Origin: Klebsiella michiganensis
Lineage (GTDB): Bacteria > Pseudomonadota > Gammaproteobacteria > Enterobacterales > Enterobacteriaceae
Assembly: GCF_002925905.1 (NCBI RefSeq)
Contig: NZ_PRDB01000001.1
Coordinates: forward strand, 806,001 to 870,000
DNA length: 64,000 bases
Direction: 5' to 3'
Position numbers and translations under genes: made by a program. Of the stretch, positions 1-64,000 are shown piece after piece. A model generated the notes under the pieces. It was not told where the DNA came from. It searched no databases and saw only the letters and a list, made by a program, of their open reading frames with translations. Positions within the stretch are counted from its first letter, which is position 1. Every line of letters starts with the position of its first letter.

Positions 1-194
1 GCCGGCGTATCTGACCACGCCGGAAAGGCTTTGCGCGCCGCGGCAACGGCATCCAGCACTTCTTGCTCGGTGCAGCAGGGGGCCTGAGCCATGACTTCCC
101 CGGTACTTGGGTTATAGACGTCCATATAGCGTTCGGTCTGCGATACGCGCCATTGACCATCAACGAAATATTTCAGCCTTGGTACAGTAGTCAT
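1..194 (-). CDS. CoA-acylating methylmalonate-semialdehyde dehydrogenase, N-terminal part (cut by window edge)
   Basis: The 5' end of an aldehyde dehydrogenase gene runs off the left edge; 64 codons are visible. The N-terminus (MTTVPRLKYFVDGQW) and the NPSTGEVMAQ stretch are typical of the MmsA/IolA family, which oxidises malonate- or methylmalonate-semialdehyde to acetyl- or propionyl-CoA with NAD and CoA. The ATG at 194 follows a GGAG ribosome site 6 bases upstream. It is a paralogue of the full-length IolA at 46331-47836, not a copy: the N-termini differ at most positions. An IolR-like palindrome lies about 270 bases upstream (460-475), so a link to the inositol regulon is possible. The catalytic Cys is outside the window, so activity cannot be judged. 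Confidence 0.85.
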   Translation of the reverse strand, partial: MTTVPRLKYFVDGQWRVSQTERYMDVYNPSTGEVMAQAPCCTEQEVLDAVAAARKAFPAWSDTP

Positions 195-830
195 ATTTTT
201 CTCCATGATGATAGCTGTCGACTCTCTAAAATCTGGCTCCGGTCGGCGGCAAATAACCGACCGCCGGGTTAGCCCCTCTCGTGAAAAGTGAATTCCTGCT
301 TCTTGCCGGACGATGGCCTCCGCTGGGCGATTCACCTGCGGCGGTGCGGATGATTTTGTCGACTTTCTGCTGAGGAAAGCCTGCAGACGCCAGGTTTTAA
401 TGAACAGAACTCACTGGCCAAAAATACGCGCACGCACCGTTTCGGTTCTTGTACTTTAATGAAATTTATTTTTCATTATAATAATGTATGAAATAACAAA
501 ACCGTTTTGAGAGGTGGATCAAAGATAAGCAAATTGCTGATAAAGTCAGCGCCCTAAAGGCAGGGTTATATTGTTTTATTTAATAAAGTTAACAGGTTGT
601 GTTGATGGCATTGGCGTTGATGGCGAGGGGAGATTGCCAGCCGGATTGCAATGGAACGGCTTTCTTGTGAAATAAAAGTTAAATATAAGCGCGAAATCGA
701 ATGAAAATGAAAAATTAAAACCGATTTAAATGCAGGGAAAATTCGAATTGACCATTGTCCATGGCATTGCGTTCGAGGGAGTGGGTCGCCCGGATCGGGC
801 AACAGCCGTAATCCGGGGAGTCATACAGAA
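195..830. other. 636-bp intergenic region
   Basis: This stretch lies between the dehydrogenase gene and yjgA, both on the minus strand. It should hold the dehydrogenase promoter, and it carries the TGAAAT-TTAT-TTTTCA palindrome at 460-475 inside an AT-rich block (roughly 455-500). Short open frames here (for example 566-802 minus) show no recognisable protein. I see no RNA gene and no clear terminator for yjgA. Confidence 0.6.
460..475. promoter_or_regulatory. putative IolR/RpiR-type operator
   Basis: TGAAAT-TTAT-TTTTCA is an inverted repeat with a 4-base spacer and one mismatch. The same layout occurs upstream of iolA (46231-46246) and iolC (52349-52364). It lies upstream of the left-edge semialdehyde dehydrogenase gene. 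Its role as an IolR site is inferred from recurrence alone. Confidence 0.4.
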
Positions 831-1382
831 TTAGCCTTCGCTTTCGGCCAGTTCGCGCAGGTACTGGAAGATAAGACGCGCGGACTTCGGCGGCTTGTTG
901 CCTTCTTTCTCTTTTTTGGCGTTGCGGATCAGCGAACGCAACTGCTGACGATCGGCATCTGGCCACAGGTTCAGCACTTCAGCCACGGCATCATCACCAT
1001 TATCAATCAGACGATCGCGGATCTGCTCAAGCTTATGGAACAGCGCAACCTGCTGGTTGTGGCGGTTCTTCAGCTTGTCCAGCGCCTGACGAATCGGCTC
1101 GACGTCGCGGCTGCGCAGCATTTTACCAATCAGCTGCATCTGGCGGCGGCGGCCTTCTTTCTTGATACGCTGGGCGAGTTCAATCGCGTCGCGCAGGTCG
1201 GTATCCAGCGGGATTTTATCGAGCGCGTTTTTACCCAGCTCGACCATTTCCGCGCCAAGACGCTTCAGTTCTTCGGCGTCACGCTTAATTTCACTTTTAC
1301 TGACCCAGATAATTTCATCGTCTTCATCTTCGACGTCATCACCAGGGACGTCGTCGAGCCAGTCTTCGGGCTGCTTTGTCAT
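831..1382 (-). CDS. darP: YjgA / DarP, ribosome-associated 50S maturation factor
   Basis: 183 aa, the usual length. It is almost identical to the E. coli YjgA protein: acidic N-terminus ([16 protein letters not shown]), then a helical, highly charged body ending in LRELAESEG. YjgA/DarP binds late 50S ribosomal precursors and helps 23S rRNA maturation near the peptidyl transferase centre (established for E. coli). I start it at the ATG at 1382, not the upstream in-frame codon at 1430, because this matches the conserved N-terminus. It is divergent from pmbA, with 94 bases between the starts, as in E. coli. Confidence 0.95.
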
Positions 1383-1476
1383 CTCAGGCTCCTTAAAAAA
1401 GAGACTAATGTTACCAGTTAAGGCGCGCACTGAAAAACGGTTCTCTGTTAGACTTCAGTTAACTCCTTCTTACATT

Positions 1477-2829
1477 ATGGCATTAGCGATGAAAGTCATC
1501 TCTCAAGTTGCACAACAGCGTAAGACGCTGGAAGAGGCCGTGACCACGGCGCTGGAACTGGCGGCAGGCAAATCCGACGGCGCGGAAGTCTCCGTCAGTA
1601 AAACTACCGGTATCGGCGTGAGCACCCGCTACGGCGAAGTGGAGAACGTAGAATTCAACAGCGATGGTGCTCTCGGCATCACCGTTTATCACCAGAATCG
1701 CAAAGGCAGCGCGTCTTCGACCGATCTCAGCCCGCAGGCTATTGCCCGCACGGTGCAGGCGGCGCTGGATATCGCCCGCTATACCTCGCCGGACCCGTGC
1801 GCGGGCGTGGCGGATAAAGAACTGCTGGCTTTTGAAGCCCCGGATCTTGACCTGTTCCATCCGGCGGAAGTTTCCCCGGATGAAGCCATCGAGCTGGCCT
1901 CCCGCGCTGAACAGGCGGCGCTAAAAGCCGATAAACGCATCAGCAATACCGAAGGCGGCAGCTTTAACAGCCACTACGGCATTAAAGTGTTCGGCAACAG
2001 CCACGGCATGCTGCAGAGCTACTGCTCTACCCGCCACTCGCTCTCCAGCTGCGTGATTGCCGAAGAGAATGGCGATATGGAGCGCGATTACGCTTACACC
2101 ATCGGACGGGCGATAGACGACCTGCAATCGCCGGAGTGGGTTGGCGAAGAGTGCGCCCGCCGCACCCTGTCGCGCCTGGCCCCGCGTAAGCTATCGACGA
2201 TGAAAGCGCCGGTGATTTTCGCCAACGAAGTCGCTACCGGTCTGTTTGGCCATCTGGTCGGGGCGATCGCCGGCGGTTCGGTTTACCGTAAATCCACCTT
2301 CCTGCTTGATGCGCTGGGTAGCCAGATCCTGCCGGACTGGCTGACCATTGAAGAGCATCCTCACCTGCTGAAAGGTCTGGCTTCGACGCCGTTTGATAGC
2401 GAAGGCGTCCGTACGGAACGCCGGGATATCATTAAAGACGGCGTACTGACCCAGTGGCTGCTGACCAACTACTCGGCGCGCAAGCTGGGATTGAAGAGCA
2501 CTGGCCACGCGGGCGGTATTCATAACTGGCGTATTAACGGCCGCGGCCTGAGTTTTGCAAAGTTGCTTAAAGAGATGGGGACCGGTCTTGTCGTCACGGA
2601 ACTGATGGGGCAGGGTGTAAGCGGCGTCACCGGCGACTACTCACGCGGCGCATCCGGCTTCTGGGTAGAAAACGGCGAAATTCAGTATCCGGTCAGTGAG
2701 ATAACCATTGCAGGAAATCTGAAAGATATGTGGCGTAATATCGTGACCATCGGCGACGATATCGAAACGCGCAGCAACATTCAGTGCGGTTCCGTACTGC
2801 TGCCGGAGATGAAGATCGCCGGGCAATAA
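1477..2829 (+). CDS. pmbA: PmbA/TldE, metalloprotease subunit
   Basis: 450 aa, beginning [11 protein letters not shown], as in E. coli PmbA (TldE). With TldD it forms the heterodimeric TldD/E protease that processes modified peptides such as microcin B17 and degrades the CcdA antitoxin; in TldD/E the zinc site is in TldD. The family stretches around [17 protein letters not shown] and the C-terminal [16 protein letters not shown] are intact. The open frame continues upstream to 1162, but that part overlaps yjgA on the other strand and is not conserved; the ATG at 1477 fits the family (1489 is a possible alternative). cybC follows after 36 bases. Confidence 0.95.
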
Positions 2830-2865
2830 CACTTGTGTGCTTAATAATAAAAAAGGAAGTGAGCA

Positions 2866-3252
2866 ATGCGTAAAAAACTGTTAGCGATGCTGGCCGTATC
2901 GGCTTTTGCGCTTGGTTCGGCATCGGCTTTCGCCGATCTGGGCGAAGATATGGATACCCTTGCTGAGAACCTGCAAGTGGTGCAGAAAACTTCAGATGCC
3001 GGCGAGCTGAAAGCGGCGCTGAATAAGATGCGCACAGCGGCGGCTGACGCTCAGAAAGAGACGCCGCCGAAGCTGGAAGGTAAAGCGGCGGACAGCGCGG
3101 AAATGAAAGACTATCGTCACGGTTTCGATGTGCTGATCGGCCAGATTGACGGCGCGCTGAAGCTGGCTGATGAAGGCAAAGTCAAAGAAGCCCAGGCCGC
3201 AGCGGAAGAGTTTAAAACCACCCGCAATACATACCATAAGAAGTACCGTTAA
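2866..3252 (+). CDS. cybC: soluble cytochrome b562
   Basis: 128 aa. A Sec signal peptide of about 22 residues ends in SASAFA and precedes the mature start ADLGEDM. The mature protein is a periplasmic four-helix bundle binding one non-covalent heme b. The axial ligands of the family are visible: Met7 of the mature chain (ADLGEDM) and a His close to the C-terminus (NTYHKKYR). No CXXCH motif is present, consistent with b-type heme. The gene is intact. It sits 36 bases after pmbA and has a good GGAAG ribosome site. Its physiological electron partner is not known. Confidence 0.95.
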
Positions 3253-3260
3253 TTTCTCTT

Positions 3261-3292
3261 TGTGGGGAGGCGTCAGCCGATGCCTCCCACAT
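3261..3292 (+). terminator. hairpin after cybC
   Basis: An inverted repeat (GGGAGGC / GCCTCCC, extended by TGTG / CACA) lies 9 bases after the cybC stop. The T-run is weak, so termination is likely but not certain. Confidence 0.6.
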
Positions 3293-3374
3293 TCTGTTAA
3301 TTCAAAACTCCATCACCGTCACATTTTTCGCTTTTCCTGCATGCCGGTTTTCGCCACCGTGACACCGAGGATCT

Positions 3375-3390
3375 TGTGATGTTCATCACG
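3375..3390. promoter_or_regulatory. putative CRP site 1
   Basis: TGTGA-TGTTCA-TCACG matches the CRP consensus TGTGA-N6-TCACA with one mismatch. It is the most distal of three such sites upstream of the SFCGS/DUF4310 operon. Confidence 0.6.
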
Positions 3391-3402
3391 AGAATTGGTT
3401 GA

Positions 3403-3418
3403 GGTGAATACATTCACA
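3403..3418. promoter_or_regulatory. putative CRP site 2
   Basis: GGTGA-ATACAT-TCACA matches TGTGA-N6-TCACA with one mismatch. Its centre lies 28 bp downstream of site 1. Confidence 0.55.
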
Positions 3419-3425
3419 ATAACTA

Positions 3426-3441
3426 TGTGAAATAGATCACG
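3426..3441. promoter_or_regulatory. putative CRP site 3
   Basis: TGTGA-AATAGA-TCACG has one mismatch to the CRP consensus. Its centre lies 23 bp downstream of site 2. Three near-consensus sites in 67 bp suggest strong catabolite control. Confidence 0.6.
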
Positions 3442-3454
3442 CCTGCCTTCTTCC

Positions 3455-3474
3455 TTTCCACTTCGAAGTGGAAA
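3455..3474. promoter_or_regulatory. perfect 20-bp palindrome, putative operator of the cluster regulator
   Basis: TTTCCACTTC / GAAGTGGAAA is a perfect inverted repeat without spacer. It lies between CRP site 3 and the first gene of the operon (GTG at 3544). It is not followed by a T-run, so it is unlikely to be a terminator. The HTH-PRD regulator at 10290-12200 is the obvious candidate to bind it; this is inference. Confidence 0.5.
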
Positions 3475-3543
3475 ACAACTCGCTACAAACTCTTTGCCCC
3501 CGGCATTAGTGTTATCCCCAGAGACATCAACGGGGTAATTCAA

Positions 3544-3882
3544 GTGAATAACGGAGCGGTAACACACGTCCCAGAGGAGCAGGCCACGCTAACCGAACAG
3601 CTGGCCGACAAGATGCTGCAGCAGGTTTTCGCACTATTAAGCCGCCGCAACATCGTCCCCAACGACGTTCAGGAGCAAATGCTGACTTCCCACGTTCGGG
3701 CGATGGCCCATCGGTCAATCAGCGGCGAGCCGCTGCCGGAAGTGGATGCCAGCCTGTTCGAAGAGATCTCAGAAGATTCAATGATGCTGGCCCGCGAAGT
3801 GGTCGCGCAGTTCGGCAATCTGCCAGATGAAGAAGCCTGGCTGCTGTCCGTCCACTTCGAAGTCGCGAAAGATAACCTGTAA
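3544..3882 (+). CDS. stand-alone PRD domain protein
   Basis: 112 aa with a single PTS-regulation domain (PRD) and no DNA-binding part. The two PRD histidine positions are visible as His50 (TSHVRAMAHR) and His104 (LLSVHFE). In BglG/LicR/MtlR regulators such histidines are phosphorylated by PTS proteins; here the domain is free-standing, as in the small YhfY-type proteins. It starts at GTG 3544 with a GGGG stretch upstream; the next Met is at codon 25, inside the predicted domain. It is the first gene of the operon, 11 bases before the SFCGS gene. It may sense or relay PTS phosphorylation state to the transporter or regulator; the function is unproven. Confidence 0.8.
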   Translation: MNNGAVTHVPEEQATLTEQLADKMLQQVFALLSRRNIVPNDVQEQMLTSHVRAMAHRSISGEPLPEVDASLFEEISEDSMMLAREVVAQFGNLPDEEAWLLSVHFEVAKDNL

Positions 3883-3893
3883 GGAGCACACAA

Positions 3894-4256
3894 ATGGAAC
3901 AAATCACCGTTGTTATTGGCGATCGCCTGGGTAAAGGACAAAAAGTTGCCGCAGGTGCGGAAAAAGCCGGCGCTCGCGCCGTGGTCGTGCCGGGCGTTGC
4001 CGCGGATATGAAGCTGGGCGACATGATGAAGGCGGAAAACGCCACCTTCGGTATCTCTTTCTGCGGCAGCGGCGGCGCAGGGGCTATCACCGCGCAGAAT
4101 AAGCACGGCTACAAGGCGAAATATGGCATGCGTTCCGTTGATGAAGGCGTCACCGCGATCAACGAAGGCTACAACGTACTGGGCTTCGGCTTTATGGATA
4201 AAGAAGAGCTGGGTGAACGCCTGGTTGAGGCCTGGAAGAAGAAGTACAGCGCGTGA
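3894..4256 (+). CDS. glycine-rich SFCGS family protein (EF_0830/AHA_3911 type)
   Basis: 120 aa, no signal peptide and no membrane segment. The hallmark loop GISFCGSGGAGA places Cys57 in a Gly-rich turn, preceded by a Rossmann-like start (ITVVIGDRLGKGQ). The family is known only as a small, rare protein encoded with DUF4312, DUF4311 and DUF4310; the function is unknown. It resembles YhfU in overall design and in its position beside a YhfT-type membrane protein. A Cys in a glycine loop recalls PTS EIIB phosphocysteine sites, but this is speculation. It has a strong AAGGAG ribosome site, and its stop overlaps the next start by 4 bases, so translation is coupled. Confidence 0.85.
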   Translation: MEQITVVIGDRLGKGQKVAAGAEKAGARAVVVPGVAADMKLGDMMKAENATFGISFCGSGGAGAITAQNKHGYKAKYGMRSVDEGVTAINEGYNVLGFGFMDKEELGERLVEAWKKKYSA

Positions 4257-4558
4257 GCATGAAAGAGCAATTCACCACCACGGTGAGCGTTACCGGCAAA
4301 GGCGAGAGCAAAACGCGCGCTTTTGCCGATGCCCTGAACCATGTCCAGGCGGCGGTGATGAAAACGTCGCCGCACATCTTACTGCGTATTGAACCACAGG
4401 ACGTGGAGGTTGTTCATGCGCGTGAAGCGGTACGGAAAGAGGCCTTTTTATTCTTCTTTTTGCGCCGTGAGCGACGAACCTACAGCGTGGAGCTGAAGGT
4501 CACCGTCACCGTGACCGCCATTAATCTCGATAAAGTGGATTTCGTCACGCAAACCTGA
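4253..4558 (+). CDS. DUF4312 family protein
   Basis: 101 aa, predicted cytoplasmic, with alternating beta strands (EQFTTTVSVTGKGESK, YSVELKVTVTVTAIN) and a basic FFFLRRERR patch. It is the constant partner of the SFCGS protein and the two membrane proteins (EF_0831 type). The function is unknown. The start is taken at GTG 4253, overlapping the upstream stop (GTGA); an ATG two codons later (4259) is equally possible. The gap to the DUF4311 gene is 21 bases. Confidence 0.8.
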   Translation: MSMKEQFTTTVSVTGKGESKTRAFADALNHVQAAVMKTSPHILLRIEPQDVEVVHAREAVRKEAFLFFFLRRERRTYSVELKVTVTVTAINLDKVDFVTQT

Positions 4559-4579
4559 TTTTCACCAAAGGGTCAGACT

Positions 4580-5356
4580 ATGTTCCTGATAATTTTAATA
4601 AAATCGCTCATCATCGGCGGCCTGGTTGGCGTCGGCGTAGGCGCCGGAGCGGCACGCATGTTTCATGCGCCCACCACGCAGGGGATGGGGGCGTTTCGTA
4701 CCTTGGGCGAGCTGAATTCATGTGAAGGCGATCCGGCTTCCCACTTCTCATTTGGCCTGGGCTTCTTCTTCAACGCCTGGGCCTCTTCCGTCGCGGCAGG
4801 CTCCTTCACTCAGGACGTTGACCACCGCATTATCCCCAACTGGGGGGCGGCAGCGTTGATGATTAAAAACCGCAACGTCGGCGAGACGCTGCACGATCCG
4901 AAAAAGATGGCCATCGCCTGCGGCATTATCGGCATGATCGTGGTCGCTTTCCTCAACCTCACCGCCTCTTCTGTACCGGAAGCGCTGCAGGTGACGGCGG
5001 TTAAAGTGCTGGTTCCGGCGGCAAATCTGCTGGTGAATACGGTGATGCCGGTCATCTTCTGGCTGGCGGCGATTGATGCCGGTAAAAAATCGGGCTTCTG
5101 GGCGACGATTTTCGGCGGCGCGGCGCAGCTGATTATGGGTAACGCCGTTCCGGGCCTGGTGCTGGGCATCCTGATCGGGAAAGGCGTTGAAGAGAGCGGC
5201 TGGCACCGCGTCACCAAGGTGATGATGGTGGCGATCGTCGCGCTGTTCGTTCTGAGCGGCTTCTTCCGCGGTTTCGACATGAAGATGATTGAATCCTTCC
5301 ATCTGACCGTGCCGAACTGGCTGGAACTGATCCACAACTCGCTCAGCGGTAAATAA
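4580..5356 (+). CDS. DUF4311 membrane protein, putative transporter subunit
   Basis: 258 aa with about six hydrophobic segments, starting with MFLIILIKSLIIGGLVGVGV at the N-terminus. Glycine-rich helices alternate with loops such as DVDHRIIPNWGA and IDAGKKSG. It belongs to the EF_0832 type family, found only beside DUF4310, DUF4312 and SFCGS proteins, and shows some resemblance in layout to YhfT. It has no ATP-binding, MFS or recognisable PTS EIIC signature that I can see. With DUF4310 it most likely forms a two-subunit inner-membrane carrier. Transport is inferred from topology and from its place in a catabolic operon. Confidence 0.8.
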   Translation: MFLIILIKSLIIGGLVGVGVGAGAARMFHAPTTQGMGAFRTLGELNSCEGDPASHFSFGLGFFFNAWASSVAAGSFTQDVDHRIIPNWGAAALMIKNRNVGETLHDPKKMAIACGIIGMIVVAFLNLTASSVPEALQVTAVKVLVPAANLLVNTVMPVIFWLAAIDAGKKSGFWATIFGGAAQLIMGNAVPGLVLGILIGKGVEESGWHRVTKVMMVAIVALFVLSGFFRGFDMKMIESFHLTVPNWLELIHNSLSGK

Positions 5357-5368
5357 CAGGAGCCTCTC

Positions 5369-6013
5369 ATGGAACAAAATAAAGGTTTTTGGTATGCCGA
5401 CTGGTCGTTCCCGATCTTTGTTGGCCTGCTCTCCGCCGGCGTCTTTGCCGGGACGCATATGTACTACCTCTACGGCATCGGCGCGTTTAACGAAGTCGCC
5501 TTCGTGGCGATGCTGAAAGCGGGAATTGATACAGGGGCCTACGGCGCGGTAGCGGCGTTCGGCGCTAGCTTCTTGTTCGCGCGTATTATCGAAGGCTCGC
5601 TGGTGGGGATTCTGGATATCGGCGGGGCGATTCAGACCGGCGTCGGCTTAGGCGTTCCGGCGCTGCTGCTCGGCGCGGGCTTTGTTTTCCCGGTCGCCAA
5701 CTTTGCCGCCTCGCTGGTCACCGGACTGGTGCTGGGCCTCGCGATTGGCTACATCATCATCCTGGCGCGTAAATTCACCATCAACCAGAGCGATTCCACC
5801 TACGGTGCGGACGTCATGATGGGGGCCGGTAACGCCTCAGGCCGTTTCCTCGGACCGTTGATTATCCTCAGCGCCATGACCGCTTCTATTCCTATCGGCA
5901 TCGGTTCCCTGGCGGGCGCGCTGCTGTTCTACATCTGGCAGAAGCCTATCACCGGCGGCGCGATCCTTGGCGCCATGCTTCTTGGGTCAATCTTCCCGGT
6001 GGCGATTAGTTAA
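5369..6013 (+). CDS. DUF4310 membrane protein, putative transporter subunit
   Basis: 214 aa with about six hydrophobic stretches and very high Gly/Ala content (GILDIGGAIQTGVGLGVPAL, GSLAGALLFYIWQKP). It is the EF_0833-type partner of DUF4311; the genes are 12 bases apart with an AGGAG ribosome site. No known catalytic motif is present. Together with DUF4311 and the two small soluble proteins it makes a four-protein unit of unknown mechanism. A strong GC hairpin follows (6019-6038), separating the transporter genes from the enzyme genes. Confidence 0.8.
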   Translation: MEQNKGFWYADWSFPIFVGLLSAGVFAGTHMYYLYGIGAFNEVAFVAMLKAGIDTGAYGAVAAFGASFLFARIIEGSLVGILDIGGAIQTGVGLGVPALLLGAGFVFPVANFAASLVTGLVLGLAIGYIIILARKFTINQSDSTYGADVMMGAGNASGRFLGPLIILSAMTASIPIGIGSLAGALLFYIWQKPITGGAILGAMLLGSIFPVAIS

Positions 6014-6018
6014 GTCCT

Positions 6019-6038
6019 GCGGGCGCCTCGGCGCCCGC
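6019..6038 (+). other. intercistronic GC hairpin
   Basis: GCGGGCGCC-TC-GGCGCCCGC is a perfect 9-bp stem with a 2-base gap, between the DUF4310 and amidohydrolase genes. No T-run follows, so it is more likely an mRNA stability or processing element than a full terminator. Confidence 0.6.
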
Positions 6039-6055
6039 GTTAACAGGAGAGAGAC

Positions 6056-7189
6056 ATGTTTGATTTACTCCTGCGCCGTGCGCGCCTCGTCGACGATACC
6101 CTGACCGATATCGCCATCCGGGACGGTAAAATCGCGGCGCTTGGCGAGATTAGCGCGCCTGCGCGCAAAACCCTTGAGCTGGACGGTCGCTATTACGTTA
6201 GCGCAGGCTGGATTGACTCTCACGTTCACTGCTATCCGAACTCGCCGATTTACCATGATGAGCCGGACAGCGTGGGGGTTGCTACCGGCGTGACCACCGT
6301 GATTGACGCGGGCAGCACCGGCGCGGACGACGTGGATGATTTCTACCAGCTGACCCGCAAAGCCGCGACCGAAGTTTACGCCCTGCTTAACATCTCCCGC
6401 GTCGGGCTGATTGCCCAGAATGAACTGGCCAATATGGCGAATATCGACGCGGAGGCGGTGAAGCAGGCGGTCAACCGCTACCCGAACTTTATCGTCGGCC
6501 TGAAGGCGCGGATGAGCAGCAGCGTGGTGGGGGAAAACGGCATTACGCCGCTGGCGCGCGCAAAGGCGATTCAGCAGGAAAACGGCGGCCTGCCGCTGAT
6601 GGTGCATATCGGCAACAATCCGCCCGACCTGGATGAGATCGCCGACCTGCTGACCTCCGGCGACATCATTACCCACTGCTACAACGGTAAACCCAATCGT
6701 ATCCTGACGCCGTCCGGCGAGCTGAAAAGCTCGATTTCTCGCGCGCTACAGCGCGGCGTGCGCCTTGATATCGGCCACGGCACCGCCAGCTTCAGCTTCG
6801 AGGTGGCGCGGCGGGCGATTGCTATGGGCATTCTGCCGCACACCATCAGCTCCGATATTTACTGCCGCAACCGTATCGACGGCCCGGTGCGATCGCTGGC
6901 GCTGGTGATGTCGAAATTCCTCGCCATTGGCATGTCACTGCCGCAGGTCATTGACTGCGTGACCGCCAACGCCGCTGAAGGCCTGCGTCTTAGCCACAAA
7001 GGGCGGCTGGAAGTGGGTTACGACGCCGACCTGACGCTGTTTACCCTCGCGCAGACGCCAACGGTGCTGGTGGATGCGGAAAAAGAGAGCCTTCAGACCG
7101 ACAAGATTCTGCTGCCGCTTGCCGCCGTTCGCGCGGGCAAGGGCTATCTGACCGAACAAGGGAGCGCGGAAAATGCCTTCGATTTTTGA
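6056..7189 (+). CDS. amidohydrolase/deacetylase family metallohydrolase (EF_0837 type)
   Basis: 377 aa, amidohydrolase superfamily TIM barrel. Visible metal-site elements: the HxH pair in DSHVHC, a likely carboxylated Lys in GLKARMS, His in MVHIGN and THCYNG, and the catalytic Asp in SSDIYC. Relatives include the structurally solved E. faecalis EF_0837 and Agrobacterium Atu3266, for which hydrolysis of an O-acetylated 2-hydroxy acid was reported; the natural substrate is unclear. In this operon, directly before a PLP ammonia-lyase and overlapping its start by 17 bases, removing an acyl group from an amino- or hydroxy-acid intermediate is a reasonable job. The protein is cytoplasmic (no signal peptide). 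Confidence 0.85.
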   Translation: MFDLLLRRARLVDDTLTDIAIRDGKIAALGEISAPARKTLELDGRYYVSAGWIDSHVHCYPNSPIYHDEPDSVGVATGVTTVIDAGSTGADDVDDFYQLTRKAATEVYALLNISRVGLIAQNELANMANIDAEAVKQAVNRYPNFIVGLKARMSSSVVGENGITPLARAKAIQQENGGLPLMVHIGNNPPDLDEIADLLTSGDIITHCYNGKPNRILTPSGELKSSISRALQRGVRLDIGHGTASFSFEVARRAIAMGILPHTISSDIYCRNRIDGPVRSLALVMSKFLAIGMSLPQVIDCVTANAAEGLRLSHKGRLEVGYDADLTLFTLAQTPTVLVDAEKESLQTDKILLPLAAVRAGKGYLTEQGSAENAFDF

Positions 7190-8291
7190 GAAATATGATT
7201 TAAAACAGGTGATTAATACCTCCGGTCGTATGACCATTCTTGGCGTCTCCACGCCGCGGCCGGAAGTGGTGGACGCCGCGATGGCGGGGATGAACCAGTA
7301 CTTCGAGATGAAAGATCTGGTCAATAAAACCGGCGCGTATATTGCGAAGCTGCTGGACGTGGAAGGGGCGACCGTCGTCTCCTGCGCCTCGGCGGGCATC
7401 GCCCAGTCGGTGGCGGCGGTGCTGGTAAAAGACAGCGACTGGCTGCTGGAAAACCTGCACGTGACGCCGATTGAAAACAACGAAATCGTGCTGCCTAAGG
7501 GTCATAACGTCAATTTTGGCGCGCCGGTGGGCACCATGGTGGCGCTGGGCGGCGGCAGGCTGGTGGAAGCGGGCTACGCCAATGAATGTTCCGCCGGGCA
7601 GCTGGCGGCGGCCATTACCCCGCGCACCGCGGCCATTCTGTACATCAAATCCCACCACTGCGTGCAGAAAAGCATGCTCAACGTGGCGCAGGCGGCAGCG
7701 GTGGCGCAGAGCCATAATCTGCCGCTGATTGTCGACGCGGCGGCGGAGGAAGACCTCCAGGCCTACTATCGCGCCGGCGCGGATCTGGTGATTTATAGCG
7801 GCGCGAAGGCGATCGAAGGGCCGACCAGCGGGCTGGTGATTGGCAAAACCCAATATGTTGAGTGGGTTAAACGTCAGTCGAACGGCATTGGCCGGGCGAT
7901 GAAGGTGGGCAAAGAGGGGATCCTCGGCCTGACCTGCGCGATTGAGCACTATCTGACGGCGCGCAAAGAGAGCGGTGAAGAGATGGTGGCGAAGATGACG
8001 CCGTTTATTCAGCAGCTCAATACGCTCGATGGCGTCACCGCGCGCGTGGTCTGGGACAGCGCCGGCCGCGATATCGCGCGGGCGGAGATCAAGTTTGATG
8101 AAGCGGTGACCGGCGTCGATACCGGCGATCTGGTCAATGCGCTGAAGCAGGGCGAATACGCCATCTACTTCCGTGGCTATAAAGCAAATGAAGGCATTAT
8201 TGAAGCCGATGTCCGCAGCGTGAACGCGCAGCAGCTGGAGATTGTCTCCCGTCGCATCGCAGAAGTTTTGAACAAGGAGAAAAACGCATGA
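7173..8291 (+). CDS. DgaE-type PLP-dependent ammonia-lyase
   Basis: 372 aa, fold type I PLP enzyme of the SelA/DgaE group. Lys212 in YSGAKAIEGPTSG is the expected Schiff-base residue, and Asp188 in LIVDAAAEED would contact the pyridine nitrogen. DgaE of Salmonella converts D-glucosaminate-6-phosphate to 2-keto-3-deoxygluconate-6-phosphate plus ammonia (established); this protein is a family member in a different operon without the mannose-type PTS, so the exact substrate may differ. Its start lies inside the amidohydrolase gene, and its stop overlaps the aldolase ATG (ATGA), pointing to tight coupling of the three enzymes. Confidence 0.85.
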   Translation: MPSIFEKYDLKQVINTSGRMTILGVSTPRPEVVDAAMAGMNQYFEMKDLVNKTGAYIAKLLDVEGATVVSCASAGIAQSVAAVLVKDSDWLLENLHVTPIENNEIVLPKGHNVNFGAPVGTMVALGGGRLVEAGYANECSAGQLAAAITPRTAAILYIKSHHCVQKSMLNVAQAAAVAQSHNLPLIVDAAAEEDLQAYYRAGADLVIYSGAKAIEGPTSGLVIGKTQYVEWVKRQSNGIGRAMKVGKEGILGLTCAIEHYLTARKESGEEMVAKMTPFIQQLNTLDGVTARVVWDSAGRDIARAEIKFDEAVTGVDTGDLVNALKQGEYAIYFRGYKANEGIIEADVRSVNAQQLEIVSRRIAEVLNKEKNA

Positions 8292-9028
8292 AACTGACCC
8301 CTAATTTTTATCGTGACCGCGTCTGCCTGAACGTGCTGGCGGGGAGCAAAGAGAACGCCAGCGAGATTTATGAGGCGGCGGAAGGTCATGTACTGGTGGG
8401 CGTGCTCTCCAAAAATTACCCGGACGTCGCCAGCGCGGTTGCCGATATGCGTGAATACGCGCAGCGGATTGATAACGCGCTCTCCGTGGGATTGGGCGCG
8501 GGCGACCCGAACCAGTCGGCGATGGTCAGCGAAATTTCGCGTCAGGTGCAGCCGCAGCACGTCAACCAGGTATTTACCGGCGTGGCGACCAGCCGCGCGC
8601 TGCTGGGGCAGAACGAAACCGTGGTTAACGGCCTGGTGTCGCCAACCGGTACGCCGGGAATGGTGAAGATCTCCACCGGTCCGCTCAGCAGCGGCGCGCC
8701 GGACGGCATCGTACCGCTGGAAACCGCGATTGCGCTGCTGAAAGATATGGGCGGCAGTTCGATTAAATATTTCCCGATGGGCGGGCTGAAGCATCGCGAC
8801 GAGTTTATTGCGGTGGCCGAGGCCTGCGCCCGTCATGATTTCTGGCTGGAGCCCACCGGCGGGATCGATCTGGAAAACTACGGCGAGATCCTGCAGATCG
8901 CGCTGGACGCAGGGGTAAGTAAAATTATCCCGCATATCTACAGTTCGATTATTGATAAAGCCAGCGGTCACACCCGCCCGGCGGACGTGCGTCAGCTGCT
9001 TTCGATCACCAAACAGTTAGTAAAATAG
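8288..9028 (+). CDS. DgaF-type KDGP aldolase
   Basis: 246 aa, class I aldolase related to DgaF. The IKYFPMGG motif carries the likely Schiff-base Lys, and the GTPGMVKIS and PTGGIDLENYGE motifs are conserved. The expected reaction is 2-keto-3-deoxy-6-phosphogluconate to pyruvate and glyceraldehyde-3-phosphate, taking the product of the upstream ammonia-lyase. It overlaps that gene by 4 bases. Since both enzymes act on phosphorylated compounds, the pathway needs a phosphorylation step, yet no kinase gene is present in the cluster. Confidence 0.85.
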   Translation: MKLTPNFYRDRVCLNVLAGSKENASEIYEAAEGHVLVGVLSKNYPDVASAVADMREYAQRIDNALSVGLGAGDPNQSAMVSEISRQVQPQHVNQVFTGVATSRALLGQNETVVNGLVSPTGTPGMVKISTGPLSSGAPDGIVPLETAIALLKDMGGSSIKYFPMGGLKHRDEFIAVAEACARHDFWLEPTGGIDLENYGEILQIALDAGVSKIIPHIYSSIIDKASGHTRPADVRQLLSITKQLVK

Positions 9029-9036
9029 CGCCGATT

Positions 9037-9085
9037 ATCCCTCACCCGGCCCTCTCCCCAACGGGGAGAGGGTTAGGGCGAAGGG
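9037..9085. repeat. intergenic palindromic element
   Basis: The core CCCTCTCCCC-AAC-GGGGAGAGGG (9050-9072) is a perfect 10-bp stem flanked by CCCTCACCC and GGGCGAAGGG. Related palindromes occur at 13086-13127 and 59383-59411, so this is a dispersed repeat. It may cap the upstream mRNA or weaken read-through to the lactonase gene. Confidence 0.65.
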
Positions 9086-9115
9086 AAACCGCCACCGAAC
9101 CATCAAGGAGTCACC

Positions 9116-10267
9116 ATGCCAACCGCTCGTCACCTGCTTGTTGCTTCACTCTCTCTGCTCGCCGCCGGCGCCGCTGCGCAAACCCAGTACGCCTGGGTCG
9201 GCACCTACAACCCCAATGGCGAAGGGCTGTATCGCTTTACCGTTGATAGCCAGACCGGGGCGCTGCGCGATAAAACGCTGGTCGGGACGCTGCCTGACCT
9301 GGCCCAGCTTACCGTCTCGGCGGATGGCAAAACCCTGTACGGCGCCAGCGAAGTGGAAAAGGGAGTGGTGCAGGCGTGGCGCATCGGCAGCAACGGTGAA
9401 CTGAGCGAGCTGAATCAGGTCGCTTCCGGCGGCGCCGGGCCGGTTTATCTCTCCCTGACCCCCGATGGACGTCATCTGCTGGTGGCAAACTACGTCAGCG
9501 GCAGTATCGCCGTGCTGCCGGTGAAAGAAGATGGTAACCTGGGCGAGGCGGTGGATGTGCATCAGGATCAAGGGCCTGCGGGCGCGGAACGCCCGGCGGC
9601 AGCCGTCGAAGGCAGTTTTGCCATTAGCGATCATAACGGCCCCCACGCCCATATGATCGCCGCCGATCCCAGCGGTAAATTCGTTTACTCCACCGATCTC
9701 GGCCTGGACCGGATCTATCAGTACCGGCTGGATAGCGCCACCGGGAAGCTGACGCCGAACGATCCGCCGTTTATCGCGGCCTCATCTCCCGGCGCCGGAC
9801 CGCGCCACTTTGTGTTTACGCCGCAGGGCGACGGACTATGGTTGATTAACGAAGAGGCGTCGACGCTCACTTTTTATCATCTCAATAAGCAAAGCGGCCT
9901 GCTGCGCGAGGGGAAAACGGTCTCGGCGCTGCCTGCAGAGTATAAGGGCACCAGCTTTGCCGCCGGCCTGGTCCTGAGCCGCGACGGCAAGCAGCTGTAC
10001 GTCGCCAACCGACTGCATAACAGTATCGCCCACTTTACGGTGCTGGCTGACGGCAGCCTGAGCCACCAGGACGATATCTGGACCCGCGGCGACTATCCGC
10101 GCACGCTGACGCTGGACAGTCAGGGGCAGTGGCTGTACGTCATGAACCAGCGTAGCGACAACATCACCCGCTTTCGCGTCGCGCCGAAGGATGGCAGGCT
10201 GACGTTCTCTCCGGACTACACCCCGGTTGGCAGCCCGTCGCAGATGGTGATATCCGCTCAACCCTGA
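9116..10267 (+). CDS. exported lactonase (Pgl-type seven-bladed beta-propeller)
   Basis: 383 aa of the lactonase family (6-phosphogluconolactonase YbhE/Pgl and muconate-cycloisomerase relatives). An N-terminal signal peptide with a hydrophobic stretch (LLVASLSLLAAGAAA) and probable cleavage before QTQYAWVG predicts a periplasmic location, unlike cytoplasmic Pgl. Repeated blade motifs such as SVSADGKTLYGA, LTPDGRHLLVANY and LSRDGKQLYVANR are visible. It lies 87 bases after the aldolase and before the regulator gene. A periplasmic lactonase at the end of a sugar-acid operon suggests that an aldonolactone is opened before uptake; the substrate is unknown. Confidence 0.85.
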   Translation: MPTARHLLVASLSLLAAGAAAQTQYAWVGTYNPNGEGLYRFTVDSQTGALRDKTLVGTLPDLAQLTVSADGKTLYGASEVEKGVVQAWRIGSNGELSELNQVASGGAGPVYLSLTPDGRHLLVANYVSGSIAVLPVKEDGNLGEAVDVHQDQGPAGAERPAAAVEGSFAISDHNGPHAHMIAADPSGKFVYSTDLGLDRIYQYRLDSATGKLTPNDPPFIAASSPGAGPRHFVFTPQGDGLWLINEEASTLTFYHLNKQSGLLREGKTVSALPAEYKGTSFAAGLVLSRDGKQLYVANRLHNSIAHFTVLADGSLSHQDDIWTRGDYPRTLTLDSQGQWLYVMNQRSDNITRFRVAPKDGRLTFSPDYTPVGSPSQMVISAQP

Positions 10268-10289
10268 GCCGTAAGAAAAAGGAACTGAC

Positions 10290-12200
10290 ATGCGATTTCC
10301 CCATCAACGTTTAGCGCAGCTGTTTACTCTGTTGCAAAACGAAACGCTGCCGCAGGAGGAGCTGGCGCAGCGGCTGTCGGTTTCTACTCGCACGGTACGC
10401 GCGGACATCACCGCGCTGAACGCGCTGCTGCTGCACTACGGCGCGCAGTTTATCCTCACCCGCGGCAGCGGCTATCAGCTGGTGATTCACGATCCGACGC
10501 GCTATCAGACGCTGGAAGAGAGCGCGCCGAAAGCGCAGCATATCCCGCGAACCGCGGCGGATCGCATCCACTTTTTGCTGGTGCGCTTTTTAACTTCCGC
10601 GTTTTCTATCAAGCTGGAGGATCTGGCCGATGCGTGGTTCGTCAGCCGCGCCACCTTACAGGGCGATATGGTTGACGTACGCGAGCGTTTTCAGCGTTAT
10701 CAGCTCACCCTCGAGACCCGGCCGCGCCACGGCATGAAGCTGTTCGGCAGCGAGGTCTCCATTCGCGCCTGCCTGACCGATCTGCTGTGGGAGCTGAGCC
10801 AGCAGGGGCCGCTGAACCCGCTTATTGGCGAAGAGGCGTTTGACGCCAGCGTACCGACGCTGCTGGCCGGCGTGCTGCAGGAGACGTTAACCCGCCATCA
10901 CGTGCGGCTGACGGACGCGGGGGAGCGCTTTATCTGCCTGTACGTCGCGGTTGCCGTGCGCCGCGTGAGCGAAGGGTATCCGCTGGCGGATTTTAGCGCC
11001 GAGGATGTGGGGCAAAACGTACGCGACGCCGCACGCGAGCTGGCAAACACGATGCAGCAGCTGGCGGGCAAACTGCTTGCTCCGGCGGAAGAGGAGTGGC
11101 TGTGCGTCCACCTTGCCGCCCGCCAGGTGCAGGACGTCGATCCGGGCACCATCAGCGCCGACGACGACGAAGCGCTGGTGAACTACATCCTGCGCTATAT
11201 CAATCAGCAATATAACTACAATCTGCTGGACGATGCCCAGCTGCGTGCGGATTTACTGACCCATATTAAGACCATGATCACCCGCGTGCGCTACCAGATA
11301 ATGATCCCCAACCCGCTTCTGGAAAATATCAAACAGCATTACCCCATGGCGTGGGACATGACCCTGGCGGCGGTATCGAGCTGGGGGAAATATACTCCCT
11401 ACGCCATCAGCGAAAACGAGATCGGCTTTCTGGTGCTGCATATCGGCGTCGGGCTGGAGCGCCATTACAATATCGGCTATCAGCGTCAGCCGCAGGTGCT
11501 GCTGGTCTGCGATACCAGCAACGCGATGGTGCGGATGATTGAAGCCATTCTTCAGCGTAAGTATCCGCAGCTGGAAATTGCCGCCACCCTTTCGCAACGC
11601 GAATATGAACAGCGGGAAGAGATCGCGGAAGATTTTGTCATTTCCACCGTGCGCATCAGTGAGAAAGAGAAGCCGGTGGTCACCATTGCGCCGTTTCCTA
11701 CCGACTACCAGCTCGACCAAATCGGCAAGCTGGTGCTGGTGGACCGCACGCGTCCCTGGATGCTGAATAAGTATTTTGATGAGGCCCACTTCCAGGTGAT
11801 AGATACCCCGATGGATCAGCAGGCGCTGTTTGCCGCGCTGTGCCAGCAGCTGCAGCAGGAGGGGTTTGTCGGAGCGGAGTTTCATGGGTCGGTGGTGGAG
11901 CGTGAGGCTATCGTCAGCACCATGCTCGGCGACGGGATCGCGCTGCCTCACGCCCTCGGCCTGCTGGCGAAAAAGACCGTGGTCTATACGGTCATCGCCC
12001 CGCACGGTATCGCATGGGGCGATGAAACCGCGCATATCATCTTCCTGCTCGCCATCAGCAAAAGCGAGTATGAAGAGGCGATGGCGATCTACGATATTTT
12101 CGTCACCTTCCTGCGTGAACGGGCAATGGCCCGCCTTGCCGCCACCCGCAGTTTTGCTGAGTTTAAAGCGGTGGCCATGGAGTGCGTCAGCCGGTTTTGA
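10290..12200 (+). CDS. BglG/MtlR-type transcriptional regulator (HTH-PRD-PRD-EIIB-EIIA)
   Basis: 636 aa. Order: HTH (roughly 5-60, with QEELAQRLSVSTRTVRADI), a second winged-helix region (~85-170), PRD1 (~190-290), PRD2 (~300-400, with LLTHIKTMITRVRYQ and FLVLHIGVGLERHYN), an EIIB-like region with a Cys (VLLVCDTSNAM) and a C-terminal EIIA of the fructose/mannitol type with its His in GDGIALPHALG. It lacks the sigma-54 AAA domain of DgaR, so it should act like MtlR or LicR as a PTS-controlled DNA-binding activator. In PRD1 the usual first His position reads Tyr (CLYVAVAVRR), so control may rest on the other sites. It starts 22 bases after the lactonase gene. Likely target: the 3375-3474 region. 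Confidence 0.85.
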   Translation: MRFPHQRLAQLFTLLQNETLPQEELAQRLSVSTRTVRADITALNALLLHYGAQFILTRGSGYQLVIHDPTRYQTLEESAPKAQHIPRTAADRIHFLLVRFLTSAFSIKLEDLADAWFVSRATLQGDMVDVRERFQRYQLTLETRPRHGMKLFGSEVSIRACLTDLLWELSQQGPLNPLIGEEAFDASVPTLLAGVLQETLTRHHVRLTDAGERFICLYVAVAVRRVSEGYPLADFSAEDVGQNVRDAARELANTMQQLAGKLLAPAEEEWLCVHLAARQVQDVDPGTISADDDEALVNYILRYINQQYNYNLLDDAQLRADLLTHIKTMITRVRYQIMIPNPLLENIKQHYPMAWDMTLAAVSSWGKYTPYAISENEIGFLVLHIGVGLERHYNIGYQRQPQVLLVCDTSNAMVRMIEAILQRKYPQLEIAATLSQREYEQREEIAEDFVISTVRISEKEKPVVTIAPFPTDYQLDQIGKLVLVDRTRPWMLNKYFDEAHFQVIDTPMDQQALFAALCQQLQQEGFVGAEFHGSVVEREAIVSTMLGDGIALPHALGLLAKKTVVYTVIAPHGIAWGDETAHIIFLLAISKSEYEEAMAIYDIFVTFLRERAMARLAATRSFAEFKAVAMECVSRF

Positions 12201-12353
12201 GATGCGCAGCCAGAGTTCGAGCCGCGCGCGCTTCGGGATACCGACGGGTATATCAGGTTCGGGATGAGGTGGTGAGGGTTTATGTTATTGCTGTGGGAAA
12301 ACGAGAGAAATTAGCCGTCTATCGGAACGTCCATAAACGGCTGTAGCGGGAGG

Positions 12354-12818
12354 CTATCTCAGGTGATGTACAACCTGGTTGCTGCTGCCGCGCCAGATCA
12401 GCGCCGGGTCTTTTAAGTCCTGCACAAATTTGCCATCAACCAGCACGTTGATGAGATCCACCACCTGCATCTGCGCGGCGTTAAGTTCGTCCAGCTTGTA
12501 GCCGGTCCACACCCAGATATCTTTGCCGGGGCACTCGGCGCGAACGCGCTGCACCAGCTTAAGGATCTCCGGGACGTTCTGCGGGTGCAGCGGGTCGCCG
12601 CCGGAAAGCGTGATCCCCTGGCGCTTAACGCGGGTATCGTTGAGGTCAGCAATAATGCGGTCGGCTATCTCGGCGGTGAACGGCATGCCGGAGTTTAGCC
12701 GCCAGGTGCTCTTGTTATAGCAGCCGGGGCACTCGTGAACGCAGCCGGAAACGAACAGGGTGCAGCGAGTGCCCGGACCGTTAACGATATCTACCGGGTA
12801 GTACTGATGGTAATTCAT
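12354..12818 (-). CDS. nrdG: anaerobic ribonucleotide reductase activating protein NrdG
   Basis: 154 aa radical-SAM activase. The 4Fe-4S cluster motif CVHECPGC gives Cys26, Cys30 and Cys33, and the SAM-binding SGGDP follows. It uses SAM and reduced flavodoxin to form the glycyl radical on NrdD. I start at the ATG at 12818 (MNYHQYYPVDIV, as in E. coli); an upstream in-frame codon at 12842 lies in repeat DNA. It is downstream of nrdD on the same strand but separated by 320 bases of repeats, more than in E. coli. Confidence 0.97.
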   Translation of the reverse strand: MNYHQYYPVDIVNGPGTRCTLFVSGCVHECPGCYNKSTWRLNSGMPFTAEIADRIIADLNDTRVKRQGITLSGGDPLHPQNVPEILKLVQRVRAECPGKDIWVWTGYKLDELNAAQMQVVDLINVLVDGKFVQDLKDPALIWRGSSNQVVHHLR

Positions 12819-12840
12819 TTTTCGCTTCTCAATTAACGCC

Positions 12841-12936
12841 ATAGCCGCGTTGGCTGCGCTCGCTCACCCCAGTCACGTACTTAATGTACGCTCCCGGGGA
12901 TTCCCTCGTTTGCCGCCTTGCTCTGACGCGAATTGC
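12841..12936. repeat. ERIC element (incomplete)
   Basis: The sequence matches ERIC on the reverse strand: GCTCACCCCAGTCACGTACT, then ATGTACGCTCCCGGGGATTC, close to the ERIC2 and ERIC1R consensus primers, followed by TTTGCCGCCTTGC. The terminal TATACTC inverted repeats are missing. It lies between nrdD and nrdG. Confidence 0.8.
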
Positions 12937-12969
12937 TTTGCGAAAACGGAGGGGCTTTGCATTTGTAAA

Positions 12970-13066
12970 GGGAACGGCTCCCGGCGTCGCTGCGCTCGGC
13001 CGGGCTACGAAGAGCCGCATACGCGGTTGTAGCCCGGATAAGGCGCTTTGCGCCGCGATCCGGGAA
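12970..13066. repeat. REP/BIME pair
   Basis: Two facing REP-like units: GGCTCCCGGCGTCGCTGCGC-TCGGCCGGGCTACGA and TAGCCCGGATAAGGCGCTTTG-CGCCGCGATCCGGGAAC. These are typical of enterobacterial BIMEs in transcribed intergenic DNA. They may protect the 3' end of nrdD mRNA and lower nrdG expression. Confidence 0.75.
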
Positions 13067-13085
13067 CGGCTCGAGTGGCCGGTCG

Positions 13086-13127
13086 GTCCCCTCTCCCGGC
13101 AGGGGAGAGGATTAGGGGAGGGGCTAA
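13086..13127. repeat. intergenic palindromic element
   Basis: CCCCTCTCCC-GGCA-GGGGAGAGG followed by ATTAGGGGAGGGG has the same design as the element at 9037-9085. It lies just after the nrdD stop and may act as a 3' mRNA stabiliser. Confidence 0.6.
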
Positions 13128-13138
13128 ACCACCCGGAA

Positions 13139-15277
13139 TTAACCGATCTGCCCGTTGCCCAGGTGCTTAACCCGGCGCTTCACTTCTTCCTGCTTGCCGG
13201 CGTTGAACGGACGGGCGTCCGGGCTCCCGAGATAGCCGCACACGCGGCGGGTTACCGACACGCGGGAGGCATCGTGGTTGCCGCATTTCGGGCAGGTGAA
13301 GCCTTTGCTGGTGCATTCGAACTCACCGGTAAAGCCGCACTCGTAGCATTCGTCGATCGGCGTATTGGTCCCGTAATAGGGCACGTGCTGATAGCTGTAA
13401 TCCCACACGTCTTCCAGCGCTCTCAGGTTGTGCTGAATATTCGGGTACTCGCCGTAGCAAATAAAGCCCCCGTTAGCCAGCGGCGGATAAGGCGCTTCAA
13501 AATCGATTTTATCGTACGGGTTTACCTTCTTCTCTACGTCAAGGTGGAAGCTGTTGGTGTAATACCCTTTATCGGTTACGCCTTCGATCACGCCGAACTC
13601 AGCGGTATCCAGACGGCAGAAGCGGTCGCAGAGGTTTTCGCTCGGCGTGCTGTACAGGCTAAAGCCGTAGCCCGTCTCGTCTTTCCACTGGTCTACCGCT
13701 TCGCGCAGGCGCTGAACGATGGCGATGCCTTTCTCACGCAGCGCTTCGCTATCGTACATATGCTTGTTGCCGAACAGCGCGTTGATGGTTTCATGAATGC
13801 CGATATAGCCCAGCGAAATCGACGCGCGGCCGTTTTTGAAAATCTCAGAGACGTCGTCGTCCGCTTTCAGACGCACGCCGCAGGCGCCTTCCATATACAG
13901 AATCGGCGCCACGCGAGCCTTCACTCCTTCCAGACGAGCGATGCGGGTCATCAGCGCTTTACGCGCCAGCTGCAGGCGTTCGTCGAGAAGTTTCCAGAAC
14001 TCAGTCTCGTCGCCACGGGCTTCCAGCGCGATGCGCGGCAGGTTGAGGCTGATAACGCCGAGGTTGTTGCGGCCATCGTGCACCTGTTCGCCGTCCTCGT
14101 TTTCCCACACGCCGAGGAAGCTGCGGCAGCCCATCGGGGTTTTGAACGAGCCGGTCACCTTCACGACCTGATCGTAGTTGAGGATATCCGGATACATGCG
14201 CTTGCTCGCGCACTCCAGCGCCAGCTGTTTAATATCGTAGTTCGCATCGCCAAACTTGTGGTTCAGGCCGTCGCGAATGGCGAAGACCAGCTTCGGGAAT
14301 ACCGCCGTTTTACGGTTTTTACCGAGTCCCGCAATGCGGTTGCGCAGAATGGACTGCTGAATCAGACGCGATTCCCAACTGGTGCCGAGGCCGAAACCGA
14401 AGGTCACGAACGGCGTTTGGCCGTTGGCGGTATGCAGGGTGTTCACTTCATATTCCAGCGACTGGAAGGCGTCGTAGCACTCTTTCTCGGTGCGGGAACG
14501 GGCGTAGCCTTCGGCGTCGGGGATGTGCCACTCTTCGGCAATTTTACGGTGCTTATTGAAGCTTTCGGTAACAAACGGCGCCAGCACTTCGTCGATGCGG
14601 TTGATGGTCGTACCGCCATAAATATGGCTGGCGACCTGAGCGATAATCTGCGCCGTCACCGCGGTAGCGGTAGAGATAGACTTCGGCGGCTCAATCTCGG
14701 CGTTGCCCATTTTAAAACCCTGGGTCAGCATGCCTTTAAGATCGATCAGCATACAGTTGAACATCGGGAAGAACGGGGAGTAGTCGAGATCGTGATAGTG
14801 GATCACGCCGCGCTCGTGGGCCATGACCACGTCATGCGGCAGCAGGTGCTGGCGCGCGTAGTGCTTGGCGACGATGCCCGCCAGCAGATCGCGCTGGGTA
14901 GGGATGACTTTGCTGTCTTTGTTGGCGTTCTCGTTGAGTAACGCCGAGTTGGTCTGCTCAACCAGGCCGCGAATTTCCTGGTTCAGACGACCGCGCTTTT
15001 CACGTTGGCTATCGCGGTCGTGGCGATATTCAATGTAGGCGCGCGCCAGCTGCTTGTAGGGACCGGACATCAGCTGGTTCTCAACGGCGGTCTGGATCTC
15101 GCTGATATCCACCTGGGCGCGGCCCTGCATTTGCTGGCTAACGACTTCTGCGACGGTGGCGCAATAGTCTGCGTCATCGACTCCCGCTGCTTTAGCTGCA
15201 CGTAGAATTGCTTCATTAATGCGCTCTGACTTGAACGGCACTTTACAGCCATCGCGTTTCATCACATGCGGTGTCAT
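13139..15277 (-). CDS. nrdD: anaerobic ribonucleoside-triphosphate reductase NrdD
   Basis: 712 aa, the E. coli length. It has an N-terminal ATP-cone (VPFKSERINEAILRAAKAAG), the catalytic ten-stranded barrel, a C-terminal zinc finger (CYECGF and CPKCGN) and the glycyl radical Gly681 in RVCGYLGS. It reduces NTPs to dNTPs with formate under anaerobic conditions after activation by NrdG. The start at 15277 (MTPHVMKRDGCK) matches E. coli; the longer frame to 15430 runs through promoter DNA. Upstream are a pair of NrdR boxes, an FNR-like site and two DnaA boxes. Confidence 0.98.
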   Translation of the reverse strand: MTPHVMKRDGCKVPFKSERINEAILRAAKAAGVDDADYCATVAEVVSQQMQGRAQVDISEIQTAVENQLMSGPYKQLARAYIEYRHDRDSQREKRGRLNQEIRGLVEQTNSALLNENANKDSKVIPTQRDLLAGIVAKHYARQHLLPHDVVMAHERGVIHYHDLDYSPFFPMFNCMLIDLKGMLTQGFKMGNAEIEPPKSISTATAVTAQIIAQVASHIYGGTTINRIDEVLAPFVTESFNKHRKIAEEWHIPDAEGYARSRTEKECYDAFQSLEYEVNTLHTANGQTPFVTFGFGLGTSWESRLIQQSILRNRIAGLGKNRKTAVFPKLVFAIRDGLNHKFGDANYDIKQLALECASKRMYPDILNYDQVVKVTGSFKTPMGCRSFLGVWENEDGEQVHDGRNNLGVISLNLPRIALEARGDETEFWKLLDERLQLARKALMTRIARLEGVKARVAPILYMEGACGVRLKADDDVSEIFKNGRASISLGYIGIHETINALFGNKHMYDSEALREKGIAIVQRLREAVDQWKDETGYGFSLYSTPSENLCDRFCRLDTAEFGVIEGVTDKGYYTNSFHLDVEKKVNPYDKIDFEAPYPPLANGGFICYGEYPNIQHNLRALEDVWDYSYQHVPYYGTNTPIDECYECGFTGEFECTSKGFTCPKCGNHDASRVSVTRRVCGYLGSPDARPFNAGKQEEVKRRVKHLGNGQIG

Positions 15278-15306
15278 GATCACTCCATAATTTTTTACAG
15301 AACAGG

Positions 15307-15315
15307 TTATCCACA
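15307..15315 (+). promoter_or_regulatory. DnaA box
   Basis: TTATCCACA is a perfect match to the DnaA box consensus. It lies 30 bases upstream of the nrdD start and is 78 bases from a second identical box. Confidence 0.5.
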
Positions 15316-15384
15316 GAGGCGGAAGGTCAACCGAAGTCCCGGGGCGCTGTAGCTGCCGCCGTTTCCCTCCGATCCCGGCCCTTT

Positions 15385-15393
15385 TTATCCACA
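15385..15393 (+). promoter_or_regulatory. DnaA box
   Basis: A second perfect TTATCCACA in the same orientation in the nrdD leader. DnaA control is established for nrdAB in E. coli; for nrdDG it is only suggested by these sites. Confidence 0.5.
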
Positions 15394-15442
15394 TCCCATC
15401 ACCGCCTGAGTACGATGGGTGTGGTGACATAATAGACTATTA

Positions 15443-15458
15443 ATACAATATGTGGGGC
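15443..15458. promoter_or_regulatory. nrdR box: NrdR box 1
   Basis: ATACAATATGTGGGGC fits the NrdR consensus (acaCwAtATaTwGtgt) at most core positions. Its start is 31 bp, three helical turns, from box 2, the usual spacing for NrdR box pairs. Confidence 0.65.
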
Positions 15459-15473
15459 CGGGACGCATTTTAA

Positions 15474-15489
15474 GTTCTATATGTAGTGC
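15474..15489. promoter_or_regulatory. nrdR box: NrdR box 2
   Basis: GTTCTATATGTAGTGC fits the NrdR consensus core CTATATgTAGTG well. NrdR represses all nrd operons in E. coli, including nrdDG. Confidence 0.7.
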
Positions 15490-15516
15490 TTTGCATCAAA
15501 GATGTTTGCAATTTTA

Positions 15517-15530
15517 TTGATGCAGAACAA
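15517..15530. promoter_or_regulatory. FNR-like site
   Basis: TTGAT-GCAG-AACAA matches the FNR consensus TTGAT-N4-ATCAA with one mismatch. It lies upstream of the NrdR boxes, in a position suitable for anaerobic activation of nrdDG. Confidence 0.6.
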
Positions 15531-15600
15531 AGTAAAAAGAGGAGAGCAGGAATGATGGGCGCTTGCGCTTAATGTAAATTTATCCGCTTATAAAATAAGC

Positions 15601-15634
15601 AAAAATGGGGCCTGAACGCAGGAAATTCAGGCCC
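15601..15634 (-). terminator. rho-independent terminator of the rpiR-type gene
   Basis: Read on the minus strand, GGGCCTGAA-N9-TTCAGGCCC is a 9-bp stem followed by CATTTTTGC. It starts 13 bases after the regulator stop. Confidence 0.85.
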
Positions 15635-15647
15635 GAAAGGAATAACG

Positions 15648-16391
15648 TCAGGCGAGCAGCGCGTCGTTAAGCAGGTCAACCAGCAGCAGCAGGGCGTAAC
15701 GCGCGGCCTGCGCATTCTCAGGCAGGGGCAGCAGCGCGGAGGCCATATTGCTCAACGCGTGGTTGACGGGGGTGAGGGCGAAAATTGTCGCTTCCTGTAC
15801 CCGGGCCAGCAGGGTCGCGCCCTGCAAAATCGCGTCGGCCTCGCCGGTTGCCAGCACCAGCAGGAGATGATCGTCGCTGAGGGTACTGGCGATCATCCGC
15901 ATCAGGGCGCTGTCCTGGCAGAGATTCATCACGATCCCGATGGAGAGCAGCTGGTGCTGAAGCAGCGTCGCCAGCGCGATGTCCTGTGCGCCGAGGGCGA
16001 AACAGTGTACGGCGCGGGCATTTTGCAGGCGCGTGCGCAGCTTTTGCAGCGTTGATTCGGGCGTGCTCACCAGCTGCTGCTCAAGATGTGTGCTAATCAG
16101 GCTTAATTTGTCGCGCCACGCGACGGGCAGCGCGGCGCTCTCCTCGTTAAGCCAGCTGGTACGACGTTCGCAAGCCTGCGCCAGCTGCTTTCGCAAATCA
16201 CGAATATCCTCGCAGCCGACGGAGCGGGCAAAGCGGGTAATTGTGGCTGCGCTCACGCCAGCGCGCACCGCCAGTTCATCAATCGAAGCGCTGGCGGTAA
16301 AACTTAAATTCTGCAGAATAAATGCCGCGACTCTTGATTCCTGAGCGCTAAAGCGAGTCATGCCTTCCTGTAACTGTCCTACGATATCCAT
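15648..16391 (-). CDS. RpiR/MurR-family transcriptional regulator
   Basis: 247 aa. An N-terminal HTH_6 domain (residues ~1-75, with ASIDELAVRAGVSAATITRFARSVGC) is followed by a SIS sugar-phosphate-binding domain (~105-235). I start at the ATG at 16391 (MDIVGQLQEG), which has an AGAGG ribosome site; a start 25 codons upstream would run through the operator. It is divergent from the beta-glucoside PTS operon. The perfect inverted repeat TTGAAAA-TAT-TTTTCAA at 16423-16439 lies directly before its start and a variant lies near the PTS promoter, so it probably represses itself and the PTS operon and responds to a phospho-sugar. Confidence 0.85.
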   Translation of the reverse strand: MDIVGQLQEGMTRFSAQESRVAAFILQNLSFTASASIDELAVRAGVSAATITRFARSVGCEDIRDLRKQLAQACERRTSWLNEESAALPVAWRDKLSLISTHLEQQLVSTPESTLQKLRTRLQNARAVHCFALGAQDIALATLLQHQLLSIGIVMNLCQDSALMRMIASTLSDDHLLLVLATGEADAILQGATLLARVQEATIFALTPVNHALSNMASALLPLPENAQAARYALLLLVDLLNDALLA

Positions 16392-16422
16392 GCTTTCAGC
16401 CTCTTTCTCCGCCACCGCCTGA

Positions 16423-16439
16423 TTGAAAATATTTTTCAA
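16423..16439. promoter_or_regulatory. putative operator of the RpiR-type regulator (perfect)
   Basis: TTGAAAA-TAT-TTTTCAA is a perfect 7-bp inverted repeat with a 3-base spacer, 32 bases before the regulator start codon. It shares its core and spacing with the site at 16550-16564. Confidence 0.6.
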
Positions 16440-16549
16440 GTAATGAGGGCTTTTTATACCACGCAATCACGCACAATGCCTGAGATTATTGCCGCTTTCG
16501 CTTTTATGCCGGAGTAAAGAGGTGAAAAATAACGCTCCGATCACGTACG

Positions 16550-16564
16550 TGAAAAAAATTTTCA
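16550..16564. promoter_or_regulatory. putative operator of the RpiR-type regulator, PTS side
   Basis: TGAAAA-AAA-TTTTCA has the same half-sites and 3-base spacer as 16423-16439. Its centre is 126 bp away, on the promoter side of the PTS operon. Confidence 0.55.
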
Positions 16565-16651
16565 TATAGCCTTCACCCATACCGGCACCTCGTCTTATAG
16601 TCGATGGTGTCTGTTTAGCGCTCGCTTACGCCAAATCCATTGGGAGGAATT

Positions 16652-16960
16652 ATGCCACGTATCGTCCTGTGCTGCGCCGCCGGAATGTCCACCAGCATGC
16701 TGGTTAACAAAATGAAGGCCGAGGCGCAGCAGCGCGCGCTGGGGCTGGAGATTTACGCCGTACCCGTCGCCGAGTTTGAGCGCGAGTTGCCCAATGCCGA
16801 CGTGATCTTACTGGGGCCTCAGGTGAAGTATGAAGCGGCCCGATTGACGGAGCTTGCTGCACCGCACGGGAAAGCCGTGGCGGTGATCGACATGGCGGAT
16901 TACGGCATGATGCGCGGGGCCGCCGTCCTCGATAAAGCGCTCGCTCTGCTGAACTCCTAA
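16652..16960 (+). CDS. PTS EIIB, lactose/cellobiose (chitobiose) family
   Basis: 102 aa. The N-terminal MPRIVLCCAAGMSTSML has the P-loop Cys that is phosphorylated in Lac-family EIIB proteins (CCAAGMSTS). The ATG at 16652 follows a GGGAGGAAT ribosome site; a TTG four codons upstream is less likely. It is the first gene of an operon with a GH4 glycosidase and an EIIC. It would receive phosphate from an EIIA of the Lac family, which is not encoded here, and pass it to a beta-glucoside entering through the EIIC. Confidence 0.9.
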   Translation: MPRIVLCCAAGMSTSMLVNKMKAEAQQRALGLEIYAVPVAEFERELPNADVILLGPQVKYEAARLTELAAPHGKAVAVIDMADYGMMRGAAVLDKALALLNS

Positions 16961-17039
16961 CCTTTACCCATCAACGCGTTCATTTCGCAACGCCGCTGCG
17001 GCCTTGCGCGGGGATCTGTACGCCAAAAATGAGGCCACT

Positions 17040-18347
17040 ATGCAAACATTGAAAATTGCCGTCATCGGCGGCGGCAGCAGCTATACGCCGGAACTTATCG
17101 AAGGCATTATCCTTCGCCATCAGCAGATTCCGGTCACGGAACTGGCGCTGGTGGATGTCGAAGCCGGGCGCGAGAAAGTGGCGATTATCGCCGCGCTGAC
17201 CCAGCGTATGCTAAAGCGCCATGGCCTTGAACAGGTGAAGGTCAGCGTGCATTTCGGCCTCGATGAGGCCATTCGCGGCGCTCAATTCGTGCTGACCCAG
17301 CTGCGGGTTGGGCAGCTGGCGGCGCGGGCGGCGGATGAGCGGTTGGGGCTGAAGTACCATCTGCTGGGTCAGGAAACCACCGGCGTCGGCGGCTTTGCCA
17401 AAGCGCTGCGCACGATTCCGGTGATTTTACAGGTTGCCCGCAAGGTGGAAGCGCTGGCGCCCGACGCCTTTATCCTTAATTTTACCAATCCGGCAGGGAT
17501 CGTGACGGAGGCGGTGAGCCGCTACAGCAGCGCGAAAATCATCGGCCTGTGCAACGTGCCCATCAATATGCAGCACATGATTGCCGGAATGCTGGACGCA
17601 AAAGAAGAGGAGGTCCGGCTGAGCTTCGCCGGGCTGAATCATATGGTCTGGGTACACAAGGTGATGCAGGGGCGGGAAGAGGTGACCAGTAAGGTCATCG
17701 ACATGCTGTGTGACGGTCAATCGCTCTCGATGAACAATATTCAATCGCTGCCGTGGCCGGCGGAGTTTCTGCGGGCCCTGAAGGCCATCCCCTGTCCCTA
17801 TCATCGCTATTTCTGGCTGACGCCGGCGATGCTGGCGGAAGAGATTGAGGCGGCCAAAACCAAAGGCACCCGCGCGGAACAGGTGATGAAGGTGGAACAG
17901 GAGCTGTTTGATATCTATGCCCGGCCCGAGCTGGATGAAAAGCCCGAACAGCTGAGCTTCCGCGGCGGGGCGTACTACTCCGAAGTGGCGGTGGAGCTGA
18001 TTAACGCCATCTACAACAATCTTGGCAAAGAGATGGTCGTCAACACCCGCAACAACGGCGCGATTCAAGGCTTCGATGATGATGCGGTGGTGGAAATTAA
18101 CAGCATTATTGACGCGCAGGGCGCACGACCGCTGGCCTTTGGCGCGCTGCCGCCGATCATGAACGGTCTGACGCAGCAGGTGAAAGCCTTCGAGCGCTTG
18201 ACGATTGAGGCCGCGGTCCACGGCTGCCGGGATAGCGCGCTGCTGGCGCTGGTGAGTAACCCGCTGGTCGGGAATGTGACCGATGCCCGGGCGCTGCTTG
18301 ATGAGGTGTTAACCATCAACCGCCCCTGGTTAACGCAGTTTAACTAA
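17040..18347 (+). CDS. GH4 family 6-phospho-beta-glucosidase
   Basis: 435 aa. The NAD-binding start [18 protein letters not shown] and the metal and catalytic motifs LCNVPINMQ and GLNHMVWV are those of glycoside hydrolase family 4 (CelF/LicH group), which works by an NAD- and Mn-dependent oxidation-elimination route. The expected reaction is hydrolysis of 6-phospho-beta-glucosides such as cellobiose-6'-phosphate or arbutin phosphate in the cytoplasm. I take the ATG at 17040; the frame upstream to 17004 has no family match. It sits between EIIB and EIIC genes of one operon. Confidence 0.92.
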
Positions 18348-18373
18348 ACTTTTCCGCCTTCGGGGATACCACT

Positions 18374-19729
18374 ATGTCTCGTACTTCATTTATTGAACGC
18401 TATGTCATGCCCGCTGCGCTGAAAATCGGCGGTCAGAAGCATGTCCTGTCGGTACGCGACGGCATTATTCTCAATATGCCGTTTATGCTGATTGGTTCGT
18501 TTTTCCTGATATTCGCCTACCTGCCGATTCCCGGCTACGGTGAGATGATGACCAGCGTGTTTGGCGATGCCTGGCGCGATAAGATGCTGTACCCGGTCAA
18601 AGCGACCTATGACATCATGGCGCTGCTCTCCGCGTTCGGCATTGCCTACCGGCTGGCGGAAAAATATCGCACCCTGGACCCGCTCAGCGCCGGGGCGATG
18701 TCGCTGGTGGCGTTTGTGATGACGATCCCCCAGGTGACGCTCTTTACGCCGGCAGACGGTTCGGCGGCGCAACTTGTCAAAGGCGTGCTGCCGGTGGGGA
18801 TGATTGGCAGCCAGGGGCTGTTTGTGGCGATTGTGATTTCGCTGCTTTCCACGGAGATCTACCGCCTGGTGGCCAGCCGTAATCTGGTGATCCGCATGCC
18901 GGAGGGCGTACCGCCCGCGGTGGCGAAATCTTTTCTCGCCCTGATCCCCGGCTTCTGCGTGCTGGCCGTGGTGCTGGCGCTGCGCCTGATCGTTGAAGCT
19001 TCGCCGTTCGGCGATATCAATAGCATGATTACCACCCTTATCGGTATTCCCATGTCGCACGTCGGCGGTTCGCTGCCGGGGATGATTATCTCGGTGATCC
19101 TGATTGGTATCCTGTGGACCCTGGGGCTGCACGGCGACACCATTGTGCTGGTGTTTATTCGCCCGGTCTGGCTGTCGAATATGTCGGAAAACCTGGAAGC
19201 GTTTCAGAATGGGCTGCCGATCCCGCATATCATCACCCAGCAGTTTTATGACCTGTGGATTGCGCCCGGCGGTACCGGAGCGCTGCTGGGGCTGGTGATT
19301 TTTATGCTGCTGCGCAGCCGTAGCCAGCAGATGAAACAGCTGGGGAAAATTGCCGCGCCGGGAGCGCTGTTCAATATCAGCGAGCCGATGGTATTCGGCA
19401 TTCCGCTGGTGATGAACCCGTACTTCTTCCTGCCGTTTATTTTGACGCCGGTCCTGCTGGTGATTGTCTCGTATACCGCGATGGCCACCGGGCTGGTGAT
19501 GAAGCCGGCGGGGATTGCGCTGCCGTTTACCACGCCTATTTTTATGAGCGGCTATCTGGCGACGGGAGGGCATATTTCCGGCGCGGTGCTGCAGGTGGTG
19601 AACCTGGCGATCTCGCTGGTGATCTACTATCCGTTCTTCCGGGCATGGGATCGGCTGAAGGCGAAAGAAGAGCAGGCGTCCGCGCAGCCGGAAGCCAGCG
19701 CGACGCTGTCTGCGGCCGATCGTATTTAA
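18374..19729 (+). CDS. PTS EIIC, lactose/cellobiose family
   Basis: 451 aa membrane protein with about ten hydrophobic segments. The N-terminus (FIERYVMPAALKIGGQKHVL) and the central LWTLGLHGDTIVLVFIRPVW and ALFNISEPMVFGIP motifs are those of CelB/ChbC-type EIIC. It forms the sugar channel and, with the EIIB at 16652, imports and phosphorylates a beta-glucoside. The gap to the GH4 gene is 26 bases. No EIIA gene follows; convergent treC is separated by a BIME. Confidence 0.92.
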   Translation: MSRTSFIERYVMPAALKIGGQKHVLSVRDGIILNMPFMLIGSFFLIFAYLPIPGYGEMMTSVFGDAWRDKMLYPVKATYDIMALLSAFGIAYRLAEKYRTLDPLSAGAMSLVAFVMTIPQVTLFTPADGSAAQLVKGVLPVGMIGSQGLFVAIVISLLSTEIYRLVASRNLVIRMPEGVPPAVAKSFLALIPGFCVLAVVLALRLIVEASPFGDINSMITTLIGIPMSHVGGSLPGMIISVILIGILWTLGLHGDTIVLVFIRPVWLSNMSENLEAFQNGLPIPHIITQQFYDLWIAPGGTGALLGLVIFMLLRSRSQQMKQLGKIAAPGALFNISEPMVFGIPLVMNPYFFLPFILTPVLLVIVSYTAMATGLVMKPAGIALPFTTPIFMSGYLATGGHISGAVLQVVNLAISLVIYYPFFRAWDRLKAKEEQASAQPEASATLSAADRI

Positions 19730-19736
19730 AGCATAT

Positions 19737-19832
19737 TCCCGGAGGCGGCGCTTGACGCGCCTGTCCGGGCTACCGGCCCGCAGACGGCTGTGAATCGGTA
19801 GCCCGGCTAAGAGTAGCGCAAGCCGGGGAGGG
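19737..19832. repeat. REP/BIME between convergent genes
   Basis: REP-like units (CCCGGAGGCGGCGCTTGACG-CGCCTGTCCGGGCTAC and GGTAGCCCGGCTAAGAGTAG-CGCAAGCCGGGG) face each other. They probably serve as the 3' boundary of both operons, since no classical terminator is visible. Confidence 0.75.
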
Positions 19833-19834
19833 GG

Positions 19835-21490
19835 TTACTCCTGCAGCCACCATACCGCTTCAAACGGACGCAGGGTCATATCGGCAGGGCGGTTCGCCGC
19901 CTCCGCGTAGTTGCTTATCAGCATCCGCCAGTCGCCGCTCATCGCTTCCGGCTGCCAGCGCTGGAACTCGCGGCTCAGGTTCGCCACGACCACCAGGGTT
20001 TGCCCCTGCCACTGACGGCGATAGCACCACAGCGACGGATGTTCCGGCAGCAGATCCTGATAGTCGCCCCAGGTCAGCACCGGCGTGCTCTTGCGCAGCG
20101 TAATCAGCTGCTGATAGGCATAAAACACCGATTCCGGGTCCGCCAGCGCCGCCTCGGCGTTAATCTCGCGATAGTTATCGCACAGCGCAATCCACGGCTC
20201 GCCGGCGGTGAATCCGCCGCCCTCACCGCTGTTCCACTGCATGGGCGTGCGGCTGTTATCGCGCGATTTGCTGGCCAGAATCGCCAACAGTTCATCCGCA
20301 TCCCGGCCCTGCGCCGCGCGTTCGATAAACATGTTGTGGCTCTCAACGTCGCGATAATCGGTGATGCGCGTAAAGTGCGGGTTGGCCATGCCAATCTCTT
20401 CGCCCTGATAGATATAGGGCGTGCCCTGCATGCCGTGCAGCACCATCGCCAGCATTTTCGCCGCCGGGACGCGGTACTCCCCCTCGTCGCCGAAGCGGGA
20501 GACGATGCGCGGCTGGTCGTGATTACACCAGAACAGCGCGTTCCACGCGCGATTGTGCATCCCCTGCTGCCAGTGCCTGAACAGCGATTTCAAGGCTACA
20601 AAATCCGGGCGCGCCAGCGTCCACTTCTCGCCGCCGGGATAGTCCACCTTCAGATGGTGGAAGTTAAAGGTCATCGATAGCTCGCTGCCGTCGAGCGCCG
20701 CGTACTTCTGGCAATGCTCAAGCGTGGTGGAGGACATTTCGCCCACCGTCATCAGGTTGCGCGGGGTAAAGACATCGCGGCTCATCTCCTGCAAAAATTC
20801 GTGCGCTCGCGGACCATCGGTATAGAAGCGCCGGCCGTCGCCCGCGGTATCGGACGGGAAGGTCTGGTCTTTGGAGATAACATTGATCACGTCGAGGCGC
20901 AGGCCGTCGACGCCGCGATCGGCCCAGAATTCGCAGACTTTTTTCAGCTCCGCGCGCACCGCCGGATTTTCCCAGTTCAGATCCGCCTGCTCGACGGCGT
21001 ACAGATGCAGATAGTACTGCTCGCTTTCGGCGTGCCACTGCCAGGCGTTGCCGCCAAACTTAGATTGCCAGTTGTTCGGCGGCGTGGTCGGTTCGCCGTC
21101 GCGCCAGATATAGAACTGACGATACGGGCTCTCTTTGTTGAGCGCTTCGCGGAACCAGGCGTGCTCGGTCGACGTGTGGTTCAGCACCATATCCAGCACG
21201 ATACGAATTCCTCGCGCCTTCGCCTGGGCCACCAGCTCGTCGAAATCGTCGAGCGTGCCGTAGGCGGGATCGATAGCGGTATAGTTGGCCACATCGTAGC
21301 CGTTATCCACCTGCGGCGAGACGTAAAACGGCGTCAGCCAGATAGCGTCAACGCCGAGCTTTTGCAGATAGTCGAGGCGGGAGGTCACGCCGCGCAAATC
21401 GCCGGTGCCGGTCCCGGTGGTGTCCTGGAAACTCTTTGGATAGATTTGATAAATAACGCCGTTTTGCCACCAGAGGGGAAGGGTATTCAT
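19835..21490 (-). CDS. treC: trehalose-6-phosphate hydrolase
   Basis: 551 aa, GH13 alpha-amylase family. The N-terminus (WWQNGVIYQIYPKSFQDTTG), the nucleophile motif GLRLDVINV, the acid/base region LMTVGEMSS and the transition-state motif NHDQPR are all visible. It cleaves trehalose-6-phosphate from TreB into glucose and glucose-6-phosphate in the cytoplasm. It is the second gene of treBC, 54 bases after treB, as in E. coli. Confidence 0.98.
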   Translation of the reverse strand: MNTLPLWWQNGVIYQIYPKSFQDTTGTGTGDLRGVTSRLDYLQKLGVDAIWLTPFYVSPQVDNGYDVANYTAIDPAYGTLDDFDELVAQAKARGIRIVLDMVLNHTSTEHAWFREALNKESPYRQFYIWRDGEPTTPPNNWQSKFGGNAWQWHAESEQYYLHLYAVEQADLNWENPAVRAELKKVCEFWADRGVDGLRLDVINVISKDQTFPSDTAGDGRRFYTDGPRAHEFLQEMSRDVFTPRNLMTVGEMSSTTLEHCQKYAALDGSELSMTFNFHHLKVDYPGGEKWTLARPDFVALKSLFRHWQQGMHNRAWNALFWCNHDQPRIVSRFGDEGEYRVPAAKMLAMVLHGMQGTPYIYQGEEIGMANPHFTRITDYRDVESHNMFIERAAQGRDADELLAILASKSRDNSRTPMQWNSGEGGGFTAGEPWIALCDNYREINAEAALADPESVFYAYQQLITLRKSTPVLTWGDYQDLLPEHPSLWCYRRQWQGQTLVVVANLSREFQRWQPEAMSGDWRMLISNYAEAANRPADMTLRPFEAVWWLQE

Positions 21491-21544
21491 ATTGCGTTCC
21501 TGCTACAAAAAAGGGGGGCGACAGCGCGCCCCGAAAATAAGACG

Positions 21545-22963
21545 TCAGACAATCTGTAAGGTGCCTTGGCGGAATTTGCGCTGGTAAACAACCGTTGTCA
21601 GGACAATCGGCACGACCACGGCGATAGCCATCGCCAGCGCGTAAACCTGCCAGTAGGTTGGCTGAATGGAGAGGATACCCGGCAGGCCGCCGACGCCGAT
21701 GCCGTTGGCCATCACGCCGTTCAGTCCGCACAGCAGCCCGGCAAGACCGGAGCCGACCATCGCGCAGAGCATCGGGAAGCGGTATTTCAGGTTGATACCG
21801 TACATGGCCGGTTCCGTCACGCCGAGGTAGGCGGAAATGGCCGCCGGAACGGAGATTTCGCGTTCGTTCTGTTTACGGCTGGCGATGATGATACCCACCA
21901 CCGCCGATGCCTGGGCGATGTTGGACAGCGCGATCAGCGGCCAGACCGGCGTACCGCCCATGCTTTGAATCATCTGCATATCGATGGCGAGCGTGGTCTG
22001 ATGGACCCCGGTAATCACCAGCGGCGCGTACAGGAAGCCGAACAGCGCGGCGCCAATCGGCGCGAAGCTGCCGGTTAACAGATGACGCACGGCCCAGGCC
22101 ACGCCGTCGCCAATCATGCGGCCAACCGGGCCGATAAAGGCGTGAGCGAGAAAGACCGCCAGGATCAGCGAACAGACCGGCACGATCACCAGATAGAGGT
22201 AGTCAGGCACGATGCGTTTCAGCCGCGTTTCGATAAAGCCGAGCGCCAGCCCCGCCATCAAGGCCGGGATCACCTGCGCCTGGTAGCCGACTTTCTCAAT
22301 GGTGAACAGGCCGAAGTTCCATACTTCCGGCACCTGCTGGCCCAGCAGGTAGGCATTCATCAGCTGCGGAGAAACTAACGTAACGCCCAGCACGATACCG
22401 AGGATTGGCGTGCCGCCCATTTTCTTTACCGCGGACCAGCAGATACCCACCGGCAGGTAGAAGAAGATCGCCTCGCCAATCAGCCACAGGAAGTCATAAA
22501 GGGTTTTCAGCGACGGGTGCATCTGCGCCAGCGTCTGGCCGTTGCTCATCGGCAGATCGCCGATCACGTTGCGGAAGCCTAAGATCAGACCGCCGCTGAT
22601 CAGCGCAGGCAGCAGCGGGAAGAAGATCTCCGCGAAGTGTGAAATGAGCTGTTCATGCCACTTCATATTCTGCCGCGCGGCTTTCTTGGCTTGTTCTTTA
22701 TCGGCGCTGGCCTGGCCGGTGGTCGCCAGCAGCGCTTTATAGTAGTCGCCAACCTCGGTACCGATCACCACCTGGAACTGCCCGGCGTTGGTAAAGCAGC
22801 CCTTCACCATGCGGAGCTGTTCAATTTCTTTCGGTTTGGCAATGGCTGGATTATTCAGCACAAAGCGCAGACGGGTAATACAGTGGCTGACGGTGGCGAT
22901 ATTGTCGCGCCCGCCCACCAGTTCGATAAGTTTATCGATGTCCTGCTGATTCACTTTACTCAT
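21545..22963 (-). CDS. treB: PTS EIIBC for trehalose
   Basis: 472 aa. The N-terminal EIIB domain (~1-80) has the phosphorylated Cys28 in SHCITRLRF; the EIIC domain (~105-460) has about ten membrane segments. It imports trehalose with phosphorylation, taking phosphate from EIIA-Glc (Crr), as no EIIA domain is fused. It is followed by treC and preceded by treR on the same strand, with the TreR operator in the gap. Confidence 0.98.
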   Translation of the reverse strand: MSKVNQQDIDKLIELVGGRDNIATVSHCITRLRFVLNNPAIAKPKEIEQLRMVKGCFTNAGQFQVVIGTEVGDYYKALLATTGQASADKEQAKKAARQNMKWHEQLISHFAEIFFPLLPALISGGLILGFRNVIGDLPMSNGQTLAQMHPSLKTLYDFLWLIGEAIFFYLPVGICWSAVKKMGGTPILGIVLGVTLVSPQLMNAYLLGQQVPEVWNFGLFTIEKVGYQAQVIPALMAGLALGFIETRLKRIVPDYLYLVIVPVCSLILAVFLAHAFIGPVGRMIGDGVAWAVRHLLTGSFAPIGAALFGFLYAPLVITGVHQTTLAIDMQMIQSMGGTPVWPLIALSNIAQASAVVGIIIASRKQNEREISVPAAISAYLGVTEPAMYGINLKYRFPMLCAMVGSGLAGLLCGLNGVMANGIGVGGLPGILSIQPTYWQVYALAMAIAVVVPIVLTTVVYQRKFRQGTLQIV

Positions 22964-23041
22964 GATGAGGCCTCATGACCGAGGGGAGAGGTTGCATTTA
23001 ACTTGCATTGGATCCTACTCGCTCCGTTTGAATTGCAAAAT

Positions 23042-23053
23042 GGGAACGTTCCC
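23042..23053. promoter_or_regulatory. putative TreR operator
   Basis: GGGAACGTTCCC is a perfect 12-bp palindrome of LacI-family type, 79 bases before the treB start. A CRP half-site (GATCACAT) lies about 17 bases further upstream. Confidence 0.75.
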
Positions 23054-23091
23054 GAAACCCAGCGAAGATCACATAAATCGTTAAGACAGGC

Positions 23092-24039
23092 TTAATTCAG
23101 TACGGCGGGAATCACGATTTGACGGGGTTCACGGTTTCCGGCGATCTGCTCGATCAGCTGCTGCGCCGCCTGGCGTCCGGACTCGGCGTAGCCGGGATCG
23201 ACCGTCAGGATCTCCGGGTGGAGAAACTTCATCAGCGGCGTGCTGCCGACGCTGGCGAGCTGGAGACGATCGATTCCCTGCTGCTGGAGATATTTGCTGG
23301 CTCCCAGCGCGAGGGTATCGGTGGCGCAGACCAGCGCGCTGGTTTCAGCCGACAGCACGCCGGCGACGTTTTCGTAGCCCTGCTTCATGCCCAGACCCGG
23401 CAGCGCGGCGAGGGGCGTGAGGTGTTTTTTCTGGCAGAAATCGAGGTAGGCCTGGTGGCGGCGTTGCCCGGTGGTGATGTCGCTGTGCGGCACGCCGAGG
23501 AAACTGATGTGGCGATGCCCGCGATCGTACAGGCGCTGCATCAGCATCCTGATCGATCCTTCATCGTCATAGCAGACGGAGGCGATGCCCGGCGCGTCGC
23601 GGGCCAGCAGCACCAGCGTCTCTCGCCACGGGGTGAGCATCTCTTCATGGATGCCGGTGAAACCAAACAGCACCACGCCGTCGATATTGCGCCGGGCGAG
23701 CATGCCGAGATGCTCCTCGACCAGCGCCGGGGAGAACTGGCTCTCCATCATAATCGGATCGTAGCCCTGAGCGTAAAAGGCGGGAAGCATGGTCTGTACG
23801 GCGAGGTTTTCCGACAGCGAATCCAGACGGGTGACGATGATCGCCACCACTTTATCGCTCTGGCCGCGCATCGCCCTGGCGGAACGTGAGGGCGAAAACC
23901 CGTGCTGCTGCATCACCGCTTCAACGCGCTCACGCGTGCGTTCGCTGACGCCGCTTTCGTTGTTAAGCACGCGCGATACCGTCGATTTCCCGACGCCGCT
24001 TAAGCGTGCGATATCTTTGATGGTCAGCCGGTTTTGCAT
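23092..24039 (-). CDS. treR: trehalose operon repressor TreR
   Basis: 315 aa, LacI family. The N-terminal HTH with hinge helix (LTIKDIARLSGVGKSTVSRV) is followed by a periplasmic-binding-protein-like effector domain. In E. coli it binds trehalose-6-phosphate and releases the treBC operator. The ATG at 24039 (MQNRLTIKD) matches E. coli; the upstream in-frame start at 24105 lies in the mgtA/treR spacer. It is divergent from mgtA. Confidence 0.97.
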   Translation of the reverse strand: MQNRLTIKDIARLSGVGKSTVSRVLNNESGVSERTRERVEAVMQQHGFSPSRSARAMRGQSDKVVAIIVTRLDSLSENLAVQTMLPAFYAQGYDPIMMESQFSPALVEEHLGMLARRNIDGVVLFGFTGIHEEMLTPWRETLVLLARDAPGIASVCYDDEGSIRMLMQRLYDRGHRHISFLGVPHSDITTGQRRHQAYLDFCQKKHLTPLAALPGLGMKQGYENVAGVLSAETSALVCATDTLALGASKYLQQQGIDRLQLASVGSTPLMKFLHPEILTVDPGYAESGRQAAQQLIEQIAGNREPRQIVIPAVLN

Positions 24040-24110
24040 GCAGGGTTCTCGTTGTGGTCCGCTTAAAGTGAGCCTAATGCTACTCAACGAAACCACAATG
24101 AGCAAAGTCT

Positions 24111-24127
24111 GGTTTACGTCTGGTTTA
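24111..24127 (+). promoter_or_regulatory. PhoP box of mgtA
   Basis: GGTTTA-CGTCT-GGTTTA is a direct repeat with the 5-base spacer of PhoP boxes. It lies 12 bases before a TATTAT -10 element (24140-24145), the usual arrangement for PhoP-activated promoters. Confidence 0.85.
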
Positions 24128-24139
24128 GTTGCCCGGGGG

Positions 24140-24145
24140 TATTAT
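24140..24145 (+). promoter_or_regulatory. -10 element of the mgtA promoter
   Basis: TATTAT is placed 12 bases after the PhoP box. Transcription would begin near 24152, giving a 5' leader of about 266 bases, close to the known length of the E. coli mgtA leader. Confidence 0.7.
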
Positions 24146-24151
24146 CGCCAT

Positions 24152-24417
24152 AATAGCCACAAATAGATTATCGGCGACGGTATAATTCGCGCCGTTTGTA
24201 TTCATTTACCGGAGATTTTATGGACCCCGATCCCACTCCTCATCCTCGATGGAGCCCCCTTTTTTTCCGGTAAATCTGCGTAGCGCTGCTTTACCGGAAG
24301 CGTAAAGCAGCGATGTCTTTGACGTCCCTGCCATAAAAATAACATGCCTGACAGGTAAGGTTGACTCGCGCCTGTCGGTAGCCTGCGTTCGCTCGCGCGA
24401 GCGCGGAGGGACTGTTT
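24152..24417 (+). promoter_or_regulatory. mgtA 5' leader with magnesium/proline-responsive control
   Basis: The long untranslated leader before mgtA contains the mgtL open frame (24220-24273). In Salmonella and E. coli this leader controls transcription into mgtA in response to Mg2+ and proline. The exact stems were not folded here, so the start is an estimate from the -10 element. Confidence 0.7.
24220..24273 (+). CDS. mgtL: MgtL proline-rich leader peptide
   Basis: A 17-codon frame reads MDPDPTPHPRWSPLFFR. It corresponds to E. coli MgtL ([17 protein letters not shown]): the DPDPTP start with three prolines at alternate positions and the final FR are kept. Ribosome stalling or drop-off at the acidic-proline N-terminus at low Mg2+ or low proline lets transcription continue into mgtA (established for the family). 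A GGAG ribosome site lies just before the ATG. The residue after Met is Asp instead of Glu, which keeps the charge. Confidence 0.88.
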   Translation: MDPDPTPHPRWSPLFFR

Positions 24418-27126
24418 ATGTTTAAAAATTTTACCCGCCAGCTGTTTGCCCAGCTTGGTCGTCATTTACCGCGTCGTTTAGTACAACGCGATCCGCTACC
24501 CGATGCCCGCAATCTGGCGAGCGCGCCGATCCCGGACTCCCTCGGCAAGCAGTGCCTGGACGTGGCGGCAATGGATGAGAATGAAATCTGGCGCGCCTTC
24601 GCCAGCCATCCGGAAGGGCTAAATGCAGGCGAAGTGGCGCAGAAAATCGCGCAGTATGGCGAAAACCAGATCCCGGCGCAGAAGCCGTCGCCGTGGTGGG
24701 TGCATCTTTGGAGCTGCTACCGCAACCCCTTCAACCTGCTGCTGACCGTTCTGGGTATCGTCTCCTACTCAACGGAAGATCTGTTTGCCGCCGCGGTTAT
24801 CGCCCTGATGGTGGGGATCTCCACGCTGCTGAACTTTATTCAGGAAGCCCGTTCAACTAAAGCGGCGGACGCCCTGAAGGCGATGGTCAGCAACACCGCG
24901 ACGGTCCTGCGGGTGGTGAACGAACAGGGCGAGAGCCGCTGGTGCGAGCTGCCCATCGACCAGCTGGTGCCGGGGGATATCGTCAAGCTATCGGCGGGAG
25001 ACATGATCCCGGCAGACCTGCGCGTCATTCAGGCGCGCGACCTGTTTGTCGCTCAGGCCTCGCTGACCGGTGAATCGCTGCCGGTGGAAAAAGTGGCCCG
25101 CACCCGCGACCCGCTGCAGGCAAACCCGCTGGAGTGCGACACCCTGTGCTTTATGGGCACCAACGTGGTCAGCGGTTCGGCGCAGGCGATTGTTTTCGCT
25201 ACCGGCGGCGGCACCTGGTTTGGCCAGCTGGCTGGCCGCGTCAGCGAGCAGGAAAGCGAGCCGAACGCCTTTCAGAAAGGCATCAGCCGGGTCAGCATGC
25301 TGCTGATCCGCTTTATGCTGGTGATGACCCCGATCGTGCTGCTGATTAACGGCTACACCAAAGGCGACTGGTGGGAGGCGGCGCTGTTCGCGCTCTCCGT
25401 CGCGGTGGGCCTGACCCCGGAAATGCTGCCGATGATCGTCACCTCGACCCTGGCGCGCGGGGCGGTGAAGCTGTCGAAACAGAAAGTGATCGTCAAGCAC
25501 CTCGACGCGATACAGAACTTTGGCGCGATGGACATCCTGTGCACCGATAAAACCGGCACCCTGACGCAGGATAAAATCGTGCTGGAGAACCACACCGATG
25601 TCTCCGGCAAGGTGAGCGAACGCGTGCTGCATACGGCCTGGCTGAACAGCCACTATCAGACCGGGCTAAAGAATCTGCTCGATACCGCGGTGCTTGAGGG
25701 CGTCGAGCTGGAGTCAGCGCGCGGGCTGGCGGAACGCTGGCAGAAAGTCGATGAGATCCCGTTCGATTTTGAGCGTCGCCGCATGTCGGTGGTGGTGCAG
25801 GAGCAGGACAACGTCCATCAGCTGATCTGCAAGGGGGCGCTGCAGGAGATCCTCAACGTCTCGACCCAGGTGCGCTATAACGGCGACATCGTACCGCTGG
25901 ACGACACCATGCTGCGGCGCATCCGTCGCGTAACCGACACCCTCAACCGTCAGGGACTGCGCGTGGTGGCGGTGGCGACGAAGTACCTGCCCGCACGCGA
26001 AGGCGACTACCAGCGCGCGGATGAGTCAGACCTGATCCTCGAAGGCTATATCGCCTTCCTCGATCCGCCGAAAGAGACCACCGCCCCGGCGCTGAAGGCG
26101 CTGAAGGCCAGCGGTATTACGGTCAAAATCCTGACCGGCGACAGCGAGCTGGTGGCGGCGAAAGTCTGCCATGAAGTGGGGCTGGACGCGGGTGACGTGG
26201 TTATCGGCAGCCAGGTTGAAGCGCTGAATGATGATGAGCTGGCCGAGCTGGCAAAACGTACCACCCTGTTTGCTCGCCTGGCGCCGCTGCACAAAGAGCG
26301 TATCGTGACCCTGCTGAAACGCGAAGGACACGTGGTGGGTTTTATGGGCGACGGCATTAACGACGCTCCGGCGCTGCGCGCGGCGGATATCGGTATTTCC
26401 GTCGACGGCGCGGTGGATATCGCCCGCGAGGCGGCGGATATCATCCTGCTGGAGAAGAGCCTGATGGTGCTGGAAGAGGGGGTTATTGAAGGCCGCCGGA
26501 CCTTCGCCAATATGCTCAAGTACATCAAAATGACCGCCAGCTCCAACTTCGGTAACGTCTTCAGCGTGCTGGTCGCCAGCGCCTTCCTGCCGTTCCTGCC
26601 GATGCTGCCGCTGCATCTGCTGATCCAGAACCTGCTGTACGATGTCTCCCAGGTCGCCATTCCGTTTGATAACGTGGACGATGAGCAGATCCGTAAACCG
26701 CAGCGCTGGAACCCGGCGGATCTCGGCCGCTTTATGGTCTTCTTTGGGCCAATTAGTTCCATATTCGATATTCTGACGTTCTGCCTGATGTGGTGGGTGT
26801 TCCACGCCAACACGCCGGAACATCAGACCCTGTTCCAGTCCGGCTGGTTCGTGGTTGGCCTGCTGTCGCAGACGCTGATTGTGCATATGATCCGTACGCG
26901 GCGGATCCCGTTTATCCAGAGCCGCGCGGCCTGGCCGCTGATCGTGATGACGCTGCTGGTGATGGTGGTGGGGATTGCGCTGCCGTTCTCGCCGCTGGCG
27001 GGCTACCTGCAGCTTCAGGCGCTGCCGCTCAGCTATTTCCCATGGCTGATTGCGATCCTTGCGGGCTATATGACGCTAACCCAGATGGTCAAAGGCTTCT
27101 ACAGCCGCCGCTACGGCTGGCAGTGA
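24418..27126 (+). CDS. mgtA: magnesium-importing P-type ATPase MgtA
   Basis: 902 aa P3B-type ATPase, inner membrane. Visible: the TGES actuator motif (ASLTGESLPVEK), the phosphorylation site Asp377 in CTDKTGTLTQDK, KGALQEIL in the nucleotide domain, the hinge GDGINDAPALRAADIGISVD, and about ten membrane helices. It imports Mg2+ when it is scarce. Expression is under PhoP and the mgtL leader just upstream. A bidirectional terminator follows, shared with ridA. Confidence 0.98.
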   Translation: MFKNFTRQLFAQLGRHLPRRLVQRDPLPDARNLASAPIPDSLGKQCLDVAAMDENEIWRAFASHPEGLNAGEVAQKIAQYGENQIPAQKPSPWWVHLWSCYRNPFNLLLTVLGIVSYSTEDLFAAAVIALMVGISTLLNFIQEARSTKAADALKAMVSNTATVLRVVNEQGESRWCELPIDQLVPGDIVKLSAGDMIPADLRVIQARDLFVAQASLTGESLPVEKVARTRDPLQANPLECDTLCFMGTNVVSGSAQAIVFATGGGTWFGQLAGRVSEQESEPNAFQKGISRVSMLLIRFMLVMTPIVLLINGYTKGDWWEAALFALSVAVGLTPEMLPMIVTSTLARGAVKLSKQKVIVKHLDAIQNFGAMDILCTDKTGTLTQDKIVLENHTDVSGKVSERVLHTAWLNSHYQTGLKNLLDTAVLEGVELESARGLAERWQKVDEIPFDFERRRMSVVVQEQDNVHQLICKGALQEILNVSTQVRYNGDIVPLDDTMLRRIRRVTDTLNRQGLRVVAVATKYLPAREGDYQRADESDLILEGYIAFLDPPKETTAPALKALKASGITVKILTGDSELVAAKVCHEVGLDAGDVVIGSQVEALNDDELAELAKRTTLFARLAPLHKERIVTLLKREGHVVGFMGDGINDAPALRAADIGISVDGAVDIAREAADIILLEKSLMVLEEGVIEGRRTFANMLKYIKMTASSNFGNVFSVLVASAFLPFLPMLPLHLLIQNLLYDVSQVAIPFDNVDDEQIRKPQRWNPADLGRFMVFFGPISSIFDILTFCLMWWVFHANTPEHQTLFQSGWFVVGLLSQTLIVHMIRTRRIPFIQSRAAWPLIVMTLLVMVVGIALPFSPLAGYLQLQALPLSYFPWLIAILAGYMTLTQMVKGFYSRRYGWQ

Positions 27127-27152
27127 GCGAGGCGCTTTACGTGCAGAAACAA

Positions 27153-27177
27153 CAAAGGCAGCCACGGGCTGCCTTTG
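27153..27177. terminator. bidirectional terminator between mgtA and ridA
   Basis: CAAAGGCAGCC-ACG-GGCTGCCTTTG is a perfect 11-bp stem with a 3-base loop between convergent genes. Confidence 0.85.
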
Positions 27178-27193
27178 TTCATACTGTCTACGA

Positions 27194-27580
27194 TTAGCGA
27201 CGAATGGCGATCGCTTCGATCTCAATTTTTACGTCTTTCGGCAGACGCGCCACTTCCACGCAGGAGCGCGCCGGGAAGGTGGCGTTGTGCTCGGTGAAGA
27301 AGGCTTCATAGGTGGCGTTAACGGTGGCGAAATCGTTGAGGTCTTTGACGAAAACGGTGGTTTTAACGATATCGCCCACTTTCAGGCCCGCGGCTTCGAC
27401 GATAGCTTTCACGTTCTCCAGAGACTGACGCGCCTGAGCGGCGACATCTTCCGGCACGCTACCGGTTTTCGGGTCTACCGGGATCTGGCCGGAAGTGATG
27501 ATCATGTTACCCAGATCAACGCCCTGAACGTACGGGCCGATGGCTGCTGGCGCATTTTCCGTCGCGATAGTTTTAGACAT
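27194..27580 (-). CDS. ridA: 2-iminobutanoate/2-iminopropanoate deaminase RidA
   Basis: 128 aa, YjgF/YER057c/UK114 family trimer. It hydrolyses reactive enamine/imine intermediates made by PLP enzymes such as IlvA. The substrate-binding Arg lies in the FPARSCVEVARLPK motif near the C-terminus, and the IITSGQIPVDP region is conserved. In E. coli ridA follows pyrI directly; here a GbpA-like gene has come in between. Confidence 0.98.
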   Translation of the reverse strand: MSKTIATENAPAAIGPYVQGVDLGNMIITSGQIPVDPKTGSVPEDVAAQARQSLENVKAIVEAAGLKVGDIVKTTVFVKDLNDFATVNATYEAFFTEHNATFPARSCVEVARLPKDVKIEIEAIAIRR

Positions 27581-27679
27581 GAGTTCTCCTGAAATATGTG
27601 AATGTAATCTGACTGGCGTGGGTCATTATAAAGAGTGCTGGCTGCTTTATCATTAAGCAGGCCGCATTTTGCGAAGGAG

Positions 27680-27708
27680 AAAAGCGGATAACGCAGCGCG
27701 CTATCCGC
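27680..27708 (-). terminator. hairpin after the gbpA-like gene
   Basis: On the minus strand GCGGATA-N11-TATCCGC is followed by TTTTCTCC, fitting a rho-independent terminator. It also resembles a REP half-unit. Confidence 0.6.
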
Positions 27709-27734
27709 ATAAGGCGTGAGCCCGAAGGATGAAG

Positions 27735-29198
27735 TTAGTGGGTGACTTCCGTCCATGCTTTGGCCCAGTCAGAACCTGTACCCGGTTCGAACTGAGTGGC
27801 GTACTGGCTCCACTGCACGCAGTAGCCGCTGTAGGGGAACGGGCGACATTGGTACACTTTGCCGTTTTTAGGCTGCATGACTTTCGTTCCCGCCGTATAG
27901 CTTTTCAGGTTATCCGGGAAGGTATAGTCGTAGTTTCCCGCAGGCGCAGGCGTCGGATCCGGCTGAACCGTACTCTCTTCCAGCATCAGGTCAATGACCC
28001 CCTGGCTGAGGGTGGCGCCCTGCGCATTGCTGGCTGAGTAGCGCAGCATATGATGACCTGCCTGAACGTTGGTCAGCGGAATAGATACCGTCAGGGAGCG
28101 ATTATCTATCGTCTGCTGAATGCTCCCTTTCTGCGTGCCCGCATGGTCGTTGACGGTGGCGGTGAGATGCATTTTGCCGCTGGCCGTGGCGTTGAACGTC
28201 ACCGTCGCTTTCCCGTTGGCGATTTTGGTTGCGTTAACGTTGGCGACGCTCAGGGATTCTTCCACGATATCGTCTGACTGCGACTCGGCGTAGGTCAGCG
28301 TAACGCTTTGAACGGTGCTGTCTTTTGGCACATACACCTGGTTAACGCCGTGGAGGGGGATAATGTTGCCATCACTCCCTTTTACCCCGGCGCGCAGCTT
28401 GCCCTGGTGCGCGGTATTAATAGCTTCAGCCAGATCGTAAGACCACTGGCTGCTTTTTCCTTGCGCTTCGCTGGCGATGGTCAATTCCGTTTGTAGCGAA
28501 TGAACTTCACCGCTCGCGTTAAAGAAATGGGCAATGACTTTATCTCCCGCATGGAGATCTTTCCCGCTAAGCTGGCCGGCGAGCTGCGTTGTCCAGAGGG
28601 ATTCATTCTCCGTTTCATCGCTGGCGCCGCCGAAATCAACGTCAATGGCCTGATAAAAACTATTTGCCGTATCGGCAATTTCCCAGACGGCATAAATAAC
28701 CTGATAGCCGGTGCGATCGGGTACATTACAGGAGTGCGTGACCTGTACAGCCGGCGTCGCGCCATTTCCGTCGATTTGACAAAATGGCTTAGTTTCAAAA
28801 TCGCTGCGCGTCAGCGGCTTATTTTGATCCCAGTTCTGTTTGGTAATGTAATAACGCCAGTTAGTCGTTCTATGCGGCGCAGAATGGTGCCAGACGAAAT
28901 TATTTTTACCGCTCTTTATCGTGGTTTTCGCCCAGCGAGTCGGGCTCTGGCTATCCAGCTGCGAGAAGTTGCTTTTACCCGCGCTGGCCAGTTTACCATC
29001 AGGCGGCATTGCCCCTTCAGGAAAACCGCTCGCTTGCTCGACGCTTTGCGGTTCCCACTGCACCGAACCGCAGTCGGTGTTTTTCCCTGAATGACATTGG
29101 TACGCCCGACTTGGCGGCGATTCCACATAGCCGTGCGCCAATGCTGAGGAGGTAAATAATAATGTTGCTGTATATAACGATATTTTTTTCACTTTCAT
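27735..29198 (-). CDS. gbpA: GbpA-like chitin-binding lytic polysaccharide monooxygenase (AA10)
   Basis: 487 aa, close to the length of Vibrio GbpA. A Sec signal peptide (1-21, ending SSALA) leaves His22 as the mature N-terminus ([14 protein letters not shown]), the first copper-brace residue. The second is His109 in [15 protein letters not shown], and the DSFYQ-like [10 protein letters not shown] strand follows. After the AA10 domain (~22-205) come two GbpA middle domains (~210-300 and ~305-415), a Pro-rich linker ([12 protein letters not shown]) and a C-terminal chitin-binding module (~440-487, with [15 protein letters not shown]). It is secreted, cleaving or binding chitin/GlcNAc surfaces. 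It is single, with its own AT-rich upstream region, and is foreign to the conserved ridA-pyrI order. Confidence 0.93.
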
Positions 29199-29408
29199 AA
29201 TTCATCCTGTGAACATTGATTAAATAATGGAAAACGCACTGGAGTGTATGAAGGGAAAAATTCAGGTTCAATAGCAGTGATATTTAATGATTAATCTCAT
29301 TGTTTGTTATTTTTAATTATGAGGCGTGTTGATGAGAAATTGATGAATGTTGATTATCTGACCCGTGGTCAGTGAGTTGACGGCCGTGCGGATGATTTAA
29401 ATTATCGT

Positions 29409-29442
29409 TCAGGAGCAGTCCCGTTTATCGGGCTGCTCCTGA
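29409..29442 (-). terminator. terminator of pyrBI
   Basis: TCAGGAGCAG and CTGCTCCTGA pair around a CCCG/CGGG inner stem with a TTTAT loop. It lies 16 bases after the pyrI stop. Confidence 0.8.
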
Positions 29443-29457
29443 TAAAACCTGGCGAAT

Positions 29458-29919
29458 TTAATTTGCCAGCACGACATGATGTGAAAATTCTTTTTCACAA
29501 TATTTGCACTTCAGCGCGATATCGTTTTCGCGTTTCTTCACCGCAAAGCTGGAGGACACCGGCTCGGCGTGGCTAATACAGTTGCTGTTCGGGCATACCA
29601 GCACGTTGTTAATACGGTCCGGCAGATTCGGTCGGGATTTACCGACGACTTCATACTCATCAATGCGGTTTACCGTGGCCTGCGGCGCGTACAGGGAGAG
29701 CTGGTTGACCTGCTCGTCGGTCAGGAAGGTGTTCTCAATTTTGATCAAATCTTTGCGGCCCATTTCGCCTGACGGCAGGTTCAGGCCGATGGTGATGCGC
29801 TGATCCGTTTCGGTCAGTTTGAATAGGGTCAGCAGCTTAAAGCCGACCTGCGCCGGGATATGGTCGATAACGGTGCCACGTTTGATGGCTTCTACCTGTA
29901 ATTTATTGTCGTGTGTCAT
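29458..29919 (-). CDS. pyrI: aspartate carbamoyltransferase regulatory subunit
   Basis: 153 aa. The N-terminal allosteric domain binds ATP and CTP; the C-terminal zinc domain has the four Cys ligands in CPNSNC and CKYC, which hold the contact with PyrB. Length and sequence match E. coli PyrI. The gene is 11 bases downstream of pyrB and cotranscribed. Confidence 0.98.
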
Positions 29920-29930
29920 CTCTTTTCCCC

Positions 29931-30866
29931 TTACAGTGCCAGATCGCTATTCAGTACCAGCGCCAGTAACGCCTGGCGCGCGAAGATGCCGTTACCCGCC
30001 TGCTGGAAGTACCAGGCGTGCGGCGTTTTATCGACATCGGTGGTGATTTCATCAATGCGCGGCAGCGGATGCAGCACCTTCATGTTCGCGCGCGCGCCTT
30101 CCAGGTCGGCGGCGCGCAGGACGAACTGCGCCTTCACGTTGGCATATTCCGACGGGTCGAGGCGCTCTTTCTGCACGCGGGTCATATACAGAATGTCCAC
30201 CTCTTCCATCACCTCTTCAATGGCGCTATGCAGGCTCCAGGCAATGCCTTTTTCGTCGAGCATGTCGAGGATGTACTGCGGCATGGCCAGCGCGTCCGGG
30301 GCGATAAAGTAGAAGCGGTTGCCGTTAAATTTCGCCAGCGCCTGGGTCAGGGAGTGAACGGTGCGGCCGTATTTCAGGTCACCCACCATCGCCACGTTAA
30401 GATTTTCCAGACGGCCCTGGGTCTCCTGAATGGTGAACAGATCCAGCAGGGTCTGCGTCGGATGCTGGTTCGCGCCGTCGCCGGCGTTGAGTACCGGAAT
30501 ACCGCCGGAGAACTCGGTCGCCAGACGCGCCGCGCCCTCCTGCGGGTGGCGCATGACGATGGCATCGACATAGGTGCTGATGACCGAGATGGTATCGGCC
30601 AGGGTTTCGCCTTTTTTGCCCAGCGAGGTGTTGCTGCTGTCTGAGAAACCGACCACGCTGGCGCCCAGGCGGTGCATGGAGGTCTCAAACGACAGGCGGG
30701 TGCGGGTCGACGCTTCAAAAAAGCAGCTGGCGATCACTTTATGCTTGAGCAGCTCCGGCTGCGGATTGGCTTTGAGTTTTGCTGCGGTTGCCAGTACCAG
30801 TTCAAGGTCTTCGCGGCTGAGATCGTTTATGGAAATGATATGTTTTTGATATAGCGGGTTAGCCAT
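29931..30866 (-). CDS. pyrB: aspartate carbamoyltransferase catalytic subunit
   Basis: 311 aa with the carbamoyl-phosphate motif [12 protein letters not shown] and the HPLPR loop ([12 protein letters not shown]). It makes carbamoyl-aspartate from carbamoyl phosphate and aspartate, the first committed step of pyrimidine synthesis. I start at the ATG at 30866 ([10 protein letters not shown]), as in E. coli, with an AGGAG site upstream; the codon at 30890 lies in the attenuator. Expression is controlled by the pyrL attenuator just upstream. Confidence 0.98.
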
Positions 30867-30888
30867 GTTTATCTCCTGACGCCTGGGC

Positions 30889-30918
30889 AAAAAAAAAGCC
30901 CCTTAAATAAGGGGCTTT
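30889..30918 (-). terminator. pyrBI attenuator
   Basis: On the minus strand AAAGCCCCTTA and TAAGGGGCTTT form a strong stem followed by a run of nine T. The pyrL reading frame ends inside it, so a ribosome close behind RNA polymerase blocks termination when UTP is low. Confidence 0.92.
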
Positions 30919-31007
30919 ACGAATACGGATGCAACGGAAAGAAAAAACGGCAGGCCAGCGTCTGTTTTCAGACGCGGTAAGACGCGATGTCGTACACACT
31001 GAACCAT
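30903..31007 (-). CDS. pyrL: pyrBI leader peptide PyrL
   Basis: A 34-codon leader frame starting MVQCVRHRVLPRLK, the same opening as E. coli PyrL (MVQCVRHFVLPRLK), then diverging. It has a GGGAGGAATT ribosome site. The stop codon TAA falls in the loop side of the attenuator stem. Translation of this leader, not the peptide itself, links UTP level to pyrBI read-through. It is shorter than the 44-aa E. coli peptide because the frame ends in the attenuator instead of crossing it. Confidence 0.85.
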   Translation of the reverse strand: MVQCVRHRVLPRLKTDAGLPFFLSVASVFVKPLI

Positions 31008-31032
31008 AATTCCTCCCGGCAAAACGGGTGGC

Positions 31033-31060
31033 ATTATACGCAGCTCATATTTCGGATCAA
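31033..31060 (-). promoter_or_regulatory. pyrBI promoter
   Basis: On the minus strand a -35 TTGATC (31055-31060) and a -10 TATAAT (31033-31038) are 16 bases apart. Transcription would start a few bases before the pyrL ribosome site. Confidence 0.65.
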
Positions 31061-31172
31061 GCGATTAATCCACAAACAGGTAAACGTTTGCCTGGGGAAT
31101 CATGCGTTAACGCAAAAAAACCGCAAAAAGAGGTGGTATGGCAGTCGGATGGGGGGTATAAACGCGAAATGA

Positions 31173-31652
<480 letters not shown>

Positions 31653-31656
31653 AAAA

Positions 31657-31746
31657 TACCCCGGGCTGCGGCTGGCGCCTTGCCCGGGCTACAGATCCGC
31701 GCGGTTTGGGGGCGGGTAGCCCGGATAAGCGCAGCGCAATCCGGGG
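31657..31746. repeat. REP/BIME between tabA and argI
   Basis: Two facing REP units: CCCCGGGCTGCGGCTGGCGC-CTTGCCCGGGCTAC and GTAGCCCGGATAAGCGCAGC-GCAATCCGGGG. They separate convergent genes and likely form the 3' ends of both transcripts. Confidence 0.8.
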
Positions 31747-31763
31747 AAATATCGCGGGAACGC

Positions 31764-32768
31764 TTACTTACCCAGCGTCGCCACCATCACCGCTTTGATG
31801 GTATGCATGCGGTTTTCCGCCTGATCGAAAACGATGCTCGCCGCGGATTCAAATACCTCGTCGGTGACTTCCATACCGCCGTGCAGGCCGTACTCCGCCG
31901 CCATCTGTTTGCCGAGCGTGGTCTGGTCGTCGTGGAACGCGGGCAGGCAGTGGAGGAATTTCACCTGCGGATTGCCGGTCAGCGCCATCATCTCGCTATT
32001 TACCTGATACCCGCGCAGCAGCGCGATACGCTCCGCCCACTTCTCTTTGGCTTCGCCCATCGATACCCAGACGTCGGTATAGATAAAGTCCGCGCCCTTC
32101 ACGCCCGCCGCAATATCTTCGGTCAGCGTAATATTGCCGCCGTTTTTCTGCGCCAGCGCCCGGCACTGCTCGACCAGCTTCTCTTCCGGCCAGCAGGCGG
32201 TTGGCGCGACCAGACGCAGATCCAGCCCGGTCAACGCGGCGGCTTCGAGCATAGAGTTGCCCATATTATTCCGCGCATCGCCGGCGTAGACCAGGGTCAT
32301 CTGATTAAAGGCTTTGCCCGGCAGATGCTCCTGCATGGTCAGTAAGTCCGCCAGCAGCTGGGTGGGGTGGAATTCGTTGGTCAGGCCGTTCCATACCGGA
32401 ACGCCGGCATACTCGGCCAGGGTTTCAACCACTTCCTGACCGTGGCCGCGATATTGAATACCGTCGTACATGCGCCCCAGCACGCGGGCGGTGTCTTTAA
32501 TCGACTCTTTATGGCCAATCTGGCTGCCGCTGGGGCCGAGCCAGGTGACGCGAGCGCCCTGGTCAAATGCGGCAACTTCGAAAGAGCATCGGGTGCGGGT
32601 AGAGTCTTTTTCGAAGATGAGCGCGATGTTTTTGCCGGTGAGATGCTGAATTTCAATATTGTTTTTCTTATCAGCTTTAAGCCTGGCCGCCAGCTCAAGC
32701 AGAGCGGTGATTTCGGCGGGGGTAAAATCGAGCAACTTTAAAAAATGCTTCTGATAAAACGCGGACAT
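31764..32768 (-). CDS. argI: ornithine carbamoyltransferase
   Basis: 334 aa with [12 protein letters not shown] for carbamoyl phosphate binding, [15 protein letters not shown], and the catalytic [10 protein letters not shown] Cys loop. It forms citrulline from ornithine and carbamoyl phosphate in arginine synthesis. Sequence and genome place match E. coli argI. Two ARG boxes lie 28-66 bases upstream, predicting ArgR repression. Confidence 0.98.
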
Positions 32769-32795
32769 GGTTCCCTCACATGGCTCAAGCCATTT

Positions 32796-32813
32796 GTTGA
32801 ATTAAAATTCACT
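32796..32813. promoter_or_regulatory. ARG box 1 (ArgR)
   Basis: GTTGAATTAAAATTCACT fits the ArgR consensus wnTGAATwwwwATTCAnw at the whole core. It is paired with box 2 across a 3-base spacer, the classical arrangement. Confidence 0.9.
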
Positions 32814-32816
32814 TTA

Positions 32817-32834
32817 TATGTATGAATATTCATT
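32817..32834. promoter_or_regulatory. ARG box 2 (ArgR)
   Basis: TATGTATGAATATTCATT fits the ArgR consensus with one mismatch in the left half (TGTAT for TGAAT). Confidence 0.85.
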
Positions 32835-32932
32835 TGCAACCCCGTGTCATAAATCTTTCGCTCAGAAGGTGGAGGCAATCACGGCGGTATGTGACAATAG
32901 AAGCATCCGCGACACATTATGAGGAACGAGCC

Positions 32933-33358
32933 ATGGCAAACCCGGAATTACTGGAAGAACAGCGTGAAGAAACGCGCCTGATTATTGAAGAGCTGCTCGA
33001 AGACGGCAGCGATCCTGACGCGCTGTACACCATTGAGCATCATCTCTCTGCCGATGATTTCGAAACGCTGGAGAAAGTGGCGGTCGAGGCCTTCAAGCTG
33101 GGCTACGAAGTGACTGAGCCGGAAGAGCTGGAAGTCGAAGAGGGCGATACCGTGATTTGCTGCGATATTCTCAGCGAATCCGCGCTGAATGCCGAGCTGA
33201 TTGACGCCCAGGTTGAGCAGCTGATGACCCTGGCGGAAAAATACGACGTTGAATACGACGGCTGGGGCACCTACTACGAAGATCCGAACGGGGAAGACGA
33301 AGAAGGTGACGACGACGAAGATCTGGTTGATGAAGACGATGACGGCGTTCGCCACTAA
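32933..33358 (+). CDS. rraB: ribonuclease E inhibitor RraB
   Basis: 141 aa, highly acidic, with a C-terminal Asp/Glu tail ([19 protein letters not shown]). RraB binds the C-terminal scaffold of RNase E and changes degradosome composition. I start at the ATG at 32933 ([15 protein letters not shown]), preceded by GAGG; the frame continues upstream to 32822 but that part covers the ARG boxes. E. coli RraB has 138 aa, so the tail is slightly longer here. Confidence 0.96.
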
Positions 33359-33368
33359 GTAGCAGAGG

Positions 33369-33397
33369 TATACGGCGGTGCGGTATGCCGCCGTATA
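33369..33397 (+). terminator. hairpin between rraB and miaE
   Basis: TATACGGCGG-N9-CCGCCGTATA is a perfect 10-bp stem starting 10 bases after the rraB stop. No T-run follows, so partial termination or mRNA protection is likely. Confidence 0.6.
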
Positions 33398-33410
33398 GCA
33401 AGGAATTTTA

Positions 33411-34169
33411 ATGGATTACTCGCAAATACTCGCCCCGATTTTAAGCTTTCTGCATTGCCCAACTCCTCAGGCGTGGATTGATGAAGCCCGTAAACCGGAA
33501 AACCTCCCGCTGCTGTTGACCGACCATATGGTGTGCGAGCTGAAAGCGGCGCAAAACGCTATGCTGCTGGTGCGTCGATACGTCGCGGATAAAGCGGACG
33601 CGGATGAGCTGCTGGCCTGCCTGAAGCCGTATGAGGACTTCACCTACCGCTGGGGGCCGGAGCCGGATTTCGTCGCGCTGCATAAGCAGATAAATAAAAG
33701 CGCCATGCCGCAGACCGACGATCCCTGGGGACGTCAGCTACTCGACAGCATGATTCTGCTGATCAAAGAGGAGCTGCATCACTTCTGGCAGGTGAGGGAA
33801 ATCATGCTTTCCCGCGAAATCCCGTACGTCAAAATCACCGCCAGCAACTATGCCCGCGGGCTGCGCCGGGAAGTGCGTTCTCACGAACCGGTCATGCTGA
33901 TCGATAAACTCATCTGCGGAGCCTATATTGAAGCCCGCTCCTGCGAGCGTTTTGCCGCGCTGGCGCCATGGCTGGATGACGATCTGCAGAAGTTTTATCT
34001 GTCGCTGCTGCGTTCCGAAGCGCGCCACTATCAGGACTATCTGGACCTGGCGCAGAGAATCGCCCAGGACGATATCAGCGAACGCGTGCGCCAGCTTGGC
34101 GAAGCGGAAGCGGCGCTTATTAACGCGCCTGAAGCGGAGTTTCGTTTTCACAGCGGCGTGCCCGCCTGA
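33411..34169 (+). CDS. miaE: tRNA ms2i6A37 hydroxylase MiaE
   Basis: 252 aa, non-heme diiron monooxygenase of ferritin-like fold. It hydroxylates 2-methylthio-N6-isopentenyl-adenosine at position 37 of tRNA to the cis-zeatin form, using oxygen. Candidate iron-binding residues are in the helices with CELKAAQNAM, EELHHFWQV, EARSCERF and LRSEARHYQDY. The gene is present in Salmonella and Klebsiella but missing in E. coli K-12. It starts 13 bases after the rraB hairpin and is likely cotranscribed. Confidence 0.95.
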   Translation: MDYSQILAPILSFLHCPTPQAWIDEARKPENLPLLLTDHMVCELKAAQNAMLLVRRYVADKADADELLACLKPYEDFTYRWGPEPDFVALHKQINKSAMPQTDDPWGRQLLDSMILLIKEELHHFWQVREIMLSREIPYVKITASNYARGLRREVRSHEPVMLIDKLICGAYIEARSCERFAALAPWLDDDLQKFYLSLLRSEARHYQDYLDLAQRIAQDDISERVRQLGEAEAALINAPEAEFRFHSGVPA

Positions 34170-34170
34170 G

Positions 34171-34204
34171 CGTCAGGCCGCCGCTTCACTGCCGCGGCCT
34201 GACG
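34171..34204. terminator. convergent hairpin between miaE and the esterase gene
   Basis: CGTCAGGCCGC and GCGGCCTGACG form an 11-bp stem with a 12-base loop between convergent genes. There is no T-run on either side. Confidence 0.6.
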
Positions 34205-34209
34205 ATCCA

Positions 34210-35232
34210 TTACAGATTGGCGTTTTTGTCTTTCTCTGCCGTCGCGGCGGCTTTGGGCGCGCCGAGGGTCGCTTTAAACCAGTTCACCACCCGTTCAATA
34301 ACCGGCTTCTGATACCAGCTGTCATCGCCGTGCTCCGCGCCCGCCAGCAACACGTAATCAGCCGGGTTGCCCTCCTTTTTCAGCGCGCGATAGAGCTGTT
34401 GACTTTGTACCGGTGAAACCAGGGTGTCGGCGCTGCCGTGCATAATTAAAAACGGCGGCTTTTTACCGCTGATATGGCCCATCGGGCTGGCCGCCAGGGC
34501 TTTTTGCGGATCGCTGTCAATCGTCGCTCCCGGCCAGTCGCGAAAGGCGCTACCGTGTACCAGCAGTGCTTCAGTGACCGCCGGCGACTGGTGCACTTTT
34601 TGAATCGCCTGCGGAAAACCTTCGCCGATATTCAACAGGTTCGAAATACCGTACAGCGTGGCGGCGGCCTGCACGTCCGAGGATTGCGCCAGGTTATCGC
34701 CACGATCGAACGTTTTGTCACCGTTGGTGAGCGCCAGCATCTGCGCCATATAGCCGCCTGCGGAATCCCCCAGCACGCCAATACGCGACGGGTCTATACC
34801 GTATTCCGCGGCATGTTCGCGCAGATAGCGAACGGCGGCTTTACCATCGATAACCGGGGCCGGAAAGGTGTCGGGAACCGTACGGTATTCCGCCGCCGCG
34901 ACGACGAATCCCGCCGCCGCCAGCGCCATACGCATCTCGATAAACTTATTCCAGGCCGCGCTGGTGAAACCGCCGCCGGGGAAATAGATGATTGCCGGTT
35001 TCAGATCGCCATTACGCGGTACCAGTAAAGACATATGCAGCTGACGAACGGCGACGGTGCTTTTTACCTGGCTATAAACGATATCGTTGAGCGCATCGAT
35101 ACGGCCCCGGGTTTTTTCCACGCGAATGACCTGAGCGCCTTCGGTATTGCCAGCAAGTTCGCCGGCGTTAACGCAGGAAGCCATGCCGGCAAGCATCAGG
35201 CCGCCGGTGAGCAGGAGGGGGAGTTTTTTCAT
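34210..35232 (-). CDS. exported alpha/beta hydrolase (esterase/lipase type)
   Basis: 340 aa with a signal peptide of about 23 residues (MKKLPLLLTGGLMLAGMASC, cleaved near VNAGE; the Cys could also suggest a lipoprotein, but the context is a weak lipobox). The catalytic set is visible: oxyanion region FPGGGFTS, nucleophile Ser in GDSAGGYM, Asp in HGSADTLVSP and His in AEHGDDS. It belongs to the BD-FAE/hormone-sensitive-lipase-like esterases, which often act on acetylated or feruloylated sugars or small esters. The substrate is unknown. It replaces the region where E. coli has yjgN-type genes. Confidence 0.85.
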   Translation of the reverse strand: MKKLPLLLTGGLMLAGMASCVNAGELAGNTEGAQVIRVEKTRGRIDALNDIVYSQVKSTVAVRQLHMSLLVPRNGDLKPAIIYFPGGGFTSAAWNKFIEMRMALAAAGFVVAAAEYRTVPDTFPAPVIDGKAAVRYLREHAAEYGIDPSRIGVLGDSAGGYMAQMLALTNGDKTFDRGDNLAQSSDVQAAATLYGISNLLNIGEGFPQAIQKVHQSPAVTEALLVHGSAFRDWPGATIDSDPQKALAASPMGHISGKKPPFLIMHGSADTLVSPVQSQQLYRALKKEGNPADYVLLAGAEHGDDSWYQKPVIERVVNWFKATLGAPKAAATAEKDKNANL

Positions 35233-35384
35233 GATGTTCTATCCTGAGCAAAGCCTGCCGCGGCGGCAGGCGAAAAGATCCAATGCTCGAAGAGTGTATT
35301 AGCGAAAACGGGCGGTGAATAACGCTCTTTTTGCATGAAAACCATGCATTTTTTCGATTAATCAACGTCGCCGTTTTGCGGGCG

Positions 35385-35888
35385 CTACAGCACTTTCAAC
35401 ATCCTGACTTCGCAGTCAACGTGGCCGGTGCAGCCCAGCGGCTCAGCAATATGCTCGAAGCCGAGGTGCTCATATAAACCGACCGCTTCTTTCAGGAAGG
35501 CGGTGGTTTCCAGATAGCAGCGTTTGAATCCCTGCTCGCGGGCGTAATCAAGGGCCATCAGCGCCAGCTTTTTCGCCAGCCCCTGGCCGCGCGCGGAGGT
35601 CATAAAATACATTTTTTGTAGTTCGCAGATATCGGGCTCGCTGCAGGAGAGCGGTGCCACGCCGCCGCCGCCCACCACTTCACCATTCTGCTCAACGACC
35701 CAATAGGCGGAACCCGGCTGGCTATAAAGCTCATAGAGTTCATCCAGATTCGGATCGGCTACCGTATAGCCTTTGTCGGCGGTCAGACCATATTCAGCGG
35801 AGACCTGGCGGATAACAGCGGCAATCGCCGGATTATCATTAGCCGTGATGCGGCGCAGGGTTAGCGGTAGGGTTGCGCTCGTATTCAT
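35385..35888 (-). CDS. yjgM: GNAT family N-acetyltransferase YjgM
   Basis: 167 aa. The acetyl-CoA binding motif is in [19 protein letters not shown], and the [10 protein letters not shown] motif is near the C-terminus. The protein is close to E. coli YjgM, whose substrate is not firmly known. I start at the ATG at 35888 (MNTSATLP), nearest the E. coli N-terminus; an ATG at 35900 is in frame four codons upstream. Confidence 0.9.
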
Positions 35889-35970
35889 GTGAAGACTCAT
35901 TGCAAAATAATGACGGATAATGTTGTTAATAACACTGCGGGAGGGGAGAGTGCAAGCGAGGATCTTTCAC

Positions 35971-36004
35971 AGAAAACGCCCCTTATCCGAATGGATAAGG
36001 GGCG
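35971..36004 (-). terminator. terminator of valS
   Basis: CGCCCCTTATCC-N4-GGATAAGGGGCG is a perfect 12-bp stem followed on the minus strand by TTTTCT. It begins 7 bases after the valS stop. Confidence 0.9.
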
Positions 36005-36010
36005 AGTGAA

Positions 36011-38866
36011 TTACAGCGCGGCGATAATCGCCTGCTGCTCAATCAGCTTCGCTTTTGCTTCCGCGTAACCTTCCAGCTTCTCACGCTCTTTGGCGATCAC
36101 CGCTTCCGGCGCGCGCGCCACAAAGCCTTCGTTGGAGAGTTTGCTTTCGATGCGGCCAATCTCGCCTTCGATTTTGGTCACCTCTTTAGCGAGGCGCGCC
36201 AGCTCATCTTCTTTATTGATAAGGCCAGCCATCGGGATCAGCAGCTCGGCGCCGTCGATAATTTTGGTCACGGAAACCGGACCTTTATCATCGGCAGGCA
36301 GCACGGTGATGCTTTCCAGACGCGCCAGGTTCAGCAGGAAGCTGCGGTTGTCGTTCACGCGACGAATCGCGGCTTCGCTGCAGCCGCGCAGCAGCAGCTC
36401 CAGCGGCTTACCTGGGGCGATGTTCATTTCCGCACGGATGTTACGCACGGCGACGATCGCCTGCTTCAGCCATTCGGTATCGGCCAGCGCCGCTTCGTCA
36501 ACCTGAGACGCATCGTATTGCGGGAACGGCTGCAGCATGATGGTATCGGCAGTGATACCGCAAATGACCTTCACGCGCTGCCAGATGGTCTCGGTGATGA
36601 ACGGAATAATTGGGTGCGCCAGGCGCAGCAGACCTTCCAGAACGGTCACCAGCGTGTGACGGGTGCCGCGCAGCTCAGACTCGGAACCGCCGTTCATTAC
36701 CGGCTTGGTCAGCTCCAGATACCAGTCGCAGAACTGGTTCCAGGTGAACTCGTACAGAATGCCTGCGGCAATATCGAAGCGGAAGCCGTCCAGCGCCTCG
36801 CGGTAGGCTTTGATGGTCTGGTTGAATTCCGCCAGGATCCAGCGGTCCGCCAGCGACAGGGTCATTTCGCCGCCGTTAAAGCCGCAATCCTGATCTTCGG
36901 TATTCATCAGTACAAAGCGGCTGGCGTTCCACAGCTTGTTGCAGAAGTTACGGTAACCTTCCAGACGCTTCATATCCCAGTTGATATCGCGGCCGGTAGA
37001 GGCCAGCGCCGCCAGGGTAAAGCGCAGGGCGTCGGTACCGTGCGGCTCAATGCCGTTCGGGAACTGTTTCTCGGTGCGTTTGGCGATTTTTTCCGCCAGC
37101 TGCGGCTGCATCATGTTACCGGTGCGTTTTTCCAGCAGCTCCGGGAGGGAAATGCCGTCGACCATATCCAGCGGGTCGATAACGTTGCCCTTCGATTTGG
37201 ACATTTTCTGGCCTTCATCATCGCGGATCAAACCGGTCATATAGACGGTTTTAAACGGCACCTGCGGCTTGCCGTTTTCATCTTTGATGAAGTGCATGGT
37301 CATCATGATCATGCGGGCAATCCAGAAGAAGATGATGTCGAAGCCGGAAACCATCACGCTGGTCGGGTGGAACTGACGCAGGGCATCGGTGTTTTCCGGC
37401 CAGCCGAGGGTGGAGAAGGTCCACAGCGCGGAGGAGAACCAGGTATCGAGAACGTCTTCGTCCTGGCGCAGCGCCACGTCGGCGCCCAGGTTATTTTCCT
37501 GACGCACTTCGTCTTCGGTGCGGCCAACGTAGACGTTGCCGTCGTTGTCGTACCATGCCGGGATGCGGTGACCCCACCACAGCTGGCGGGAGATACACCA
37601 GTCCTGAATATCGCGCATCCAGGAGAAGTACATGTTTTCGTACTGCTTCGGCACGAACTGGATGTCGCCGTTCTCCACCGCTTCAACCGCCGGTTTAGCC
37701 AGCACGTCGGCGCGGACGTACCACTGGTCGGTCAGCATCGGCTCAATTACCACGCCGCCGCGGTCGCCGTACGGGACGGTCAGATCGTGCGGTTTTATCT
37801 CGTCCAGCAGGCCCAGGGCGTCGATAGCGGCAACCACCGCTTTACGCGCGGCAAAGCGCTCCAGCTTCTGGAACTCCGCCGGGATGGCGTTTGAGTAGAC
37901 ATCGGACTCGTTGCCTTTGGTGTCGTAAACTTCCGCGGTTTCGCGGATGTCGCCGTCAAAGGTCAGGATGTTGATCATCGGCAGCGCATGACGCTTGCCC
38001 ACTTCATAGTCGTTAAAGTCGTGCGCCGGGGTGATCTTCACGCAGCCGGTGCCCTTTTCCATATCGGCGTGTTCATCGCCCACAATCGGAATGCGGCGGT
38101 CAACCAGCGGCAGGATCACGAATTTGCCGATAAGGTCTTTATAGCGCGGATCTTCCGGGTTAACGGCCACGCCGGTATCGCCCAGCACGGTCTCCGGACG
38201 GGTGGTGGCGACGACCAGATAATCTTTACCGTCAGCGGTTTTCGCGCCGTCGGCCAGCGGATAGCGGATATGCCACATCGAGCCTTTAGACTCGCGGTTT
38301 TCCACTTCCAGATCGGAGATGGCGGTGCGCAGTTTCGGGTCCCAGTTGACCAGGCGCTTACCGCGGTAGATCAGATCTTCTTTGTACAGGCGGACAAAGA
38401 CTTCTTTTACGGCGTTGGACAGGCCTTCGTCCATGGTGAAGCGCTCGCGCTCCCAGTCCACGGAGTTGCCCAGGCGGCGCATCTGACGGGTAATGGTGCC
38501 GCCGGATTCCGCTTTCCACTGCCAGATTTTATCGATAAAGGCGTCGCGACCGTAGTCGTGGCGGGTTTTACCTTCTTCGGCGGCAATCTTACGCTCAACC
38601 ACCATCTGGGTAGCGATACCCGCGTGGTCGGTACCGGCCTGCCACAGGGTGTTTTTACCCTGCATGCGCTGGTAGCGAATCATGGTATCCATGATGGTTT
38701 GCTGGAAGGCATGACCCATATGCAAACTGCCGGTGACGTTCGGCGGCGGGATCATGATGCAGAAACTTTCCTGGCTTTCGTCGCCATTGGGTTTGAAATA
38801 GCCCTGCTTTTCCCAGTGCTCGTAAAGCGGCTGTTCGATATCTTGGGGGTTGTATGTCTTTTCCAT
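36011..38866 (-). CDS. valS: valyl-tRNA synthetase
   Basis: 951 aa class I synthetase. The HIGH signature appears as GSLHMGHAF near residue 45 and KMSKS as [13 protein letters not shown] near residue 555; the editing domain lies between, and a C-terminal coiled coil ([20 protein letters not shown]) binds tRNA. It charges tRNA-Val and edits threonine. Its start overlaps the holC stop by one base (TAATG), so the two genes are translationally coupled. Confidence 0.99.
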
Positions 38867-39309
38867 TATTTCCAGGTTGCCGTGTTCAGGTTGAAACCAG
38901 CCATGCGGTACGCTTTATAGCGTTCGCGCGCCAGTTGTTTCAAAGAATCTTCATAAGGGACGAAGTCTATCACTTCTGTGAAAGCGGTGGCAAAATCTGC
39001 AAAGTTTAGCCGCAGGCTAATCAGAATATCCCGCGGGCTGCTGTTGCGCTTTTGCGGCCAGGCAATCTCCACCGGCGCGCCGCCACGCGGACCTTCTCCC
39101 GCCAGATTATGCGGAACGAAACTTTCCGCGGGTCGAGCCCAGAGCGCTTCGTCCAGACGAATGGCCTGCTGCTCATCTTCACAGGCGATGAGTACCCGCT
39201 TGCCGCTGCGCCAACGTTCTGCGGCAATGTCACACACCAGTTGTTCAACGGCGCTCAGGCCGTCTTGTTGCGTATCATTGTCCAGAAGATAGAACGTTGC
39301 GTTTTTCAT
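38866..39309 (-). CDS. holC: DNA polymerase III chi subunit
   Basis: 147 aa, the E. coli length. Chi with psi (HolD) links the clamp loader to SSB. Conserved stretches are [10 protein letters not shown] at the start and the C-terminal [15 protein letters not shown] start at the ATG at 39309; the longer frame to 39402 reads through a BIME. It overlaps valS by one base. Confidence 0.97.
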
Positions 39310-39339
39310 ATATGGGGCTTCTTGTGGTGACTTTAAATG

Positions 39340-39423
39340 CTTAAGCCGGGCGGCGCTACGCTGACCCGGCCTATAAACGGCATCTTTTCGTTGGCCCGGC
39401 AAGCGTAACGCCGCCGGGCATCA
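39340..39423. repeat. REP/BIME between pepA and holC
   Basis: Two facing REP units: GCCGGGCGGCGCTACGCTGA-CCCGGCC and GGCCCGGCAAGCGTAACGCC-GCCGGGCATC. They lie just after the pepA stop. Confidence 0.85.
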
Positions 39424-39431
39424 GACGGCAA

Positions 39432-41336
<1,905 letters not shown>

Positions 41337-42434
41337 GTGATAATCATAAGATATCTGGTTCGTGAGACGCTGAAAAGCCAGTTGGCGATCCTATTCATCC
41401 TGCTGCTCATTTTCTTTTGTCAGAAACTGGTCAGGATCCTCGGCGCCGCTGTTGATGGCGATATCCCGACAAATCTGGTGCTCTCGCTGTTAGGGCTGGG
41501 CGTACCTGAAATGGCGCAGCTTATTCTGCCCCTGAGTTTATTCCTCGGGCTGCTGATGACGCTGGGCAAACTGTATACCGAAAGCGAAATTACGGTGATG
41601 CACGCCTGCGGCCTGAGTAAAGCCGTGCTGGTGAAAGCCGCCATGATCCTGGCGCTCTTTACGGGCGTCGTCGCGGCGGTCAACGTGATGTGGGCCGGCC
41701 CCTGGTCTTCTCGTCACCAGGATGAAGTGCTGGCGGAAGCGAAAGCGAACCCCGGCATGGCGGCGCTGGCTCAGGGCCAGTTCCAGCAGGCCAGCGACGG
41801 CAGCGCGGTGTTGTTTATTGAGAACGTCAACGGCAACCGCTTCAGCGACGTTTTCCTTGCTCAGCTGCGGCCGCGAGGCAACGCGCGCCCGTCGGTGGTG
41901 GTCGCGGATACCGGCGAGCTCTCGCTGCGTAAAGACGGCTCGCAGGTGGTGACCATGAATCAGGGCACCCGCTTTGAAGGCACCGCGATGCTGCGCGACT
42001 TCCGCATTACCGACTTCAAAAACTATCAGGCGATAGTCGGCCATCAGGCGGTGGCCTCCGACCCGAACGATACCGAGCAGATGGATATGCGCACCCTGTG
42101 GCATACCGATACCGATCGCGCCCGGGCGGAGCTGCACTGGCGCTTCACGCTGGTGGCAACGGTGTTCATCATGGCCCTGATGGTGGTGCCGCTCAGCGTG
42201 GTGAACCCGCGCCAGGGCCGCGTGCTGTCGATGCTGCCGGCGATGCTGCTCTATCTGGTGTTCTTCCTGCTGCAAACGTCGATTAAATCGAGCGGCGGTA
42301 AAGGCAAAATGGATCCGATGGTCTGGATGTGGGCGGTAAACCTGCTCTATTTCGCGTTGGCCGTGCTGTTGAACCTGTGGGATACGGTGCCGATGCGCCG
42401 CTTCCGTGCCCGTTTTAACAAAGGAGCGGCGTGA
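41337..42434 (+). CDS. lptF: LPS export permease LptF
   Basis: 365 aa inner-membrane permease. The N-terminal MIIIRYLVRETLKSQLAILF and the later MALMVVPLSVVNPRQGR are diagnostic; six membrane helices flank a periplasmic beta-jellyroll domain (~residues 130-250). With LptG and LptB it extracts LPS from the inner membrane. The start is GTG at 41337 in a position matching E. coli. It overlaps the lptG ATG by one base. Confidence 0.97.
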   Translation: MIIIRYLVRETLKSQLAILFILLLIFFCQKLVRILGAAVDGDIPTNLVLSLLGLGVPEMAQLILPLSLFLGLLMTLGKLYTESEITVMHACGLSKAVLVKAAMILALFTGVVAAVNVMWAGPWSSRHQDEVLAEAKANPGMAALAQGQFQQASDGSAVLFIENVNGNRFSDVFLAQLRPRGNARPSVVVADTGELSLRKDGSQVVTMNQGTRFEGTAMLRDFRITDFKNYQAIVGHQAVASDPNDTEQMDMRTLWHTDTDRARAELHWRFTLVATVFIMALMVVPLSVVNPRQGRVLSMLPAMLLYLVFFLLQTSIKSSGGKGKMDPMVWMWAVNLLYFALAVLLNLWDTVPMRRFRARFNKGAA

Positions 42435-43516
42435 TGCAGGCGTTTGGGGTACTTGACCGTTATATCGGTAAGACGATTTTCAATACCATCATGATGACTC
42501 TGTTCATGCTGGTTTCCCTCTCGGGCATCATCAAGTTTGTCGACCAGCTGAAAAAGGCCGGGCAGGGCAACTATGATGCGCTGGGGGCCGGAATCTACAC
42601 GATTCTCAGCGTGCCGAAAGATATCCAAATCTTCTTCCCGATGGCGGCGCTGCTCGGCGCGTTGCTGGGGCTGGGAATGCTGGCGCAGCGCAGCGAACTG
42701 GTGGTGATGCAGGCTTCCGGCTTTACCCGTTTGCAGGTGGCGCTGTCGGTGATGAAAACCGCGATTCCGCTGGTGCTGCTGACCATGGCGATGGGCGAGT
42801 GGGTTGCCCCGCAGGGCGAGCAGATGGCGCGTAACTATCGTGCTCAGCAGATGTACGGCGGTTCGCTGCTTTCCACTCAGCAGGGGCTATGGGCGAAAGA
42901 CGGCCATAACTTTGTGTATATCGAGCGGGTAAAAGGCAACGATGAGCTGGGCGGGGTGAGCATCTACGCCTTTAACGACCAGCGCCGCTTACAGTCCGTT
43001 CGCTATGCCGCTTCGGCAAAGTTCGACACTGAGAATAAGCTCTGGCGACTGTCGCAGGTGGATGAATCCAACCTGACTGACCCGAAACAGGTCACCGGAA
43101 CGCAGACGGTCAGCGGGACCTGGAAGACCAACCTGACGCCGGACAAGCTCGGCGTGGTGGCGCTGGACCCGGACGCGCTGTCCATCAGCGGCCTGCACAA
43201 CTATGTTACCTATCTGAAGTCCAGCGGTCAGGATCCGGGCCGCTATCAGCTCAATATGTGGAGCAAAATCTTCCAGCCGCTGTCGGTGGCGGTGATGATG
43301 CTGATGGCGCTGTCGTTTATCTTCGGCCCGCTGCGTAGCGTACCGATGGGCGTCAGAGTGGTGACCGGGATCAGCTTCGGCTTTATCTTCTACGTGCTGG
43401 ACCAGATTTTCGGCCCGCTCACCCTGGTTTACGGCATTCCGCCGATTATCGGCGCGCTGTTGCCGAGCGCCAGCTTCTTCTTGCTGAGCCTCTGGCTGAT
43501 GATGCGTAAAACCTGA
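42434..43516 (+). CDS. lptG: LPS export permease LptG
   Basis: 360 aa, the partner of LptF with the same six-helix plus jellyroll plan (VLDRYIGKTIFNTIMMTLFM at the start, FGPLRSVPMGVRVVTGISFG near the end). I start at the ATG at 42434, whose A is the last base of the lptF stop; the GTG one codon earlier is not preferred. A strong terminator follows. Confidence 0.97.
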   Translation: MQAFGVLDRYIGKTIFNTIMMTLFMLVSLSGIIKFVDQLKKAGQGNYDALGAGIYTILSVPKDIQIFFPMAALLGALLGLGMLAQRSELVVMQASGFTRLQVALSVMKTAIPLVLLTMAMGEWVAPQGEQMARNYRAQQMYGGSLLSTQQGLWAKDGHNFVYIERVKGNDELGGVSIYAFNDQRRLQSVRYAASAKFDTENKLWRLSQVDESNLTDPKQVTGTQTVSGTWKTNLTPDKLGVVALDPDALSISGLHNYVTYLKSSGQDPGRYQLNMWSKIFQPLSVAVMMLMALSFIFGPLRSVPMGVRVVTGISFGFIFYVLDQIFGPLTLVYGIPPIIGALLPSASFFLLSLWLMMRKT

Positions 43517-43523
43517 CGTCACG

Positions 43524-43560
43524 CGCCCCCTTCCTGAATTCAGAAAGGGGGCGTTTTTTT
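43524..43560. terminator. bidirectional terminator of lptFG and yjgR
   Basis: CGCCCCCTT and AAGGGGGCG form the stem with inner CTGAATTCAG, followed by a seven-T run on the plus strand. The T-run reaches the yjgR stop codon. Confidence 0.9.
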
Positions 43561-45061
43561 AGCGTTTCCGCCCGCCAAGTAAGCTTCCCAGCATTCCCCT
43601 GACTATCTGGTTGGTGACCTGACGCACCGCGCTCCTGGCCGCCGTTTGCACAATGCCGTCGCGTTTGCCGCCGCGCGGCCCGGTGGTGCCGAACAGAATG
43701 TCTTTGAGCCCGCCGAGCAGGCCGTCGTCATCGCCGTTTTGCTGGCCTTTTGCGGGCGGTGATTGCTGCTGCTCCGTTGTGCTCTGAACGCCCTGTTGCA
43801 GCATTTCAAAGGCCGATTCACGGTCGATCTCTTCTTCATATTTTCCGTACAGCGCCGAGTGGTTAAGCAGCCCGTTACGTTCGTCATCGGTGACCGGCCC
43901 CATACGCGAGCAGGGTGCGATAACCATCGCGCGTTCCACTATCGAAGGGCTGCCTTTCTCATCAAGAAAGGAGATCAGCGCCTCGCCGGTGCCCAGCTCC
44001 TGGATCGCCTGTTCGGTACTGAACGCGGGATTCGCGCGCATGGTCTGCGCGGCGGTTTTTACCGCTTTTTGGTCTTTCGGCGTGAAGGCGCGCAGGGCGT
44101 GCTGCACGCGATTACCCAACTGACCGAGAACCGCATCGGGAATGTCCGCCGGGTTTTGTGAAACAAAATAGACCCCGACGGCTTTAGAACGAATCAGGCG
44201 AATGACCTGCTCGATTTTATCCAGCAGCACCTGCGGCGCATCGTTAAACAGCAGATGCGCTTCATCAAAGAAAAAGACCAGCTTTGGCTTCTCCTGGTCA
44301 CCGGCCTCCGGCAGGCGTTCGTAAAGCTCGGAGAGCATCCACAGCAGGCTGGCGGCGTACAGCTTCGGCATCTGGTAAAGCTTTTCGGCGCTCAGGATAT
44401 TAATCACCCCTTTACCCTCAGCGTCGACGCGCATCCAGTCCTGGATATCGAGCATCGGTTCGCCGAAAAAGTGCTCCGCGCCCTGCTGCTCCAGGGTTAA
44501 TAATCCGCGCTGAATCGCCCCAACGGAGGCGCTGCTGATGTTGCCGTACTGGTTCTGAAACGCTTTGGCGTTGTCGCCAATGTATTGGGTTATAGCGCGC
44601 AGGTCTTTAAAGTCGAGCAGCAGCAGCCCGCGATCGTCGGCGATACGGAAGATGATATTCAGCACCCCGGACTGAACCTCATTGAGGTTGAGCAGGCGAG
44701 CCAGCAGCAGCGGCCCGAGATCGGAAACCGTGGCGCGAACCGGGTGGCCTTTTTCGCCAAAAATATCCCATAGCACCACCGGATTGGCGTGCGGCTGCCA
44801 GTCCGTTGCGCCGATTTTTTCCAGACGCGCCTGCAGCTTTTCCGAACTTTGGCCCGACTCGGCGATACCGGTGAGGTCGCCTTTCACATCGGCCATAAAT
44901 ACCGGAACGCCGATTTCCGAGAAAGACTCCGCCAGCTTTTGCAGAGTGACGGTTTTACCGGTCCCCGTGGCGCCGGTAATCAAGCCGTGGCGGTTGGCCA
45001 TAGCGGGCAGTAAATGCAGCTGTTTATCCAGCGTGCGTGCAATCAGCAGAGGTGAGCTCAT
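43559..45061 (-). CDS. yjgR: YjgR, HerA/VirB4-like ATPase (DUF853)
   Basis: 500 aa, as in E. coli. Walker A is in [15 protein letters not shown]; the Walker B-like motif is in [17 protein letters not shown] sensor region with [12 protein letters not shown] follows. The C-terminus is Gly/Gln rich and basic. It belongs to the HerA-FtsK superfamily of DNA-dependent ATPases; its cellular role is not known. I start at the ATG at 45061 ([14 protein letters not shown]). Confidence 0.93.
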
Positions 45062-45147
45062 GAGCGATTTCTCCATTTATCCTGCTGCGAGTATAGGCAA
45101 CCTGATAGCAAAAGGAGGGAAATCACGCACACCTTCGCTTATTCACG

Positions 45148-45969
45148 TCAGGCGCAGTGGCGCTGAATTAACGCGATGCTCTGCTCGATTTCGCGGCGGA
45201 TATCGTCTTCGCTCCAGTTTGCCAATTCCGGCGCGAAGGGTTCGAACGCATACACGCCCTGATAGCCGCGCGCCTCCAGGTTTTTGACCTGCTCGCAGCT
45301 TTGCAGCTGGTCTTTTGCGGTCAGCATGATGCGCTCATTGTCGGTAAGGGCTTCGCGCGGGCGGGTATCCTCTACGCCGGAAAGATGGACCAGACCGATT
45401 TCGCCGATATCCACCTGGTTAAACTCCTGCTCCGCCTGCGGATAAAGATGATGATGGAAGGTATCTATCAGCAGCTTAAACGGCACCCGCGCGTCGTGGA
45501 TCAGCGTTTGCGCCTGCGCCGAGGAGCGGAGCGAGCTCTGCGGGAAACCGAGCGGCTCCACCAGCCCCTGAATACCGTAGAAGGCGAATAGCGGCGCCAG
45601 GTCACGCAGGGCGTTAAGGGTTTCGCTCGCCGGAACCTCGGTACCATCGTTCAGCGGGCACAGCACCAGCGATTTGGCACCAACGGCTTTGGCTTCTTTC
45701 AGCAATGACTCCGTCAGGCTACGAACCTCTGCGGTGCGGCAGTTGAAGGGGTAGACCGCATTGATAGTGAGGATCTCGATATGGTAGCGGTCAGCCAGCT
45801 CCCGCACCTGCTGGTGGCTCAGGTCGTCGGTTACTTTTCCGCTGGGGAGGTCGTTACGTAGCTCGACTTTGTTCAGCCCCAGGCTGTTCACCAGCCGGAA
45901 AAAGGCCTCAATGCTGAGTGACGGGGCGATCTTGCGGTTGATGCAGAAACGTTGCGATGCAATAGCCAT
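45148..45969 (-). CDS. IolI-like TIM-barrel sugar isomerase/epimerase
   Basis: 273 aa of the AP endonuclease family 2 fold. The four metal ligands of IolI-type isomerases line up: Glu138 (LVEPLGF), Asp169 (LLIDTFHHH), His195 (GLVHLSG) and Glu243 (YAFEPFAPE). Bacillus IolI interconverts 2-keto-myo-inositol and 1-keto-D-chiro-inositol, so a similar job is likely beside iolA. It is divergent from iolA, with an imperfect IolR-like site at 46050-46065 before its start. It could also be a different keto-sugar isomerase. Confidence 0.75.
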   Translation of the reverse strand: MAIASQRFCINRKIAPSLSIEAFFRLVNSLGLNKVELRNDLPSGKVTDDLSHQQVRELADRYHIEILTINAVYPFNCRTAEVRSLTESLLKEAKAVGAKSLVLCPLNDGTEVPASETLNALRDLAPLFAFYGIQGLVEPLGFPQSSLRSSAQAQTLIHDARVPFKLLIDTFHHHLYPQAEQEFNQVDIGEIGLVHLSGVEDTRPREALTDNERIMLTAKDQLQSCEQVKNLEARGYQGVYAFEPFAPELANWSEDDIRREIEQSIALIQRHCA

Positions 45970-46049
45970 TTTGACTCTCCAGAAATGTAGGGATCGGATT
46001 CGTTCGAATGCCTCATAGTCAAAACATTTATTCCAAAATTAGTAATGTA

Positions 46050-46065
46050 TGAAATGGTGATTTTT
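46050..46065. promoter_or_regulatory. putative IolR operator (imperfect)
   Basis: TGAAAT-GGTG-ATTTTT has the left half and spacing of the motif, with two mismatches in the right half. It lies 81 bases before the IolI-like gene start. Confidence 0.35.
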
Positions 46066-46230
46066 TGAGCCGACTCGCAAAATATTTTTCTGCTGCGTTT
46101 TAAAGGGCACGGGTTGCAGGTGGCGCTAAATCTCAACTCTTTTTATCGTGCTTTAGTCCGCAAGCCGGCAATTTCTTACACGAAATTGCGACCATCATCA
46201 CCAAAATAGAATTTCACTAGTCATCAATAT

Positions 46231-46246
46231 TGAAATATTAATTTCA
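46231..46246. promoter_or_regulatory. putative IolR operator (perfect)
   Basis: TGAAAT-ATTA-ATTTCA is a perfect inverted repeat, 85 bases before the iolA start. Confidence 0.55.
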
Positions 46247-46330
46247 TTTTACTACGGTTACAGCACAGCAGATCCAGTAATGGGCCGTACTGCGTTGGCC
46301 CCCGATACCCCATACAGATGAGGCGAGAGC

Positions 46331-47836
46331 ATGACTATCACAGGAAACTTTATTGGCGGGAAAACCGTTACCAGCGGCAGCAGCAAAACAATGCCGGTTT
46401 TCGACCCCGCGACGGGCAAAGTGGTCCGCGAAGTCACGTTATCGACCGCGCAGGAAGTCTCTGACGCCATTCAGGTGGCGCGTGATGCTTTTGAAAGCTG
46501 GTCGCGCACCACGCCGCTGCGCCGCGCCCGCGTGATGTTCAATTTTAAAATGTTACTGGAACAGCACGCTGAAGAGCTGGCGGGGATTATCGTCAGCGAA
46601 CACGGTAAAGTGTTTTCCGACGCGATGGGGGAGCTGACGCGCGGCATGGAAGTCGTTGAGTTTGCCTGCGGTATTCCGCACCTGATCAAAGGGGAGTTCT
46701 CATCGGATGTCGGCACCGGCGTTGATAGCTATTCTCTGATGCAGCCGCTGGGCGTGGTAGCGGGCATTACGCCGTTCAACTTCCCGGCGATGGTACCGAT
46801 GTGGATGTTCCCGCTGGCGCTGGCCTGCGGCAACAGCTTTGTCCTGAAGCCGCCAGCGCTGGCGCCTACTGCCGCGGTGCGTCTGGCGGAATTGCTGAAA
46901 CAAGCGGGTCTGCCGGATGGCGTCTTTAACGTCGTGCACTGCAGCAACGAAGATGCCGAGCAGCTATACCGGGACCCGCGGATCGCGGCGGTAAGCTTTG
47001 TCGGATCTTCCGGCGTGGCGGAGCATATTTATAAAACCGCCAGCGCTTATGGCAAGCGGGTACAGGCGTTTGGTGCGGCGAAAAACCACGCGATTGTGAT
47101 GCCGGATGCCGATCTTGATGCCACCGTGAATGCCATTATGGGCGGCGCGTTCGGCTCGGCGGGCGAGCGCTGCATGGCGCTGCCGGTGGTGGTTGCCGTG
47201 GGTGATGAAACGGCGGATAAACTGATTGCGCGCCTGAAGCCGCTGGTGGAATCCCTGAAGGTTGGGCCGGGCTGTATGCGCGGAAAAGAAGAGAACGAAA
47301 TGGGGCCGGTCGTCTCCGATACCCATCAGAAAAAAGTGCTGGGATATATTGATAAAGGGGTTAGCGAGGGGGCGACGCTGGTGGTTGACGGACGCAAGCC
47401 GCAGGTGCCCGGGTTTGAAGAGGGATACTACGTCGGCGGAACGCTGTTCGACAACGTCACGCCGGAGATGACTATCTGGCGCGAAGAGATTTTTGGCCCG
47501 GTGCTGGGGATTGTTCGCGTGGCGGATTACCACAGCGCGCTGGAGCTGGTGAACAGCCATGAGTTCGGCAACGGTAGCGCCGTCTTTACCAGCAACGGCC
47601 ACACCGCGCGTGAATTTGTCCATGATGTCCAGGCCGGAATGGTTGGGGTCAACGTACCGGTACCCGTTCCAATGGCCTTCCATAGCTTTGGCGGCTGGAA
47701 ACGCTCCGTATTCGGCGCACTGAACGTCCATGGCCCGGACGGCGTGCGCTTCTATACGCGTATGAAAACCGCCACCGTCCGCTGGCCGCAGGGTCAGCAA
47801 ACCGTATCTGAATTCAGTATGCCGACGTTAGGCTAA
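46331..47836 (+). CDS. iolA: malonate/methylmalonate-semialdehyde dehydrogenase IolA
   Basis: 501 aa, aldehyde dehydrogenase superfamily. The catalytic Cys281 is in SAGERCMALP and the cofactor loop in GITPFNFPAMVP. It oxidises malonate semialdehyde from inositol breakdown to acetyl-CoA (or methylmalonate semialdehyde to propionyl-CoA) with NAD and CoA. It starts the plus-strand iolA-iolB pair, 18 bases before iolB. It is the full-length paralogue of the gene cut by the left edge. Confidence 0.95.
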   Translation: MTITGNFIGGKTVTSGSSKTMPVFDPATGKVVREVTLSTAQEVSDAIQVARDAFESWSRTTPLRRARVMFNFKMLLEQHAEELAGIIVSEHGKVFSDAMGELTRGMEVVEFACGIPHLIKGEFSSDVGTGVDSYSLMQPLGVVAGITPFNFPAMVPMWMFPLALACGNSFVLKPPALAPTAAVRLAELLKQAGLPDGVFNVVHCSNEDAEQLYRDPRIAAVSFVGSSGVAEHIYKTASAYGKRVQAFGAAKNHAIVMPDADLDATVNAIMGGAFGSAGERCMALPVVVAVGDETADKLIARLKPLVESLKVGPGCMRGKEENEMGPVVSDTHQKKVLGYIDKGVSEGATLVVDGRKPQVPGFEEGYYVGGTLFDNVTPEMTIWREEIFGPVLGIVRVADYHSALELVNSHEFGNGSAVFTSNGHTAREFVHDVQAGMVGVNVPVPVPMAFHSFGGWKRSVFGALNVHGPDGVRFYTRMKTATVRWPQGQQTVSEFSMPTLG

Positions 47837-47854
47837 TCGGCGAAGGAGAGCGCC

Positions 47855-48664
47855 ATGTCTTTACTGGCTATAGCAAAAAAAGAAGGGCAGATTCAGCACA
47901 TCACCCCGCAGAGCGCGGGGTGGAAGTACATTGGTTTTGATGTCTGGATGTTAAAGAAAGGGCAAACCGTCACCCTGGAAAGCGGCGATCGCGAACTGTG
48001 CCTGGTGCTGGTTGCCGGCCTGGCTTCGGTAAAAACCACGCAGGCGGATTTCCCGAACCTCGGCCAGCGTATGTCGCCGTTTGAGCGGACGCCGCCCTGG
48101 TCAGTCTACGTGCCGCCGCAGGATAAAGTCGAAGTGACGGCAGATTCTGACCTCGAGCTGGCCGTATGCAGCGCCCCGGGTAAAGGAACCTTCCCTGCAC
48201 GGGTTATCTCCCCGCAGGACGTGGGCGTAGAGCATCGCGGTAAAGGGCGTAACCAGCGGCTGGTGCACAATATTCTGCCGGATAGCGCGCAGGCGGACTG
48301 CCTGCTGGTGGTGGAGGTTTACACCGAGGAAGGGGCGACCAGCTCATGGCCGTCGCACAAGCATGATACGGCACTGCCGGGCCAGGAAACCCAGCTGGAA
48401 GAGACCTACTACCACCGTTTCGATCCGCCGCAGGGTTTTGCCTTCCAGCGCGTCTATACCGATGACCGCAGCCTTGATGCCTGCATGGCCCCCTACAACC
48501 ACGATGTGGTCATGGTGCCGCGCGGCTACCATCCGGTGGCGGCGATTGCCGGATATGACAGCTACTATCTGAACGTGATGGCCGGCCCGGATCGCAAATG
48601 GATGTTTACCTGGGAAGAGGATCACGCGTGGATCAATAGCCCAGATTATCCTCGCCACGATTAG
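47855..48664 (+). CDS. iolB: 5-deoxy-glucuronate isomerase IolB
   Basis: 269 aa bicupin. The metal-binding motif region SSWPSHKHDT with Glu in EETYYHRFDPPQGF and the second His-containing strand (MVPRGYHPV) are visible. It isomerises 5-deoxy-glucuronate to 5-dehydro-2-deoxy-gluconate, the IolC substrate. A strong terminator follows at 48679-48713. Confidence 0.96.
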   Translation: MSLLAIAKKEGQIQHITPQSAGWKYIGFDVWMLKKGQTVTLESGDRELCLVLVAGLASVKTTQADFPNLGQRMSPFERTPPWSVYVPPQDKVEVTADSDLELAVCSAPGKGTFPARVISPQDVGVEHRGKGRNQRLVHNILPDSAQADCLLVVEVYTEEGATSSWPSHKHDTALPGQETQLEETYYHRFDPPQGFAFQRVYTDDRSLDACMAPYNHDVVMVPRGYHPVAAIAGYDSYYLNVMAGPDRKWMFTWEEDHAWINSPDYPRHD

Positions 48665-48678
48665 CATCGGTTGAGGAT

Positions 48679-48713
48679 AAAAAGGCCGGTTAGCCATGCT
48701 AGCCGGCCTTTTT
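48679..48713 (+). terminator. terminator of iolAB
   Basis: AAAAAGGCCGGTTAGC-CAT-GCTAGCCGGCCTTTTT is a long stem with one G-T pair and a T-run. Confidence 0.9.
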
Positions 48714-48758
48714 GATCCTGTTACCCGAATAAGATCGTCGTCGCAATTCTGCCATATC

Positions 48759-49340
48759 CCCGGCTCGCGCTGCGCTTAGCCGGGCTACGGGTTTACCGTC
48801 GTCTGCGGACAAGTAGCCCGGGTAAGACGTTTATGTCGCCATCCGTAGACATGAAAAATTTAAGCCAGCTGCACCCCGGCTCGCGCTGCGCTTAGCCGGG
48901 CTACGGGTTTACCGTCGTCTGCGGACAAGTAGCCCGGATAAGACGTGTACATTGCCATCCGGGAGTCATGAAAAACTTAAGCCAGCTGCACCCCGGCTCG
49001 CGCTGCGCTTAGCCGGGCTACGGGTTTACCGTCGCCTGCGGACAAGTAGTCCGGATAAGACGTTTATGTCGCCATCCGTAGACATGAAAAATTTAAGCCA
49101 GCTGCACCCCGGCTCGCGCTGCGCTTAGCCGGGCTACGGGTTTACCGTCGTCTGCGGACAAGTAGCCCGGATAAGACGTTTACGTCGCAATCCGGGAATA
49201 ATGAAAAGCTTAAGCCAGCTGCACCCCCGGCTCGCGCTGCGCTTAGCCGGGCTACGGTTTTACCGTCGTCTGCGGACAAGTAGCCCGGATAAGACGTTTA
49301 CGTCGCAATCCGGGAATAATGAAAAGCTTAAGCCAGCTGC
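48759..49340. repeat. tandem REP/BIME array, five ~117-bp units
   Basis: Five direct repeats begin at 48759, 48875, 48992, 49108 and 49226 (spacing 116, 117, 116 and 118). Each has a REP unit (CCCGGCTCGCGCTGCGCTTA-GCCGGGCTACGG), an inverted REP (GTAGCCCGGATAAGACG...CATCCG), and a tail ending TTAAGCCAGCTGC. That tail is the last codons plus stop of iolR on the minus strand (iolR ends at 49328). Units 1 and 3 share one tail variant, and units 4 and 5 share another, suggesting stepwise duplication. It fills the 663 bases between iolB and iolR apart from the terminator. Confidence 0.95.
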
Positions 49341-50185
49341 TTCGTCTCTGCATCTTTGCTGCTGTTCAGCGCCAGCGAGACCGCCAGCGTCTGGGCCAGG
49401 CACAGCGAGGCCACCTGCGAGCGGAAACCATCAACCTGCGCCTCGCGCACCACAAAGCAGACGTCGCTGAAGGCCGCCAGCGGGCTGACCTGGCTGTCGG
49501 TAATCGCTATCTGTCGTGCTTTACGCTGCGCGCCGAGCTCCACCAGTTCAACCACTTCCCGCGCATACGGAGAGAAGCTCACCGCCACCACGACATCTTT
49601 CGGCCCGACCAGGCTCAGTTGCTCGGTAAACATGCCGCCCAGACCGTCAATCAGGAACGCTTTACGGTCCAGATGGCGCAGGGCGTAGGTCAGATAGGAG
49701 GCGACGCTAAAAGAGCGGCGCAGGCCAATAACGTAGATATTCTCAGCTTCCGCCAGCAGCGCGACCGCGCGCTGCAGATCGTCGCCGGAGGTCTGCATCG
49801 CCAGCTGCTGCAGCGCCTGGGTATTGACCATGGTGAACATATTCAGGATTTCGGTCGGCGTTTCCGGCGGGGTTGCGTCATCCGTGGTGGTCTGGCGGAA
49901 CAGACGCGCGCGCTCGGTATAGTTAGCCGTCTCTTCCATCAGATGCTGCTTGAACATCTGCTTCATTTCGTTGAAGCCGCTAAAACCAAAGGCGTTAGCG
50001 AAGCGGATCAGCGTGGAAGGGGGGACGTCAGCTTGTTGCGCGATAGAGGCCACGGTGTCGAAAGCCACGCTATTGCTGTTATCGAGAATATAGCGGGCTA
50101 CCTGTTTCAGGCGTTTGCTTAACGTGTCGTAGCGACGCCTGATTTCATCCTGCAAGATGGTAAGTTGGGTCGGATTATTGGCCAT
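49328..50185 (-). CDS. iolR: IolR, RpiR-family regulator of inositol genes
   Basis: 285 aa. The HTH_6 domain (about 1-80, with FDTVASIAQQADVPPSTLIRFAN) is followed by a SIS domain (~130-260). The position amid iol genes identifies it as the RpiR-type IolR known in Salmonella, a repressor that responds to an inositol-pathway intermediate. It is unlike the DeoR-type IolR of Bacillus. I start at the ATG at 50185 (MANNPTQLTILQDEI); the frame goes on upstream to 50251 without a family match. Its last codons are copied in the REP array. Confidence 0.93.
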   Translation of the reverse strand: MANNPTQLTILQDEIRRRYDTLSKRLKQVARYILDNSNSVAFDTVASIAQQADVPPSTLIRFANAFGFSGFNEMKQMFKQHLMEETANYTERARLFRQTTTDDATPPETPTEILNMFTMVNTQALQQLAMQTSGDDLQRAVALLAEAENIYVIGLRRSFSVASYLTYALRHLDRKAFLIDGLGGMFTEQLSLVGPKDVVVAVSFSPYAREVVELVELGAQRKARQIAITDSQVSPLAAFSDVCFVVREAQVDGFRSQVASLCLAQTLAVSLALNSSKDAETKQLA

Positions 50186-50260
50186 AGATTGCGCTCTGAG
50201 AAAATGAAAGGAATATAATTTCCAGTGTATCAAATGAAGCGAATTTTTCATTTACTACGA

Positions 50261-50281
50261 TGAAATACGCGATTCATTTCA
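50261..50281. promoter_or_regulatory. possible IolR autoregulatory site
   Basis: TGAAAT and ATTTCA half-sites face each other across 9 bases, with a GATTCA near-half-site at the 4-base spacing. It is upstream of iolR. The match is weaker than those before iolA and iolC. Confidence 0.3.
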
Positions 50282-50291
50282 CGAAGATCCA

Positions 50292-50326
50292 GAAAAAAGC
50301 CCGCATCTTCTGAAGAGGATGCGGGC
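50292..50326 (-). terminator. terminator of iolC
   Basis: GCCCGCATC and GATGCGGGC form a 9-bp stem followed on the minus strand by TTTTTTCT. It is 11 bases after the iolC stop. Confidence 0.9.
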
Positions 50327-50336
50327 CTGGGCGGAA

Positions 50337-52250
50337 TCAGCCGCGGGCTTCTCGCCAGTAGCCGATGAGCGTGAGGTAGTTGCGTTTCACTTCGTTAATC
50401 AGCGCCTCGTCGCTGAGCTCTCCCTGCATCCAGCGCCGTGAAGGCTGGCCAAAAATGGTGCGTCCTACGGCAAAACCTTTGATCATCGGATGCTTCGCCG
50501 CTTCGGCAAAACCGGCGCGCAGACGGTCCGAAGGGGCGTCCAGGCCGAGGATTAAGATCCCGCGGCACCAGCTATCTTCGCGCGCGATCAGTTTGCCAAT
50601 CCTTTCCCATTCCGCGCTCGACAGCGGCGGCAGCTTCCACCAGTCCGGCTGGATGCCCAACTGATAGAAGTGCTCCAGCATGTCGTGGTAGTGGCGTTCA
50701 TCTTTATCCGGGCCGTTTTCCGGCAGGATGATTTCCAGCAGCAGCTCATGCCCGGACTTGTTGCACGCCTGCCAGACCTCCAGCAGCAGCGCATCCTGTT
50801 CGGCGCGCAGCTCGGCCGGATCGGCCGGATGATAGAAGACCAGGCATTTCACCACGTGCTCCAGCGGCCAGTCGATCAGCTGGGAACCGATGTTGCCATG
50901 TTCCAGGCGCAGCGGGCGCGAGCTCGGCATTTCAATCGGTCGACCAATCCACCAGCCCTTGCCGGTGATAGCATTGAGCGAGCGCTGGCCGTAGGTGCCA
51001 TCGGCGAGGATGCCGCTGCGACCGTCAAGACCGGCTTCGTCTGCGGCGGCTTCCGCGGCCGCCAGCAGCAGCAGCTTCAGCTGCGGAATGCAGGATTCAT
51101 CACGCCCGGTTTCCAGCGCCAGGTCTGCCAGCTGTTTACGGTGGTCAAAGGCGAAAATGCACAGCTCCGGCCACGCCTGGCGGCGGCTGGTGACGCGATG
51201 GAGATGGTTGAGACGATCGTCGATATCCGGACGCGGCACCGATTCTGCCCGCGACAGATAGTCGTCAAGCTCGGCTTTGGTCGGCATTGCGGGCGCGCAG
51301 CCGTGGCGTGAAACCACCAGCGCGCCGCAGGCGTTAGCGTAGCGGCAGGCCTGCTCCCAGCCTTCATCGTTAAGCCAGCCGCGCAGCAGGCCGGACATAA
51401 AGGCATCGCCCGCGCCCAGGACGTTAAGCACGTCTACGCGTACGCCCTGCTGCAGCGGCACGCTATCCCAGCTGTCGGGAATAGCGCCTTCCAGCACCAC
51501 GCAGCCCATCGGACCGCGCTTGCAAACCAGCGTCGCTTTCGTGGCGTTACGCACGTTTTTCAGCGCGGTCAGGGTATCGGTGCTGCCGCCGGCAATATGA
51601 AACTCCTCTTCTGTCCCCACCACTAAATCGAACAGATGCAGGACTTCCTGCAGCTGGCTGGTCACCTGGCCGGATTCAATGAAACGCGTTTCACCGTCGC
51701 CTAAAGACGTTAACCCCCAAAGCACCGGACGATAGTCGATATCCAGCGCGGTACGCAGGCCGTGACGGCGGGCGTACTCCAGCGCCTTCAGCACCGCTTC
51801 GCGCGTCTTGGCGTGCGAAAGGTGGGTGCCGGTTACCGCCAGCGCCCGGGAAGAGGCGATGTACTCTTCCTTAATATCTTCTGGCGAAAGGGCCATGTCG
51901 GCGCAGTTATCGCGGTAAAAAATCAGCGGAAACGTCTCCTGATCTTTAATCCCCAGCATCACTAACGCCGTCAGGCGCTGCTTATCGGTGATCAGATATT
52001 CGGTATCGACGCCGGCGCGGCTCAGGGTTTCGCGTAGAAAACGACCATTATGCTCATCGCCCACGCGAGCGAGCATTGCCGATTTTAATCCCTGAATGGC
52101 GGTGCCGAAGGCGACGTTGCCGGAAGAGCCACCCAGGTATTTAGAAAAACTGGCGACATCTTCCAGCCTCGCGCCAATCTGCTGGGCATAGAGATCGACT
52201 GCCACCCGGCCAATACAGATGACGTCGAGTCGCTTTACTGCTGCATTCAT
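50337..52250 (-). CDS. iolC: bifunctional 5-dehydro-2-deoxygluconokinase / DUF2090 aldolase-like protein (IolC)
   Basis: 637 aa fusion. Residues ~10-330 are a PfkB-family kinase with GGSSGNVAFG near the N-terminus and the catalytic NVLGAGDAFMSG. Residues ~345-630 are DUF2090, a TIM-barrel aldolase-like domain with FDHRKQL and GRTIFGQPSRRW. The kinase makes 5-dehydro-2-deoxy-gluconate-6-phosphate; the second domain probably replaces IolJ, splitting it into dihydroxyacetone phosphate and malonate semialdehyde (named so for related fusions; no separate iolJ is in this window). I start at the ATG at 52250 (MNAAVKRLDVICIGR). It is divergent from iolD. Confidence 0.93.
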   Translation of the reverse strand: MNAAVKRLDVICIGRVAVDLYAQQIGARLEDVASFSKYLGGSSGNVAFGTAIQGLKSAMLARVGDEHNGRFLRETLSRAGVDTEYLITDKQRLTALVMLGIKDQETFPLIFYRDNCADMALSPEDIKEEYIASSRALAVTGTHLSHAKTREAVLKALEYARRHGLRTALDIDYRPVLWGLTSLGDGETRFIESGQVTSQLQEVLHLFDLVVGTEEEFHIAGGSTDTLTALKNVRNATKATLVCKRGPMGCVVLEGAIPDSWDSVPLQQGVRVDVLNVLGAGDAFMSGLLRGWLNDEGWEQACRYANACGALVVSRHGCAPAMPTKAELDDYLSRAESVPRPDIDDRLNHLHRVTSRRQAWPELCIFAFDHRKQLADLALETGRDESCIPQLKLLLLAAAEAAADEAGLDGRSGILADGTYGQRSLNAITGKGWWIGRPIEMPSSRPLRLEHGNIGSQLIDWPLEHVVKCLVFYHPADPAELRAEQDALLLEVWQACNKSGHELLLEIILPENGPDKDERHYHDMLEHFYQLGIQPDWWKLPPLSSAEWERIGKLIAREDSWCRGILILGLDAPSDRLRAGFAEAAKHPMIKGFAVGRTIFGQPSRRWMQGELSDEALINEVKRNYLTLIGYWREARG

Positions 52251-52775
52251 AGCTAGGGTTTCCTTTTGCATTTCTGCTGTACGGAAGAGTCGGGATACCG
52301 ACAGCGTCTCCGAAAACAGCCTGAGGGTTATTGGTTATCTCTAGTTTGAGAAATAAATATTTCATTTGCAAACTAGATCGAAATTAAAAAACCAAAAATG
52401 TGAGGGATATACCACTATGCCGCGCTGAGCCTCATTCTGCCTCGGATCCTGGGCTGCGGCTGAAAGTTGAACCAGAGCCCGTTTAGATGCGGTCTTTACC
52501 TATGATTTTTAAGGGGATATTAAGAGGTGGGCCGCGTAATTTGCGCGTTATCCCGTATACAGGATGCGAATGAAACGGGTGAAATGCATAGAGAGTTTGA
52601 TCGCTCTCGCAAAATGAAATATTTCTTCTGTATTTCTATTTAATGAAAAAAATGTTTGCCTATAATCCAGAAGTATTCCAGTGACGTTAACGATTTCCCT
52701 GACTCATCGCTGTATCGCTGTGCAGGGCAAAACGCGAACCCACACGCAAATACTGAACAATAAGGATTGGGCAAC
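52251..52775. other. 525-bp divergent promoter region between iolC and iolD
   Basis: It holds the putative IolR site before iolC (52349-52364) and, before iolD, TGAAAT directly abutting ATTTCT (52615-52626). The AT-rich parts are likely promoters. No gene was recognised. Confidence 0.6.
52349..52364. promoter_or_regulatory. putative IolR operator
   Basis: AGAAAT-AAAT-ATTTCA matches the TGAAAT-N4-ATTTCA pattern with one mismatch. It lies about 100 bases before the iolC start. Confidence 0.5.
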
Positions 52776-54716
52776 ATGGGCAAACTGAGACTGACAATGG
52801 CGCAGGCGCTGGTGAAGTTCCTGGATAACCAGTACCTGGAAGTCGATGGCGAAGAGCATAAGTTCGTCAAAGGCATCTTTGCTATCTTTGGCCACGGCAA
52901 CGTGCTGGGAATGGGCCAGGCCCTTGAACAAGATAGCGGTGAAATGCGGGTCTATCAGGGGCGTAACGAGCAAGGGATGGCGCATGTCGCCACCGGTTTT
53001 GCCAGACAGTCCCTGCGTCGTCAGATTATTGCCTGCACCTCCTCCATTGGCCCCGGCGCGGCGAATATGATTACCGCTGCCGCCACCGCGACCGCCAACC
53101 GCATCCCGCTGCTGCTGCTGCCGGGCGATGTGTTTGCGACCCGCCAGCCTGACCCGGTGCTGCAGCAAATCGAACAGAGCCACGATCTCAGCATTACCAC
53201 TAACGACGCGTTTCGCGCGGTGAGTAAATACTGGGATCGCATCACCCGTCCGGAACAGCTGATGAGCGCCTGCATCAACGCCATGCGCGTGTTGACCGAC
53301 CCGGCGGAAACCGGTGCGGTCACGCTCTGTCTGCCGCAGGATGTCCAGGGCGAAGCCTGGGATTATCCGGAATCCTTCTTTACCCGCCGGGTACACCGCC
53401 TTGATCGCCGCCCGGCCAGCGCCGCGCAGCTGGCGGATGCCGTGGCGGCGATTAAAGCCAGCCGTAAGCCGCTGATCGTCTGCGGCGGCGGGGTGAAATA
53501 CTCCGGCGCCGGCGAGGCGTTGACCCGTTTTGCCGAGCGCTACGGCGTGCCGTTTGCCGAAACCCAGGCGGGTAAAGGCAGCGTTGTCTCTTCGCATCCG
53601 TATAACGTGGGCGGCGTCGGCGAAACCGGCTGCCTGGCGGCGAACCTGCTGGCGAAAGAGGCGGATCTGGTCATCGGTCTCGGCACGCGTTTCAGCGATT
53701 TCACCACCTCGTCAAAATGGATTTTCCAGCACCCGGGCGTGCGCTTCCTCAATATTAACGTCAGCAACTTCGACGCCTGGAAGCTGGATGGCATCCCGAT
53801 GCTGGCGGATGCTCGCGAAGCCCTCACTGCCCTGGACGACGCCCTGTCCGGCGAATCCTGGCAGGCTGGCTGGGGCGAGCAGATTGAAAGCGTGCAGAGC
53901 CGCCAGCTGAAAGAGACCCAGCGCGTTTACCAGGCGGTCTGGCAGGAAACCGCTTTCGTCCCGGAAATCGACGACCATCTGGATCGGGAATCGGTGTATC
54001 GCGAATTTCGCCAGATAACCGACTCCACCCTGACGCAAAGCAGCGTCCTTGGCGTACTCAACGAAACGCTGCCGGCGGATGCGGTGATTGTGGCGGCGGC
54101 GGGGAGCCTGCCGGGAGACCTGCAGCGCGTCTGGCGCAACCGGGCCACCAACACCTATCACGTGGAATACGGCTACTCCTGCATGGGGTACGAAGTCAGC
54201 GCCGCGCTGGGCGTGAAGTTAGCCCAACCGCAAAGCGAGGTCTATTCGCTGGTCGGCGACGGCTCGTTCATGATGCTGCACTCCGAGCTGGTGACCTCCC
54301 TGCAGGAGCGCGCGAAGATCAACATCGTGCTGCTCGACAACATGGCCAACGGCTGCATTAACAACCTGCAAATGGAGCACGGTATGGACAGCTTCGGCAC
54401 CGAGTTCCGCTTCCGCTGCGCCGAATCGGGCCAGTTGCAGGGCGGCCTGGTGCCGGTAGATTTCGCCACCGTCGCTGCCGGCTACGGCTGCAAAACCTGG
54501 CGCGTCACGACGCTAGAAGAACTACGCCACGCGCTGGACGCCGCGCGCCGCGAAACCGTCAGCACCCTGATAGACATTAAAGTGCTGCCGAAAACCATGG
54601 TGCACAAATACGGCAGCTGGTGGAACGTCGGCGTCGCGCAGTCTGCGCTCTCCGAGCGGATCCGCAAGGTGGCGCAAATGATCAATGAAAAACGCGCTCA
54701 GGCGCGGGATTACTAA
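52776..54716 (+). CDS. iolD: 3D-(3,5/4)-trihydroxycyclohexane-1,2-dione hydrolase IolD
   Basis: 646 aa, thiamine-diphosphate enzyme. The conserved Glu is in [15 protein letters not shown] and the ThDP motif begins [13 protein letters not shown] and ends near DNMANGC. It opens the ring of the trihydroxycyclohexane-dione from IolE to 5-deoxy-glucuronate. I start at the ATG at 52776 ([10 protein letters not shown]); the TTG three codons upstream is less likely. It heads the iolD-G-H-E operon, 48 bases before iolG. Confidence 0.97.
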
Positions 54717-54764
54717 AACAGAACACAAACCCTGAACCCTACAAATCTCGGGAGAAAACCAACT

Positions 54765-55778
54765 ATGTCACTCAAATTAGGTGTCATCGGTGCCGGCGCT
54801 ATCGGTAAAGAGCATATCCGTCGTTGCACTCAGGTACTGCAGGGAGCCACGGTAGTGGCGGTTTCGGATATCAACGAAGAGAACGCCCGCGCCGCGGTTG
54901 CGCTGCCGGGCGTGCATGCCGAAGTGTACGCCGACGGTCATGACGTGATTAAGGCCAGCGACGTGGACGCTATTCTGGTCACCTCATGGGATCCCACCCA
55001 CGAAGAGTACACCCTGGCCGCCATCGCCGCCGGGAAGCCGGTGTTCTGCGAGAAGCCGCTGGCGATGAGCGCGGAAGGCTGCCGCCGCATCGTTGATGCG
55101 GAAATGAAAGCCGGTCGCCGCCTGGTGCAGGTTGGATTTATGCGCCCTTACGACGAAGGCTATCTGGCGCTGAAAAAAGTGATCGATGACGGCGACATCG
55201 GCGCGCCGCTGATGCTGCGCTGCGCGCACCGCAACCAGTCGGTGGGCGAGGATTACATCACCAACATGGCGATCACCAACACCCTGATTCACGAGCTGGA
55301 CGTTCTGCGCTGGCTGCTGAATGACGACTATGTTTCCGTACAGGTGCGCTTCCCGCGCTCCACGTCCCACACCCACGCGCGCCTGAAAGACCCGCAGATC
55401 GTGTCGTTTGAAACCAAAAAAGGCACGCTGATCGACGTGGAAGTCTTCGTGAACTGCCAGTACGGCTACGACATCCAGTGTGAAGTGGTAGGGGAAACCG
55501 GGATTGCCCGCCTGCCTGAGCCGTCGGCTGTGCAGATGCGCAAAGCCGCTAACCTGTCGACCGCTATCCTGACCGACTGGAAGGATCGCTTTATCAAAGC
55601 GTATGACGTTGAACTACAGGCCTTTATCAATGATGTTCAGGCCGGCCAGCTGCACGGCCCATCGGCGTGGGATGGCTACGCGGCGTCCGTTGCTGCCGAC
55701 GCCTGTATCAAAGCCCAGGAAACCAGCGAGCCGGTTGAGGTGACGCTGCCGGAATGCCCGGCATTCTACAAACGCTAA
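54765..55778 (+). CDS. iolG: myo-inositol 2-dehydrogenase IolG
   Basis: 337 aa of the GFO/IDH/MocA family. The NAD motif [12 protein letters not shown] is at the N-terminus; the catalytic Lys is in FCEKPLAM and the substrate region in [11 protein letters not shown]-like HELDVLRWL. It oxidises myo-inositol to 2-keto-myo-inositol, the first step. The ribosome site is GGGAGAAAACC. iolH follows after 41 bases. Confidence 0.97.
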
Positions 55779-55819
55779 TCCCGCTTTGCTGACGGAACTT
55801 CTTTGCACAGGTAACGACG

Positions 55820-56704
55820 ATGAAAATTGCTTTTGACGTTGATGTCATTAAAGACCTCGGGGTAACCCGAATGGTCCATCAGGTGGCGGAGTGGGGCTAC
55901 AAGTACATTGAGCAATCGCCGCACCCGCAGATCAACCCGTTCTACAAGCACCCGCGCGCCAGCCGGGAAATTATGGCTGAGTACAAGCAGGCGCTGCGCG
56001 ATACCGGCGTGGAACTCTCCTCGTTTATCTGCGTCTACCGCTGGTCCGGTCCGGATGAGCTGCGCCGTCAGGCGGCAGTGAAAAACTGGAAACGGCTGAT
56101 CGAAATCGCGGTTGAAATGGGTGTTCAGGTGATCAACACCGAGTTCTCCGGCGATCCTAACCAGCCGGAGATTTGCGATGAGATGTTCTATCGCTCCATG
56201 GAAGAGCTGCTGCCGATTTTTGAGCGCGAAGGCATCCGCGTTGAAATTCAGGCACATCCGTGGGACTTCTGCGAAGAGAACAATGAAACCGTCGATATCG
56301 TGAAGTCGTTCCGCAGCGATAACGTTAAGTACGTTTACAGCGTCCCGCATACCTTTTTCTATGACAAAGGCGTGGGCGACGTTGAGAAGATGCTGCGCTA
56401 CGCGGGAAGCGATCTCTCCCATGTGCTGATCGCGGATACCCGCAACCATACAAAACACTGCCGCTATATCGTTAACCCACCGGGCGTAGATGCCGTCGTT
56501 CACCAGCACGTGGGCGTCGGAGAAGGGGATGTTGATTTCGACGCGCTGTTCCGCACCCTGCGCGATATGAAATTTGCCGAGCAGACCTTCAAGGTCGGCG
56601 GTGAGCCGATTGTGGCCACCTCGCTGTTCGGCTACCCGGAAAAGATGAAATACCAGGCAGTGGAAACCCGTGAACTCATCGAACGTGAATTGCTGCGCCG
56701 GTAA
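55820..56704 (+). CDS. iolH: IolH family protein
   Basis: 294 aa TIM-barrel of the AP endonuclease family 2, very close in sequence to Bacillus IolH ([20 protein letters not shown] at the start, [19 protein letters not shown] inside). IolH is conserved in inositol operons; its exact reaction is not settled. Metal-ligand-like residues are in [18 protein letters not shown] and [11 protein letters not shown]. The gene lies between iolG and iolE with short gaps. Confidence 0.9.
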
Positions 56705-56729
56705 GGCGCAGCGGCAGGAGCCCCCTACT

Positions 56730-57629
56730 ATGAACAAAGATAACGTAAAACTGGCTATCGCCCCGATTGGCTGGACTAACGACGATATGCCGGAGCTGGG
56801 CAGCGAGAATACTTTCCAGCAAATCGTCAGCGAAATGGCGCTGGCGGGCTTTACCGGCAGCGAAGTCGGCAGCAAATATCCACGCGATCCGGCGGTTCTC
56901 AAGCCGATGCTGGATATCCGCGGCATTCAGATTTGCAACGCCTGGTTCAGCACCTTTTTTGCTAACGGCCAGCGGGAAAAGACCATTGATGAATTCGTTA
57001 ACCACATGAATTTCCTGCATGCTATGGGCGCGAAAGTGATCGGCTGCTCTGAGCAGAGCGGCAGCATCCAGGGGCTGGAAAAGCCCATTCTGGAGAATGC
57101 GAAACCGTGCTTTAGCGAAGAAGAGTGGCAGCGGGTGGCGGAAGGCTATAACACCCTCGGTCGTCTGGCGGCGGAAAAGGGCATGCAGGTTTGTCTGCAC
57201 CATCATATGGGCACCGGTATCCAGACGACGGCAGAGATCGACAAGTTTATGTCGCTGGTGGATGACAAAGTCTTCCTGCTCTACGACACCGGACACGCCT
57301 GGTATTCCGAAGGCGGCGAAGAGCCGATGCTGGCGATTCTGAAAAAATATCTGCCGCGCATTAACCACGTGCACCTGAAAGACGTGCGTCCGCCGGTGAT
57401 CGAGCAGGTGCGTCGCGAAGGGCTCTCCTTCCTGGACGGCGTGAAGAAGGGGACCTTCACCGTGCCGGGCGACGGCGTCATTGATTTCCGTCCGGTGTTC
57501 AAGCTGCTGGACGAGCATGGCTATAAAGGCTGGATGGTGGTTGAGGCCGAGCAGGATCCGGCGCTGGCCAACCCATTCGAATACGCCGTAAAAGCGCGCA
57601 AGTATATCCGCGAGACGGCAGGAATCTAA
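56730..57629 (+). CDS. iolE: myo-inosose-2 dehydratase IolE
   Basis: 299 aa TIM-barrel. It removes water from 2-keto-myo-inositol to give 3D-(3,5/4)-trihydroxycyclohexane-1,2-dione, which IolD uses. The start [42 protein letters not shown] and HVHLKDVR are the family motifs. I start at the ATG at 56730; the upstream frame to 56670 overlaps iolH without a match. A good terminator follows at 57645-57675. Confidence 0.97.
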
Positions 57630-57644
57630 TCGTTGTTTTATTTT

Positions 57645-57675
57645 CAGGCCATACGTCGTATGGCCTGCTTTTTTT
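57645..57675 (+). terminator. terminator of iolDGHE
   Basis: CAGGCCATAC-GTC-GTATGGCCTG followed by C and a run of seven T. It lies 15 bases after the iolE stop. Confidence 0.92.
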
Positions 57676-57797
57676 ACCCCATCACTCAGCAGTAGCTCAA
57701 GACGTAGAACGAAAACAACACGTCGGTGAGGCCTCGGCCTCTGCATTCAGACTAGAGCAAATCTTCCCTCAAACAAGGCGGGTTACTGGAGTCTATT

Positions 57798-59297
57798 ATG
57801 TCTAAGGAACAATATCTTACACTCAATAAAGCGTCGGGACCGAATAGCGAGACCCCGACAACGCCCTTTGTAAAAGTTGTCGCCCTGATCGCGACGCTTG
57901 GCGGTTTACTTTTTGGCTATGATACCGGGGTGATTTCCGGTGCCTTACTCTTTATGGGCACCGAGCTTCATCTTACTCCCTTTACCACCGGTCTGGTCAC
58001 CAGCTCGCTGCTATTCGGCGCCGCCTTTGGCGCGCTGCTTTCTGGCAATCTGGCGAATGCGGCGGGCAGAAAGAAAATTATTCTGTGGCTGGCGGTGCTT
58101 TTTGCCATCGGCGCGATAGGCACTTCTATGGCGCCGGACGTTAACTGGATGATTTTCTTTCGCCTTATTCTCGGCGTGGCGGTCGGCGGGGCGGCGGCCA
58201 CCGTACCGGTCTATATTGCCGAGATAGCTCCCGCGAATAAGCGCGGACAGCTGGTTACTTTGCAGGAGCTGATGATCGTATCCGGTCAGCTGCTGGCCTA
58301 TATTTCTAATGCCACGTTCCATGAAGTCTGGGGCGGGGAAAGCACCTGGCGCTGGATGCTGGCGGTGGCGACGCTACCCGCCGTGCTGCTCTGGTTTGGC
58401 ATGATGTTTATGCCGGATTCACCGCGCTGGTACGCGATGAAAGGGCGCCTGGCGGAAGCCCGTCGCGTGCTTGAGCGCACCCGGCATAAAGATGATGTTG
58501 AGTGGGAGCTGCTGGAGATCACCGAAACGCTGGATGAGCAGCGCAATCTCGGTAAGCCCCGGTTCAGCGAGATTATGACCCCGTGGTTGTTCAAGCTGTT
58601 TATGATCGGTATTGGTATAGCGGTTATCCAACAGCTTACCGGTGTAAATACCATTATGTACTATGCCCCCACGGTACTGACCTCGGTTGGTATGACTGAT
58701 AATGCCGCGCTGTTTGCCACTATCGCCAATGGCGTAGTCTCAGTATTGATGACATTCGTTGGCATCTGGATGCTTGGCAAAATTGGCCGTCGCCCGATGA
58801 CCATGATTGGTCAGTTCGGCTGCACCGCCTGCCTGGTTTTTATCGGTGCGGTCAGCTATCTGTTGCCGGAGACGGTTAACGGCCAGCCTGATGCGCTGCG
58901 CGCCTATATGGTTCTGGCAGGGATGTTACTGTTTCTGAGCTTTCAGCAGGGGGCGCTATCGCCAGTGACCTGGCTGCTCATGTCGGAAATATTTCCAACT
59001 CGCCTGCGCGGTATTTTTATGGGGGGGGCGGTATTTTCAATGTGGATTGCCAACTTCCTGATCTCCCTGTTCTTCCCGATACTGCTGGCGTGGTTAGGGC
59101 TTTCAGGCACCTTCTTTATCTTCGCCGGTATTGGCGTATTCGGTGCGATATTCGTGATTAAATGCGTACCGGAAACCCGCCACCGTAGTCTTGAACAAAT
59201 TGAGCACTATCTGCGGGATAAGCTGGACACCAGTGAAGAAGGGCAGGCCGCCAGGGCCCGGCGAATAGTGGCTGAATCGCAGGCGGATAAAGTGTAA
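57798..59297 (+). CDS. iolT: MFS sugar transporter, IolT type
   Basis: 499 aa, sugar-porter family with twelve predicted helices. The signatures are GGLLFGYDTGVISGAL in helix 1, RLILGVAVGGAA, PDSPRWYAMKGR after helix 6 and PETRHRSLEQIE at the C-terminal end. It is most like IolT proton symporters for myo-inositol. It follows iolE after a terminator, so it has its own transcription start in the 57676-57797 gap, and it is convergent with the Ugp-like operon. Confidence 0.9.
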   Translation: MSKEQYLTLNKASGPNSETPTTPFVKVVALIATLGGLLFGYDTGVISGALLFMGTELHLTPFTTGLVTSSLLFGAAFGALLSGNLANAAGRKKIILWLAVLFAIGAIGTSMAPDVNWMIFFRLILGVAVGGAAATVPVYIAEIAPANKRGQLVTLQELMIVSGQLLAYISNATFHEVWGGESTWRWMLAVATLPAVLLWFGMMFMPDSPRWYAMKGRLAEARRVLERTRHKDDVEWELLEITETLDEQRNLGKPRFSEIMTPWLFKLFMIGIGIAVIQQLTGVNTIMYYAPTVLTSVGMTDNAALFATIANGVVSVLMTFVGIWMLGKIGRRPMTMIGQFGCTACLVFIGAVSYLLPETVNGQPDALRAYMVLAGMLLFLSFQQGALSPVTWLLMSEIFPTRLRGIFMGGAVFSMWIANFLISLFFPILLAWLGLSGTFFIFAGIGVFGAIFVIKCVPETRHRSLEQIEHYLRDKLDTSEEGQAARARRIVAESQADKV

Positions 59298-59307
59298 CGC
59301 TGATTGC

Positions 59308-59446
59308 CAACGGTATCTGCAATGCTGGAGCGGTGCTCAGCGGTCTGCACGGACCGGGCTAACGAGCCGTATCGAACGATCCCCTCCCCTTGAAAAGGGG
59401 GAGGGGGCACACTGCTTCCGTACGGTATTGCAGAAGATACCTCAGC
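59308..59446. repeat. imperfect inverted repeat with palindromic core
   Basis: GGTATCTGCAAT at the left and ATTGCAGAAGATACC at the right face each other, apart from a 3-base insertion. In between lies CCCCTCCCCTTGAAAAGGGG-GAGGGGG (59383-59411), like the palindromes at 9050 and 13088. It lies between convergent genes and could end both transcripts. Confidence 0.5.
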
Positions 59447-59473
59447 TATCTGCAGAGATAGTGAGGGAAAGGC

Positions 59474-60784
59474 CTACTTCACTTCCGCCAGCGCGGTCTT
59501 ATCGACGTAGGGCTTCATCAGCGCATCGGCCTCCTTCTGTGCCGCCTGCACCGCGGCTTCCGGGGTGATTTTGGCATCGTTGACCACCGCGGCCAGCTGG
59601 TTTTCCATCGCTTTACGCACGGCAACGGTCTCCCAGGTGGAGTACCACGGATGGGCATACTTCAGCTGTTCGAGGGCGATAGCCGCGCGCGGATCCTGCT
59701 GCAGATACGCCTTCATTTCCGGCGTATCGTAGGCGGCCTTACGCGGGGAGAAGTAGCCGGTAAAGCGGCTCCAGGCGCCGTTGACCTGCGGGCTCACCAG
59801 ATACGTCAGGAACTGATACGCCGCTTTTTTCTGCGCGTCGTTGATGCCCTTGAAGCTGACCAGGCTGGCGCCGCCGATCGGTACCGCGCGCTGCTCTTTG
59901 GCCGGCAGCATCGCCACGCCCAGCTCAAAATCTTTGCTGTTCTCGCGCATAAAGCCCAGCGCGCCGGTGCTCAGCATCGCCATTCCGACTTTGCCGGAGA
60001 AGAAGCTGGCGCAGATCTGTTTCGAATTCAGCACGCCGGAAGGCATGACTTTGTCTTTATAGACCAGGTTCTGCCAGAAGCGCAGGGCGCCGATGGTGGT
60101 TGGCGTGTTGTAATAGACTTCGCCCGGATAGTCCTCGTTAAAGTATTTCCCGCCGTTGGCGCGCACCAGCGCCGAGAAGATCCAGCCGCCGTAATCATCG
60201 TTGGTCGACGGCAGCATGATCCCCCACTGGCCTTTGCTTTCGTCGGTCAGCTTTCTGGCGTCCGCCAGCAGCTCGGCCCAGGTTTGCGGCGGCTGTTTGA
60301 TCCCGGCCCGATCGAACATCGTTTTGTTGTAGTAGAGGATCGGCGTCGAGTTATGGAACGGGATCGCATAGGTGGTGCCCATCACCTGGGCGTTTTTATG
60401 CATTGCGGGCCAGAACGCCTTCACCAGAAAATCCCCCGCTTTTTGATCGCCATACTGGAACAGCTCGTCCATCGGCAGGATCTCACCCTTCAGCGCCAGA
60501 TCGGTGGTGAAGTTAGCGGACATAATCACCAGCGCGGGCGGCTGCCCGGCCTTCTGCGCCGATTCGGCTTTGATCTTGGTGGTGTCGTAGTTGCCGGTAA
60601 AGATCCCGCGTACTTCGACATCCTGCTGCGACTCGTTGAATTGCTTAATGACGCGGGTCATCTCCATGGTCAGCTTGCCGTCCACCGGCGCCGGAAACAT
60701 GAAGTCGATCTTCTCTTTCGCCAGCGCCGCGCCGCTCAGGGCAAGGCTGAGCCCAACCGCGAGAGCGGTGAGAGGTTTAAACAT
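59474..60784 (-). CDS. ABC transporter substrate-binding protein, UgpB-like
   Basis: 436 aa, family 1 extracellular solute-binding protein. A Sec signal peptide (about 1-22, ending SGAALA) is followed by KEKIDFMFPAPVDGKLT. Regions ASNFTTDLALKGEILPMDE-like and VGMAMLSTGALGF are typical of UgpB-type glycerol-3-phosphate binding proteins. In this operon with gpdQ it probably binds glycerophosphodiesters or G3P in the periplasm. It is the last gene of the operon, about 200 bases after the ATPase gene, with a repeat in the gap. Confidence 0.88.
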   Translation of the reverse strand: MFKPLTALAVGLSLALSGAALAKEKIDFMFPAPVDGKLTMEMTRVIKQFNESQQDVEVRGIFTGNYDTTKIKAESAQKAGQPPALVIMSANFTTDLALKGEILPMDELFQYGDQKAGDFLVKAFWPAMHKNAQVMGTTYAIPFHNSTPILYYNKTMFDRAGIKQPPQTWAELLADARKLTDESKGQWGIMLPSTNDDYGGWIFSALVRANGGKYFNEDYPGEVYYNTPTTIGALRFWQNLVYKDKVMPSGVLNSKQICASFFSGKVGMAMLSTGALGFMRENSKDFELGVAMLPAKEQRAVPIGGASLVSFKGINDAQKKAAYQFLTYLVSPQVNGAWSRFTGYFSPRKAAYDTPEMKAYLQQDPRAAIALEQLKYAHPWYSTWETVAVRKAMENQLAAVVNDAKITPEAAVQAAQKEADALMKPYVDKTALAEVK

Positions 60785-60845
60785 GGTTTGTCTCCATCAG
60801 TAAGCACCTGTCCACAGGCTATTTTATTTGCCAGTTTGGCCCTGG

Positions 60846-60983
60846 GCAGTGCTCAGACAAAACTCGTAGAGTTTTGAACACCCTTCAGGGTGGCCCGAAG
60901 GGGAAGCGTAGCGAATCATCCTCACGTACTACACGTACGCTCCGGTTCTTCCGCGCTGTCCGTGTCCAAACTGACTGCAACAA
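60846..60983. repeat. ERIC-like intergenic repeat
   Basis: The block has a stem (ACTCGTAGAGT), CACCCTTCAGGGTG and a centre CTCACGTACTACACGTACGC resembling the ERIC core in reduced form. It lies between the UgpC-like and UgpB-like genes. Confidence 0.45.
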
Positions 60984-62054
60984 TTACGCCTGATGTACCG
61001 GCGCTAAATTATGCTGTTTCTCAGCATGAAAAAGATGCACATCGGCAGGTGAAAAGCCGAGGATCAGCGAATCGCCTTTCTCCGGCACCGCGCCTCGATG
61101 GCGACGGCTAAAGCGTAAGGTGCCGATGGGGGTGCTGACGTGGAGCAAATAATCGGCTCCCATCAGTTCTCGTTGCAGCACGGTGGCGGGCAGGCGCAGA
61201 TGGCTCTCCTCCACGCGGTCGCTGATATGTTCCGGGCGAATGCCTAACCATACCCGGGATTCTTCACGGTAGCGCGGCGGCAGCGGATAGCGCAGCTCAC
61301 CCAGTAATACCTCACCATCAGCGCAGGGCAGTGAGAGCAGATTCATCGCCGGAGATCCGATAAACCCGGCGACAAACAGGTTGGCCGGGTTGGCGTACAG
61401 ATACTCCGGTCGCCCGACCTGCTGTACGTGGCCGCCGTTCATCACCACGATGCGGTCGGCCATCGACATCGCTTCCGTCTGGTCATGGGTGACGTAGACG
61501 GTGCTGGTTCTGAGCTGCTGGTGGAGGTCCATAATGCTGTCGCGCACTTCGCTACGCAGGCGGGCGTCGAGGTTGGAGAGCGGCTCATCCATCAGGAACA
61601 GGCGCGGATTGCGCACAATCGCCCGCGCCATCGCCACCCGCTGCCGCTGGCCGCCGGAGAGCTTCGCCGGTTTGCGATCGAGCAGGGTATCCAGCTGCAG
61701 CATCTGCGCGACTTTATCCACCCGCGGCTGCCAGCTGGTCTTCTCCTCTTTGCGCACCTTCATGCCGAAGGTGATGTTGTCGCGCACCGACAGGTGCGGA
61801 AACAGCGCATAGTTCTGGAAGATCATCGCGAAGTTGCGCTCTCTGGGCGACATTTCGGTGATGTTCTCATCGTGCAGCCAGATCTCCCCCTCGCTGACCG
61901 GCTCCAGCCCGGCGAGCAGGCGCAGCAGGGTGCTTTTACCGCAGCCGGACGGGCCCACCAGCACCACGAACTCCCCTTCGCGAATATCCAGCGACAGGGC
62001 GCTGAGGGCCGGTTTACCGTCAAACTGTTTACTGATGTTTTGCAGACTAAGCAT
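60984..62054 (-). CDS. ABC transporter ATP-binding protein, UgpC/MalK-like
   Basis: 356 aa. Walker A is in [13 protein letters not shown], the signature in [16 protein letters not shown] and Walker B in [13 protein letters not shown]; the C-terminal MOBE/TOBE domain (~240-350) includes VWLGIRPEH. It powers uptake with the two permeases. I start at the ATG at 62054 ([13 protein letters not shown]), next to the gpdQ stop; the frame upstream to 62177 lies inside gpdQ. Confidence 0.92.
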
Positions 62055-62059
62055 GGCGT

Positions 62060-62884
62060 TTAGCAATCTTCCGTTGGGCAGCTGATATTTTCGTCGTACA
62101 TCCACGGTCCGGCGTAGTGGGTCAGAGGATGCTGATAGCTCACCCACTGCTCGTCGACCTGGCGATGCATCAGGCACGACGCCGGAGAGAGGTCGTAATA
62201 CGGACGGGTATCTTCATGAAAGTAGGGCACCTGGTGGACGGTTCCCGGGATGGTGGAGATGATGGCCTGGCGATACTGGGTCATGGTCAGGCTGTGGTTA
62301 TGGCCGCAGAAAATGCGCGTCAGCGACGGGAAACGCTCAACCAGCGCCAGCAGACGATGGCCGTTTTCGCAGGCGATAGGGTCCATCTGCGCGTTGCCCA
62401 GCGGCAGCGGCGGATGATGCATAAACACCGTCGCCGGTTTATCGCCGCCATCAAACAGCTGAGCCTCCAGCCACTTGATGGTTTCCTCGGTCAGCCAGCC
62501 TTTCGACGTACCCGCCCGGCTGGAGTCGATAAACAGCAGGCGAGTGGCAAAATCGTCTACCGCGTAGTGCATGTTTTGCGCATCGCTGCCGAGCTGCGGG
62601 CACAGCGGATGCAGATATTCCAGAAACAGCGCTTTATCGTCGTGGTTGCCGGGAATGAGATACAGCGGATAGTTCAGGCTGCCGAGGATCTGGCGGGCGA
62701 CCTCATACTCTTCCGGGCGGCCGCAGTTGACGATATCGCCGCTCACCACCACTGCGTCCGGACGCTCCTGCAGGGCATTCAGCTGGGAGACGACGTCGGC
62801 ATTGGCGGCGTTGACGTCAATAAAGCCGTACAGCTTCTGGCCGCGGCTGCGGAAATGGGTATCGGAAATTTGCGCTAACAGCAT
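62060..62884 (-). CDS. gpdQ: glycerophosphodiesterase GpdQ
   Basis: 274 aa, almost identical to the crystallised Klebsiella (Enterobacter) aerogenes GpdQ. All metal-centre residues are present: Asp8 and His10 (SDTH), Asp50 (SGD), Asn80 (GNHD), His156 (FMHHPP), His195 and His197 (GHNH). It hydrolyses glycerol-3-phosphodiesters, with a broad range in vitro. There is no signal peptide, so it acts in the cytoplasm on what the surrounding ABC transporter brings in. It lies 10 bases after the permease gene and 5 before the ATPase gene. Confidence 0.96.
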
Positions 62885-62894
62885 GAAGAGCTCC

Positions 62895-63782
62895 TTATTT
62901 GATCCCGGAGAAGCCGAAGCTTCGCAGGAACTGTTTCTGGAAGAGGATGAACGCCAGCATCAGCGGCAGGCAGACCATCAGCGTGCCGGCGCCGATGATG
63001 CCCCACTGACCGCCGGATTCGGCGCCCATGGCGAACGAGACCAGCCCCACGGTCAGCACCTGTTTGTCCGGGTCGTTCAGCATCATCAGCGGCCACAGAT
63101 ACTCGTTCCAGTGGTAGGTAATGCTGACGGTGGCGAAGGCCAGCACCGACGGCCAGGACATCGGCAGCAGCACGCGGAACAGCACCTGCCACCAGCGACA
63201 TCCCTCCATCAGCGCCGCCTCTTCCAGCTCTTTGGGGATGGCCAGAAACGCCTGACGCATCAGGAACACGCCGAACGCCGAGGTGAAGTAGGGCATCATT
63301 ACCCCGGTGAGGGTGTTGAGCAGGCCGAAGGTTTTCAGGGTCAGCATGTTCGGCACCATCATCACCACCGGCATGATCATCAGCTGGACGAGGAACATCA
63401 GGAACAGCGTCTTCTTGCCGCGGAACTCGTGGCAGGCGAAGACGTAGCCGGCGGTGGTGATGGTCAACAGCTGCACGAAGAAGGTGCCGAAGGTGAAGAT
63501 AAGGGTATTGGCGTAGAGGCTCAGCCAGTCGGCGCTGGCCCAGGCATCGCGGAAGTTATCCAGCGTCAGCGGCATACGGGGCAGCAGCGAGGCCATATCC
63601 TCGCCGAAGGTCGTGGCGCTGAACGAGGTCGCCAGCATCCATAAAAACGGGCTCATCCACAGCAGCGCCAGGCAGCACATTAATACCGTGAGCGTAAAGG
63701 GCTGCGAGCGGCGCAGGCGCAGCCAGAGCGGGCGCGACGCGCTGTGCGATCGCAGCGCCAGCGGCGAGATTTCAGCGCTCAT
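62895..63782 (-). CDS. ABC transporter permease, UgpE-like
   Basis: 295 aa with six predicted helices. The coupling EAA motif is in [20 protein letters not shown]. It is the carbohydrate-type MalG/UgpE half of the channel. Its start overlaps the stop of the upstream permease by 11 bases; gpdQ follows after 10 bases. Confidence 0.92.
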
Positions 63783-64000
63783 AGTGCGCTCCTTTCTCCA
63801 GCAGTTTGAGGTTAATCAGCGAGAAGGCAAACAGCCCGGCCAGCGTCAGGAAGGTGGCGGCGGAAGCTTTACCTAAATCATGGGTGTCCCAGGCGAGGTT
63901 CTGGATGTAGTAGAGCAGCACGGTAGTGGCGTTATCCGGCCCGCCGCGGGTCATCACCGCCACGTGGTCGATCTGGGTGATGGAGTAGATCAGCGCCGTG
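63772..64000 (-). CDS. ABC transporter permease, UgpA-like, C-terminal part (cut by window edge)
   Basis: About 75 codons reach from the right edge to the stop at 63772. The visible part (AVMTRGGPDNATTVLLYYIQ) and the last helix (TFLTLAGLFAFSLINLKLL) are the C-terminus of a MalF/UgpA-type permease. It is the first visible gene of the operon, overlapping the next permease by 11 bases. Confidence 0.88.
   Translation of the reverse strand, partial: TALIYSITQIDHVAVMTRGGPDNATTVLLYYIQNLAWDTHDLGKASAATFLTLAGLFAFSLINLKLLEKGAHYER

Follow-up and report, generated by a model that had tools for sequence, protein, structure and literature searches.

We tentatively propose that an operon of Klebsiella michiganensis serves the uptake and degradation of a sugar acid of the N-acylated 2-amino-2-deoxy type, or of the corresponding lactone, with N-acetyl-D-glucosaminate as the simplest candidate substrate. 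Uptake would use a permease of an unrecognized type that is coupled to the PTS and probably phosphorylates its substrate. The operon lies in a window of 64,000 nucleotides (the whole stretch of DNA analyzed, to which all positions refer). Judged by sequence comparison, there is good support for its enzyme half as a route for amino-sugar acids whose last enzyme is a KDPG-type aldolase, and several features point to a link with the PTS. The putative permease is a quartet of proteins, SFCGS, DUF4312, DUF4311, and DUF4310; neither these four Pfam families nor the five NCBIfam families EF_0829 to EF_0833 have an assigned function. Should the quartet prove to be a phosphotransferase permease, the PTS would gain a new class.

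Organization of the operon

The eight plus-strand open reading frames at 3544..9028 that the initial annotation had described as tightly packed were found at the same coordinates, with overlaps of 4 bases (4253-4256), 17 bases (7173-7189), and 4 bases (8288-8291). Each exceeds the cut-off (in brackets below, after the bit score) of its own model among the NCBIfam EF_0829-EF_0839 families, which are uncharacterized (hypothetical equivalogs) at NCBI. The first gene encodes a stand-alone PRD-domain protein of the EF_0829 family (3544..3882, + strand; TIGR03582, 137.6 bits [69]). It is followed on the same strand by the glycine-rich SFCGS protein (3894..4256; TIGR03577, 219 [141]; PF14272), for which we propose an EIIB-like phosphocarrier role, and by DUF4312 (4253..4558; TIGR03578, 136 [90]), a small subunit that lacks hydrophobic segments in hydropathy analysis. 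The same analysis gave about six hydrophobic segments for DUF4311 (4580..5356, +; TIGR03580, 521 [301]) and about seven for DUF4310 (5369..6013, +; TIGR03579, 391 [215]), the two membrane subunits. The catabolic genes, also on the plus strand, encode an amidohydrolase/deacetylase-family metallohydrolase of the EF_0837 type, a proposed N-deacylase (6056..7189; TIGR03583, 576 [432]), a DgaE-family PLP ammonia lyase (7173..8291; TIGR01437, 606.5 [385]), and a KDPG-type aldolase of the DgaF/DagF class (8288..9028; TIGR03581, 408 [222]; NF047796, 392.4 [300]).

The candidate transcription unit is longer than first stated. It also includes a palindrome at 3455-3474, an accessory 7-bladed-propeller lactonase (9116..10267, +; PF10282, E 1.3e-96), and a regulator (10290..12200, +), and extends to 12200. 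In the regulator, Pfam recognizes HTH_11, an Mga HTH, and PRDs, together with an EIIA_2 domain at the C terminus whose histidine 554 lies in an LPHA motif. Co-occurrence of the quartet families, as claimed initially, was borne out: the order PRD-SFCGS-4312-4311-4310-amidohydrolase-DgaE-aldolase-regulator was found in 82 of 85 loci (tblastn matches at E 1e-5, partial matches included). These loci were picked via a DUF4311 match, and 80 of them are the best 80 matches of one scan, nearly all Enterobacteriaceae by title. The exceptions are Enterococcus faecalis, where the regulator gene comes first, Aeromonas caviae, which has neither amidohydrolase nor DgaE, and one locus (L091) with the regulator unmatched on the stretch of DNA examined.

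The perfect 20-bp palindrome, TTTCCACTTCGAAGTGGAAA (3455..3474, no strand assigned), is conserved upstream of the PRD gene in all 80 loci of that best-80 set, exactly in 62 and with one mismatch in 16, two in 1, and three in 1. It is unique in the 6.19-Mb genome at up to three mismatches and was absent from 100 shuffles of the window. Aeromonas carries a near form and Bartonella a divergent form at about equal distance, and the best match in E. faecalis has at least 7 mismatches. On these sequence data the palindrome is probably the operator of the operon. A weak CRP-like site, TGTGAAATAGATCACG (3426..3441, +), lies upstream of it; a relaxed CRP-like pattern, allowed anywhere within 260 bases ahead of the PRD gene, occurred in only 17 of 81 sequences. 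One sigma54-like pattern was found in none of the 81 upstream sequences, a scan for sigma70-type promoters gave none on the plus strand, below the shuffle counts, and positions 1-20000 of the window had no Rfam match at the gathering threshold.

Catabolic enzymes and candidate substrate

The initial annotation had read the operon as a transporter for an acylated amino-sugar acid that is then deacylated, deaminated, and cleaved. The route from an amino-sugar acid to a KDPG-type aldolase stood up: the aldolase exceeds the DagF equivalog cut-off (NF047796) and has a solved relative, 3m0z (E 2e-149), and the phosphate-site arginines of the lyase are universally kept. Its other elements went beyond what the analysis establishes: the transport role of the quartet, the nature of the substrate, and the deacylation step.

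Arg303, Arg334, Arg348, His162, and Lys212, the PLP lysine, are present in all 85 DgaE-type sequences and His161 in 83; the set is mostly Enterobacteriaceae, and E. faecalis and Bartonella are concordant. For the Salmonella glucosaminate-6-phosphate ammonia-lyase (DGL), the published study places Arg301, Arg332, and Arg346 at the phosphate by manual docking and also names His163 (PMC9529869). These residues align with Arg303, Arg334, Arg348, and His162 of the window lyase, which was aligned to 7lc0, and their conservation suggests that phosphorylation of the substrate probably precedes deamination. The equivalent of the carboxylate-binding Arg226 is a lysine in 80 of the 85 sequences, so the substrate may differ from glucosaminate. 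Scored with the equivalog model for glucosaminate-6-phosphate ammonia-lyase (cut-off 600), the window lyase reaches only 379.5, whereas the second DgaE of the genome reaches 709.7; by these scores, the name DgaE holds for the window lyase at the family level only. Since the same genome also contains a true dga operon (DagR-IIA-IIB-IIC-IID-DgaE-DgaF), glucosaminate is probably not the intended substrate.

Among the accessory functions, the amidohydrolase keeps His56, His58, His184, His207, and His241 in 107 of 107 sequences and has the solved relatives 8wzy and 2ics. The lactonase is present in 49 of 85 loci, and its N terminus looks, by eye, like a signal peptide.

The quartet and its possible coupling to the PTS

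Cys57 is the sole invariant cysteine of SFCGS and sits inside a glycine-rich loop. All 31 SFCGS members matched LacAB_rpiB weakly (best E 7e-4), the window protein scoring 17.2 bits against the PF02502 (RpiB/LacAB) gathering cut-off of 24.7, and two of its five PDB profile matches are RpiB structures (2vvr and 6fxl). The CGSG loop aligns to CGTG of 2vvr and CGSG of 6fxl, with Cys57 on the 2vvr cysteine; SFCGS has 120 aa, compared with 149 and 179 aa for the RpiB chains, and its alignment contains no conserved histidine. At the sequence level SFCGS resembles a shortened RpiB with an invariant cysteine and appears distantly similar to E. coli YhfU. As for an EIIB function, the invariant cysteine is present, yet the fold signal is that of RpiB and not of a known EIIB family.

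DUF4312 has no conserved histidine or cysteine in its alignment, and the quartet therefore shows no EIIA of its own. DUF4311 is the most conserved gene of the unit (median identity over 80 loci, 96.1%; DUF4310, 93.9%). No quartet member matched the Pfam PTS EIIA, EIIB, or EIIC families, Pfam scans of 30 DUF4310 and 5 DUF4311 members gave no EIIC or EIID match, and hhalign comparisons with single sequences of the genome's EIID and of an E. faecalis EIIC were also negative. Fold predictions were unusable, with a mean pLDDT of 42.8 for DUF4311 (65 close homologues) and 37.7 for DUF4310 (30 close homologues).

Several observations point to PTS coupling. His50 and His104 of the stand-alone PRD protein are kept in 78 of 78 distinct sequences, and His325, His384, and the EIIA_2 histidine His554 in all 84 regulators of the window type; the E. 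faecalis regulator has no EIIA_2 match. On plasmids of Bartonella sp. HY406 and HY761, an HPr-EI fusion comes after the operon; its HARP and GGATSHVA motifs are intact, and the divergence between the two fusions is nearly synonymous (29 nt, 2 aa). PTS permeases are reported to be missing from alpha-proteobacteria (PMC2937029). An HPr gene near the A. caviae operon was set aside as PTS evidence, being on the opposite strand and beside other ORFs. We take these to be rapZ/ptsN/rpoN-like.

Proposed mechanism and alternatives

In the proposed pathway, the secreted lactonase, where present, would open an aldonolactone outside the inner membrane. DUF4311 and DUF4310 would form the membrane part of the permease, DUF4312 a structural or coupling subunit, and SFCGS an EIIB-like phosphocarrier whose Cys57 hands phosphate to the incoming sugar acid; the phosphate would travel from PEP via EI and HPr to an EIIA, which may be the regulator's EIIA_2 domain. 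The amidohydrolase would then strip the acyl group and expose the alpha-amine. As its conserved active site suggests, the DgaE-type enzyme would convert the 6-phosphate to KDPG with loss of water and ammonia, and the aldolase, assigned at the family level, would split KDPG into pyruvate and glyceraldehyde-3-phosphate. The regulator may sense PTS phosphorylation and substrate via its PRD/EIIA histidines and act on the palindrome at 3455-3474, as their joint conservation would suggest.

We favor a PTS permease because the phosphate-site residues are kept in all 85 lyases, because the quartet, two small soluble and two membrane proteins, occupies the positions that IIA-IIB-IIC-IID hold in the dga operon, because the Bartonella plasmids bring an HPr-EI fusion into a lineage in which PTS permeases reportedly do not occur, with no kinase annotated on that of HY406, and because Cys57 of SFCGS, the PRD/regulator histidines, and the operator (80 of 80 loci) are conserved. 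The reading is weakened by the missing matches to known enzyme II families, the lack of an EIIA in the quartet, and the unusable folds, as well as by E. faecalis, whose regulator is without EIIA_2 and whose cluster has, besides a PfkB kinase, an ordinary EIIC of the lactose/cellobiose type. Also, the HPr-EI fusion could phosphorylate regulators only. A bolder proposal, which we consider rather doubtful, would unite SFCGS-DUF4312-DUF4311-DUF4310 with E. coli YhfU-YhfT as the two branches of a so far undescribed permease class that imports sugar acids at the expense of PEP. The phosphocarrier (EIIB role) of this class would be a shortened RpiB-fold protein with a phospho-cysteine, and the class could pass from one phylum to another as a complete set that brings along its operator and regulator and, in Bartonella, EI and HPr as well.

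The main competing explanation, somewhat unlikely in our judgment, is that the quartet transports without phosphorylating, a cellular or cluster-encoded kinase phosphorylates, and PTS components control only the PRD/EIIA regulators. PRD and EIIA domains are classic PTS regulatory targets, the kinase in the E. faecalis cluster is a PfkB sugar kinase, the Bartonella fusion directly follows the regulator gene, and the lack of enzyme II matches fits as well. However, the operon genes of the window include no kinase and none is annotated on the HY406 plasmid, and such a transporter would not explain why the membrane pair is accompanied in all 85 loci by a pair of small soluble proteins, of which one has an invariant cysteine. 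Because SFCGS retains RpiB's CG(S/T)G loop, the relationship is equally compatible with a third reading, in which SFCGS (with DUF4312) is an RpiB/LacAB-kind sugar-phosphate isomerase or epimerase acting on the imported compound, transport being left to DUF4311 and DUF4310 alone. The uniform weak LacAB_rpiB matches, the two RpiB structures among the profile matches, and the loop shared with 6fxl point in this direction; the absence of a conserved histidine, the short chain, the sub-threshold scores, and a proposed route that requires no isomerase make it improbable.

Two further alternatives concern the membrane pair and the substrate. That DUF4311 and DUF4310 are distant members of the ECF/Gx transporter group, not a PTS permease, seems highly improbable: all five DUF4311 members tested matched DUF2232 weakly (best E 0.0034), which we take to be of the same clan as ECF_trnsprt, and one of the five matched ECF_trnsprt itself (E 7.1), but the DUF2232 match is below the cut-off and partial (residues 141-237 of the window protein), and neither an ATPase nor a T component is among the operon genes. 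The catabolic half might act on a compound other than an amino-sugar acid, such as the phosphate of a different acylated (R)-alpha-amino or alpha-hydroxy acid. The missed DgaE equivalog cut-off and the lysine at the Arg226 position would agree with this, and in a substrate study of cog3964, relatives reportedly act on acetyl-(R)-mandelate and weakly on N-acetyl-D-serine. We give this little credence, as the aldolase scores above the DagF equivalog cut-off and the phosphate-site arginines are kept together with His162 and Lys212, fitting a six-carbon phosphate converted to KDPG.

Distribution and significance

In the phylum sample, 12 of 398 genomes were positive, all within the window's own family, and in the class sample SFCGS was found in 1 of 369 genomes, that of K. 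michiganensis itself. DUF4311 was absent from all 385 genomes of a class that we take as alpha-proteobacterial from its GcrA match, and the Bartonella plasmids are therefore isolated cases. Of 72,556 plasmid records, 6 contained DUF4311; no relative was encoded on viral contigs, and megablast gave no match in 5,426 E. coli genomes. Bacillota are represented by one E. faecalis record. Literature searches for DUF4310, DUF4311, DUF4312, and SFCGS returned nothing relevant (SFCGS is used in another sense), nor did titles and abstract openings on N-acetylglucosaminate catabolism. If the proposal is true, a complete plasmid-borne system has entered a lineage from which PTS permeases are reportedly absent. 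If YhfU and YhfT belong to the class too, part of the uncharacterized yhf operon of E. coli K-12 gains a testable role.

Comparison with known systems

The E. faecalis EF_0829-EF_0839 cluster has all eight families in the same relative order as the window, with insertions (a lactose-type EIIC, a 99-aa protein, and MupG) and a PfkB kinase afterwards. Its regulator stands first and is without EIIA_2, and the palindrome is not closely retained. Two papers were found to address these E. faecalis genes, and a link of EF0839 to amino-sugar metabolism and a possible fitness role have already been suggested (mBio 2020, PMC7701990). RpiB/LacAB isomerases align to SFCGS over the cysteine loop; SFCGS differs in its sub-threshold score, its length, and the missing conserved histidine.

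The E. coli operon yhfSTU-php-yhfWXYZ offers a second likeness, with the PRD protein YhfY, the small glycine-rich YhfU (DUF2620, with an invariant cysteine), and YhfT, a polytopic membrane protein. The PRD-DUF2620-YhfT order of Cetobacterium agrees with that of the window operon. Profile comparison paired PRD with YhfY (probability 95%), SFCGS with YhfU (E 0.006; shuffles as high, 0 of 200, and 1 of 40 in an earlier set), and joined DUF4311 and DUF4310 with YhfT (E 0.0018; 0 of 200). DUF4311 by itself was not similar to YhfT (31 of 40 shuffles reached its score), and YhfT had no DUF4311 match in Pfam. Homology to the yhf proteins is thus clear for the PRD part and weak for SFCGS and DUF4310, whose scores equal or exceed those of nearly all shuffles. 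A sub-threshold DUF4311 match in an E. coli control genome was treated as chance, since 4 of 14 control genomes match at E ≤5, none above the cut-off; the YhfU link rests on other evidence. A weak DUF4311 match in the K. michiganensis genome falls inside a 275-aa ORF, presumably a DjlA/J-domain protein. The yhf operon differs in its other enzymes, in having a single membrane protein instead of two, and in lacking DUF4312; titles and abstract openings on YhfT, YhfU, YhfS, and YhfX included no functional paper.

The dga operon of Salmonella and Klebsiella (D-glucosaminate Man-type PTS, DgaE, DgaF, and DgaR/DagR) has the last two steps in common with the window operon, and both have a four-gene transporter slot. 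This slot holds mannose-type IIA-IIB-IIC-IID in the dga operon and SFCGS-DUF4312-DUF4311-DUF4310 in the window. The window operon additionally has the amidohydrolase and lactonase, and its lyase falls below the DgaE equivalog cut-off. While DagR resembles sigma54 activators, the window regulator is of the HTH_11/Mga/PRD/EIIA_2 type.

Extent and conservation of the operon

The eight plus-strand genes at 3544-9028 encode a PRD protein, SFCGS, DUF4312, DUF4311, DUF4310, an amidohydrolase, a DgaE-family lyase and an aldolase. Every product scores above the curated cut-off of its own NCBIfam model for the EF_0829-EF_0839 cluster, and the gene order is preserved in 82 of 85 loci selected by a DUF4311 match, confirming the eight-gene cluster seen in the initial annotation. 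Two further genes belong to the operon, one encoding a Pfam Lactonase protein with a signal-peptide-like start (9116-10267; present in 49 of the 85 loci) and one a regulator with HTH_11, Mga, PRD and EIIA_2 domains (10290-12200). Among the best 80 loci of one scan, nearly all from Enterobacteriaceae, median identity to the window was 96.1% for DUF4311 (258 amino acids [aa]) and 93.9% for DUF4310 (214 aa), the membrane proteins, 92.4% for SFCGS (120 aa) and 87.0% for DUF4312 (101 aa). The three enzymes ranged from 83 to 91%, with the regulator at 77.4% and the PRD protein at 75.9%. The genome holding the operon has 6.19 Mb, and its DUF4311 is 100% identical to records of Klebsiella oxytoca, K. 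spallanzanii and K. grimontii.

In A. caviae KAM479, the start of DUF4310 is fused into the end of the aldolase (locus L034, 10663-11274); most of DUF4310 is missing, as are the amidohydrolase and DgaE, apparently due to an internal deletion. A contig labelled Chryseobacterium sp. (L109) carries an enterobacterial copy of the operon, with a PmbA 92% identical to that of the window, and is probably a contamination.

A candidate operator

A perfect 20-bp palindrome, TTTCCACTTCGAAGTGGAAA, is located at 3455-3474, its first base 89 bases upstream of the PRD start, and represents a candidate operator. It was found 5' of PRD in all of the best 80 DUF4311-matched loci (62 exact, 16 with one, 1 with two and 1 with three mismatches), at a distance of 87 to 89 bases in 79 loci and 119 in one; locus L110 has an extra copy at another place. 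The window genome has no second site at up to three mismatches, and the palindrome was absent from 100 shuffles of the window. The A. caviae locus harbors a two-mismatch form, and both Bartonella plasmids (HY406 and HY761) a five-mismatch form 87 bases 5' of the annotated PRD start. In E. faecalis, the best match has at least seven mismatches and the regulator lacks an EIIA_2 hit, so operator and EIIA-bearing regulator co-occur in this small set. We infer that the regulator binds the palindrome.

Enzymes of the operon

The initial annotation proposed import of a possibly acylated amino-sugar acid by the quartet of SFCGS, DUF4312, DUF4311 and DUF4310, followed by deacylation, deamination and cleavage to pyruvate and glyceraldehyde-3-phosphate. 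This pathway is plausible overall, and its second half is well supported by the DagF-class aldolase and conserved lyase arginines. The amidohydrolase has relatives of solved structure and the expected histidines in all 107 sequences; based on work on cog3964 enzymes, it would deacylate an N-acylated alpha-amino acid of D configuration. The aldolase scored 392 against the DagF equivalog (cut-off, 300). The DgaE-family protein reached 379.5 against the DgaE equivalog (cut-off, 600) and is thus not a confirmed glucosaminate enzyme.

In PMC9529869, on Salmonella glucosaminate-6-phosphate ammonia-lyase, the substrate was docked manually, which places its phosphate near Arg301, Arg332 and Arg346 and its carboxylate close to Arg226. 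The paper also names His162, His163 and an active-site lysine (Lys-217), taken here as the aligned SGAK lysine, residue 213 of the chain. The equivalents Arg303, Arg334, Arg348, His162 and Lys212 are conserved in 85 of 85 DgaE-family sequences, mostly close relatives, and His161 in 83, being replaced by Ala in the two Bartonella sequences; at the position of Arg226, 80 have Lys and 5 Arg. The three phosphate-site arginines are also present in the distant sequences from E. faecalis and Bartonella, indicating that the lyase substrate is most likely phosphorylated before deamination.

Proposed coupling to the PTS

On Bartonella plasmids HY406 and HY761, the operon, from PRD to regulator, is followed by a gene for a 671-aa protein with HPr and three EI domains. 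The protein retains intact HARP and GGATSHVA motifs, and the two copies differ by 29 bases and only 2 residues, so that the protein appears to be under selection. PTS permeases are reportedly missing from alpha-proteobacteria (PMC2937029), and no DUF4311 match was found in 385 genomes of a class taken as alpha-proteobacterial. His325, His384 and His554 of the regulator are invariant in all 84 sequences of a set that lacks the E. faecalis type, as are His50 and His104 of the stand-alone PRD protein (78 of 78). Together with the HPr-EI fusion, these histidines speak for PTS coupling of the operon, at least of its regulation.

The Bartonella plasmid records (L032, L033, L135) carry the operon alongside a type VI secretion gene set, with replication/partition genes as an inverted duplicate. 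In A. caviae, the end of the copy adjoins an HPr-type gene on the opposite strand (L034 11351-14944), among what we take to be rapZ/ptsN-like genes with an rpoN-like gene nearby; this adjacency is possibly due to chance.

The same genome contains a genuine dga operon (locus L140) with DagR, mannose-type IIA (141 aa), IIB (161 aa), IIC and IID (286 aa), DgaE (709.7; cut-off, 600) and DgaF (351.7; cut-off, 300). Its IIA-IIB-IIC-IID slot is occupied in the window operon by SFCGS, DUF4312, DUF4311 and DUF4310. Since two operons for one compound would be redundant, a different compound is likelier for the window operon, probably an acylated or lactone form or an epimer. For the dga IIC gene (L140 9195-9965, minus strand; C10:12000-27000), the EII-Sor match begins only near model position 65, and the sequence at the N terminus looks unrelated; the gene may be frame-disrupted or mis-assembled, which weakens the redundancy argument for this genome alone.

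The quartet itself may phosphorylate the sugar, given that the lyase probably requires a phosphorylated substrate, that the slots match, that the operon has no kinase gene and that SFCGS has an invariant cysteine. On the HY406 plasmid, the annotation contains no kinase. Several observations count against a PTS-coupled permease: no quartet member matched a PTS enzyme II family in Pfam scans, neither His nor Cys is conserved in DUF4312, DUF4311 weakly matches DUF2232 (5 of 5 members), and neither the DUF4311 nor the DUF4310 structure prediction was usable. The E. faecalis cluster, with its EIIA_2-negative regulator, also includes a PfkB kinase. In that record (L031 13548-16283, 18501-20263), a lactose/cellobiose-type EIIC, a 99-aa protein, a 6-phospho-N-acetylmuramidase (MupG) and the kinase sit between or after the shared genes, and the aldolase reading frame is split.

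Weak similarity of SFCGS to RpiB

All 31 SFCGS members matched LacAB_rpiB (best E value, 7e-4), the window protein with 17.2 bits, below the 24.7 cut-off. DUF2620 was matched by 11 of 31; in the reverse scan, 2 of 5 DUF2620 (YhfU) members matched SFCGS and 2 of 5 LacAB_rpiB. A PDB search with the SFCGS profile yielded five matches, of which two were RpiB structures (E values, 0.21 and 0.68), with the Cys57/CGSG loop aligned onto CGTG (2vvr) and CGSG (6fxl). The scores are weak yet mutually consistent. The other three (viral fusion glycoprotein, LsrB and nitrogenase) appear to be chance matches. No conserved His was found in SFCGS.

Comparison with known systems

The EF_0829-EF_0839 gene set is already known as a cluster and is entered in NCBIfam as hypothetical equivalogs. 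In earlier work, a possible role in amino-sugar metabolism has been suggested for EF0839 and EF2975, with Tn-seq hinting at a contribution to fitness (PMC7701990); dgaEF has been described as duplicated in E. faecalis (PMC7396535), and EF_0838 is among biofilm-only proteins (PMC11135667). Our literature search retrieved no paper naming DUF4310, DUF4311, DUF4312 or, in this sense, SFCGS, and none of the matches listed calls the quartet a PTS in its title or abstract start. New here are the proposed PTS coupling, the operator and the RpiB-like SFCGS with Cys57, and possibly also a kinship with yhf.

In E. coli and Cetobacterium, the yhf operons encode a PRD protein together with a membrane protein and a small protein that has an invariant Cys. 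In hhalign comparisons with 9 YhfU and 9 YhfT sequences, PRD matched YhfY (probability, 95), SFCGS matched YhfU (E = 0.006) and DUF4310 matched YhfT (E = 0.01). Column shuffles, which break the hydrophobic pattern and are lenient controls for membrane proteins, scored as high in 0 of 200 and 1 of 40 cases for SFCGS, 1 of 200 and 0 of 40 for DUF4310, and 31 of 40 for DUF4311 alone, which gave no signal against YhfT. DUF4311 and DUF4310 joined in genome order reached E = 0.0018 (best stretch, 77 columns; 0 of 200 shuffles), against 0.014 in swapped order, with collinearity (5-469/4-425) at low confidence only. The remaining family pairs gave E values of 0.095 or worse, except DgaE-YhfS (0.011), both PLP enzymes, and four other membrane proteins 0.085 or worse. 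These comparisons are suggestive of a kinship with yhf.
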